Origin: Candidatus Binatia bacterium
GTDB lineage: Bacteria; Desulfobacterota; Binatia; UBA12015
Assembly: GCA_029243485.1 (NCBI GenBank)
Contig: JAQWRY010000023.1
Location: forward strand, 1-39,650
DNA: 39,650 nucleotides
Direction of reading: 5' to 3'
The notes under the pieces are model-generated. The model saw only the letters and a list, made by a program, of their open reading frames with translations. It had not been told where the DNA came from and searched no databases. Numbering within the stretch: position 1 is the stretch's first letter; each line of letters opens with the position of its first letter. Positions 1-39,650 of this stretch are shown piece by piece. Made by a program: the position numbers and the translations under genes.

Positions 1-93
1 GGCCGTTTGGATCAGCGCACACGCCCTTCGCACCGACAGGCCACGCGAGGATGCGTAGGCGACCTGTCGGCGACGAACGCGTGCGCTCACCAC
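1..93 (-). CDS. IS3-family transposase OrfB, N-terminal fragment (cut by window edge)
   Basis: In the -1 frame relative to OrfA, reading begins at GTG codons 93-91 and 90-88 and continues open to the window edge. It gives 31 residues containing ARVRRRQVAYASSRGLSVRRACAL, of which the SxRRAC part is the typical N-terminal signature of IS3 OrfB (HTH_21 region before the integrase core). The DDE catalytic domain would lie outside the window, so completeness cannot be judged. It is probably translated as an OrfAB fusion by frameshifting at 93-99. Confidence 0.75.
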   Translation of the reverse strand, partial: MVSARVRRRQVAYASSRGLSVRRACALIQTA

Positions 94-350
94 TTTTTTG
101 CCGAGATCTCCTTCATGACTTCGATCTCGAGATCACGCTCGACGACCAGCTTCTTGAGCCGAGCATTCTCCTGCTCGAGCGAGCGAAGCCGCTTGGTGTC
201 GCTCGCCGTCATCGAACCGAACCGCTTCTTCCAAGCGTAGATCGTCTGCTCGCTGACGCCGTGCTTCTTCGCGACGCCGGCCACCGGGGACCGATCGGTC
301 TCCCGGAGGATCTTCACCATCTGGTCGTCTGTGAATCTGCTCTTGCGCAT
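87..350 (-). CDS. IS3-family transposase OrfA (HTH, leucine zipper)
   Basis: An 87-residue protein, full length for an IS3 OrfA. It opens with the typical MRKSRFTDDQMVKIL sequence. A helix-turn-helix follows (about residues 8-45, including GVSEQTIYAWKKRFG). A C-terminal coiled coil with leucine heptads (about 55-80, RSLEQENARLKKLVVERD) would let OrfA and OrfAB multimerise. OrfA binds the element's ends and regulates transposition. The reading frame ends at a TGA that overlaps the OrfB frame, and a run of six A followed by G lies just before it, suited to -1 ribosomal slippage. The ATG at 350 is the natural start. The identification is firm; the IS name is not determinable here. Confidence 0.9.
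   Translation of the reverse strand: MRKSRFTDDQMVKILRETDRSPVAGVAKKHGVSEQTIYAWKKRFGSMTASDTKRLRSLEQENARLKKLVVERDLEIEVMKEISAKKW
93..99 (-). other. A6G slippery site for -1 frameshifting between OrfA and OrfB
   Basis: On the minus strand the sequence is AAAAAAG, 4 nt before the OrfA stop codon and exactly where the OrfA and OrfB frames overlap. This heptamer class drives programmed -1 frameshifting in IS3 elements. A downstream stimulatory structure was not assessed. Confidence 0.65.
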
Positions 351-444
351 TCTGCTCTCCGTACTGGTTGCCGGAGAGGCAGATTCTCATGTCTCGGCTG
401 GCACGAAACACTCAGAGCAGGTCACATCGAGAATTCGCTGGACC

Positions 445-2652
445 TCAGTCCAGAAGCACCTTGAAACCGCCCGCGACCATCCGCGGGAGGCCGGGCCGAG
501 CACCGAAAGGCCTTCTCGACACGATGTACTCATTGTCGAAGGCGTTGGCGATCGTGACATACAGGCGCACCCACTCGACCGGGCTCCAGCCCATCGCGAG
601 ATCCGCGACGAAGGCCGATGGGATCTTCTCATTCTCCGGGATGGGGCCCTGTCCCGCGACGTCGCGCATCGTGCCAACGTAGCGCATCGACAGAGTCACG
701 TCCCAGTGATCGCCGAGCAATCCGACGTTCGCGGTCACAAGATGCTCTGGGAGGTACGGAAGCTCGTCGCCCTCCTCCACGTCTCCGAATACCGGGCTCG
801 CCGAAGAAAACGTCGAACGGAACTCGGAGTGGGTGTAGGTGTACACGAGTGAAGTCGGGACGTTGAAGGACCAGGCAGTTTCAAAGGCGTGCGCGAGCTG
901 GACCTCGGCGCCGATGACGTCGACCGCCCCGCCGTTGAACTGCTCGTCCACCTCGCTCGGTTCGCAGCCCGTGACTTGCCGGCAGTTCGCGATCAGGTTG
1001 CTGTAATCGCTCCAGAAACCGATGACCTCCGCCGAAGACTCCTCCCAGAAGAAGCGCCCTCCGAGCTCGTAGTTGGTGGCTTCCTCGGGATCCGCATTCT
1101 CGGCCTGCCCCGGTGCGACGGGGCTGAAGCCACGGTGCACACCGCCGAGCACGCTCCAACTGTCATCGATGAAGTAGACGGCTCCGATGCCGGGGATGAC
1201 GACGTCCTGTGAGCTGGTCTGGTGTGCGGGCTCCGGCCCTACCTGCTCGTCGAACTTCGTATCGATGAGCTCGGCTCGCACGCCCGCCGTCACAACGAGA
1301 TCCTCCCACTCGATCTCGTCTTCCACATAGAACGCCCAGGCGGTCGTAGACCCGACGCTGTCGACGATCGTGATCGTGGGGGTGGCCGTGCGTTCGAGGC
1401 TGCCGCCGAACATGTCGTACGGATCCTCGGTGTGGTCCCGGTCGATTCGATCATAGTGGATCCGCACCCCGCCGCTCAGCCCGTGGGTCAACGGCCCGGT
1501 CTGCACCTCCCCATCGCCCTGCAGCTGAATGCCCTGCGAAACAAATTCTCGATCGTTCGTGCCGATTCGGAGCGTTTCGAGCCGATTACTCGTGTCCTGC
1601 TCCCCCTTGAGCACCGCGAGGAACACCGCATTGATCCCCGTCGGGTTGGCGAAGATGTCACGCAGCGTTGGCGCTCCCGGCGCGAAACGGTTCAACTTCG
1701 TCCACGCCCTCTTGAAGTCGTGACGGTATGCGGTGAGCTGGAGGTTCAGCTCGTCTCGCCACGTGAGAAGCTGCGTGAATTGGTATTGTTGGCGGTCCCA
1801 CTCCATTTGACCAAGCTGACTGGACACGTAACGCCGGTAGGGATTCTCCTCGAAGTCTGCGTCCGACAGCCCCAGATACGTCTCGTCAGAACTCTCGTCG
1901 GAGTAACCGAGCTTGATTCCGTTGTTGAGGAAGAAGCCGGCCCCCAGATCGAAACCCGCCTCGCCCTTCAGAACGATCTCGTTTCGCTGAAAACCGGTCG
2001 GGCCTCCTCCGTCGAGCTCCTTGAACCCGCTGCTCTGAAGGTGCACACCCTCGAGCGACAACCCGAAGTTCTCCCAAGTGCCCCCGGCCCACCCGTGAAA
2101 CTTGCCATAGCCGTAGCTTCCGTATGCCGCATCAACCGCAACGGTCGGCTCGATCGGGATTCGACGGCTGACGAAGTTGATCGCACCCCCGACCGTCTGC
2201 GGACCATACCGAACCGACGCAGGCCCTTTGAAGACCTCGACCGCGACCATACGGGTCATCAACGGAAAGTAGTACGCGGCGGGAGCCGAATACGGGGCCG
2301 GCCCGAAGAGAATCCCGTCCTCCATCAGCGTCACCTTGGCACTGCGCTCGGCGCTCACCCCGCGGATACCGATATTCGGCCGCAGCCCGAAGCCGTCCTC
2401 CTCGCGGAGATAGACGCCGGGCACCATTCGCAGAATGCTGTGCGGATCATCGTACTCGAACCGTTCGAGGTCCTCCTCCTCGATGACGGTCGCCGAGCCC
2501 GCGATCCGCGCGGCGTCGGACTTCTTGCCAACGATGCGGATCTCTTCGATCCGAGTGCGGCTCGGCGTCGGGGCCTCGTCCTGGGCGCGCGCAGACCCCG
2601 TGGCCAGCAAGAGCGCGGCCACAGCAAGGATTCCGTGGGGATGAAGAATCAT
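445..2652 (-). CDS. FecA-like TonB-dependent outer-membrane receptor
   Basis: A 735-residue receptor. The chosen ATG (2652) lies 13 nt after the upstream gene's stop and directly precedes a signal peptide (MILHPHGILAVAALLLATGSARA, cleaved before QDEAP). Next come a TonB-box-like segment (EEIRIVG, about residue 36), a plug domain (about 45-165) with NIGIRG and VFKGPASVRYGPQTVGGAIN, and a long beta-barrel. The plug is typical of the FecA/ferric-citrate branch, so the cargo is likely a ferric chelate, although this cannot be proved from sequence. It is the last gene of the Fur-box operon. The protein ends FKVLLD rather than with the usual terminal aromatic residue; an IS3 element begins within about 90 bp, so its last codon(s) may be altered. 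A longer in-frame start at 2736 would overlap the previous gene and hide the signal peptide. Confidence 0.92.
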   Translation of the reverse strand: MILHPHGILAVAALLLATGSARAQDEAPTPSRTRIEEIRIVGKKSDAARIAGSATVIEEEDLERFEYDDPHSILRMVPGVYLREEDGFGLRPNIGIRGVSAERSAKVTLMEDGILFGPAPYSAPAAYYFPLMTRMVAVEVFKGPASVRYGPQTVGGAINFVSRRIPIEPTVAVDAAYGSYGYGKFHGWAGGTWENFGLSLEGVHLQSSGFKELDGGGPTGFQRNEIVLKGEAGFDLGAGFFLNNGIKLGYSDESSDETYLGLSDADFEENPYRRYVSSQLGQMEWDRQQYQFTQLLTWRDELNLQLTAYRHDFKRAWTKLNRFAPGAPTLRDIFANPTGINAVFLAVLKGEQDTSNRLETLRIGTNDREFVSQGIQLQGDGEVQTGPLTHGLSGGVRIHYDRIDRDHTEDPYDMFGGSLERTATPTITIVDSVGSTTAWAFYVEDEIEWEDLVVTAGVRAELIDTKFDEQVGPEPAHQTSSQDVVIPGIGAVYFIDDSWSVLGGVHRGFSPVAPGQAENADPEEATNYELGGRFFWEESSAEVIGFWSDYSNLIANCRQVTGCEPSEVDEQFNGGAVDVIGAEVQLAHAFETAWSFNVPTSLVYTYTHSEFRSTFSSASPVFGDVEEGDELPYLPEHLVTANVGLLGDHWDVTLSMRYVGTMRDVAGQGPIPENEKIPSAFVADLAMGWSPVEWVRLYVTIANAFDNEYIVSRRPFGARPGLPRMVAGGFKVLLD

Positions 2653-2665
2653 GACGTCGGGGAGC

Positions 2666-4078
2666 TCAGGACATCCGGTGGACGACCCGCAACGGTGGCT
2701 CGTCGTTCCGGGGCAGGATCCAGCCCGCCGGGGCAACCCCGTCGCGGACCCGGGTGAGGTCGGCAGAGGGGTCGATCAGGCGAGCCGCGCGACGGCCGTT
2801 CAGGGAGACGAGCGCGTCGACGCGCACCTCCACCGGCCCGAGCCCACGATCCGCAAAGTCCTCGGCGATGTGATGCGCGAGTTGCAAGATCAGATCGGGC
2901 TGGCCGGTCATCTCGTTCGCTTGCCGCCACGTCAGGTAGCGCATGGGCCCGACCTGCCACTCGCGACCGGTCTCCGCGTTGCGCACCCGGTAGTCGATGC
3001 TCCCGTTCTTCTCGCGAACCATCACCTTCCACGACCAACGCATGCCTTGCTCATGCCAGAGCACGTCACCGCCGTAGGCCAGGAAGCGTAGCGGCAGGAG
3101 CGCCTGAAGAGCAACGTAGCCCACGATCGGAACCGCGAGCCAACGTCGTCGAGGCGTCCACCCGACGACGTCCAGGTTCGCCCGCGCGACCGGCCGCGCA
3201 GGAGCCGAGGACGCGATTCGCGACAAAAGACGACGAGGCCAATCGGGCGAGAAGAAGATCGTCGCCGCGAGCGGCATCAAAAACGGGAACAGCCCGATGT
3301 CGAACAAGAGGTGCGTACCGGTGTGGAAGACCAACACCGCCGCGAAGGCCAACGCTCGTGTCCGGCGCCACGACAGGAACAGCACGATGCTCGAATCGAA
3401 CAAGAAGCCGGCCCAGCTGACGAGGTACGGAACCCACCCGTTGGTGAACCAAGCTCCGAGTATCGGCAACTCATCGCGCGCCGCCAGCCAGATGCCCAGT
3501 GGCTGGGCGTGCAGAAGCCAATCGCCTCCCACCTTGGCGAACCCCGCGTACAAATAAACGACACCGACCTGAAACCGCAGGAGGTACAAGACCCAAGCCG
3601 GGACCGTGTCGCGGGCCCGCTCCGGGCGCCTTCGCGCGTCGACCGACCAGGTCCATCCCAGCGGAAGGAACGTGGACAGGAGGAGGAGAAGCGAGACGAG
3701 GTAGTAGTGATTTAGGTAGTTCGTGACATCGATCAGCTCGACCCACGAAAACCCGAGGAACAGCAGGACCGCGACGATGCGGAACTGAAGGCCGGCCGCA
3801 AAGGCCAGTGCGAGCAGGCAAAGCGTTCCGTAGAGCGCGTACATCACGCCCGCCGGCGGTTCCGGGACCCAGGCGAATCCCCAGTACTTGAAGAAGAAGC
3901 TCGGCTCTACGAAGAGGACGCTCACCCAACCTTCCGCGAGAAAGCGCGTCAGCCCCGCGGCGAGCAGCACACCGAAGCCGATTCGGAACGCAGCGAGACT
4001 TGCAGCGTCGACCGGCTTGAACAAGGCTGCCCCCCGGAACGGTTCGTTCCGGGAGGCCTCTGGCATCATGCTCTCCAT
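2666..4078 (-). CDS. HTTM / vitamin K-dependent gamma-carboxylase-like membrane enzyme
   Basis: About 470 residues, multi-pass, of the HTTM family related to vitamin K-dependent gamma-glutamyl carboxylase (GGCX). It carries NHYYLVSLLLLL...GWTWSVD and YLYAGFAKVGGDWL. These line up with the human regions holding His160 and the catalytic base Lys218. Here His124 and Lys182 (from the ATG at 4078) are 58 residues apart, the same spacing as in the human enzyme. After the membrane part comes a soluble tail (about 310-470) with RWSWKVMVREKNGSIDY and MTGQPDLILQLAHHI, also typical of the family. The start is uncertain: GTG 4108 overlaps the imelysin gene, ATG 4078 follows its stop by 10 nt, and ATG 4066 is also possible. 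It lies between imelysin and TonB receptor genes in the operon. The family fold is secure; true carboxylase activity is inference. Confidence 0.88.
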   Translation of the reverse strand: MESMMPEASRNEPFRGAALFKPVDAASLAAFRIGFGVLLAAGLTRFLAEGWVSVLFVEPSFFFKYWGFAWVPEPPAGVMYALYGTLCLLALAFAAGLQFRIVAVLLFLGFSWVELIDVTNYLNHYYLVSLLLLLSTFLPLGWTWSVDARRRPERARDTVPAWVLYLLRFQVGVVYLYAGFAKVGGDWLLHAQPLGIWLAARDELPILGAWFTNGWVPYLVSWAGFLFDSSIVLFLSWRRTRALAFAAVLVFHTGTHLLFDIGLFPFLMPLAATIFFSPDWPRRLLSRIASSAPARPVARANLDVVGWTPRRRWLAVPIVGYVALQALLPLRFLAYGGDVLWHEQGMRWSWKVMVREKNGSIDYRVRNAETGREWQVGPMRYLTWRQANEMTGQPDLILQLAHHIAEDFADRGLGPVEVRVDALVSLNGRRAARLIDPSADLTRVRDGVAPAGWILPRNDEPPLRVVHRMS

Positions 4079-4088
4079 GAGCCCGACG

Positions 4089-6131
4089 TCAGTCGTTGTC
4101 CCCTGCACCCTCTAGCGGGATGGTGAGATTGAGTACCGAGACGAACTCGCTCTTCAGATCGGTAGTGAAGATCTGAATCTGCGTGTGGGCGTCGTTCGCA
4201 ACTCCTGGGGCAGTCGACAGGGCGTCGCTCAAGCGACCCGGGATCGCCTGCACCGATCCGCGCGCCCGCACGAGCTGGCTGGTCATCCGGTCCGCGAGGA
4301 CCGTCGCGCCCATGTCGCGCAGGTACCAAGCAAACCCCTGGCCCGCAGTACCTTCGCCGGCGAAGATACCACTCGCTCCATCGAGATTGGCGAGCAGCGC
4401 CCTCTTGGATTCACGCGAGAACGGCAGTTCGACATCCTCGGGGCACGCCGGGCTCCCGCACTCGGGACTGATCCCAGCGGGCACCGCAAGCTTCCCATCC
4501 TTCAAGTCGGTGTCCATGAAGAAGAAGGCCGCGAAGACCTCGTCGAGAGCCTCCTTGGCAGAGCCGTAAACGGAACCCCCGATACCCGCATTGCGGACGT
4601 CGGCAGCGAAATTGCCCCCGGACGGCTCCCAGGCGTCGCGCAGCCGGTTTGCCTGCTGCGAAATGCCCTGCGCGAGCACCAGAGCGTAATCGGCCTGGCG
4701 CTGCTGCAGCCCTCCCGCGCCGACCAACGCGCTCCACGTCCCGTCTCGATTGATGTCGACGCGCGGATCGCACTCGTTGCTCTCGCCCGTACGGAAGAGC
4801 AGGACCTCAAGCGCATCGAGACCATAGACGTTCACGAGCCCCGACTCGAAAAATTTCGGATTGCGGAAGTCGTCGTCCACGGTCTTCTGATCGACCGCGC
4901 AGTAGTTCGTGATCGGCCACGAGTAGATCTCGTCCCGAATCCCCTGCCCTCCCATGAACATGCTCGCGGATCCCGCTGGCCCAAACTGCATGGGCTCCAA
5001 GCGCTGGAAGGTCTCCATCGCCGCACTCCACGCAGCCTGCGCCGCCGTGCGCGTCGAATCATTTGGCCCGCGTGCGTGCGCTCCGACCGCGCTGGATAGG
5101 GCCTGCGCCTGGCTGGCGAAATCGCGCACCGCAGGGAGCACCAACTCGTCGGCGAATTGCCCCAGCAGTGCATTGCGACTGAACGGCCCGCTCGGGGGCG
5201 GCGCGGGAGGATCAACGCCGACCGGGACCTCCTCGACCGCGGGCATGCGCTGACCGGCAGCGAAGGTGCCAATCGACTGGCTGAAGAGGCCGAAGACGTT
5301 GCCGCCCTGGGCGTTTACCGCGAAGAAAACCTTGCCGCTGCTGCCCTCGATCGCGGCGCCGCCCGAGGCACTCTGTAGGTCACTGAAGAGAACTCCGTCA
5401 ATCGAGATCGAGTTCTCAGCGATCCGCACCCCCGCGTTGTCGAAAAACGTCACGGCGGCCTGCGTCGAGACCGGTGCGATCGAGAACGCGCCATCGTATC
5501 GGTCTGCAAACGCTGCGATCAGAATCCGGTTGCCGTCGTTGGCGGGCGGCGCCAGCGTCGCCGGGTCGAAGTAGACCGGGATGTTCAGGATGCCCGGATC
5601 GAACCGCTCATAGACCACGCTCACGCCATCGACCTGCGTACCCGGCGCCGCCGGGGCGCCGGAGCCCGCACCCACCGCCGAACGAGCAAAGGGGTTCTGG
5701 CCAAAACCAGAGGAAAGCTGCAGGTTGGCGAACGTAAAGCCGCCGACGATCGGCTGCGAAGGCACGACCGGCGTGAGATCGTCGGAGCTGACCACCGGCG
5801 TCACGACCGCGAGCCCCGCCGTACCGGCCGCTCCACCTCCTCCGAACGCCGACGGGTCGATCACGGTGTTGGCCGCTCCCGCCAGCGACAGGGTCGCACC
5901 CGCGACCTCCGTCGTGAGGTCCCCCGAGTAGAGCGCGACGTCGATAGTCATGCTGTCGTCCGAAACGTTCGCAACACTAAGAAAGCTCGTACGGTCCGTT
6001 CGAGCGTCATAGAAAAAGATCAGCTGGTCGCCGCTCACGCTCGGGGTTCCCAACGTCGGCTGGCCGACTGCGGGAGTAGCGCCCAGCGTCAGCAAGGACG
6101 CCAGGGCGCATAAGGGAATGATTCGATTCAC
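4089..6131 (-). CDS. Imelysin-like (peptidase M75/IrpA family) exported protein with long N-terminal extension
   Basis: A 680-residue exported protein. GTG 6131 is preceded by a strong GGAGG and followed by a signal peptide (MNRIIPLCALASLLTLGATPAVG). Residues 25-330 form a Ser/Gly/Ala-rich beta-type region that I do not recognise. The imelysin-like region is about 335-680, with SRNALLGQFADELVLPA, GGQGIRDEIYSWPITN, CAVDQKTVDDDF and YGLDALEVLLF. The last corresponds to the imelysin GxHxxE signature but reads G-L-D-A-L-E, with Asp replacing His (about residue 436). Imelysins are iron-regulated periplasmic or lipid-anchored proteins whose role in iron uptake is not settled. A DINRDG loop (about 460) could bind metal. 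The gene stops 10 nt before the HTTM ATG, and the DUF4856 gene ends 21 nt upstream, so it is certainly co-transcribed. Confidence 0.85.
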   Translation of the reverse strand: MNRIIPLCALASLLTLGATPAVGQPTLGTPSVSGDQLIFFYDARTDRTSFLSVANVSDDSMTIDVALYSGDLTTEVAGATLSLAGAANTVIDPSAFGGGGAAGTAGLAVVTPVVSSDDLTPVVPSQPIVGGFTFANLQLSSGFGQNPFARSAVGAGSGAPAAPGTQVDGVSVVYERFDPGILNIPVYFDPATLAPPANDGNRILIAAFADRYDGAFSIAPVSTQAAVTFFDNAGVRIAENSISIDGVLFSDLQSASGGAAIEGSSGKVFFAVNAQGGNVFGLFSQSIGTFAAGQRMPAVEEVPVGVDPPAPPPSGPFSRNALLGQFADELVLPAVRDFASQAQALSSAVGAHARGPNDSTRTAAQAAWSAAMETFQRLEPMQFGPAGSASMFMGGQGIRDEIYSWPITNYCAVDQKTVDDDFRNPKFFESGLVNVYGLDALEVLLFRTGESNECDPRVDINRDGTWSALVGAGGLQQRQADYALVLAQGISQQANRLRDAWEPSGGNFAADVRNAGIGGSVYGSAKEALDEVFAAFFFMDTDLKDGKLAVPAGISPECGSPACPEDVELPFSRESKRALLANLDGASGIFAGEGTAGQGFAWYLRDMGATVLADRMTSQLVRARGSVQAIPGRLSDALSTAPGVANDAHTQIQIFTTDLKSEFVSVLNLTIPLEGAGDND

Positions 6132-6152
6132 TTGTAATTCCTCCAGTCGATC

Positions 6153-7649
6153 TCACCACCCGGTGAGGTTCGAGCCCCCAAAGCCGTACGCGCTGCCCAT
6201 GAGGTCACGGGCGGCGATCAGATCCTCTCGGTACTCACCCAGGTCTTCGTCTCCCGATAGCACCGGAGCATCCCGCATCAGGTCGTGGAGCGTGCCAAAG
6301 TCTGCGTCGCTCAGCCGACTGCGCGGATTGAACTGAAGACCGAGTCCGAAGCCCTTCATTTCGGACCACACCTTGGCGTGCTCGGACAGGCTGTACTCCG
6401 CGGTACCAATCGTATCCATGACGCCCAACGTGTCATTGACGTAGTGCACCACCGTCGCGGCGATGGCATTTTCCCACGCGAGCACGGCTTGGCCGCGCGA
6501 CGCGACGAGGTCGGCCATTTGGTCGTCGGACAGAGGGCCAGCCGCCGCATCGATGATCGCGCGACCGCGAAGGAACCCGTCCATCGCATCCTTGCTGAAG
6601 TCGGTCGGGTCGTCGTCCGCGCTCCCACGGTCTCGCTTCGAAGCATTCACCGATGCGTGAAAGTTGATCTCGGACCGCAGATCGATCGAGCCGTCCCCGT
6701 TCGTGTCATGGTAGCCCGACGCGTACGCGGGGCGGCCGTCTTTTCCGGACGCCTCGTCATCGCTGTACTCGGCGTAGTCACGGGCGGAGCCAAAATAGCC
6801 GAAGCCCTCGTCCCAAATGTGCTCGAGCGACGTGTACGAGGCCGTATCGCTCCCGCGCTCCACGTTTTGGCTGTTGATCCCGTGGTTCTCGAGGTCGTTG
6901 TCGAGGTAGTCGTCGGTACCCTGGGAGTAATTCACCGCCATCAGCAGGAACTTCTCGATGAGCTGTTTCAGATCCAAGCCCTCGGGCGTGACGTACACCT
7001 CGGGGATCGGCTCGCCGTTCGGGTCCAGCCCCGTATCGCCATTGACCCGAGCGACGGCGCGCTCGTCGAGCATGTCGAAGAACGCGCGGACGAGGCGCTC
7101 GGGCGAATCCCCCCCGGGACCTCTCCAGCCCTGAAAAGCGGAAGACCAGTCCTCGTGCTGGCCCTTCTCGTCGTTGCCGGCGATCTTCGACACGAGGTCC
7201 TTGTTGGTCGAGATGTCACCGTATGTGGACTGGAGAAGAGGCGGCGTGGTCGAGACCGCGATGAAGTCACCGCTCGACGTATCGCTGTCGAACTCGAAGT
7301 AGTAATTCAGCGACGCCGAGACGTCGCCCTCGGCCGGCGTGAACGCACCCGAGTCGATGTCCTGGGTCAGACTCGAGATGAACGAGGCCATGTCCTTGAT
7401 CAGAATCTGGCGGTGGGTCTGGCCGCTGTACGAGACCGAGCTCTCGCCCGCGTCGAAGCGGCTTTCAAAACTGTAGACCCGGGGGACCTCGACCGACGGG
7501 TCCACGGGAGGCGGGTCCACGGGAGGCGGGTCAACCGGGCTGCTCCCGCCCGCCGTACCGCTGGTGCCACAACCCCCCAGGCTGATCGCCATCGCCAGCG
7601 CAATCGCGCCCATGACCGACCTGAGTCTCTCGAAAGATGTACATCTCAT
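6153..7649 (-). CDS. DUF4856 lipoprotein, first gene of iron operon
   Basis: A 498-residue lipoprotein: MGAIALAMAISLGGCG carries an LGGC lipobox. A proline linker follows (three VDPPP-type units encoded by a 15-bp tandem repeat near 7500-7535) and then a large globular domain. The chosen ATG 7649 has AGGAG 9 nt upstream; an in-frame start at 7706 lies inside the promoter/Fur-box spacing and lacks this. The domain resembles DUF4856 proteins, which recur beside imelysins and TonB receptors: recognisable blocks include SLEHIWDEGFGYFGSARDY and YHDTNGDGSIDLRSE, the latter an EF-hand-like Asp-rich loop. It probably works at the periplasmic face of a membrane in metal uptake. The function is unknown for the family. 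The promoter-proximal position and the Fur box make iron-starvation expression likely. Confidence 0.85.
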   Translation of the reverse strand: MRCTSFERLRSVMGAIALAMAISLGGCGTSGTAGGSSPVDPPPVDPPPVDPSVEVPRVYSFESRFDAGESSVSYSGQTHRQILIKDMASFISSLTQDIDSGAFTPAEGDVSASLNYYFEFDSDTSSGDFIAVSTTPPLLQSTYGDISTNKDLVSKIAGNDEKGQHEDWSSAFQGWRGPGGDSPERLVRAFFDMLDERAVARVNGDTGLDPNGEPIPEVYVTPEGLDLKQLIEKFLLMAVNYSQGTDDYLDNDLENHGINSQNVERGSDTASYTSLEHIWDEGFGYFGSARDYAEYSDDEASGKDGRPAYASGYHDTNGDGSIDLRSEINFHASVNASKRDRGSADDDPTDFSKDAMDGFLRGRAIIDAAAGPLSDDQMADLVASRGQAVLAWENAIAATVVHYVNDTLGVMDTIGTAEYSLSEHAKVWSEMKGFGLGLQFNPRSRLSDADFGTLHDLMRDAPVLSGDEDLGEYREDLIAARDLMGSAYGFGGSNLTGW

Positions 7650-7714
7650 GCCGCCGACTCCTTGGTTCCTCTTCCTGGCCCTCAATTGGGGCGCTCGGAG
7701 CCTCAACTTGTTCT

Positions 7715-7733
7715 GAAATTGAAACTCATTTTC
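7715..7733. promoter_or_regulatory. Fur box controlling the DUF4856-imelysin-HTTM-TonB operon
   Basis: GAAATTGAAACTCATTTTC matches the 19-bp Fur consensus GATAATGATAATCATTATC at 14 of 19 positions by my count and keeps the inverted-repeat structure. It is an AT-rich island in GC-rich surroundings, 66-84 bp upstream of the lipoprotein ATG, where a repressor would cover the promoter. I could not define -35 and -10 elements with confidence. Confidence 0.75.
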
Positions 7734-7904
7734 ATTTGGAGAATACGGGAACTACCCACGGCGAAACTTGAAGTCAAGGCAGCCGGAGGACACGAGGCCC
7801 CGCCCTCCCGACCTCGGCATCGCGGCGCGAATCCCGGGCTCCCGGGCCGCCGCCAAGGTGAAACTCCGCAGGGACGACGCCGCCCAGCAGCCATCCCCCG
7901 GAAG

Positions 7905-8150
7905 CTGCAGAGGCACGAGTACGGATTGGAAGACGACAGCCCGGGAAGCTCGTCACCTTCACCGAAGACGACCCAAGCCTTCGGGTGCTTCTCGACCTCT
8001 CCGAACGGATCGCCCTCCATCCAAATTTCGAGATCGGGCTTCTCGGCTTCGCCTTCCATCCAGGATTCCCGGAGGCGCCGTGGATCTACCTCTCGATGAC
8101 GGCCCACCCGGAGAGCGAGGGCATGATCGCCGCCCGGCGGCTACGACGCG
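7905..8150 (+). pseudogene. Fragment of a PQQ-dependent soluble sugar dehydrogenase (glucose/sorbosone dehydrogenase family)
   Basis: An open frame without a credible start encodes PGKLVTFTEDDPSLRVLLDL, then SERIALHPNFEIGLLGFAFH and PGFPEAPWIYLSMTAHPESE. This is the first-blade signature of the soluble aldose dehydrogenase family (E-x-G-L-L-G-x-A-F-H-P-x-F). About 80 residues of a protein normally around 350-400 long remain: the N-terminus is lost and the 3' side stops at a 96-bp repeat beginning at 8150. It is unrelated to the two membrane-type quinoproteins at 16-20 kb. The remnant is non-functional. Confidence 0.6.
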
Positions 8151-8245
8151 GCCGCCTGGACCCCAAAACTGGACCTCGCTCCAGGCTTCGCGGTGGCGGC
8201 TACCCGGCGACCTGGGCAAATAGGCCGTTCGTGCTTCCTATCGTC
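8150..8245. repeat. 96-bp dispersed repeat, copy 1 (copy 2 at 35073-35168)
   Basis: Matches 35073-35168 over 96 bp in the same orientation, with two mismatches by eye (at 8185 and 8201). Near its left side it carries TGGACCCCAAAACTGGACC, a sequence resembling the ends of some IS3-type elements. Copy 1 abuts the broken sugar-dehydrogenase fragment on the left. On the right, a minus-strand frame starting at 8313 (MNPLRTRPPTATKEP) runs into it and stops. It may be an IS-end scar or a small non-autonomous element. Confidence 0.85.
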
Positions 8246-8391
8246 GCCTTTAATTCGTCTACCGTCACAGGCTCCTTGGTCGCCGTCGGTGGGCGGGTGC
8301 GAAGCGGATTCATGAACCGATGACGCTCGCGCGAGTGCGGATAGGACAGAGGACCGCCCCGATGTTTTCGTCTCTGCTCAGGGACAGACGG

Positions 8392-9765
8392 TCATGGAAC
8401 GTAGCCCAAAACCTGTAGGCGTTTGAGCGTCTCTCGGTTCATAGGCCGGACGGCTTCGGCCTCGCCTTCGAAGTCAATTTTGCCCCGTAGTTTCCCGAGT
8501 TTTTCGACTAGATGAGCTTCGTCGACGCGACGCGGTGAGCGTTCTTTTCGGTCCGTAGCCAGGTTGAACTCGGCAATCGCCCCGTCTTGCCGAAGAACCA
8601 CCTTGGAATCGCCGTTGATGACCGCGAGCCGGTCGATGGGGTCGAGGGAGTCGTTCAGCTTAGCGCCGAATGCGCCGGGCTTTGCCCGATGGAGTTCAGC
8701 GAGAATCGTCTCTGGAGCTAGCTCCTCGCCACGAAGTGATCCGGCCAGACTGCGTCCACGAAACGAGGCGGGAAGTTCGATGCCCGCAAGGTCGAGAATG
8801 GTCGGGGCTACGTCGATCAAGGAAACGGGTACGTCGATCGATCCGGATTTCGGGCGAGGGTTGCGAATCAGAAGCGGTACATGAATCAGTTCCTCTACCA
8901 ATGTGCCCCCATGCGTGTAGCGGCCATCCTCGCCGAGAAGCTCTCCGTGGTCGGAGGTGAAGACCACCCACGTCTCACCAAGGTCGAGGGCCTCGAGGCC
9001 CGAAAGCAGTGATTGGATTACTTGATCGAGATGATGCACTTCCAGGTCGTAGAGTTCATGAATAAGTAGCTTTTCCTTTTCGCTAAATTTCCAGCTTCCC
9101 CCATAGAGCCGCTTCGTTAAAGTTTCAGGATCTTCTGGGCACGTTGTGTTGTCTTCGGTCAGGCAAAGGTAGGGGAGATGGGGCTCCATGTAATGCACAT
9201 ACAAGAAGAACGGGTTCTCCCTTTTTTCCTCCACTTCCTGCCGCCGCAAGGAGCCCAGCCATCCAAGGGCCCGATTCGTTAGTTCCATGCCGTCCGACTC
9301 GGGATAGATCATGTACTCGTAGGTTCCGAAGCGTTTTTCAAAGCCGCTAGCTTCGTCGAGAAGTGGATTAGATACGAAGCCCGCAGTTTCGTACCCTGCC
9401 GCGCTCAGCTGCTCGACCAGGGTGACTTGATCTTTGCGAAGCGCTGAGCCGAACACGACCATTCGATGCTCGAAGCCTAGCTGGGAGAGAAACAGCGAGG
9501 CGACGGACGGAATAGTCCAGGACGCGGTCGCGTAGGCACGTTCGAACGAAGTGGACTCTCCGGCGAGTTGGTCGATCGCGGGGGATTCAGCCTTTTCGTA
9601 CCCTGCGTAGTGCAGTCGATCACTGCGGAGTGTATCAACGACGATCAAGACGAAGCTCGGCGGAGATGCAGTCGTTTTCTCGGGATTGCTGACGCAGGCG
9701 CATGACCAAAGCGCGAACAGAGATGCCGCCGCGATTGATTTCAGAGAAAGTTCGCGACGACGCAC
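8392..9765 (-). CDS. Sulfatase-fold (alkaline phosphatase superfamily) lipoprotein
   Basis: A 457-residue protein starting at GTG 9765 (AAGG about 9 nt upstream), with a lipoprotein signal (SLFALWSCAC). The fold is that of the sulfatase/alkaline-phosphatase superfamily: metal-ligand segment VLIVVDTLRSDRLH (Asp44), YVHYMEPHLPY, and VFTSDHGELLGEDGRYTHGG. In classic sulfatases the nucleophile is Cys or Ser in C/S-x-P-S-R. Here the aligned position is Thr84 (TIPSVASLF), so formylglycine cannot form; phosphatase or phosphotransferase chemistry is more likely. It ends in RLQVLGYVP, a C-terminal LGY motif shared with the other superfamily members in this window. It stands alone, and nothing nearby gives a substrate. 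Confidence 0.88.
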   Translation of the reverse strand: MRRRELSLKSIAAASLFALWSCACVSNPEKTTASPPSFVLIVVDTLRSDRLHYAGYEKAESPAIDQLAGESTSFERAYATASWTIPSVASLFLSQLGFEHRMVVFGSALRKDQVTLVEQLSAAGYETAGFVSNPLLDEASGFEKRFGTYEYMIYPESDGMELTNRALGWLGSLRRQEVEEKRENPFFLYVHYMEPHLPYLCLTEDNTTCPEDPETLTKRLYGGSWKFSEKEKLLIHELYDLEVHHLDQVIQSLLSGLEALDLGETWVVFTSDHGELLGEDGRYTHGGTLVEELIHVPLLIRNPRPKSGSIDVPVSLIDVAPTILDLAGIELPASFRGRSLAGSLRGEELAPETILAELHRAKPGAFGAKLNDSLDPIDRLAVINGDSKVVLRQDGAIAEFNLATDRKERSPRRVDEAHLVEKLGKLRGKIDFEGEAEAVRPMNRETLKRLQVLGYVP

Positions 9766-10052
9766 GGGGGAACCTTAGCATAAAGTTCGGCGACAGCATC
9801 TCGCACAGGGATGCCGGGCGTCAGTGAGATCCGTGCGGCGATAGAGGTGGCCGAAGGACTCCTTGCACTGGAATAACACGACCAAGACGACACCCTCGCG
9901 GAACCTCCCCACACCCGAGAGTCCGCCGAACAGTGGGCCCAGAAGTCCTTGGGCCTTCGAAAGACGTGCCTGAGCATAAGCGGATTTATTTCCCTGGAAA
10001 GATGATGAAACATCTCTTCCCCTCAGAACTTGTCCGGTCCTAGCTCACCTCC

Positions 10053-10655
10053 TTGGGCCTGGTCCTGATCCCCGCAAGCCTCTGCGCAAACAGCCTCGGA
10101 AAATGGTGGGAATGGTCGTTCGACAGTCTGCCACCCGATCCGTTTCAGTGCTTCATCGAAATGGGCTTGGACCACGATCAGGCACGCGAGCGGGCCGTGC
10201 GCGCCGCCCGCGACCACCTCCGCTACCTAAACCGACGGTACGGGACTCCACAAGGCGGAGGTGAATACTGCACGCCTCTGACTCGCACCGCCGAGGTTCT
10301 CTCAGAGGTGCGTAATGCGCGGACCTCGCGAAGCGATGTACCTAGAGGCACCGCCGAGGAGACCGCTCGCTTCCTCGTCAGTATGGAGGAGCAGACTCAG
10401 CACGGCCAATACTTCGACAGCTACGCGGCCACGACCAACTTCGACAAGTTGCTCCATCTTCTTCGCCTGCTGAACGACGACCACAGCGATCAGCGTCCAG
10501 AACACATCCTGCGAACGATCCGAGACGACTATGAGGAGCGCAGGCAAGCCGAGCGACACTTCGCCGAGCGGAGACGGGCTCGGAACGAAAAACGCAAGAA
10601 CAAGACCTCAAGACGCCCGAGTGATGCGACGCCGCCCATGGAAACGCCGCCCTAA
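10053..10655 (+). CDS. Hypothetical protein, Arg-rich basic tail
   Basis: Up to 200 residues from TTG 10053 (an in-frame TAG precedes it at 10041); ATG 10161 would give about 164. I do not recognise a family. Visible features are a short helical segment with FIEMGLDHDQARERAVRAAR resembling a UBA/CUE-like helix pair, a Tyr/Asp-rich middle part with DSYAATTNFDKLLHLLRLLN, and a strongly charged, Arg/Lys-rich C-terminus (about 150-190) likely to be helical. There is no signal peptide or membrane segment, so it is probably cytoplasmic. A zinc-ribbon gene follows 48 nt later on the same strand and may be co-transcribed. The composition is protein-like rather than shadow-like, but support is modest. 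Confidence 0.45.
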   Translation: MGLVLIPASLCANSLGKWWEWSFDSLPPDPFQCFIEMGLDHDQARERAVRAARDHLRYLNRRYGTPQGGGEYCTPLTRTAEVLSEVRNARTSRSDVPRGTAEETARFLVSMEEQTQHGQYFDSYAATTNFDKLLHLLRLLNDDHSDQRPEHILRTIRDDYEERRQAERHFAERRRARNEKRKNKTSRRPSDATPPMETPP

Positions 10656-10703
10656 GGGAAACCCTGGATATGCCCCACCTGCAGTACCGCTTTGGCCAAG
10701 TCG

Positions 10704-11096
10704 ATGGATCGCCGCAATATCTGGACGTGCACAAACTGCGACACCCCTCAGACGATCGCCAAGGATGACTCAGACTGGCTCTGCGATGAGTGCGGCAGTC
10801 GCCTGGCAACCTCCCACACGTCGCAGGAATTGATATGCCCCAAATGTAGGGACCCAGTGGCCATCGCCCGGCCCTTCGGGGCGTGCCCGAACTGCGACAG
10901 CCCGGACTTCGCGCATCTCGTGTACGGGTTCGTTGCGCCGGATAAGCGAATGCAACAACAAATCGAAAAGGGCTGGGTCAAACTCGTGGGCTGCGTCGTA
11001 ACCCACGATCACCCAAAGTGGGCATGCAACGCCTGTTCGTTCCAATGGCGTGAGATGAGACCATCTTCTGGTGGCGCTCGTCCGAGACGAGCCTAG
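10704..11096 (+). CDS. Small multi-zinc-ribbon protein
   Basis: 130 residues from ATG 10704 (a TTG four codons earlier is less likely). It contains five CxxC knuckles in order: CTNC, CDEC, CPKC, CPNC and CNAC, consistent with two zinc ribbons plus a half site, or three degenerate ones. CDECGSRLATSHTSQELICP and WACNACSFQWREM look like ribbon turns. There is no signal peptide. Zinc ribbons of this type bind nucleic acid or protein partners; a specific function cannot be named. It follows the hypothetical gene at 10053-10655 and ends before a gene-poor kilobase. Confidence 0.65.
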   Translation: MDRRNIWTCTNCDTPQTIAKDDSDWLCDECGSRLATSHTSQELICPKCRDPVAIARPFGACPNCDSPDFAHLVYGFVAPDKRMQQQIEKGWVKLVGCVVTHDHPKWACNACSFQWREMRPSSGGARPRRA

Positions 11097-12138
11097 CTTT
11101 GCACACTCCACGCAGAGGGCCGAGGGCCGAGGGCGCCCGATCCGTGATCCAGCCTTTTCGGTCTTCCTGGCCGCCCTGCTCACAACCGCTACCGCATGGT
11201 CGGTCCCGATCGCAGCGGACCGCTCTACCGCGGGCATCGCTCCGACTCAGATCAACTCTGCCAGCCCGAACCCGGCGTGGGTTGATCGAGGGTGCCGAAG
11301 CTGAGCAGACCGGCCATCCCGTGTGACACTATTGAACGAACTGAGGGCACGAGAGCATCCTGAGCCACCGACGTTCCGATCGCGGCACGGATTCTTGCCG
11401 TCGTCTCACTGCCGGCTCTGAGCGTCCGCGTCGCCTGTCACTCGCACGAGTGCGCGTGCTCTATCGGGCCATCTTCTTCTTGACATCAGGCTCCATCCGT
11501 CCACTCTTGGCGGTCTGCCGGGCAAGAGGATTCAAGTTTCCGAGCGCTCGACCACGTGTCGCGCCGGACGCCTACACGGGCAACCTCTCCTCACCTGCAC
11601 TCGGCGGATCGACGACGCCGTGCCGGCGTCAATGGAAGGTTCGCGCGAGAGCTGCGCGGGCGCGGAGAGGAACTCGTAGGGCTCCAGAAGCGAGGAACAG
11701 GATGGGAGAAGGCTCCCTCCTGGCTGAAGCGGGAGATTCATCAGGTCGTGCAACGAGCCAACGAGCTTCACCTCGCGACCGCTCGGCTATCCGCGTGGGA
11801 AGTGATGAGGCAGACGCAATAGGAGCCCGGCGGCAACGAGGGGACGGTTGATGTGAGGTTCGCATGGCGCGCATTGCTCGTCGGTCGAGGTTGCCCCAAC
11901 TACGGTGTGCGCTCGCCGGTGGACGGAGGTAGGGGAGCGGCGGGCCCTTCGGACGGGTGCCGAGCGGCCCCGCCTGCCTTGAGCAGCAGGACGGGCCGTT
12001 CGATCAGCAGAGGCGTCGCCGTGGGGACACGCGAACGCCTCGAAGCGCCCGGATACGTCGAGTGAGGCTTGCGGCTGGTTGCCAGGGCTGGGGCTGACGG
12101 CTGGAACGCCGGCGAGGCGCCGTCGTGTCGTATCAGCG
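11097..12138. other. About 1 kb without a convincing gene
   Basis: Open frames here are Arg/Ser/Pro-rich and look like GC-rich chance frames. The only protein-like stretch is on the plus strand at about 11650-11822, ending AWEVMRQTQ, which contains KAPSWLKREIHQVVQRANEL. It has no good start or ribosome binding site and could be the tail of a decayed gene. I see no RNA gene, repeat array or terminator that I can defend. Confidence 0.4.
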
Positions 12139-13419
12139 TTACTCGACGTAGCCGAGTTGGCGAAGCCGGTCCTCGTCACTCGCCGAGAGTCCTCTGGGCT
12201 GGACGTCTGCCGCAGAGAGCTCGGTCTCAAGCTGGTCGATGCGATTCTGATGCTTGGCGACGATCGCGGGGTGCGCCGCCGCAACGTCGTTCGTCTCTCC
12301 CGGATCGGCCGACAGATCGAAGAGCGAGATTGATCGCCCATCGCGCGGTCGGGTGCTCTTCCAACGACCGGAGCGATAGGTCTGATAGGCGAGCTCGCTG
12401 AGGAATAGCTCTCCTCTTTCCGTGTCCTGTGACGCTGGGAGCTCAGGAGCACCTGCCGCGCGGAGCAGGAGGCCGTACAGATCTTGAGACCGGACGAAAG
12501 CGGATGGGTCTTCGACCAGGTTTCCGGATGCGAGGAGCGGCACCTGGAGGAGCGGTTCGAACGATGGGTTCCCGAAGTGCCCTCGACTGCTGGGAAGCGC
12601 GTGCGTCTCCCCGAGTGCCTCACCGTGGTCGGAGGTCAGGACGACCATGGCGTCGTCGAGGTAGCCACGCTTCTCGAGATCATCGAGCAGCAGGCCGAAG
12701 TCGGCGTCGAAGATCCGGACCGCGTCCGAGTAGGAACGACTCAGGATCTGGTACTCGTGCACGTCGATGTAGTGAACGTAGACGAAGAGAGGACGGTCCT
12801 TCGGTTGCGACTCGAGAGCTTTCAGCACCGCCGCGTTTACCGGCCTGGCACTGCGGCGCCGGGCAGATGCCTGCAGTGAACCAGGCCCGTTACGCTTGGA
12901 TTGCTCCGGTGTCCTCGGGGCGACCTGCACCCATTCATCGAAGCCTTTTTCGTAGCCGCCCGGCTTGTAGAGAAGCTCGTTCGCGATGACCCCTACTGTG
13001 CGGTAGCCGAGCTTTCGCATCTCCTCGGCGAGGGTAGAGACCGCTTCGGGAATGCAGTCGTCGCCTTCGCTCGCCGCCAAGCGTGCGAGTCCGCACCAGG
13101 TCTGGCCGCTCCAATGCAACTGTTGTCCGCCGGTCCGCTCCAAGCTCGGCGTTCGGCCCGTGAACAGAGCGGCTGTCGACATGGTCGTTTGGTGAAACGA
13201 TGAGGCCGATTCCGTGAGCACCTGGCCCCGGGTGGCGACGCGGTCGATGTTGGGCGTTCGCGTCTTTGACCCGTACGCGGAGACGTGATCGCGCCGGAGC
13301 GTGTCGACGACGATGACGAAGATATTGCCCGGCTTCTCTGGCGGGGCGGCGGGTGGCGACACGCAGCCCATGATCAACGACGATGCCAGCGCACGCATCA
13401 ACCAGGCACGAAGTTTCAT
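12139..13419 (-). CDS. Sulfatase-fold lipoprotein, coupled to a glycosyltransferase-methyltransferase
   Basis: A 426-residue lipoprotein (MRALASSLIMGC lipobox) of the sulfatase/alkaline-phosphatase superfamily. Visible motifs are FVIVVDTLRRDHVSAYG (metal Asp39), YVHYIDVHEY, and VLTSDHGEALGE. The residue aligned with the sulfatase formylglycine Cys is Thr78 (TTMSTAALFTG), and the Pro of the C-x-P-x-R motif is Met. Classic sulfatase chemistry is therefore unlikely; a phosphatase or a phosphoethanolamine- or glycerophosphate-type transferase is possible. The C-terminus ends RLRQLGYVE. The ATG follows the stop of the GT2-methyltransferase gene after one base (TGAGATG), implying translational coupling and a shared pathway in envelope glycan modification. 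Confidence 0.88.
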   Translation of the reverse strand: MKLRAWLMRALASSLIMGCVSPPAAPPEKPGNIFVIVVDTLRRDHVSAYGSKTRTPNIDRVATRGQVLTESASSFHQTTMSTAALFTGRTPSLERTGGQQLHWSGQTWCGLARLAASEGDDCIPEAVSTLAEEMRKLGYRTVGVIANELLYKPGGYEKGFDEWVQVAPRTPEQSKRNGPGSLQASARRRSARPVNAAVLKALESQPKDRPLFVYVHYIDVHEYQILSRSYSDAVRIFDADFGLLLDDLEKRGYLDDAMVVLTSDHGEALGETHALPSSRGHFGNPSFEPLLQVPLLASGNLVEDPSAFVRSQDLYGLLLRAAGAPELPASQDTERGELFLSELAYQTYRSGRWKSTRPRDGRSISLFDLSADPGETNDVAAAHPAIVAKHQNRIDQLETELSAADVQPRGLSASDEDRLRQLGYVE

Positions 13420-13420
13420 C

Positions 13421-15028
13421 TCAGGTCCCCGTCATGGGTCCGAGCCTGGCCTCGCGTTTTGCGGTGGCCGTCTTCGCCTCGGCGAGAAGGAATGCGAGCG
13501 ACGCTCGCGGCTCCAGGACGAGGAGCATTTGGTAGGAAAAGAGGCGCCGGAACGGTCGGATCAGGAGACGGCTGAGTGTGAGTAGTGAGGCGCTGAGCGT
13601 CCGGTTCGAGGTCGCGAGGGGGAACGGGGCAGGCACGCCCTCTTCGTGCACGACGCGGAAGCCGTCCTGTTCGAAGAGTCGCCTGAAGGTCGAGAAGGTG
13701 AAGAGCCGCGTGTGGGTCAGATCCAGGATGCCCCGTTTGCCGTAGTTGAACTGCCCGGACAGCAGCATGATGCGAGTCAGGAAGAACCCGATGTTGCCGG
13801 TGGTGAAGATCAATCTGAGCCCGGGTACGGACGAGGTGGCCCGGTACAGCGCCTGCGCGAACTCTTCGGGAGCGCGAAGGTGTTCGATCACGTCGAGCAT
13901 GACGACGACGTCATAGCTTCCATAGTCCAGGTCCGGTGGACCAGAATCGAGATCGCAGTGGTGAAACTTGCTGACCTCGACGCCCGGAGCAAGCGGTTCC
14001 CGGTCGACCGCGGTCACCGTACAGGCGCGCTCGCGCTCCAGAACCTGCGCGAAGTACCCGCCGGCGCAGCCCAGATCCAGCACCCGGGACCCGCGGGGAA
14101 CCTGTGCGAGCGCTCGCCGGTGACTGCTGTCGAAGCCGAGCTTTAACTCGTAGTGCGCGTTGCCTCGGTCCTGTGGCGCGCAGTCGAAGCGACGCTCGTA
14201 GAACAAGTTCATCTGTTGCATCCGAGCGCGGACCACCGCTCTGAGCGCGTCACGGATGTGCTGCCACGACGGCGTCGCCCCCCGCGACCCGCGGTCGTAG
14301 GGAGGTGTGACTTCGACGACGCGCATGCCGCTGAAGAGAAACTGTATGAGGACCTCGGTATCGATGTGTCGACTGCCCGTGTCGAGGGCGAACGGAATGT
14401 TGCGGAGCGCCTCCACCCGATAGGCGCGAAGGCCCGCATGCAGGCTCGCCACCCGGCGTCGCACTACCCGGCCGACGAGTCGCGTAGCCCAGCGTTCCCG
14501 GCTTCCCGGTGCCGGAGCCATCGAAGCCGCGTCCGCTCTCCCTTCGACTAGAGGGCCCAGCAGGGCTTCGATGTTTGCGGCTCCCAGATCACCTGCGCAG
14601 TCGACGACCGCAACGCAATCGAATCGGCGATCGACGGCGTATTGGAAGCCGAGTTTCTGACAGCCTCCGTAGCCACGTGGCACGCTCGACGAGAGGACTT
14701 CGAGCGGAAAGGGCAGGACCCCGCTCCGTCGCATGTCGGTCGCTTGCTCGAAGGTGGCATCGTTCGACGCGTCGTCGATGAGCAATGCCTCGACCTGAAA
14801 CTTCTCGCACAGCGTCGCAGGGACCTGGCCCAGAACATCGGCTAAACTGGCCTGCTCATCGCGTGCGAGGACGAGAAGCAAGAGTCTCGGATGGTCCCCC
14901 AGCCTCGGTTGTTCGAAGGACGTCAATTTCGGAGATCTTTCCTGGCTGGTGCGGCTCCGGTCGAGGCCATGCACAGGCCTCGCCACACGGCCCGTAGGGT
15001 ACTCCAGCCTCCTCTCGCCGCGCAACAC
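13421..15028 (-). CDS. Bifunctional GT2 glycosyltransferase / class I SAM methyltransferase
   Basis: A 535-residue two-domain protein. Residues about 45-270 are a GT-A family 2 glycosyltransferase: LLLLVLARDEQASL, LLIDDASNDATFEQA, SLHAGLRAYRVEALRNIPFA and HIDTEVLIQFLFSG. The usual metal-binding DxD/HGDGQ stretch is replaced by VVDCAGDLGAANIEALL, so donor binding may be altered. Residues about 300-470 are a Rossmann methyltransferase: SRVLDLGCAGGYFAQVLE (motif I), FHHCDLDSG, DVVVMLDVIEHL and IFTTGNIGFF. Fusions of this kind occur in polysaccharide and lipid-glycan loci. It is cytoplasmic, with no signal peptide. The start is uncertain: GTG 15028 has no clear ribosome binding site. It heads a two-gene unit with the sulfatase-fold gene. 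A 128-bp spacer separates it from the divergent aldo/keto reductase. Confidence 0.88.
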   Translation of the reverse strand: MLRGERRLEYPTGRVARPVHGLDRSRTSQERSPKLTSFEQPRLGDHPRLLLLVLARDEQASLADVLGQVPATLCEKFQVEALLIDDASNDATFEQATDMRRSGVLPFPLEVLSSSVPRGYGGCQKLGFQYAVDRRFDCVAVVDCAGDLGAANIEALLGPLVEGRADAASMAPAPGSRERWATRLVGRVVRRRVASLHAGLRAYRVEALRNIPFALDTGSRHIDTEVLIQFLFSGMRVVEVTPPYDRGSRGATPSWQHIRDALRAVVRARMQQMNLFYERRFDCAPQDRGNAHYELKLGFDSSHRRALAQVPRGSRVLDLGCAGGYFAQVLERERACTVTAVDREPLAPGVEVSKFHHCDLDSGPPDLDYGSYDVVVMLDVIEHLRAPEEFAQALYRATSSVPGLRLIFTTGNIGFFLTRIMLLSGQFNYGKRGILDLTHTRLFTFSTFRRLFEQDGFRVVHEEGVPAPFPLATSNRTLSASLLTLSRLLIRPFRRLFSYQMLLVLEPRASLAFLLAEAKTATAKREARLGPMTGT

Positions 15029-15156
15029 GAGGACGCGTCGCGATCACCCAATGATTTGCGCAACCTCATGTCGGAAGCTCCCTGATCAGAAGCGATATTG
15101 AGTGAGGGACTGGTAGTGGGCTATCGTAGCAGTCCGGCCTGAGGGGCCGTTTCATC

Positions 15157-16422
15157 ATGCCGAAGAGAGAAGAGCCGCTAGGCCGAAGAGAGATGTTGCG
15201 CCGTGGGGTCGCGGTCTCGGTAGGTGCGGTCGCTAGCCGATTCATCGGGGCGGCGCCGACGACCGCGCGGGCTTCGACCGCCGATTCGGCGAAGCCCACT
15301 GCAGGCGTCGAGAAGTATCCAGTGCTCGGCCGCACCGGGATCAAGATCTCGGACATCTCACTCGGGTCGGGCGGGACGGCCGATCCGGCGCTGTTCCGCT
15401 ACGCGTTCAGCCGTGGCATCACGTACTTCGATACCGCCGATGGATACCCACTTGGGGCTCCGGGCCAGGCGGAGAAAGCGATCGGGAAGGCGCTCAAGGG
15501 GAAGCGAAACCAGATCACCCTGGCGACCAAGACGATCACCACGCCGAGAGATCGCCGCAAGAAGCTGATGCGGAAGCTCGAGGCGAGCCTTCGCCGACTC
15601 CAGACCGACCACGTCGACGTGTACTTCAACCACGCCGTCAACGAAGTCGCCCGGGTCACGAACCCGGAGTGGCTCGAGTTCACGGCGCGAGCAAAGCAAC
15701 AGGGGAAGATCCGCTTCTCCGGGATGTCGGGGCACGGTGGGAACCTCGCCGAGTGCCTCGACGTCGGGCTGGATCAGGATCTGTTCGATGTGATCCTCGT
15801 TGCATACAACTTCGGGCAGGATCCGAGTTTCTACGAGCGCTTTACGAAGCCGCTCGACATGATCGCGACACAGCCGGAGCTTCCCCGCATCCTCGAGAAA
15901 GCCAAGAAGAAGAACGTCGGCGTCGTCGTGATGAAGACATTGATGGGCGCGCGTCTGAACGACATGCGTCGCTACGAACGGGACGATGGCACCTTCGCGC
16001 AGGCCGCGTTTCGCTGGGTCCTCTCGGATCCGAACGTAGACGGACTCATCGTGTCGATGAACGACCGGAAGCAGGTCGACGAGTACCTCGCTGCTTCGGG
16101 ACAAGGAGGCGTTCGCACGAGCGATCTCCAACTCCTCGACCGCTACGTGCTTCTCAATGGGGGGTCGTACTGCCGGTTCGGGTGCAGCGACTGCGAGTCC
16201 AGCTGCCCGCACGACGTTCCCATTTCCGAGGTTCTCCGAAGCCGAATGTACGCCGCCGACTACGGCGATCTGCGGAAGGGCAAGGCAGTTTACGCGGAGC
16301 TCGGAGAGGGGGCCTCGGCGTGCCTTGGCTGTGCCACCGAGAGCTGTCGGTCCGCGTGTGGCTACGGCCTCCCCGTCCCCTCGATGACGCGATCGACGGT
16401 CGGCCTTCTCACCCTGGTTTGA
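15157..16422 (+). CDS. Tat-exported aldo/keto reductase with C-terminal iron-sulfur domain
   Basis: 421 residues. The N-terminus is a Tat signal (twin Arg at 10-11 in GRREMLRRGVAV, cleavage near TTARA-S). An aldo/keto reductase TIM barrel follows (about 50-330): VLGRTGIKISDISLGSGG and YFDTADGYPLGAPGQAEKAI (Asp and Tyr of the catalytic tetrad), TLATKT (Lys) and DVYFNHA (His). The C-terminal domain has CRFGCSDCESSCPHDVP (about 338) and CLGCATESCRSACGYGLP (about 388), room for one or two [4Fe-4S] clusters. Tat export suits a cofactor-loaded folded protein. A GAGGGG lies upstream of the ATG. It is followed 20 nt later by a quinoprotein dehydrogenase gene, suggesting a periplasmic electron-transfer pair acting on a sugar or alcohol. 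Confidence 0.9.
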   Translation: MPKREEPLGRREMLRRGVAVSVGAVASRFIGAAPTTARASTADSAKPTAGVEKYPVLGRTGIKISDISLGSGGTADPALFRYAFSRGITYFDTADGYPLGAPGQAEKAIGKALKGKRNQITLATKTITTPRDRRKKLMRKLEASLRRLQTDHVDVYFNHAVNEVARVTNPEWLEFTARAKQQGKIRFSGMSGHGGNLAECLDVGLDQDLFDVILVAYNFGQDPSFYERFTKPLDMIATQPELPRILEKAKKKNVGVVVMKTLMGARLNDMRRYERDDGTFAQAAFRWVLSDPNVDGLIVSMNDRKQVDEYLAASGQGGVRTSDLQLLDRYVLLNGGSYCRFGCSDCESSCPHDVPISEVLRSRMYAADYGDLRKGKAVYAELGEGASACLGCATESCRSACGYGLPVPSMTRSTVGLLTLV

Positions 16423-16442
16423 AGCGACCGAGCGTTCTCGCC

Positions 16443-18458
16443 ATGTCGGCCTCGCGACTAGCAGTCCTGCTTCTGTTGGTCCCGCTCACGGCGGGCTGCG
16501 AACGCGCCGAGCGCGTTTCCTACGGCGTCGAGGAGGGACAGTGGCGCAGCTACGGTGCCGATCCGGCCAACACGAAGTACTCGCCGCTCGATCAAATCGA
16601 CGCCGGCAACTTTGGTGATCTGGAGGTCGTCTGGACGGCCGACTCTCCGGACGTCGCTTGGCGCGCAGCGGGCCGTCGGAGGAAGAAGACGCGTGAGTTC
16701 AACGTCGCGAACTCCGCCAGAATTCTGGAGTTCCAGGCGACCTCCCTGATGGTGGACGGGACGCTCTACGCCATTTCTGCCGTTGGCCAGATCTTCGCCG
16801 TAGACGCGAATTCCGGAGCTCTCCGCTGGGTGCACGATCCGGTGAGCTACCAGGCCGCCGAGTCTCCCATGGACTACATCTTTCCAAAGCACCGCGGGGT
16901 CGCGTATTGGCGCTCTGGCGACGACGAGCGCATCCTGGTGCCGACGATCGACTCGTATCTGCTGGCCCTCGACGCAGAGACCGGCCAACCGATTTCAGCG
17001 TTCGGCGAGGAGGGGCGGATCGATCTGACACGTGGGCTGCGTGGGCCCGAGATCCGACGTCTGAAAGACTATTTCCAATCTTCTCCTCCGGTGATCGTGG
17101 GTGACACCGTCGTCGTCGGGAGCAGCGTCACCGACCGCCCGAAGCACAAGCACGGAACCCCGGGTGACGTTCGTGGCTACGACGTCGAAAGCGGCAAGCA
17201 GAAATGGGCGTTTCATGTCGTCCCGAGCGAAGGAGAGTTCGGGACGGAAACCTGGGAGGGGAAATCCTGGGAGTACTCCGGCGGCGCGAACGTCTGGGGC
17301 CCGATGAGCGCCGATCCGGAGATTGGCTACGTCTACGTCGCGACCTCGGCTGCCACCAACGACTATTACGGAGGCCACCGCAAGGGAGATAATCTATTCG
17401 CCGGTAGTCTGCTTTGCCTCGACGCCGAGACCGGTGAGCGGATCTGGCACCAGCAGCTGGTCCGCCACGACCTCTGGGACTACGACCTCGCCGCCGCCCC
17501 GAACCTGGTGGATCTCGAGATCGATGGAACGCTCGTGAAGGCGGTAGCGCAGGTGAGCAAGCAAGGCTTCGTCTTCGTGTTCGACCGGATCACCGGCGAG
17601 TCTATCTGGCCGATCCGCGAGCAACCCGCGCCGGCGTCGGACGTTCCCGGCGAGCAGGTCGCGGCGACGCAGCGCGTGCCCTCCAAGCCGCCCCCGTTCG
17701 AACGCCAGGGGACGTACGAAGACGGGCTCATCGATTTCACGCCGGAGCTCAGGGCCGAGGCGCTGGAGGTTTTTCGCAAGTACCGCACCGGGCCGATCTT
17801 CACGCCTCCATCTCTCGCCGGCTCGCTGGTTCTGCCCGGCCCCCCTGGCGGGACGAACTGGCAGGGGGCCGCTTTCGATCCGGAGACCGCGACACTGTTC
17901 GTTCCGTCGATTACGTACGCGCAGGTCGTGTCGGTGAAGAAGGGGAAGAAGAAGGACACCGATTTCGATTACGTCACGGACTTGAGCGCGACCCAATGGA
18001 TCGCGGGTCCGCCCGGTCCACAGGAGGCTCTCCCCCTCTTCAAGCCGCCCTACTCACGGATCACCGCTTACGATCTGCGCCGCGGTGAGATTCTGTGGCA
18101 GGAAGCGAATGGCGAAGGTCCGCGCGATCATCCGCGGCTCGCCGGACTGGACCTGCCGCGTCTCGGCTCCGGTGCGCACGCATGTGTTCTCGCCACGCGC
18201 ACGCTCCTGCTGTCGGCCGACCGCAGCTCCATCTGGATGGGGGGAATGGGGGAGCCCGTTCTACGCGCCTATCGCAAGGATACGGGCGCTCTCGTGGGTG
18301 AGATCGATCTCCCGGCGCGAGTGCGGGGCTGCCCGACGACCTATGTCAGCGATGGGAGACAGTTCATCGTTCTGCCGATCGGCGACGAGGACGTTACTCC
18401 CCGGCTGTTGGCGCTGTCGCTCCCGCAGGCTGGTCTCCGGAACCAGCCGGAAGAGTGA
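16443..18458 (+). CDS. PQQ-type quinoprotein dehydrogenase lipoprotein, copy 1
   Basis: 671 residues from ATG 16443, chosen because it starts a lipoprotein signal (LAVLLLLVPLTAGC) and follows the aldo/keto reductase stop by 20 nt. The body is an eight-bladed quinoprotein propeller: W-docking repeats such as GEILWQEANGEGPRDHP, plus the family blocks DYFQSSPPVIVGDTVVVGSS, ERIWHQQLVRHDLWDYDLAA and VLPGPPGGTNWQGAAFDPE. These match membrane or periplasmic PQQ-dependent alcohol/sugar dehydrogenases; no cytochrome c domain is present, so electrons would go to a partner or to quinone. PQQ synthesis genes are not in the window. Its 3' end overlaps the 3' end of its oppositely oriented paralogue by 65 bp. 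Confidence 0.9.
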   Translation: MSASRLAVLLLLVPLTAGCERAERVSYGVEEGQWRSYGADPANTKYSPLDQIDAGNFGDLEVVWTADSPDVAWRAAGRRRKKTREFNVANSARILEFQATSLMVDGTLYAISAVGQIFAVDANSGALRWVHDPVSYQAAESPMDYIFPKHRGVAYWRSGDDERILVPTIDSYLLALDAETGQPISAFGEEGRIDLTRGLRGPEIRRLKDYFQSSPPVIVGDTVVVGSSVTDRPKHKHGTPGDVRGYDVESGKQKWAFHVVPSEGEFGTETWEGKSWEYSGGANVWGPMSADPEIGYVYVATSAATNDYYGGHRKGDNLFAGSLLCLDAETGERIWHQQLVRHDLWDYDLAAAPNLVDLEIDGTLVKAVAQVSKQGFVFVFDRITGESIWPIREQPAPASDVPGEQVAATQRVPSKPPPFERQGTYEDGLIDFTPELRAEALEVFRKYRTGPIFTPPSLAGSLVLPGPPGGTNWQGAAFDPETATLFVPSITYAQVVSVKKGKKKDTDFDYVTDLSATQWIAGPPGPQEALPLFKPPYSRITAYDLRRGEILWQEANGEGPRDHPRLAGLDLPRLGSGAHACVLATRTLLLSADRSSIWMGGMGEPVLRAYRKDTGALVGEIDLPARVRGCPTTYVSDGRQFIVLPIGDEDVTPRLLALSLPQAGLRNQPEE

Positions 18459-20487
18459 GCGCCAGAAGCGAAGGATCCCGCTCGTCGCTCCCGGTCGACA
18501 TGACCACGTACTGCTTGCCGTCGTGCAGGTAGGTCAGCGGGCAGCCGCGTGCTGTTGCGGGAAGTTCTACCTCTCCGAGCAACGCACCCGAGCTCTTGTC
18601 GTAGGCCCGAAGGAACGGCTCTCCCAAACTGGGCATCCAGGACCAGGCGCGGTCGACCGACAAGAGGAGCTTCGACGTCACCAGGACACATGCATGCGCC
18701 CCCGAGCCGAGCCGCGGCAGGTCGAGGTGGGCGAGTAGGGGGTGGTTTCTCGGACCGTTGCCGTTGGGGACCTGCCAGCGCGTCTCTCCGCGATCGAGAT
18801 CGACGGCGGTAATGCGTGAGTACGGCGGCTTGAACAGAGGTAGCGAACCGGCCGTCCAGCCCGGCCCGGTCGCCCAGGGAGTCGACACGGACTCGGTCGC
18901 GAAGTCGAACGTGGTTTCTGCAGCCTTGCCCTTCTGTATCCGGACGACCTGACCATGCGTGATCGAAGGAACGTAGAGCGTTCGCGTTTCCGGATCGAAG
19001 CCTGCCCCTTGCCAACTCGTGCCGCCCGGCGGACCCGGGACCACCAGCGTTCCCTTGCGGGAAGGAGGCGTGAACAGCGGACCCGTTCGGAAGCGGCGGA
19101 AGACATCCAGGGCTTTGGCCCGAAGCGCGGGCGTGAAGTCCATCAGGTCCTTTTCGAAGGAGCCCTGAAGTTCGAACGCAGGCGGCTTGGTCGGGAAGCG
19201 CTGGGTCGCGGCGGCAGGCTCGCCGGGCACGTGCGACCGTGGAACCTCGCGATCTTCGATGGGCCACAACGGCTCACCCGTCTTGCGATCGAACACGAAG
19301 GTGAACCCCTGTTTCGTCGCTAGCGCCACCGCCTCGACGTGCCTTCCGTCGACTTGGAGGTCGACGAGGTTGGGCGCCGCCGCGAGGTCGTAGTCCCACA
19401 GGTCGTGGCGGATCAGCTGCTGGTGCCAGATCCGCTCCCCGTTTTCTCCGTCCAGGCAGAGCAGCGTGTCCGAGAACAAGTTGTCGCCCGGCCGATGGCC
19501 ACCGTAGTGGTCGTTGGTCGGCGATGAAGTGGCGACGTAGACGTAGCCGAGCGCCGGATCGACGCTCATCGCACCCCAGGCGTTCGACCCACCGCCGTCC
19601 TTCCACGATCCGTTCTCCCAGGTCTCGTGGCCGACCTCGTCCGCTTCGGGAACTACATGGAAAACCCACTTCAGCCGGCCCGAGAGCGCGTCGAAGCCGC
19701 GAATGTCGCCTGGCAGCCCCGGCAACGTCTTCGGCCGATCGGTGACGCTTCCACCCACCACCACCGTATCGTCAACGACCGCGGCCGGCGAGGACTGGAA
19801 GTAGTCGGTGCCGCGATGCAGACCCGTGCGACGAAGACTCTCGAGCAGGTCCACGCGCCCTCCGCTCCCGAAGGACTCGACGGGACGGCCGGTCTTCGCA
19901 TCGAGGGCGAGGAGATACGCGTCGATCGTCGGCATGAAAATGCGCTCGTCGTCGCCATGCTTCCAGTAGCTCAGGCCTCGATGCTTCGGGAATATGAAGT
20001 TCATCGGGCTTTTTGCCGAGCGATAGCTCTGGGGGTCGTGAACCCAGATCTCCTCGCCGGTGCCGGCATCGAGTGCGAAGACCTGGCCAATCGCTGTGCT
20101 GCCGTAGAGTCGCCCGTCCACCATCAGCGGTGTCGCCTGGAATCCGAGGATCCTGGCCGAACGGGCCGGGTTGAACGAGCCGCGCTTCGGCCTGTTCTTC
20201 GCGCCCTCGGCTCGCCATCGGACGTCGGGCGAAGTCCACTCCCATGCAGGCTCCAGGCCGGCGAAGTTGGCCGCATTGATCTGGTCGAGGGGCGAGTAGC
20301 GGCTGCTCTCCGGATCGCCGGCCCAGCTCCGCCACTGACCGTTCTGCACACCATATTTGGCGCGGGGAGTCTCGCCGGGAGTGTTGCAGGCCCACGAGAA
20401 CACGAACGTCAGCACGGCGAATCGCAACGCCGTTCGACAGCCGGCGAGATGCACGCGAGGTAGTTGCCTTCTTCGGACTCTCTTCAC
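18394..20487 (-). CDS. PQQ-type quinoprotein dehydrogenase lipoprotein, copy 2
   Basis: About 697 residues from GTG 20487 (GTG 20454 is also possible; neither has a strong ribosome binding site). A basic n-region is followed by RFAVLTFVFSWAC, a lipobox-like end. It is a close paralogue of the plus-strand quinoprotein: shared blocks include DYFQSSPAAVVDDTVVVGGS, ERIWHQQLIRHDLWDYDLAA, VVPGPPGGTSWQGAGFDPE and LDLPRLGSGAHACVL. The reaction would be PQQ-dependent oxidation of an alcohol or sugar in the periplasm, substrate unknown. The two genes face each other and overlap at their 3' ends. Its promoter region (20488-20591) is shared with the divergent GT-C gene. Confidence 0.9.
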   Translation of the reverse strand: MKRVRRRQLPRVHLAGCRTALRFAVLTFVFSWACNTPGETPRAKYGVQNGQWRSWAGDPESSRYSPLDQINAANFAGLEPAWEWTSPDVRWRAEGAKNRPKRGSFNPARSARILGFQATPLMVDGRLYGSTAIGQVFALDAGTGEEIWVHDPQSYRSAKSPMNFIFPKHRGLSYWKHGDDERIFMPTIDAYLLALDAKTGRPVESFGSGGRVDLLESLRRTGLHRGTDYFQSSPAAVVDDTVVVGGSVTDRPKTLPGLPGDIRGFDALSGRLKWVFHVVPEADEVGHETWENGSWKDGGGSNAWGAMSVDPALGYVYVATSSPTNDHYGGHRPGDNLFSDTLLCLDGENGERIWHQQLIRHDLWDYDLAAAPNLVDLQVDGRHVEAVALATKQGFTFVFDRKTGEPLWPIEDREVPRSHVPGEPAAATQRFPTKPPAFELQGSFEKDLMDFTPALRAKALDVFRRFRTGPLFTPPSRKGTLVVPGPPGGTSWQGAGFDPETRTLYVPSITHGQVVRIQKGKAAETTFDFATESVSTPWATGPGWTAGSLPLFKPPYSRITAVDLDRGETRWQVPNGNGPRNHPLLAHLDLPRLGSGAHACVLVTSKLLLSVDRAWSWMPSLGEPFLRAYDKSSGALLGEVELPATARGCPLTYLHDGKQYVVMSTGSDERDPSLLALTLPAGSGDQPAGATAPTAGE

Positions 20488-20591
20488 TGGGGATTCCGCT
20501 CCCTGGACGAAGATGCTTGTATTGTCTCGATAGCCACCGGAGCCACCCTTGTTAGCATGACACGTGGCGGTGTCGGAGTCCCTCGAGCCAC

Positions 20592-22232
20592 ATGCCACTA
20601 CGGCACATCCCTCCTCTTCAGGACCAATCTCGGTCGCGCCTCGAGTCGTGGCTGCATGTGGTTCTCCTCGTCGCGCTGAGCACGTATTTCGAAGCTCAGT
20701 TCGTGTACGTCGGTGTCAATGCGACGGACGAGGGCTGGATCCTCTACGCCGCCATGAGGCTCTGGGACGGAGGCACGCTCTACGACGACATCTTCTTCGT
20801 CTTTCCGCCAGGCCACGTCTTGCCGGCCTGGATCGCTTACGGTTTGGCCGCGCCGGGTCTCGTTCTCTCGCGTTGGATCTACGCAGGCTTCAATGTCGCG
20901 CTCTGCGTCGCTCTCTATCTCTTGGGACGGCGCATCACGCGACCCATGTATGCGTTCATCGCGGTCGCGATGGTGGCCGTCTACTCTCCGTACTCTCACG
21001 GCGCGCACTTCCTGTTCGGTTACCGCTATCTCGTCTGGAGCATCCTGGCGCTTCTCGCCTTCTCGCAGCGCCTTCGTACCGATGACCATCGTTGGATGAT
21101 GCTCGCCGGAGCCCTGGCGGGGATCGCGCTCTGCTTCCGGCTGACGCCGGCCTTCTCCGTGAGCGTCGGAATCGGGTTCGGAATTCTCGCGGCAAGCCGG
21201 GACTGGCGTCTCTGGCTTCGGGATGGAGCCTGGTACACGGCCGGTTTGCTCCTAGTCGCCGGCCCGGTACTCGCATGGCTCTTCTCCGGTGTCGGACCAT
21301 TGGTCGTTTGGTCCGAAGCAGTCCAGCGGGCCGTCGAGATGACCAAGCTGCAAGCAGTCGACATGCCTCCGCTGCACTTTCCGTGGGGATGGGAGCGCCA
21401 AGAGATTCAAGGGGCTCTGGTGGCAGTCGTCTTTCGCGCCGCTCCCTTGTTTTACGTGAGTTACATCGTCCTTGTGCTGACGATGTGGGCGCGCGATCTC
21501 AGGTCAGGGGTTGATTGCCGGCGTCCGCTGCTGATCGCGATCGTCTTCTTTGGCGCAGTCTATTTGGGAAGAGGGTTTGGACGCGCAGACCAGGGGCACC
21601 TCGATACGGCAATGCCGCCGGTCCTGCTGCTCCTGGGCCACATGCTCGGGGGGATCGAGAGCCGACTGGCCAAGGCGATGTCTGCACGCGCGGCCACCGC
21701 CATCGTGGCAACCGCCGGCGTCGCCCTCCTCGTCGTTTCCGTTGCGGGGCAACGCTCTGACGACTGGATGTTCTCCCCGGCTCCCCCGCGTGTGCCGATC
21801 AAGGCGGTCCAGGGCCGGATCAAGCGGTGGATCTACAACAACAAGACCGACCCCGCCGTCGCCATGATCAAGCGCTCGACCCGTGCAACGGACACGATCC
21901 TCGACCTCTCGGCTTCTCCGCTGTTTTCCGTTTTGAGCGGGCGCCGGGGCCCGGGGTACGCGGACATCGTGATGCCGGGCACGTTTCGCGACGCGGCGGA
22001 GGAGAGTCGGTTCGTCGAACGACTTCGAGCCGACCCGCCCGCCTTCGTCCTGGAGCCCAAGACACCCTTCGACGCTGTCAGCGCCAACGCGCTCGCGCTC
22101 ACGGCGCCGGAGCTCACCGTCTGGATCGAGGATAACTATGGCCGCGGGCCTGAAACTCCGCACTTCGTCGGCCGCCCCCGTCGCCCGCAGCCACTCTCCG
22201 CCCAGAGCGATCTCTCGTCCGATACCGAATAG
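20592..22232 (+). CDS. GT-C-like multi-pass membrane glycosyltransferase, copy 1
   Basis: 546 residues with about ten or more predicted membrane helices over residues 20-395 and a soluble C-terminal part (about 400-546). The first periplasmic loop has ATDEGWILYAAMRLWDGGTL, with the acidic DE pair expected for GT-C enzymes that use polyprenyl-phosphate sugars (ArnT/PMT-like). The tail holds DTILDLSASPLFSVLSGRR and ADIVMPGTFRDAAEE, both conserved in the paralogue. It probably transfers a lipid-linked sugar on the periplasmic side; acceptor unknown. ATG 20592 has GGAG 13 nt upstream. It is transcribed divergently from quinoprotein copy 2 and convergently with GT-C copy 2, from which its 3' end is 67 bp away. 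Confidence 0.8.
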   Translation: MPLRHIPPLQDQSRSRLESWLHVVLLVALSTYFEAQFVYVGVNATDEGWILYAAMRLWDGGTLYDDIFFVFPPGHVLPAWIAYGLAAPGLVLSRWIYAGFNVALCVALYLLGRRITRPMYAFIAVAMVAVYSPYSHGAHFLFGYRYLVWSILALLAFSQRLRTDDHRWMMLAGALAGIALCFRLTPAFSVSVGIGFGILAASRDWRLWLRDGAWYTAGLLLVAGPVLAWLFSGVGPLVVWSEAVQRAVEMTKLQAVDMPPLHFPWGWERQEIQGALVAVVFRAAPLFYVSYIVLVLTMWARDLRSGVDCRRPLLIAIVFFGAVYLGRGFGRADQGHLDTAMPPVLLLLGHMLGGIESRLAKAMSARAATAIVATAGVALLVVSVAGQRSDDWMFSPAPPRVPIKAVQGRIKRWIYNNKTDPAVAMIKRSTRATDTILDLSASPLFSVLSGRRGPGYADIVMPGTFRDAAEESRFVERLRADPPAFVLEPKTPFDAVSANALALTAPELTVWIEDNYGRGPETPHFVGRPRRPQPLSAQSDLSSDTE

Positions 22233-22299
22233 AAGCGCCGCGAGGATTCGGGCCGGAACTTCTCCGCCAGGTTCCGAAGCCGCCGTCGATCCGAGCGGG

Positions 22300-23943
22300 T
22301 TAGGGTCGCCCCTGGCGGGATGGTTTCTGCGCTCGCGGAACCCAGCCGACGAACGCCCAGCTTCGCTCGCGCACCTGGTAGTTCTCGTTGATCCACGCGG
22401 CGAGCAGCGGTGCCGTCTGCGCGAAGCCGCGCTCTTCTCTCCCGTCGAAGGGCTTGGCGGGAGTGAGCACGAAGTCCGGCGGATCTTCGATCATGTGCTC
22501 GAGAAAACGCGCTTCCTCGGCTTCGTCGCGAAAGGTGCCGGGCATCACGATGTCCGCGACTCCCGGGCCGCGGCGACCGGTCAACACGTGCAGCATGGGT
22601 GACGAGGATAGGTCGAGCACGACATCCCCGGGCTTGGTGGCCTGTTTGATCCAGCGGACCCCGAGATCGACCGAATGTGGAATGAAGGCGTCACGAAACA
22701 CGCGGTTCCCCGTTTCCGGGATGGGTCGGTGGCCCCCCAGCGTACCTAGGATCCATTGGTCCGATCGTTGCGCGACGGTCCAGCCTGCGAGCAGCAGGAT
22801 TCCGACGGTGACCGCAATGCCGCTCGCCCAGCGCGTGGGAAGCCATCTGCGTACGCCCTGGTCCAACGAGCCCAGAAGATGCCCCATCAGCAGGAGAATC
22901 GGAGGAATCGCTGAGGTCAGGTGACCGCTGCATGCACGGCCGAACGCACGCGTCAGATAGACGGCTGCGAATACCGAAAGCGCAAGCAGGAGAGGATTGC
23001 GATAGGCATGGCCGGCGCGAAGGTCTCGCTGCCATCCCCACAGAACCCACGCGAGGTAGCCCCCTGCCACGGCGATCGCGATCCGAAACTCGAGCGCGAC
23101 GAATGCGCCCTCGATCTGCGCCCGGTCTGACCAGGCCGGAAGGAATAGATCGGGGACGGGCAAGCTCTGTAGTGCGGTCATCTCCACCGGTCGCTGCACG
23201 ACTTCGCTCCAGAGGACGCTCGGGCCCACGGTCCACGCGTACCACGCGATGACCGGGCCGGAGACGGTCAGGAGCCCCGCCGCATAGCTGCTGCCATCGC
23301 GAACCCAGACGCGCCAGTCGCGGGTGCTCGCCAGGATCCCGAGCCCGATTGCGATGCTCACGGCGAAGGTCGGTGTCAGTCGGAAGCAGAGGCCGATCCC
23401 GGCGAGAGCGCCGGCCGCGACCAGCCAGCGTGCGTCACCACTGCGCTGTCTACTGTGGAAGGCGAGAAGCGCGAGCACGCTGAAGCCCACGTACCGGTAG
23501 GCGAAAAGGTAATGCGATGCGTGCGATGAAGCAGAGTTCAAGGAGAGGAGAAGAGCGCCGATCAGCGCGTACCGCGGCTCCATCAAGCATCGGCCGAGGA
23601 GATAGAGGCTGATGCACAACGCCACGTTCAACATCGCGTAGATCCAGCGCGTGACGATCAATCCTGGAGGGTCCAGCGCGTAGCCGATCCACGCCGGCAA
23701 CGCGTGCAATGGCGGGAAGACGAAGAACACGTCCTCGTAGAGGGTGCCGCCTTCGTGCAGTTGCTTCGCCGTGTAGTAGATCCAGCCTTCGTCCAGGAGG
23801 TTGAGGCCCTGGTGGACAAAGAGCGACTCGAACCACGTGCTCACCGCTGTGAGGAGGATCAGGTGCAAAGCAAGCGTGGCTCGATCGCGGTTCGTTTGGG
23901 CCTGCTCGGGTCGCCCGCGCTGGGCTCGGTTCTCGTTTGACAT
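22300..23943 (-). CDS. GT-C-like multi-pass membrane glycosyltransferase, copy 2
   Basis: 547 residues, paralogous along its whole length to the plus-strand gene ending at 22232. Shared parts include the loop NLLDEGWIYYTAKQLHEGGT, the block VFFVFPPLHALPAWIGYAL, RWIYAMLNVALCISLYLLGR and the tail GDVVLDLSSSPMLHVLTGRR. The DE acidic pair of the GT-C active loop is conserved. The main differences are a hydrophilic N-terminus (MSNENRAQRGRPEQ) and the C-terminal 50 residues. ATG 23943 is clear in frame but lacks a Shine-Dalgarno sequence. The stop of a broken upstream frame lies 12 nt before it, so it may once have been the second gene of an operon. Confidence 0.8.
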   Translation of the reverse strand: MSNENRAQRGRPEQAQTNRDRATLALHLILLTAVSTWFESLFVHQGLNLLDEGWIYYTAKQLHEGGTLYEDVFFVFPPLHALPAWIGYALDPPGLIVTRWIYAMLNVALCISLYLLGRCLMEPRYALIGALLLSLNSASSHASHYLFAYRYVGFSVLALLAFHSRQRSGDARWLVAAGALAGIGLCFRLTPTFAVSIAIGLGILASTRDWRVWVRDGSSYAAGLLTVSGPVIAWYAWTVGPSVLWSEVVQRPVEMTALQSLPVPDLFLPAWSDRAQIEGAFVALEFRIAIAVAGGYLAWVLWGWQRDLRAGHAYRNPLLLALSVFAAVYLTRAFGRACSGHLTSAIPPILLLMGHLLGSLDQGVRRWLPTRWASGIAVTVGILLLAGWTVAQRSDQWILGTLGGHRPIPETGNRVFRDAFIPHSVDLGVRWIKQATKPGDVVLDLSSSPMLHVLTGRRGPGVADIVMPGTFRDEAEEARFLEHMIEDPPDFVLTPAKPFDGREERGFAQTAPLLAAWINENYQVRERSWAFVGWVPRAQKPSRQGRP

Positions 23944-23955
23944 CGCGGGGCTATT

Positions 23956-24180
23956 TCAACCCCGCCGGTCTCTTCGCGACCGGAGGCTTCTCGTGGTCCC
24001 AACTGAGGAATCGCTCCGGGCGAAACCGGACCAGTGCACGCTCGCCGGTCCTCTCTCGGCGACGACCCGCGGAACCCCGAGGACGTCAGCGATGGACACG
24101 GAATACTCCATTTGACACATCACGGGCGCAGGGAAGTTCTGAACGTGGTCGAGGATGCCCGGATTGTAGTCGGCAAGACG
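23956..24180 (-). other. Start-less open frame, possible 3' remnant of an unidentified gene
   Basis: A minus-strand frame with no good start codon encodes KYTEFGAGRLADYNPGILDH and then MCQMEYSVSIADVLGVPRVV, and stops at 23956, 12 nt before the ATG of GT-C copy 2. The composition looks like real protein in its central 50 residues, then becomes Arg/Ser-rich. I do not recognise the family. It may be the truncated end of a gene once upstream in the same operon. Confidence 0.25.
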
Positions 24181-24347
24181 TCCCGCGCCAAACTCCGTGT
24201 ACTTCTGTTTGCTCCAGACCGCGAAACGGCTGTTTCCTACCGAGCAATGCTGCCGCGCTCCCTTGCTCTATGGCATCAGGTCATTGACGCGAGCAGCTCG
24301 GCCCGGCGCCTCTGCCGCTGCGAATGAGGCGAGGGCGCGGCTAAGGA

Positions 24348-24376
24348 TCCGCCGACTCGGACTCCGCGACGACGAC
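24348..24376. repeat. 29-bp direct repeat, copy 1 (copy 2 at 32201-32229)
   Basis: 29 bases identical to 32201-32229, same orientation. It contains GACTC twice (GACTCGGACTC) and ends in GAC triplets. Copy 1 lies exactly where methyltransferase homology begins (24371), so it marks a junction. Copy 2 lies where CmcI-like homology ends. Confidence 0.8.
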
Positions 24377-24713
24377 GACCCCCTTGCGGTGTTCCAGAAG
24401 CTGCGGCGTACTTTAAAGCCAGGTGGCAAATTGCTCCTGACCACGCCGAATACCGTTCGATTGGTAAACTTTGCCTTTATGGTCAATGGGCACAACTTCT
24501 TTGACCGCTACAAGGGCAATATCTACGGCCGCCACAATCGCGAATTTACGGTTCCGGAGTTGCGCCAGATTCTGGAACAGAACGGCTTTCGCATCACCGA
24601 ATGTTAAGGTGCCGTACACCGCGCAGCAGCTCCGGCGGATGCTGGCGAAGGTTGGTGGTGACCCAAACCACCGCGGAGACAATATCTACGCACTGGATGA
24701 ACGAGTCGACTAG
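24371..24713 (+). pseudogene. Class I SAM methyltransferase, C-terminal half, frameshifted
   Basis: The frame DPLAVFQKLRRTLKPGGKLL followed by LTTPNTVRLVNFAFMVNGHN and REFTVPELRQILEQNGFRI is the second half of a Rossmann methyltransferase (post-motif II to the C-terminus). Motif I is absent: homology starts abruptly after the 29-bp repeat. At about 24603 the frame meets TAA, but the +1 frame continues VPYTAQQLRRMLAKVGGDPN to a TAG at 24713, so a single-base shift also split the tail. Truncation plus frameshift makes this non-functional. It could be the remains of a sugar or polysaccharide methyltransferase. Confidence 0.65.
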
Positions 24714-24813
24714 TCGGGGATTGGGACTTTCCTCCGTGACTCTTTGTCCTACGGCGCTTGACCCGAAGGTTCCTTCTGTTTCGGCAGGGGTGGTCCGACC
24801 ATCGTCCTCAGTC

Positions 24814-24871
24814 GACGGTAGCCGACATCAAGGGCCTTTTTGCCTCAATCGCCTTGATGTCTGCTACCGTC
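24814..24871. repeat. Long inverted repeat (20-bp arms, 18-nt loop)
   Basis: Left arm 24814-24833 and right arm 24852-24871 are complementary over 20 bases with one mismatch; the loop is 24834-24851. It sits in a gene-free stretch between the methyltransferase remnant and a small secreted-protein gene. No U-tract follows on either strand, so it is not a standard terminator. Positions 24817-24853 resemble 34093-34129 (32 of 37 matching by eye). Confidence 0.75.
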
Positions 24872-24955
24872 CGCACGACCGAGAATTCCCTCACGCGCCT
24901 TAACCACTTCCTTACCAACCCGTTTGCCTGCTCGACCTGGCCGAGATGGTGAACC

Positions 24956-24983
24956 CGAACCCGTTGCTGCAGCAACGGGTTCG
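24956..24983. repeat. 28-bp perfect palindrome
   Basis: A perfect self-complementary sequence centred on CTGCAG at 24969/24970, with arms CGAACCCGTTGCTG. It lies 112 bp past the stop of the minus-strand gene 25095-25571. As RNA it could form a strong hairpin, but no U-run follows. It could be a terminator, a dimeric protein-binding site or an element end. Confidence 0.8.
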
Positions 24984-25094
24984 AAATTGTCAGAACGAGA
25001 GGGGGCGGCTACCCAATTCTGTCACCGTGGATTTCGAAAACATTGGCGGCCTCTACCCCACGATGAGATCGCTCAACGGCCTCCCGCCCACCGA

Positions 25095-25571
25095 CTAGGG
25101 CTGGCAGCAGACCGAGAGCACCTCTTCGTCTTTCTCGAAGGGGGCATCGGGCGACGACGGGTGCCAAGCTTCGCCCACGACCGCCCGCAGCGCCACCACA
25201 CAACGCGCTCCGTCCGCGGTTTGGCAAACTTCCGCACAGGTAGCCGGCGCCGTCTGCCCCTGGGTCAATTTGGGCTTGGGCTGGATCACACAGCCCCGCT
25301 CTTTTCCGGCTCCGAAGCCAACGAGATTTGCAGGCGATAGCGTCGTGTTGCGACAGCCCGCGCTTGCATCGCGCGCGTAGACAGCACCACGAGGACCCCG
25401 GCAGAGAACCATTCGGGAAGGTGCTTCCCGTTTTGCCTTTCGCCCTCCCGGTTTGGCCACGCCTTCCTCACGGGCCTCCGCCGCGCGGGCTATCGGTTCT
25501 TGCGCAGGAGCGGGTCCCGCAAAGAGCAAGGTCAGAAAAAGTACGGCAAAGCTACGCACGATCGTATCCAT
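25095..25571 (-). CDS. Small secreted cysteine-containing protein of unknown function
   Basis: 158 residues from ATG 25571, preferred over the in-frame ATG 25586 because GAGG lies 9 nt upstream. A clear signal peptide (RSFAVLFLTLLFAGPAPAQ) precedes a basic linker (about 25-55, GGRKAKREAP) and a Cys-containing domain with CRGPRGAVYARDASAGC, GCVIQPKPKL, CAEVCQTADGARCVVALRAV and VLSVCCQP. Seven or eight cysteines in a secreted protein suggest a disulfide-stabilised domain. I do not recognise the family. It stands alone between repeat-rich intergenic regions. Confidence 0.6.
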   Translation of the reverse strand: MDTIVRSFAVLFLTLLFAGPAPAQEPIARAAEAREEGVAKPGGRKAKREAPSRMVLCRGPRGAVYARDASAGCRNTTLSPANLVGFGAGKERGCVIQPKPKLTQGQTAPATCAEVCQTADGARCVVALRAVVGEAWHPSSPDAPFEKDEEVLSVCCQP

Positions 25572-25815
25572 TTTCAGCGTCCTCATCGGGTAGGGCCCAA
25601 ACTAGTCCGTCTTGAAGAAGACGGCCTTGTTTCCACGGTAGGCTAGGTCCATGCCAGCACCAAGAAAGGCTCGCCGGTCGCGCTCCGGGCGTCAAGTAGC
25701 TCTTCGCAAGTGGCATCTTCGAAGGCAGCGACTGAACGTCTCACCGAGTTCTTGTTCGGCGCCACGAGTTGTTCCCGCCCTGGTCGACACTCTAAAAGAG
25801 GCCGTCGTCTACGGA

Positions 25816-28800
25816 TTAGTCGACACTCACGAAGAGGTCGTAGTCTACATTTCCGTTTCGGCCGTACTCGTCAATCTTGATCCGGTAGGTGCCCGGAGCC
25901 AGCGCCAACGTAAGACGGCTATAGTAGCCAGGTCCACCATCGTCGTTGTATCCCAACTCTGATCCGCTGTTGTTGTAGATCCACAGTTGGGTATCGCCCC
26001 AGGGCCCCCCCGGCTGTGCTAGGGTATTTACGGTGACCGTCGTGGTGGAGGTCAGCTCGAAGAAGAAGTAGTCGTCTTCGCTGTTGCCGACGATCGCCCC
26101 CCGCAACAAGCCCGGCACCCCCGGGCCGCCGATGAGGAGTGGGTCGGCGGTGGCGGGCGTATTGTTGGGCTCGGTTTCAGTCTGAATCAGCTCGATCTGG
26201 CAGGAGTCGTCGCAACCGTCACTGGCGCTCGCATTGGAGTCGTCGCAGGTCTCTTCGACCTCGATCAGGCCGTCTCCGCAGACTGAAGTGCGGGTGCTGC
26301 AGTCGGCGCTACAGGAATCACCGTCTTCGGTGTTGCCATCGTCACACGCCTCGGCACCTTCCTGGACTCCATCACCGCAGACCACGGTTTTGCAGACATC
26401 CACCCAGTACCGGAAGCCATATTGGGGGCCTATGTTGTCGACGCAGGTCAGCCCGCTTGCGCACTCGGACTGGTATCGGCAATGGCCCATTCCTTCGGTG
26501 CAGGGTCCGCATTCAGCGGACCAGCAGTAGGAATAATCTCCGGGACTGAAATTACAGGGCGGGCAAAGTGATCCGCTGGTGCACGTCGCGTCGCATGCGG
26601 CGTCGGTCGCTGGTGTCGTGTCGCCGTCATCACAACACTCGCCCGGGCCGACGGCGCCGTCACCGCACACCGCGGTGACCTGCGTGCAGTCGGCGTTGCA
26701 ATAGTCTCCATCTGCAGTATCGCCGTCATCGCAGGCCTCGCCGGGACCGATGTCCGTATCGCCGCAGACGGCCGTGATGCGTTGGCAATCGCTGCGGCAG
26801 TAGTCTTCATCATTGGTGTTTCCGTCGTCGCAGACCTCACCGGGGCCTACCTGGCTGTCACCGCAGACCGCGGTCTCTACTCTACAGTCGGCGCTGCAAT
26901 AGTCGCCATCTGAAGTATTGCCGTCGTCGCAGGCTTCGTCCGCGCCGGTCTGGCTGTCTCCGCAAATGCTAGTCTCGCGGCGGCAGTCGAAGCTGCAATA
27001 GTCGCCATCGTCGGTGTTGCCATCGTCACAGACTTCGTCGTAGCCGACCTCGGTGTTGCCGCACTGGCGTAGCGTGAAATAGCCGGGGAGACAGGCAGCC
27101 CCGGCATCGGCTTTGCGCCCCTTGAACTTCTTGCCGTCGCTGCCATCGCCGCTGCCCACCGTGGTGAACTCCGAGCAGTAGCGGTAGCGGCCCAATTCCA
27201 GGATGGCGTGGACCGTTCCTTCCGAAACACCAGGCTCGAGATCGTAGTCGAAGGTGCGAATGCCTTTTTTGGCCTTGCAGCTCACCGTCAAGCTCTTGGT
27301 GCCGCCGATCTTGACCATGTTGCAGGGGCCCAGCTCGAGGCGCGAGTCGGCGTAGCTGTATCCGCGCTTGCCTACGGTACTCACCGCACTCGACCCGGTG
27401 GCAAACCAGTTCTGGCAATAGAGCGGGATAGGCTGGGAGTCGTGGCCCGAGGTGGGGCTCACGAAACGCAGCACCGCTTTGGCGGTGCCTACGGGGTCGC
27501 CGTTGCACCGTGGGTCGCCGTCGCCACCGCGCGGCGGCGCCTCGATCGTTTTGGCGAGACTAGCCTTCCATTTCGCCCCATTCTTGTAGGGGTCATCAGG
27601 GACTTTGTTCTTCAGGATCAGGGCCTTGCCGGGGATGGGCATTTCGATGGGGTCGGGGAAGGCTACCTGAAATTGCTGAGCGCGGATGTAGTAGTCGGTG
27701 TCCTTGTAGGCGACGACGAAGTCGCCGTTGGGCATCGCCGCGATGTCGGACCACGAAGCGTCGAGCTGGGTGTTGACCTGGAAGGCGTCGGTGAGGGGAA
27801 CGCCGGCATGGTCGAAGCGGCGTGCGAGCACCTGGTCATCGCTCCAGGTGACCACGAAGGAGTCGTCGCTGGCCGCGATTCGCAACGGCGGCTCGCGGTA
27901 GGAGCCGGAGACATCGGCGCCAAGTTCAAAGTCGTTGGTCAGGGGGTTTCCGTCGGCGTCAAAGATGCGGCCGGTGCCCTCAGACCGGTCGCTGGCCCAC
28001 GTGACCATAAAATTTCCATTGGCGGCCTGGGCGACATCGACGACGTAGCCATCCTCGTCTTCCGAGCTTACCCCGAACTCCGGAAGTCGTGGGCGGCCTC
28101 GTTTGTCGAAGAGGCCGACGCGAATGCTGCCGCCGGGTTGGTTGCCACAACAGGCGCCTTCATCGCGAAAGGCGACGACGAAGTCTCCGTCGGGCCCGCC
28201 GGCCCCGGCGAGGTCGCCGTATTGGCCCTGGTAGTACATGGATGTCTCGTTGATGCGGAAGCTGCCGCCTTTGGTCTGACCGATTTTGACGGTGAGGCGC
28301 CCGAAGACGCCTTCGTCTATGCCGAAACTTCCGTTGCCGTAGTCGTAATAGTCGTAGCCCTCCCAGAGGACGACGAATTCACCGGTCGGAAGCGAGACGA
28401 TTTCGGGGTTCGAGTTCTGATCTTCGTCCGGTCGAATCTGGTTCGTGTTCGTTTGGCTGGGGTCGTTGATCTTGAACACAGCGGGTGCGACGTCGCCATT
28501 CTCAAGATTGCGTCGGGTGAATAGGCAGGTCGTATCGTAACAGGGCCGATACCCCGTGTAGCTATAAGTTTTGTCGTAGGCGGTGTAGGCGACCACGAAG
28601 TTGCCCACCGGGTCGGCGGCGACCGAGATGTCGCCCGTCGAGGTCGAGGTCCGGAGTAGACGTAGTCGGCTTCGCGGCTGATCTGGAATTGTTGGTCCAG
28701 CGAGCCCCCATCGGCAAAGAAGCGGCGCCCCTGAACGGTGTCATCCGCTTCCCAGACGACGAGAAAATTTCCGAACGGGTCAGCCGCAATCCGCGGCCCC

Positions 28801-28920
28801 TCGTAGTCGGGGTAGTCGGTCGACACGAGAATCTCAGGGCCGGCCTTGATGGGTTCCGTGGCAGAAGCCGTCGTGGCAAAGCCCCCAAAAAAACAAGGCG
28901 AAAAGGCCCGCGATTGTCAT
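25816..28920 (-). pseudogene. Secreted Cys-rich-repeat (DUF4215-like) protein with PPC domain, split by two frameshifts
   Basis: Three frames must be joined to read this gene. ATG 28920 opens a signal peptide (MTIAGLFALFF); after removal of one T from a T7 run (28887-28893) it continues GGFATTASATEPIKAGPEIL. A second one-base shift near 28645 joins SREADYVYS to TSTSTGDISVAADPVGNFVV. The rest (28608-25816) is open. The N-terminal half has repeated 'ADP.GNFVV.W' units, probably a beta-propeller or beta-sandwich. The middle has seven Cys-rich repeats of the Myxococcus type (CGDSQVGPGEVCDDGNTND). The C-terminus is a pre-peptidase (PPC) beta domain with ETEPNNTPATADPL. It is probably a large cell-surface or secreted protein. 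The shifts may be sequencing errors, decay, or phase variation at T7. Confidence 0.75.
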
Positions 28921-29079
28921 CTGAGTTGATCGTCTCACCACCGCTCTTCCTCTCAATCAACCGAATTCCGTCCCGCAATATTTTCCCTTATTTTAGATTT
29001 CTGGTCTTCAGTCAATGACAATTCTTCGAGGGACAGTAGTTCGAAGAAATGATCCGTCGGACGACCCAACGCGAAGACG

Positions 29080-29115
29080 TCAACTCTCCGGGGCATGCCG
29101 GCCGGAGAGTTGACT
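29080..29115. repeat. Perfect inverted repeat (13-bp arms) between divergent genes
   Basis: Arms GTCAACTCTCCGG (29080-29092) and CCGGAGAGTTGAC (29103-29115) are perfectly complementary. The 10-nt loop contains the palindrome GGCATGCC (29093-29100). It lies between the start of the minus-strand Cys-rich gene and the phosphodiesterase gene at 29232, so it could be an operator for one or both, or a 5'-leader hairpin. No U-tract follows. Confidence 0.75.
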
Positions 29116-29231
29116 CCCTCGGTCGTCCAGTTCTAGCTCCTTGCGCGGACATGCCTCGGATACGGATCGCTTTTGGGCCGGCAGGAGGTTTTGGCTGGAC
29201 CCATGCGGACCTGGCCTGATACCGGATCGCA

Positions 29232-31220
29232 ATGCGCAAAGGAAGATCGTGGGTATTATTGCTGCTCTGGCCAATGTTGCTCGGAGCCAGTTCGGGCGGC
29301 GCGAGCCCGGGCCGCGTTGTTGTTCTCGGAATCGATGGTCTAGATCCCGACGTGATCGCTTTGCTTTCGTCCGAAGGAAAACTGCCGAATCTTACAAAGC
29401 TGGCACGCGACGGTTCGTTCGGGCGGCTGAAAAGCAGTCGACCAATTTTGAGCCCGATCATATGGACCACGATTGCGACGGGTAAGAACCCGATCGAACA
29501 CGGTATCGGAGACTTCACTGCAATCAACGAGAAGTCCGGCGAGCGGCTGCCGGTAACCAGCCAGATGAGGAAGGTAAAGGCGCTCTGGAATGTCTTGAGC
29601 GCGGCGGGAAAATCGGCGGCGGTTGTCGGGTGGTGGGCTACCTGGCCGGCGGAATCCATCAATGGAGTTTTGGTCAGTGACCACACTTGCTACCATTTTC
29701 TTTTCGAATCCGGAGAGACCGGTGCCAAACAAGGCGAAGTTATAGGGCTCATTCATCCGCCGGAGCGTGCCGATGAGATTCGTGCGTTGGTTCGTCGGCC
29801 GGGGAGTGTTCAGCGCAGCGAAATCGAATCCTTCGTCTCGATCTCACCCGATGAGTTCGACCGCCCCTTCGACTTCAATGACGACCTGAGTCACTTCAAA
29901 TGGGCTTGGGCGACGGCGGAGAGCTATCGTAAGATTGGGCTCGAGATCTGGAAGCAGGACAAACCCGATCTTCTGATGGTCTACATCGAGGGCGTCGACT
30001 CGAGCTCTCATCTCTTTGGGCATCTTTTCCGGGGTTCGGGGTTCGGTGGTGAGATCGCCGAGCAGCATCGACGCTTCGGTAAGACGGTGGAAGCGATGTA
30101 CGAGTATGCCGACAGTATCGTAGGCCAGTACCTGCAAGGTTTGGGCCGTGAGGACACGTTGGTCGTGCTCTCGGACCACGGGTTCGAGTTGGGCGCTCTT
30201 CCGCTGGACCCGAGCAAGACCAGGGATATGCGGCGGGTCAGTGCGGCGAGCCACCGTATCGAAGGTGTGCTCTACCTGTATGGCAGGGACATCGTGCCGG
30301 GAAGCAAGATTGAGGATGCGACCCTGATCGACATTGCGCCCACGATCCTCGCACTCGAGGGTATCGCGCCGGCCAAGGACATGCCGGGTCGCGTACTGGG
30401 CGAGGCGCTGCGTACACCCGTTCCCGAGCGCACCGTGGAGACCTTCGAGGCATCAAGTGAAGAAGCGGGGAGCAAAATGAGACAGGATGCTTCGGTCGAC
30501 CCCGCGATCCTCGCGCGACTCGAAGCTTTGGGTTACCTCGAAGCTCAGTCGCCTCGTAGTGGCAAGAACCTCGGGGCCGTTTCGTTTGAGGCCGGTGATT
30601 TCGAAGGTGCGGTCCTTACCTACCGGGAGCATTTGAAGAGCAACCCGAACGATGCGGGAGTGCATACCAGCCTTGCCGGGGTCCTCGGTTCCCTCGAGCG
30701 TTACGACGAGGCACTTTTTCATCTCGGCGAAGCTCTGCGCTTCAACCCTCTCAACTCAGCCGCGTATCACAATCGGGCGGTGATCCATGAACGTCAAGGT
30801 GATCGCGAGAAAGCGATTTCGGATTATCGCAAGGCGATGCGGTATGGCTCGGGCTATGCGCCCTCCCGCAAAGCATTGGTTCGCTTGACTGGCACTGCCC
30901 AAGCCGAAGAAATGCGCACCGAAGACGAGAAAGCCGCGGCTCGATTGGCCCATCAGGCCAGTGTATCCGCGCGCAAGGGGCGGTACGACGAAGCGATGGC
31001 GCTAATCGATCGGGCCGAGAAAATCGCGCCCGACTTCGCGTTGGTTCATCAATATCGAGCGAACGTCGCGTTTCTTAAGGGTGATCCTGAAGTCGCGCAG
31101 GCGTCGCTCGAACGCGCCGTGATGCTCGAACCAGAAAATCCGCTTTTCCAACGGAACTTGAAGGCGGTCAAGTCGGGCTCGCAGAGCCCTGCGGTCCAAG
31201 AGTCCGCGCCCGAATCTTGA
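29232..31220 (+). CDS. Secreted type I phosphodiesterase/alkaline-phosphatase-family protein fused to TPRs
   Basis: 662 residues. After a signal peptide (WVLLLLWPMLLGASSGGAS) comes a nucleotide pyrophosphatase/phosphodiesterase-type domain (about 28-400): VVVLGIDGLDPDVI (metal Asp35), SSRPILSPIIWTTIATGKNP (candidate nucleophile Ser74 by alignment to the T-F-P-N pattern of nucleotide pyrophosphatases), YIEGVDSSSHLFGHLF, LSDHGFELGALPL and IDIAPTILALEGI. A LEALGYLE motif (about 430) ends this domain, as in the other sulfatase-fold proteins here. Residues about 440-650 hold five TPR units, e.g. DFEGAVLTYREHLKSNPND and RYDEALFHLGEALRFNPLN, which usually bind protein partners. A weak terminator lies about 63 nt after the stop. 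ATG 29232 lacks a clear ribosome binding site. The substrate is unknown. Confidence 0.88.
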   Translation: MRKGRSWVLLLLWPMLLGASSGGASPGRVVVLGIDGLDPDVIALLSSEGKLPNLTKLARDGSFGRLKSSRPILSPIIWTTIATGKNPIEHGIGDFTAINEKSGERLPVTSQMRKVKALWNVLSAAGKSAAVVGWWATWPAESINGVLVSDHTCYHFLFESGETGAKQGEVIGLIHPPERADEIRALVRRPGSVQRSEIESFVSISPDEFDRPFDFNDDLSHFKWAWATAESYRKIGLEIWKQDKPDLLMVYIEGVDSSSHLFGHLFRGSGFGGEIAEQHRRFGKTVEAMYEYADSIVGQYLQGLGREDTLVVLSDHGFELGALPLDPSKTRDMRRVSAASHRIEGVLYLYGRDIVPGSKIEDATLIDIAPTILALEGIAPAKDMPGRVLGEALRTPVPERTVETFEASSEEAGSKMRQDASVDPAILARLEALGYLEAQSPRSGKNLGAVSFEAGDFEGAVLTYREHLKSNPNDAGVHTSLAGVLGSLERYDEALFHLGEALRFNPLNSAAYHNRAVIHERQGDREKAISDYRKAMRYGSGYAPSRKALVRLTGTAQAEEMRTEDEKAAARLAHQASVSARKGRYDEAMALIDRAEKIAPDFALVHQYRANVAFLKGDPEVAQASLERAVMLEPENPLFQRNLKAVKSGSQSPAVQESAPES

Positions 31221-31282
31221 GGGCACACAATCTGGATGAACCCGGTTCGGGCGAGTGAGGGCCAAGCCAATCGAAGGGAAAC

Positions 31283-31313
31283 GGCAGCTTATCCCTAGGC
31301 TGCCTTCTTCCCC
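31283..31313 (+). terminator. Weak intrinsic terminator after the phosphodiesterase-TPR gene
   Basis: GGCAGC (31283-31288) and GCTGCC (31299-31304) form a short stem with a 10-nt loop, followed by a pyrimidine stretch TTCTTCCCCTT. It is 63 nt past the stop codon. The stem is short and the U-run interrupted. Confidence 0.4.
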
Positions 31314-31820
31314 TTACTGCCGTCGGAGCTATTGGAACCATCGAGGAGTTTCTGAGAGAGAACGATGCCTGGCCGCGCGACGACTCTCGCGAAGGGTTTT
31401 TGTACACCAACAATCATCATGGATTCCTGAAACGGAGGAAGAACGTGCGACCCGGCGTTGCCGTTCTGATTCCGGGGAGTGGCTCTCGAAAATACTCTCC
31501 CGAGTGCGGAAGAGCGAAGGGCGACGGGATACCCCATGAAGACTAATTAGTAATTCATCCTTGCCCAATGCATTCGTGGAGCCACACGAGACGTATCGAG
31601 GTAAGGAGCCTGGCGAGGGACTCAACCTCATATCGAGTGACAGACTAGGGAACAGGGTCACTAGTTTTGAGAATCACAGTCGAATAGAAAAGAGAATATA
31701 GGTTTATTCACTATTGTTAGTGCGATTTGATCGCCGACAGAATCGCAGGCTATTGATTCCCCACCGCGTGGCGGGGACGCACGGGCCGCTAACCCCCAAC
31801 TGCCCCGCAAAGGGGTAACC
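31314..31820. other. Gene-free stretch
   Basis: About 500 bp, with lower GC around 31540-31710. I see no defensible coding frame, RNA or array; it separates the phosphodiesterase gene from the decayed hydroxylase-like gene. Confidence 0.4.
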
Positions 31821-32190
31821 ATCTATAAACTGGCCCCGAAAGAGCGCGAGCTGTGCAATAGCTTCTACCATTTCTTTGCGATGAGGGCGCAGGGAGTGAT
31901 GGTGAGCAAGTGGTTTGGAATTCACGCCTCGCAACATCCCTTCGATCTCTGGGTGAGACAGGAAATCATGTCAGAGACGAAACCCAATCTCGTTGTCGAA
32001 GCGGGGACCTTTCGTGGTGGTAGCTCGATCATTTGAGCCATGATGCTTGAGCATAGCAACCCTTCGGGCCCTGTGGTTACGATTGATGTTGAAGACAGCC
32101 GAGATACCAGGGCCAAGGAGATGCCAATCTACAAGCGCAAGGTGGAGTTTCCTCACGGCAGTTCGACGGCGCCCGCTATCATGGTTTTGT
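31821..32190 (+). pseudogene. Cephalosporin hydroxylase-like (CmcI family) methyltransferase-fold gene, broken
   Basis: The plus frame reads NSFYHFFAMRAQGVMVSKWF and HPFDLWVRQEIMSETKPNLV, then VVEAGTFRGGSSII, a TGA at 32034-32036, and continues in frame MMLEHSNPSGPVVTIDVEDS and FPHGSSTAPAI. This is the N-terminal and central part of the CmcI/cephalosporin-hydroxylase family (SAM-methyltransferase-like fold; E-x-G-T-x-x-G-G-S is motif I, V-V-T-I-D is motif II), which often modifies surface sugars. Homology stops after GSSTAP, a few bases before the 29-bp repeat at 32201. An in-frame stop and a missing C-terminus make it non-functional. Confidence 0.65.
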
Positions 32191-32200
32191 GGCAGCAGGG

Positions 32201-32229
32201 TCCGCCGACTCGGACTCCGCGACGACGAC
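32201..32229. repeat. 29-bp direct repeat, copy 2 (copy 1 at 24348-24376)
   Basis: Identical to 24348-24376. Here it lies just after CmcI-family homology ends. Both copies therefore sit at an edge of a truncated methyltransferase-fold gene, and both are followed by GAC-rich sequence. Confidence 0.8.
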
Positions 32230-32471
32230 AACGACCGAGACGACGACTCCATGAGGCAGAAAAGGCGCACGCCAACGGCCGGTAAGGCGCCGTTAGGTCG
32301 GCGTGGAGCCAAAAAGGGGCTTCATGTCGGCTATCCGCTCACACCAGAGAGGGCTTGCCAGTTGGTCTGCAGATCATCGGCCCCCCTTGAGGACCGCACC
32401 ACCATCGCTTTCGCCCGCGCCCTCACGGCAATCACGAGAGGTTTTGAACCGCCACCTCCGGCATGCACGGC

Positions 32472-33950
32472 TCATTCTACGTAGCCCAATGCGCGCAGGC
32501 CTTCGATTTCGCGATCGGAGCGACCCGGGGCGACCTTGGGGGCATTGATCTTTCGTCCCGGATTCTCGCGCCGGCCTATAAGGGCCGGGTAATTATCTTC
32601 CTCGATCCACTGGGCGAGCGCCTTGGTAGCCGTATTCTCCGGCCAGTCTTCGGTCCTTGATTCTTTCGTCGGCAGGCTTTTCGTCGTCGGGGCGAGGCTC
32701 GGGATTTCGTTCAGCGAGCGGTGGCGTACCACGCCTTTGTCATCGCGCCGTACTATCCATTTTACGTTTCCGACAATCGCAGCGCGTGCCTGTTCCCGCC
32801 GGTTGGTCGCCTCGAGCGGCACGGGTGCTTCTGCCGGACGTTCGCCGAGGGGGAACCCTTCGAGTTCGGCGGGAATCGGCAAGGCGAGCCAGGAGAGAAT
32901 CGAGGGCATGATATCCATCGAGGAAACAGCGGAGGTCAAACGCACAGCCGAGCCTCCTGGCCGTCGTACCGCCAGCGGAACCCGCATCACGCTCTCGGCG
33001 ATATCGAATCCGTGCGAAAAATACCGGTAGGCATCGGTCATGGACTCGCCGTGATCCGATGTCAAGACGAAGATCGTGTTCGTAACGAGGCTGGCCTCGG
33101 CCCAGGCATCGAGCAGGCGCCCGATCTCTCGGTCGGTGTAGGCGATCTCTTCATCGTAGCGGTCGATATAGAGAAGCGCGTCTCCGGGGTCGTTTGCGAG
33201 TCGGGTATAGGGTGGAATGCGGCTGGGATCGATTTCGCGCCGCCCTTCGTGATTGTATTCCACCGGCTTGTCTTCCGGCGCGCGATAGGGACCGTGCGGA
33301 TCGATATAATGAACCCAGAGGAAGAGCGGCCTCACCGAATCTGCGTGGTCCGACAGCCAGTCGAGGGCGGCGTCGGTTGTACGGGAGGCCCGTCTCTCCC
33401 AGATGGGCCGCGCTCCTTCCCGCTCATCGACGAAATCGTCGTAATGGTCGAAGCGTTCGTCCAGCCCCATCGCTTCGGCCGTGAGCACGACATTGGAGAC
33501 GATCGCGGCTGTCTCGTAGCCGTGTTCGCCGAGGAGGTCAGCAAGCGTGGGAATCTCGGCCCCGAGCCGTTGGTAGAAGAGCCGGACGCCGTGTCGTTGC
33601 GGCATGCGCCCGGTGAGGATGGAGGCGATGCTCGGGGCGGTACTCGCCTCGGCGGCATAGACATTTTCCCAGATCTCTCCCTCCCTGAAAAATTCGTCAA
33701 TGAAAGGGCTGGTTTTTCGAGGATAGCCATAGAGCGATAAATGGTCCGGGCGTAATGTATCCACGCTGATCAGGACGACGTTGGGTCGTGCGGCCTGCGG
33801 GCCGGGAGTCGCCTGCTTGTCGGTGGAAAAATACTCGACGGTCGCGAACGCGGCTATGGCCGCGATGAGACCCGCACCCAGAAATACGCCGAGAAGTTGC
33901 CTGGGTGTCATTCCGTGTTGCTCCGATCGGACATTTGCGGCCTGCCTCAT
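32472..33950 (-). CDS. Membrane-anchored sulfatase-fold (alkaline phosphatase superfamily) protein
   Basis: 492 residues. One N-terminal membrane segment (about 16-38, RQLLGVFLGAGLIAAIAAFA) anchors a periplasmic sulfatase-fold domain: VVLISVDTLRPDHLSLYGYP (metal Asp64), WVHYIDPHGPY, and FVLTSDHGESMTDAYRYFSH. The position of the formylglycine Cys is Thr104 (TAPSIASILTG), so a phosphoryl- or phosphodiester-type reaction is more likely than sulfate ester hydrolysis. It ends GLRALGYVE, the C-terminal LGY motif seen in the other members here. ATG 33950 overlaps the TGA of an upstream HisRS-like fragment (TGATG). It is the only intact gene in an otherwise decayed stretch, which suggests selection for it. 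Confidence 0.88.
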   Translation of the reverse strand: MRQAANVRSEQHGMTPRQLLGVFLGAGLIAAIAAFATVEYFSTDKQATPGPQAARPNVVLISVDTLRPDHLSLYGYPRKTSPFIDEFFREGEIWENVYAAEASTAPSIASILTGRMPQRHGVRLFYQRLGAEIPTLADLLGEHGYETAAIVSNVVLTAEAMGLDERFDHYDDFVDEREGARPIWERRASRTTDAALDWLSDHADSVRPLFLWVHYIDPHGPYRAPEDKPVEYNHEGRREIDPSRIPPYTRLANDPGDALLYIDRYDEEIAYTDREIGRLLDAWAEASLVTNTIFVLTSDHGESMTDAYRYFSHGFDIAESVMRVPLAVRRPGGSAVRLTSAVSSMDIMPSILSWLALPIPAELEGFPLGERPAEAPVPLEATNRREQARAAIVGNVKWIVRRDDKGVVRHRSLNEIPSLAPTTKSLPTKESRTEDWPENTATKALAQWIEEDNYPALIGRRENPGRKINAPKVAPGRSDREIEGLRALGYVE

Positions 33951-34129
33951 CAGGCGAGCTCGTCCTCGTGTTGCTCCCCGCTGGCGAGGTGCTTGACGGT
34001 TACCTTTCCGCTCGCGACCTCGTCAGAGCCGAGAAGGTAGACACGATCCGCATTCTTGGCATCCGCATCGGCGAAGACACGCTTGGGTTGATGGTAGCGC
34101 ACATCAAGGCCCTTATTGCCGCAATCGCC
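33950..34129 (-). pseudogene. C-terminal fragment of histidyl-tRNA synthetase (anticodon-binding domain)
   Basis: The minus frame encodes GLDVRYHQPKRVFADADAKN, DRVYLLGSDEVASGKVTVKH and LASGEQHEDELA, then TGA. This matches the last 50-60 residues of HisRS (the helix with K..F..AD, then YV.LLG..E...G.VTVK.L.TGEQ). The rest of the enzyme (about 350 residues) is absent: homology ends near 34129 where unrelated sequence starts. Its stop overlaps the ATG of the sulfatase-fold gene, so an operon HisRS-sulfatase was probably cut by a deletion or rearrangement. The functional hisS must be elsewhere. Confidence 0.6.
34093..34129. repeat. 37-bp segment similar to 24817-24853
   Basis: Matches 24817-24853 in the same orientation at 32 of 37 positions by eye. 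Here it encodes (minus strand) the GDCGNKGLDVRY part of the HisRS-like fragment. At 24.8 kb the equivalent frame is interrupted by TGA. It lies at the truncated edge of the HisRS fragment. Confidence 0.5.
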
Positions 34130-34183
34130 CTGTAGCCGTCAACTCCAAACCTCCCCCCACCAGGGCGACATCGGCCTGCCTCC

Positions 34184-34747
34184 AGGCGAAGCCTCGCACA
34201 GCGCGGCCACATCGCGGTCTCCATCAGTTACCGATTGCTGCGCGATAGCGGTCCGGCGCCGGTTCCAGAGCGCTTCGCAGGGCTCGCGGAGTTGCCCTGG
34301 TTTGTTGCGGCCGCGACTGAAGATGCATGGAAGGCGACGGAGTGGCTCCACGCCGACACCGCCCTCGATTCCGCTCGAACCTTCATCGGCGGTAGCTCTG
34401 CTGGGGGCATCACTGCGATGAGCCTGGCCTATTCACCCGATGATCTTGCCATGGAAGGGCCGGCTTTCGCGGGGGTTCTGGATCTATGGGGCGCGTTTTT
34501 TCGACCCGGGGACGTCGACCCCGGGGAAAGCCCGGTCTTCATCGTGCATGGCACGGACGATCGGACGATGCCTTTTCCCCTGACCGAAACTTTCCTCGTC
34601 GAGGCCGATGGTGCAAACCTCGAATACGAATTGCACGCACCGTCCGGTGCTGGCCACGGTTTTGGTCGAACCGGCTTCTTCGAGGAACGAGAGGATGGAA
34701 GCTACTTCGATCGCTTGATCGCCTTCGTCGCCAGGCAGGTGACCTAG
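34184..34747 (+). pseudogene. Alpha/beta hydrolase (esterase type), N-terminally truncated
   Basis: The open frame carries LAQRGHIAVSISYRLLRDSG, then TFIGGSSAGGITAMSLAYSP (nucleophile elbow G-x-S-x-G), SPVFIVHGTDDRTMPFPLTE (acid) and APSGAGHGFGRTGF (base His). The catalytic triad is complete, but the N-terminal part with the oxyanion-hole HGG strand is missing. The frame has no good start (TTG 34235 would lose the conserved strand). Upstream sequence belongs to the HisRS-like fragment. It could conceivably be expressed as a shorter protein, but decay is more likely given its neighbours. Confidence 0.6.
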
Positions 34748-34762
34748 AGCACGCGCGGGGGC

Positions 34763-35072
34763 AGTTCCGGTCGCTCAGCACCTCGGTGATCGTCCGGCGA
34801 GCCATCGCGGCCATCGACGGGTTCGTGTCGCGGTAGTACGGCAGCACGAGAAGCGCGATCGACAACGCCCAACCCTGGCCCCGCAGCCAACTTGCGTCGT
34901 CAGGATCAAGGGCGGCCCGAAAGGCACTACGACTCTCTCCGGTGAACAGCGTCCTGGCCGGCGCTGCGTCGCAGGCTGGGTCACCGACACCCACCCCGCC
35001 GAAGTCGATGACGGCGCGCAGGCGACCAGCAAGACATTGCTTGGAAGAAGGTCGCCGTGGAACCAGGCAGGA
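34763..35072 (-). pseudogene. Aminoglycoside phosphotransferase (APH)-family kinase fragment, frameshifted
   Basis: Minus strand: PPAWFHGDLLPSNVLLVA (catalytic loop H-G-D-L-L-P-x-N), then a one-frame shift near 35028, then RLRAVIDFGGVGVGDPACDA (metal-binding I-D-F-G) and RGQGWALSIALLVLPYYRDT. These are the C-lobe hallmarks of APH-family small-molecule kinases. The N-lobe is lost: homology ends within a few bases of the 96-bp repeat at 35073. With the frameshift the gene is dead. Its natural substrate cannot be inferred and it should not be counted as a resistance gene. Confidence 0.7.
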
Positions 35073-35168
35073 GGCCGCCTGGACCCCAAAACTGGACCTC
35101 GCTCCAGACTTCGCGGTGGCGGCGACCCGGCGACCTGGGCAAATAGGCCGTTCGTGCTTCCTATCGTC
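35073..35168. repeat. 96-bp dispersed repeat, copy 2 (copy 1 at 8150-8245)
   Basis: Nearly identical to 8150-8245. Here it separates two minus-strand gene fragments: a small membrane protein cut at its 3' end (35169) and an APH-like kinase cut at its 5' side (35072). It therefore marks the junction of an insertion or deletion. Confidence 0.85.
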
Positions 35169-35416
35169 ACCCGGAGTCAAGATGTCGAATAGCAGCCGTA
35201 GGTTGTATTTGCGGAGAAACGCGAGCCACAGGAGCGGGGCGAAGAGCAGAAGCCCGATGATACCTCCCGGCTGCCGCCAGCCCGAACGCAGATCATACTT
35301 TAACAATGCAAACGGAGGCCGCTCGCCCAGCGAGAACATCTTCGCGCCCAGCCCGCGATAATCGCGAACGGCAGGACCACGGCGAATGCTGGAATACCCA
35401 CCGGCTCAGGGTTCAT
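35169..35416 (-). pseudogene. Small membrane protein remnant, frameshifted and 3'-truncated
   Basis: ATG 35416 lies 10 nt after the stop of the FkbM-type gene. It reads MNPEPVGIPAFAVVLPFAII (first membrane helix); after a one-base shift near 35350 the frame continues GLGAKMFSLGERPPFALLKY and GGIIGLLLFAPLLWLAFLRK (second helix), and is cut at the 96-bp repeat after LLFDILTPG. The family is unrecognised. It was probably the next gene of the FkbM operon. Confidence 0.45.
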
Positions 35417-35426
35417 CGGGGAGGCA

Positions 35427-36395
35427 CTAGTTCGCGGCTTCCGAGGCCTTTAGCTCGCGAACTGCCTTCGTCCAGGCCTCGTTCACGACGAGCGCCCCCT
35501 CGTCATCGATCACATATTGAGGCGTTAGATACACGGTAATCGGCGAGCCAGGCGGCTCTTGCGCGATGCGGGCTTGCTTTCGTGCGAGCCCCTTGCGGCC
35601 CTGGGCGGTCTGTCGCCGGTTGGCCGCTTCAGCATCTCTACGGCTGGCGAAATACCAGTTTGTCGGGTCACGATGACGATACCGCGGGATAGGCTCGTAA
35701 CCCCGCTCTCGAAACCACGAGACCGCGAAGGGGCCCTCTTCCTCGATACACACGAGCCTTGGCTTCCAGCGCTCAAGATCGAAACCCGCCAGGACTTCCT
35801 CGTAGTGCCCCTCAACGTCGATGTTCAAGAAGTCTATCGCTGAGACCTGTTGCTCCTCAAGCAGGGCATCGAGGGTTGTCGTGGGAACTTCGAGCTCGTC
35901 CACGACATTCAGCCGCTTCGCGAACTTTTCTTCAGCGGTCGACAGCCCCCACACCGGAACCTTGAAGAACTTCTTGGTCCCCCCGGTGGTGTCACTCACA
36001 AGGTAGTTCAGGAACACGCTACCTGGACGCTGCGCCTTCCAACCCTTCGCATAGTCCGGCAATCCGTCGACCCCAATCCCGGCCCAGCCCAGCTTGTCTT
36101 CGAGGTAGAACGTATTGCTGTTCTTCTTTGGGTGCGAACAGCCGACGTCCACGAAGAAGCCGCCCCGCTCGTCTTCGAAGAAATCTCGGATCACGAGCTC
36201 TTCGTTCCCGTTCGAGTAGAGCTTTTCCTCTTCCCAGAGAATATCAACGGGTGCAGCCGATTCTACGTTCTCGCCTCCGCTGGTCTCGGCTCCGACTGCT
36301 GCTGCGGCAGCGACCTGACTCGCAAAGAAGAGGGCTCGGGCGGCTCGCTTTAGCTTTGGAAATTCAGGGTTGGGCTCATGTAGACATTGTCGCAC
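35427..36395 (-). CDS. FkbM-family SAM-dependent methyltransferase
   Basis: About 322 residues if GTG 36395 is used. The FkbM domain (about 60-250) shows IRDFFEDERGGFFVDVGCSH (motif I), NTFYLEDKLGWAGIGVDGLP (motif II region), VPTTTLDALLEEQQVSAIDF (FkbM signature L..LL......ID.L.IDVEG), LNIDVEGHYEEVLAGFDLER and PRLVCIEEE. The C-terminal 70 residues are basic and then end in a short conserved-looking tail. FkbM enzymes O-methylate sugars or small molecules. The start is weak: no ATG precedes the domain, and the preceding stretch (KRAARALFFASQVAAAAAVG) resembles a signal or membrane sequence, so export is possible. The open frame continues far upstream but through unrelated sequence. Confidence 0.8.
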   Translation of the reverse strand: MRQCLHEPNPEFPKLKRAARALFFASQVAAAAAVGAETSGGENVESAAPVDILWEEEKLYSNGNEELVIRDFFEDERGGFFVDVGCSHPKKNSNTFYLEDKLGWAGIGVDGLPDYAKGWKAQRPGSVFLNYLVSDTTGGTKKFFKVPVWGLSTAEEKFAKRLNVVDELEVPTTTLDALLEEQQVSAIDFLNIDVEGHYEEVLAGFDLERWKPRLVCIEEEGPFAVSWFRERGYEPIPRYRHRDPTNWYFASRRDAEAANRRQTAQGRKGLARKQARIAQEPPGSPITVYLTPQYVIDDEGALVVNEAWTKAVRELKASEAAN

Positions 36396-36728
36396 GCGGG
36401 GTCTGCTCCACTCTGGCGATACTGAAACTGGAACTGGTCGCCTGCCGCCACGGCAATGCTGCTTCCTATCATCCCGGTAAGCCGGAGAGGAGCTTGAAGG
36501 GGTCTGATCTGGCCCGAGCGCCTCATCTAGATCTTCGACCCGCCACGCATCTGGCCATTCGCGGCCGTCTCCTTCGGTCGTGCAGTGCTGGAAGCGCACT
36601 AGGATGTCGTGATCGGGGTCGTTGTTTCGCAAAACGTAAACCAGTTTCGTGTCGCCCTTACCTTTGAGGTCCGGGGCGAAATCAAAAGAACCCGTGTCAG
36701 AGGCTCGGAGCAATCGAAATTCTACCAT
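36350..36728 (-). pseudogene. Unrecognised small protein, probably frameshifted, upstream of the FkbM gene
   Basis: From ATG 36728 the minus strand reads MVEFRLLRASDTGSFDFAPD and KLVYVLRNNDPDHDILVRFQ, a protein-like stretch. Near 36510-36540 coding character moves to another frame that reads RLTGMIGSSIAVAAGDQFQF and DPACDNVYMSPTLNFQS before TAA at 36350. Joining them needs a one-base shift (the span is 379 nt). No family is recognised; the NDPDHD and FQFQYR segments suggest a beta-rich exported domain, and the true N-terminus may lie further upstream. Its end overlaps the likely FkbM start by about 45 nt. Confidence 0.4.
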
Positions 36729-37042
36729 TCCCGGTTCGTGGGCCGGCGCTGGACCCGGGAACCAGAAAACGGCGGCCGGGTCGCGGTTAGTATGATTCCA
36801 TGGGCCAGCGCAAGCGGGTACTGGCTCCCCGTCGCGGTGCGGCTTCTGGTCGTCTCTCACATGACCGGCGCTCCCTGGTGGCAAAAGGTCGCAAGTGGCG
36901 AGACCTTCAGCCCCACCTCCACCGCCAGGGAGGCGGTCGTTTGCGTGGAACATTGTTCGTTCCGCGGGGAATTTTCGAAATCGGGAGAGTTTCCCTGCCA
37001 GGAAAGGATTTTTCTTCGGGCGGGCCCCAGACCGGGGCGCTG

Positions 37043-37080
37043 CCGAAGTCGGGCCGCCCCCGGCAGCGGCCCGACTTCGG
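37043..37080 (-). terminator. Strong GC hairpin after the Ig-like operon
   Basis: Perfect 14-bp arms CCGAAGTCGGGCCG (37043-37056) and CGGCCCGACTTCGG (37067-37080) with a 10-nt loop, 53 nt beyond the stop of the minus-strand gene 37133-38593. There is no clear U-run, so termination may be partial. Apart from this hairpin, 36729-37132 shows no gene. Confidence 0.6.
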
Positions 37081-37132
37081 AAGGTCGACTGGAAGATCCA
37101 GCCACGGCGTGGGACGTGCGCCGATTCCCGTT

Positions 37133-38593
37133 TTACTCGTAGGTCACGACGACCCGCACCCAGACCTTCACCTTCAGGTTGTCCTTTTTCAGCGTGAGGA
37201 TTTTCTCGTCGGTGCCGCCAAAGGCGGTCAGCGAGGTGCCGAAGCTGAGCTTGCCGCTGGCAAGGGGACCGGAACACGTTTCCACCTGCCCCGGGAAGGC
37301 GACCTGGCTGCAAGTGAGGGCGGGGTCATACTCACCTGCGTAGACCTGGAGCTCGAAAGTGGCAGGGGCCGGACTCCAGGTGATCTTGGCGGGCGATTGG
37401 ATCACGTCCCCCTCCGCCACCTTGTAGTACGAAGAGGGGTTCTTGCCGTTCACGCCGGCCGAGTCTCCGGAAAGACGGAGATTGAAGGCCACTTCTCCAT
37501 GGTTTTCCCAGATGAAGTCATTGTCGCCATCTTCGAGGATCTTTGCCTTGTCGATATACGCTCGGACGACCCGCTTCTTCGTAGAGAAAGACGATGGTCC
37601 CATGATTTTGAGATCCGGCGCGAAGCTACAGTTGGAGGTGACGGTAATTTCGTACTCGTACTCGGTATCAGGCTTGATCGCGCTCCCCAGCGGGAAGGGC
37701 TTGATCTCGTGCTGAGTCGCCTTTGGTCCGACGCCAAAAGCCACAATGGCTTGCCCGACTTTCCCCTTCTCCCAAATCTTGACGCCGACCTTCGCCGCCA
37801 ATAGCGTTTTGAAGCTGAAGGTGGGGACAAGGCCCTCGACTGAGATTTCGAGGTTCGCAACCGAGTTCTTCAGGCACAGAACCGGAAGATTTGGAACGAG
37901 CCCAACTGTTCCGCCGCCACCACCGGGCGTCACCACGCCCTGCGGATCACATCCCGTGATGGGCGCGAAGGTTTGACGGGATCGGTCAAAGGCGAATTGA
38001 ATCGTTCCGTCGCAATCGGTCACGAGTTTTTTGGGATGGGTGGAGACCGCACGACTGTGATTGCAAACCGCGCCCGCATTCCCGTAGGCGGGGTCCAGGC
38101 CTTCGAGTGATTCGCACTGGGCTTTTGGCGATTGCTTCCACCGAAACGAATCCAGACGCGCCCACGGTGAGAGCTTGACGACCTTGAAAGTCGATTTGAT
38201 CGTCTTCTTCTCCAACGCCGAGCTTCGAATGGTGACCGCGATGGTGTGCGAGCCCTCCGAGAGGCGTTGGAAGTTGGTGACTCCCGAGAAGCCGCTGTGA
38301 ACCGGCGCAGTGGAGTACGCTTGCTTCACGTCTTGACGCGTGGAGCAACACGGTACGTAGAAGGAGGGTTCCGAATCGATCTTCACCTCGATCAAGGGAT
38401 CGATCGTGGCATTGGAAAAAGTCGAAAAGGCCCATCCCTGAATATTCCCGATGCCGGAGGCGGGGAACGACTGGGAGGGATACTCGAGGTTGGCCTTGAT
38501 TGCTGCGGTGGCAGGCTGAGCCAAAGCCAGGATCGCGACGGCGACAAGTAGCAGGCGACGGGCGAAAGAGAGTCCTCTTGAGTGCTGTTTCAT
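37133..38593 (-). CDS. Exported protein with N-terminal Ig-like 'GWAF/PCCS' domain, long form
   Basis: 486 residues with a signal peptide (ARRLLLVAVAILALAQPATA). Residues 30-135 form a domain shared with the upstream neighbour: ASGIGNIQGWAFSTF, IDPLIEVKID, YVPCCSTRQDV and a GSHTIAVTIRS-type strand, the pattern of bacterial Ig-like domains. It is followed by a Cys-containing segment (about 150-220) and a Gly linker (VTPGGGGGTVG, about 225). A C-terminal beta-rich region (about 230-486) has DGDNDFIWENHGEVAFNLRL, which could bind Ca2+. There is no catalytic motif; it is probably secreted or surface-bound. ATG 38593 follows the previous stop after one base (TGAGATG), implying coupling. Confidence 0.75.
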   Translation of the reverse strand: MKQHSRGLSFARRLLLVAVAILALAQPATAAIKANLEYPSQSFPASGIGNIQGWAFSTFSNATIDPLIEVKIDSEPSFYVPCCSTRQDVKQAYSTAPVHSGFSGVTNFQRLSEGSHTIAVTIRSSALEKKTIKSTFKVVKLSPWARLDSFRWKQSPKAQCESLEGLDPAYGNAGAVCNHSRAVSTHPKKLVTDCDGTIQFAFDRSRQTFAPITGCDPQGVVTPGGGGGTVGLVPNLPVLCLKNSVANLEISVEGLVPTFSFKTLLAAKVGVKIWEKGKVGQAIVAFGVGPKATQHEIKPFPLGSAIKPDTEYEYEITVTSNCSFAPDLKIMGPSSFSTKKRVVRAYIDKAKILEDGDNDFIWENHGEVAFNLRLSGDSAGVNGKNPSSYYKVAEGDVIQSPAKITWSPAPATFELQVYAGEYDPALTCSQVAFPGQVETCSGPLASGKLSFGTSLTAFGGTDEKILTLKKDNLKVKVWVRVVVTYE

Positions 38594-38594
38594 C

Positions 38595-39242
38595 TCAGTT
38601 TTCTCCGATCAGGTCGCAGCCCTTGGTGACTCGAAAGCCCTGCTGAGAGGACATCCAGGTAAATTCGACGCTCCCGATGCAGTGCTCGGTTTGGTTGTTC
38701 CCAGCGGTGAAATGGACTCCGGTGCAGACGATCTGAGCGACGTCTTTTCCGCCGAAGTTCGTGTTCACGGGACTACAGTGGTCAGCCTCTGCGTCGTCCC
38801 AAGTGAATTTCTTGTTGAAGGCGAACGAGCCCAGCGCGGTGCTCACGAAGGTAGTCGCAAGAACTTTCACGTCATTCTTGTTCGTATAGACGTGGGCTTG
38901 CAGGGTATGGGCCCCGGGGAGCAGGCTGCCGAACGAAAACGCGCCTGCGAAGCCCGTGCCCATCGGCGCTTCGGGGTGAGCAGCCAGAACATCCCCTCGA
39001 TCGCTGCAGCAAGGGATATCGATGGCGAACTTGCCATCGATGTAGATCTCGATCAGCGGATCGATCGCTTCACCGGGTGTCGTCGTAAAGGCCCACCCCT
39101 GAATATTTCCGATCCCCGATGCGATTTCGTTGCTACTCGGGCTCTCAAGGTGCGCCACGATCTCGGCGTTGCCTACAGATGTTTGCGCGAGCGCCAGCAG
39201 GCAGAGCACGCTTGCAATCAGGCTTCTGCGAGTCAGTGTCAT
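38595..39242 (-). CDS. Exported protein with Ig-like 'GWAF/PCCS' domain, short form
   Basis: 215 residues from ATG 39242, which has GGGAG 8 nt upstream and begins a signal peptide (RRSLIASVLCLLALAQTSVGNA); an in-frame start at 39305 would bury it. Residues 30-130 carry ASGIGNIQGWAFTTTPGE, IDPLIEIYID, IDIPCCSDRGDV, GFAGAFSFGSLLPGAHTLQA, matching the downstream gene's first domain. The rest (130-215) has Cys pairs (DHCSPVN, IVCTGVHF, EHCIGSV, KGCDLIG) also echoed in the neighbour (ITGCDPQG), so the two share most of the short protein's architecture. It is probably a recent duplication, secreted; function unknown. Confidence 0.75.
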   Translation of the reverse strand: MTLTRRSLIASVLCLLALAQTSVGNAEIVAHLESPSSNEIASGIGNIQGWAFTTTPGEAIDPLIEIYIDGKFAIDIPCCSDRGDVLAAHPEAPMGTGFAGAFSFGSLLPGAHTLQAHVYTNKNDVKVLATTFVSTALGSFAFNKKFTWDDAEADHCSPVNTNFGGKDVAQIVCTGVHFTAGNNQTEHCIGSVEFTWMSSQQGFRVTKGCDLIGEN

Positions 39243-39305
39243 GATCGGGTCTCCCATCAGTTCGGTCGAAACGGTGGATTCCGCCTCGCACCATGGGAAC
39301 CGCAA

Positions 39306-39581
39306 GAGATGTGCCGAGATTCGAGCGCTCGGGTTCAGGCCGTTTTGCCCCGGTTCAAGCCGAGATTCAGGGGCTTGTTGCGCACTCCAGTGGGCACCTG
39401 CAGCGGACTGCCCACCTGCGTGGTCAGTCTCGCGGGAGTTCTAAGAGCCCGCCGGTGCTGCGGATAGCCGACATGTAGGTCGTGAGAAGCGTGATCGTTT
39501 CGAAGGGAAATTGTACGTCGTCAGCTGAGTCGGGATCTTTGGGGTCGATTTATAAGAGACACTTCCGGCACGTTTGCCCGC
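39306..39581. other. Upstream region of the Ig-like operon
   Basis: Nothing coding is supported. It should contain the operon promoter; I could not define -35/-10 elements or an operator. Confidence 0.35.
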
Positions 39582-39650
39582 CTACGCGGCGCGTAGATTC
39601 TGTCGCTTACGACGGGCCATTGTCTTCTTCTTGATCTGTTCTCGGCGCGT
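39582..39650 (-). CDS. Possible 3' end of a gene entering from the right edge
   Basis: Reading leftward from the edge: TRREQIKKKTMARRKRQNLR, then AA and TAG at 39582. The very basic 22-residue tail is compatible with the C-terminus of a nucleic-acid-binding protein, but too little is visible to identify it. Confidence 0.25.
   Translation of the reverse strand, partial: TRREQIKKKTMARRKRQNLRAA

Follow-up and report, generated by a model that had tools for sequence, protein, structure and literature searches.

Convergent quinoprotein and GT-C paralogue pairs in a probably transferred 12-kb island

The closest described relatives of the genes considered here are the membrane glucose dehydrogenases of family TIGR03074, the PMT_2/GT39-like GT-C glycosyltransferases (PF13231) and the members of the alkaline phosphatase superfamily with a Thr nucleophile, of the EptA, LtaS and OpgE kind. 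Formylglycine sulfatases are marked by the motif Cys/Ser-X-Pro-X-Arg. Genes resembling these systems lie together in the window, by which we mean the whole 39,650-nucleotide stretch of DNA that was analysed. As the original prediction had stated, four long frames at 16443-23943 are arranged as PQQ1(+), PQQ2(-), GT-C1(+), GT-C2(-), and they form part of the following set of features.

12029-24202, no strand: block common to the window and contig C239 of another genome of the same genus (G001), a putative transferred island (blastn, silent-site comparison)
12139-13419, minus strand: sulfatase-fold (alkaline phosphatase superfamily) protein with Thr at the nucleophile position (PF00884, E 3.3e-30; alignment)
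13421-15028, minus strand: methyltransferase protein whose N-terminus is weakly GT2-like (20 bits against a cut-off of 23.3; Pfam)
15157-16422, plus strand: aldo/keto reductase with a 4Fe-4S match below threshold and, by eye, an RR-type Tat-like N-terminus (Pfam); it ends 20 bp upstream of PQQ1
16443-18458, plus strand: PQQ1, predicted exported quinoprotein with a lipobox, LTAGC, seen by eye (Pfam, NCBIfam, fold match)
18394-20487, minus strand: PQQ2, convergent paralogue of PQQ1 (Pfam, NCBIfam, alignment, tree); its start is uncertain, with GTG codons at 20598, 20487, 20454 and further in, and 20487 was taken
20592-22232, plus strand: GT-C1, polytopic PMT_2-like protein with a DE motif (Pfam, alignment, comparison with G001)
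22233-22299, plus strand: putative remnant of a deleted sulfatase-fold domain in the interval between GT-C1 and GT-C2 (blastn against G001)
22300-23943, minus strand: GT-C2, convergent paralogue of GT-C1 (Pfam, alignment, tree)

Both quinoproteins match the PF01011 propeller over the whole profile (positions 1-595 of 595; E 1.4e-182 for PQQ1 and 1.3e-184 for PQQ2), and a Foldseek search with the PQQ1 model gives PQQ dehydrogenases as its best 30 matches. The best NCBIfam match of both proteins is TIGR03074, the membrane glucose/quinate/shikimate dehydrogenases (371.1 and 373.5 bits), with which they share the propeller fold and a Trp, an Asp and a Lys. In PQQ1 these residues are W285, D343 and K373, invariant in 14 sequences, which we take to be the stacking Trp, the catalytic Asp and the PQQ-contacting Lys, respectively. 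However, both scores lie far under the family cut-off of 832.65, and because the match starts only at profile position 148-149, the N-terminal membrane part is judged to be missing; PQQ1 carries its lipobox instead.

The two GT-C proteins resemble the PMT_2/GT39-like enzymes in their N-terminal PMT_2 match, their 7-8 hydrophobic segments and a conserved DE near the N-terminus. They differ from them in several respects: GT-C2 scores above the PF13231 gathering cut-off of 26.1 bits (31.9 bits) but GT-C1 falls just below it (24.6 bits), neither has an NCBIfam match, and a search for PDB sequence matches gave nothing convincing, that is, nothing better than E 0.11. Furthermore, GT-C1 of G001 is fused to a C-terminal PF00884 'sulfatase' domain (E 7.8e-48). 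G001 carries ~1.3 kb more between GT-C1 and GT-C2 than the window does, and GT-C1 of the window appears to have lost the domain that is still fused in its relative. A model of the fused protein (mean pLDDT 60) was considered as structural proof of a GT-C fold and set aside as too poor: its best 50 PDB matches are sulfatases and phosphonate monoester hydrolases, with GT-C proteins not among them, and only the sulfatase domain was recognised.

When 14 sulfatase-fold proteins were aligned to the profile, the nucleophile column held Thr in 11, which is the likeness of these PF00884 proteins to the EptA/LtaS/OpgE kind. The remaining three have Cys (L115b, with CAPSR, the sole such case), Leu (a PDE-TPR protein, probably misaligned) and no residue (L109). 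Thr is present in the island gene at 12139-13419, in the G001 fusion domain and in the window genes at 8395-9774 and 32475-34022, and the formylglycine sulfatase motif is absent from all four. What sets them apart from the EptA/LtaS/OpgE kind is the membrane part, supplied here either by a GT-C-like domain or by a GT-C gene of its own.

The claim that both pairs are convergent and nearly full-length paralogues holds, with identities of 62-63% for PQQ1/PQQ2 and 51-52% for GT-C1/GT-C2, far beyond chance. The 3' ends of PQQ1 and PQQ2 share 65 bp (18394-18458), and the two frames overlap in G001 as well. A tree of 25 rows places PQQ1 and PQQ2 as sisters (support 100/100, stem 1.11). Similarly, GT-C1, GT-C2 and a broken third copy on another contig (C56), which is nearer GT-C1 than GT-C2 is, form one clade (support 99/98) with the GT-C proteins of locus L041 outside it. 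The original prediction had looked to such trees for the origin of the pairs; with neither group broken by an outside sequence, they indicate that both pairs are duplications. It had also called for identity and dS: dS within the pairs is 1.23-1.45 (NG86), and four-fold identity is 0.385-0.425 against an expected 0.339-0.350. Because silent sites are this near saturation, the duplications cannot be dated, and dS was dropped as a clock.

The proposal that an inverted duplication copied a divergent PQQ-GT-C module, part of which was then lost, fared less well. Inverted duplication of a two-gene module has to leave a palindromic order, P- G+ G- P+ or G- P+ P- G+, and neither the window nor G001 has one. 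The observed order, P+ P- G+ G-, in which all four genes are present, requires at least two duplications and gives no support to a single inverted module copy. The 'partly lost' variant needs two module copies on opposite sides and two losses, compared with two single-gene inverted duplications. We favour a history in which each convergent pair would have arisen by its own inverted gene duplication, before the island was transferred.

Matches to GT-C1 are confined to this genome and G001 among 98 relatives; the close GT-C family occurs only in this genome among 395 of the phylum sample, and a collection scan with its reach limited to close relatives gave two loci. The ~12 kb at 12029-24202 are collinear with G001 contig C239 in four blastn pieces of 82-93% nucleotide identity (the 82% piece is the last 136 bp), and the flanks of this block are unmatched by blastn and unrelated. 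Four-fold identity to G001 is 0.78-0.84 in six island genes, against baselines for the same genome pair of 0.554 for rpoB and 0.434 for another quinoprotein; syntenic DNA elsewhere in the pair is 72-78% identical over 9.4 kb. As proteins, the island genes (90-94%) resemble their G001 counterparts no more closely than rpoB does (94.5%). Given silent sites far more alike than these baselines and the unrelated flanks, the island probably moved by horizontal transfer between its two host lineages, a judgement drawn from silent sites and a few baseline genes of one genome pair. Since the split between window and G001, the four genes appear to have been under purifying selection (dN/dS ~0.12-0.17). 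The original prediction proposed to look for the four-gene layout in relatives, and G001 indeed has it. The best explanation for this, however, is that the block was transferred as a whole, so G001 adds no independent support for a pairing of PQQ and GT-C genes.

Other neighbourhoods were compared, namely those of 12 other PQQ loci and 12 other GT-C loci (nine outside this genome and three inside). A GT-C match is present at 0 of 12 PQQ loci and a PQQ match at 0 of 12 GT-C loci, which speaks against the predicted coupling of a periplasmic quinoprotein to a lipid-linked sugar transferase. Sulfatase-fold matches, in contrast, lie near six of the nine outside GT-C loci versus none of the 12 PQQ loci (one-sided Fisher 0.0015, or 0.0036 with two same-genus loci merged). 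One of the six, L109, has mainly a PF01663 phosphodiesterase. The three weak GT-C loci of this genome have no such match, making 6 of 12 GT-C loci overall, and because most of the outside loci (eight of nine) are distantly related (E 8e-10 to 1e-14), their neighbour habits may not carry over. Locus L041 combines a convergent GT-C pair with sulfatase-fold genes and shows no PQQ match in the 15.8 kb covered. The probable setting of the GT-Cs, judging from these neighbourhoods, is a surface-glycan system whose hydrolases or transferases are mostly of the Thr type, with the quinoproteins as accessories.

The reading we prefer, and hold to be reasonably probable, is that of a ~12-kb transferred island (about 12029-24202) that modifies an extracytoplasmic glycan or glycolipid, in which each pair arose by its own duplication, the GT-C and Thr-type sulfatase-fold proteins act on the same product and the quinoproteins are accessory; we infer its transfer as well as its donors and substrates, where it acts and any coupling. 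On the periplasmic side, the GT-C enzymes would move sugars from lipid-phosphate donors onto a lipid or glycan of the surface. The Thr-nucleophile proteins, separate or fused to GT-C1 as in G001, would be phosphodiesterases or phospho-head-group transferases working on that same product, and the two exported quinoproteins, loaded with scavenged PQQ, might oxidise a periplasmic sugar or alcohol. A bolder version, to which we assign only a slim chance, is a mobile surface-glycan module of Myxococcota whose GT-C and Thr-type alkaline phosphatase superfamily enzyme are one unit, even one polypeptide, so that sugar addition and the transfer or trimming of a phosphate-linked group occur in the same periplasmic step, after which the paired quinoproteins oxidise the product with PQQ from other bacteria. 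The striking gene order is easily over-read, since the G001 layout most likely reflects movement of a block and not a kept pairing. The more useful lead is the partnership of GT-C and Thr-type sulfatase-fold proteins, including the fusion, which offers testable partners for GT-Cs of unknown function and, if true, would suggest a substrate class for 'sulfatases' without the sulfatase motif in these bacteria. The literature library searched yielded no relevant report of a GT-C/sulfatase fusion, or of PQQ dehydrogenase, PMT, sulfatase and Myxococcota together.

It seems unlikely to us that a divergent PQQ-GT-C module was inverted and duplicated, in effect twice with one copy per side, that one gene of each copy was lost, and that the products work as a single coupled system of glycan oxidation and transfer. 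PQQ2 and GT-C1 do lie side by side in divergent orientation, and both enzyme types are probably extracytoplasmic, as that history would have it. It is also weakly favoured by a 22-nt match, in matching orientation, between sites ~215 nt upstream of GT-C1 (within the PQQ2 N-terminus) and ~228 nt upstream of GT-C2, equalled in 0 of 200 simple and 9 of 2000 dinucleotide shuffles; when the window's PQQ2 was compared with the upstream region from G001, 3 of 1000 shuffles were as good. However, with G001's own PQQ2 the match is lost against both upstream regions, where 211 and 146 of 500 shuffles did equally well. It is also one among several comparisons made, and a dead PQQ remnant should hardly survive because the duplicates' silent sites are near saturation. 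We rejected the match as a PQQ remnant, keeping it only as a weak point for module copying, against which the non-palindromic order, the unlinked PQQ and GT-C loci and L041 also count. Upstream of PQQ1 and PQQ2 there is no similarity (136 of 200 shuffles as good). Side-by-side acquisition of already diverged homologues, without duplication in place, is likewise improbable in our estimation. The apparent mobility of the island and the third GT-C copy nearer GT-C1 than GT-C2 is would suit it, and a 37% amino-acid difference in the PQQ pair with near-saturated silent sites leaves room for it, but no sequence in the trees from a genome other than this one and G001 falls within either clade, and members of the close GT-C family are rare in the data searched.

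Our preferred reading makes the quinoproteins active enzymes, and here the supply of PQQ matters. PqqC and PqqE exceed their cut-offs in 0 of 13 same-family genomes (this one and 12 others), a count to be read knowing that MAGs can miss pqq genes; among the 21 genomes searched both do so in two (G017 and G021), and in G002 and G006 the PqqE matches are far below cut-off. Synthesis of PQQ by this bacterium is thus unlikely, and the cofactor may be scavenged from elsewhere. The same count could mean that the propellers are empty and now structural, a view to which matches to the NCBIfam acido-empty-quinoprotein group (217.9 and 205.9 bits, well under the cut-off of 650) also point. We give it little credence, given the invariance of the residues read as stacking Trp, catalytic Asp and Lys. 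Moreover, scavenging by non-producers is reported for many Gram-negative bacteria (PMC12124388).

A weak relative (30%) of the methyltransferase protein at 13421-15028, itself without a Pfam match, lies at the edge of L041. A 92-nt repeat was considered as an integron attC site and discarded: a second core site was not seen by eye, and some contigs carry it in mixed orientation. Inverted DNA repeats of at least 30 nt number eight in 14000-26000; seven (70-75%) lie inside one or other gene pair, and the last one matches GT-C1 to 25968-25999 over 32 nt.

The four-gene arrangement described in the original prediction is real, but its history and the proposed link between quinoproteins and GT-C proteins were over-read. 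We think it most likely that the genes belong to a transferred island for glycan modification, in which the two pairs arose by separate inverted duplications, the GT-C proteins are associated with Thr-type sulfatase-fold enzymes (PF00884, alkaline phosphatase superfamily) and the quinoproteins are accessory; the catalytic roles and substrates of the island enzymes are predicted ones. Long frames are present where they had been placed, on the expected strands, and other features of the window are listed with them.

16443-18458, +, quinoprotein PQQ1
18394-20487, -, quinoprotein PQQ2 (probable start at 20487)
20592-22232, +, PMT_2-like protein GT-C1
22300-23943, -, PMT_2-like protein GT-C2
448-7706, -, one run of TonB-dependent receptor, HTTM/vitamin K carboxylase-like, imelysin-like peptidase M75 and DUF4856 protein

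By Pfam, PQQ1 and PQQ2 are full-length quinoproteins and GT-C1 and GT-C2 are PMT_2-like, GT-C1 scoring slightly under the cut-off. Identity is 62-63% between PQQ1 and PQQ2 and 51-52% between GT-C1 and GT-C2, nearly full length in each case, and 7 of 8 inverted DNA repeats in window 14000-26000 are confined to one pair or the other. The 3' ends of PQQ1 and PQQ2 overlap by 65 bp, and the PQQ frames of G001, a same-genus relative, overlap as well.

Both pairs are duplications, as had been claimed, because each falls in one clade of its tree; several outgroups have long branches in both trees. Among 25 quinoproteins of the class, PQQ1, PQQ2 and their G001 counterparts form one clade on a long stem (support 100/100); other class matches reach at most 47% identity to PQQ1 and are mostly below 46%. 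Among 15 GT-C proteins, GT-C1 and GT-C2 group together (99/98) with L041, a Myxococcota MAG locus, outside. A broken copy with stops elsewhere in the genome (C56:3540-4138; 49% identity to GT-C1, 41% to GT-C2) branches closer to GT-C1 than GT-C2 does, and therefore at least one further GT-C duplication occurred; the 12 kb of C56 examined contains no PQQ or sulfatase-fold match. Silent sites between the members of each pair are near saturation, so the duplications are old and can be neither dated nor ordered. Separately, the G001 contig C239 carries a truncated third GT-C-like fragment (10026-10610; L036 2027-2611) between sulfatase-fold and methyltransferase genes. It is absent from the window, and a longer relative, a 702-aa frame with 75% identity over ~102 residues, lies on contig C67 of the window's own genome.

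It had been proposed that a divergent PQQ-GT-C module was copied by inverted duplication and partly lost. We regard this history as unlikely. Copying a divergent P- G+ module once in inverted orientation leaves a palindromic order; the observed order, P+ P- G+ G-, retains both copies of both genes and is not palindromic, so that two duplications are needed regardless; two single-gene inverted duplications require no losses. DNA upstream of the PQQ pair holds no remnant of a module (136 of 200 shuffles score as well). Upstream of the GT-C pair, a 22-nt match at similar distance, within the PQQ2 N-terminal codons, counts weakly for a module copy, several comparisons having been made. It was reached by 0 of 200 simple and 9 of 2000 dinucleotide shuffles, and by 3 of 1000 with the G001 upstream region substituted; with G001's own PQQ2, 211 of 500 and 146 of 500 shuffles reached the score.

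A search of relatives for the layout showed that G001 has all four genes, in an identical order. GT-C1 matches at E 1e-20 were confined to the window's own genome and G001 among 98 relatives, and a GT-C match at E 1e-25 to the own genome among 395 phylum genomes (a sample without G001). Two loci came from a scan of named genomes that reaches no further than close relatives: JAJCZO010000239.1 ('Deltaproteobacteria bacterium OFTM293'; apparently G001 C239) and L041 (JAQWNI010000219.1). The G001 block aligns collinearly with window 12029-24202, in segments of 82-93% nucleotide identity (mean 90.9%), and on its 24-kb contig nothing outside the block matches the window. Six block genes show four-fold identity of 0.777-0.841 (dS 0.21-0.32) between the two genomes, compared with 0.554 (dS 0.675) for rpoB, 0.434 (dS 1.16) for another quinoprotein, sisters in the 25-protein tree, and 0.383 for the PDE-TPR gene, possibly a paralogue; over 9.4 kb of syntenic DNA, identity is 72-78%. 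Island proteins (90-94%) are no more alike than rpoB (94.5%), and the contrast therefore rests on silent sites. These values suggest transfer of the block at some time after the lineages diverged. A dN/dS of ~0.12-0.17 indicates that PQQ1, PQQ2, GT-C1 and GT-C2 have been kept functional since then.

The suggested coupling of PQQ and GT-C is not supported by other loci: the two occur together at none of 12 further GT-C loci (nine outside the own genome, three within) and none of 12 further PQQ loci. Instead, a sulfatase-fold match (E 1e-6 or better) lies near the GT-C at six of the nine outside loci (L041, L109, L110, L111, L113 and L115, not L112, L114 or L116), at 0 of 3 own-genome GT-C loci and at 0 of 12 PQQ loci. 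For 6/9 versus 0/12, leaving out the own-genome loci, the one-sided Fisher p is 0.0015, or 0.0036 with two same-genus loci merged, for loci that vary in size between 3.9 and 19 kb (L072 and L080 being short). The G001 version of GT-C1 reads on to 1015 aa and takes in a PF00884 domain (residues 555-859, E 7.8e-48), the part that structure search also picks out; relative to G001, the window lacks ~1.3 kb here and GT-C1 stops early. L041 encodes a GT-C of 44-45% identity, convergent with a distant GT-C, together with two sulfatase-fold genes and, at its edge, a weak relative of the island methyltransferase gene; it has no PQQ match. The nucleophile column of the sulfatase-fold proteins is Thr in 11 of 14; L115b has a true sulfatase motif there, the window PDE-TPR protein a Leu that is probably misaligned, and the L109 protein an empty column. 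Within the alkaline phosphatase superfamily, a Thr nucleophile is typical of phosphodiesterases and head-group transferases. Two GT-C-like proteins of ~1020 aa (L110 6129-9200 and L067 3204-6257) have C-terminal HEAT repeats in place of the sulfatase-fold domain.

The Trp, Asp and Lys expected of a quinoprotein are in place in PQQ1 and PQQ2, with what we take to be their usual roles, and the predicted PQQ1 model (mean pLDDT 79.6) matches PQQ dehydrogenases. In the own genome (97.5% complete) and in 12 members of the family, no PqqC or PqqE match exceeds its cut-off; both do so in G017 and G021, and weak PqqE-like matches occur in G002 (84.5 bits) and G006 (90.8 bits; cut-off 381.35). According to a paper on PQQ import (PMC12124388), PQQ enzymes are in use in many Gram-negative bacteria that do not synthesise PQQ, and scavenging is therefore the ordinary reading; no word in the main text of that paper starts with Myxococc.

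Elsewhere in the window, a 92-nt repeat (32248-32339) has sharp ends and flanks without conservation. Its 51-nt core (at most 3 mismatches) has 36 copies in the own genome, and a search of 144 further genomes of the class gave none; G008 carries a 75-nt copy at 91%. On C50, C80 and C44 and over the initial 20 kb of C81, copies (a number of them partial) are spaced ~1.3-11 kb apart and share one orientation per stretch. Both orientations occur on C26, C83 and C21 and farther along C81. The repeat has hairpin-like parts (RNA fold z -2.09, + strand), and Rfam at gathering thresholds gives no match in the window; the copies may form a cassette array or a family of mobile repeats. A 36-nt stretch at 24344-24379 recurs with 94% identity at 32197-32232, shortly ahead of the 92-nt repeat. 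Finally, the run at 448-7706 resembles a metal-uptake cluster and may function as one.
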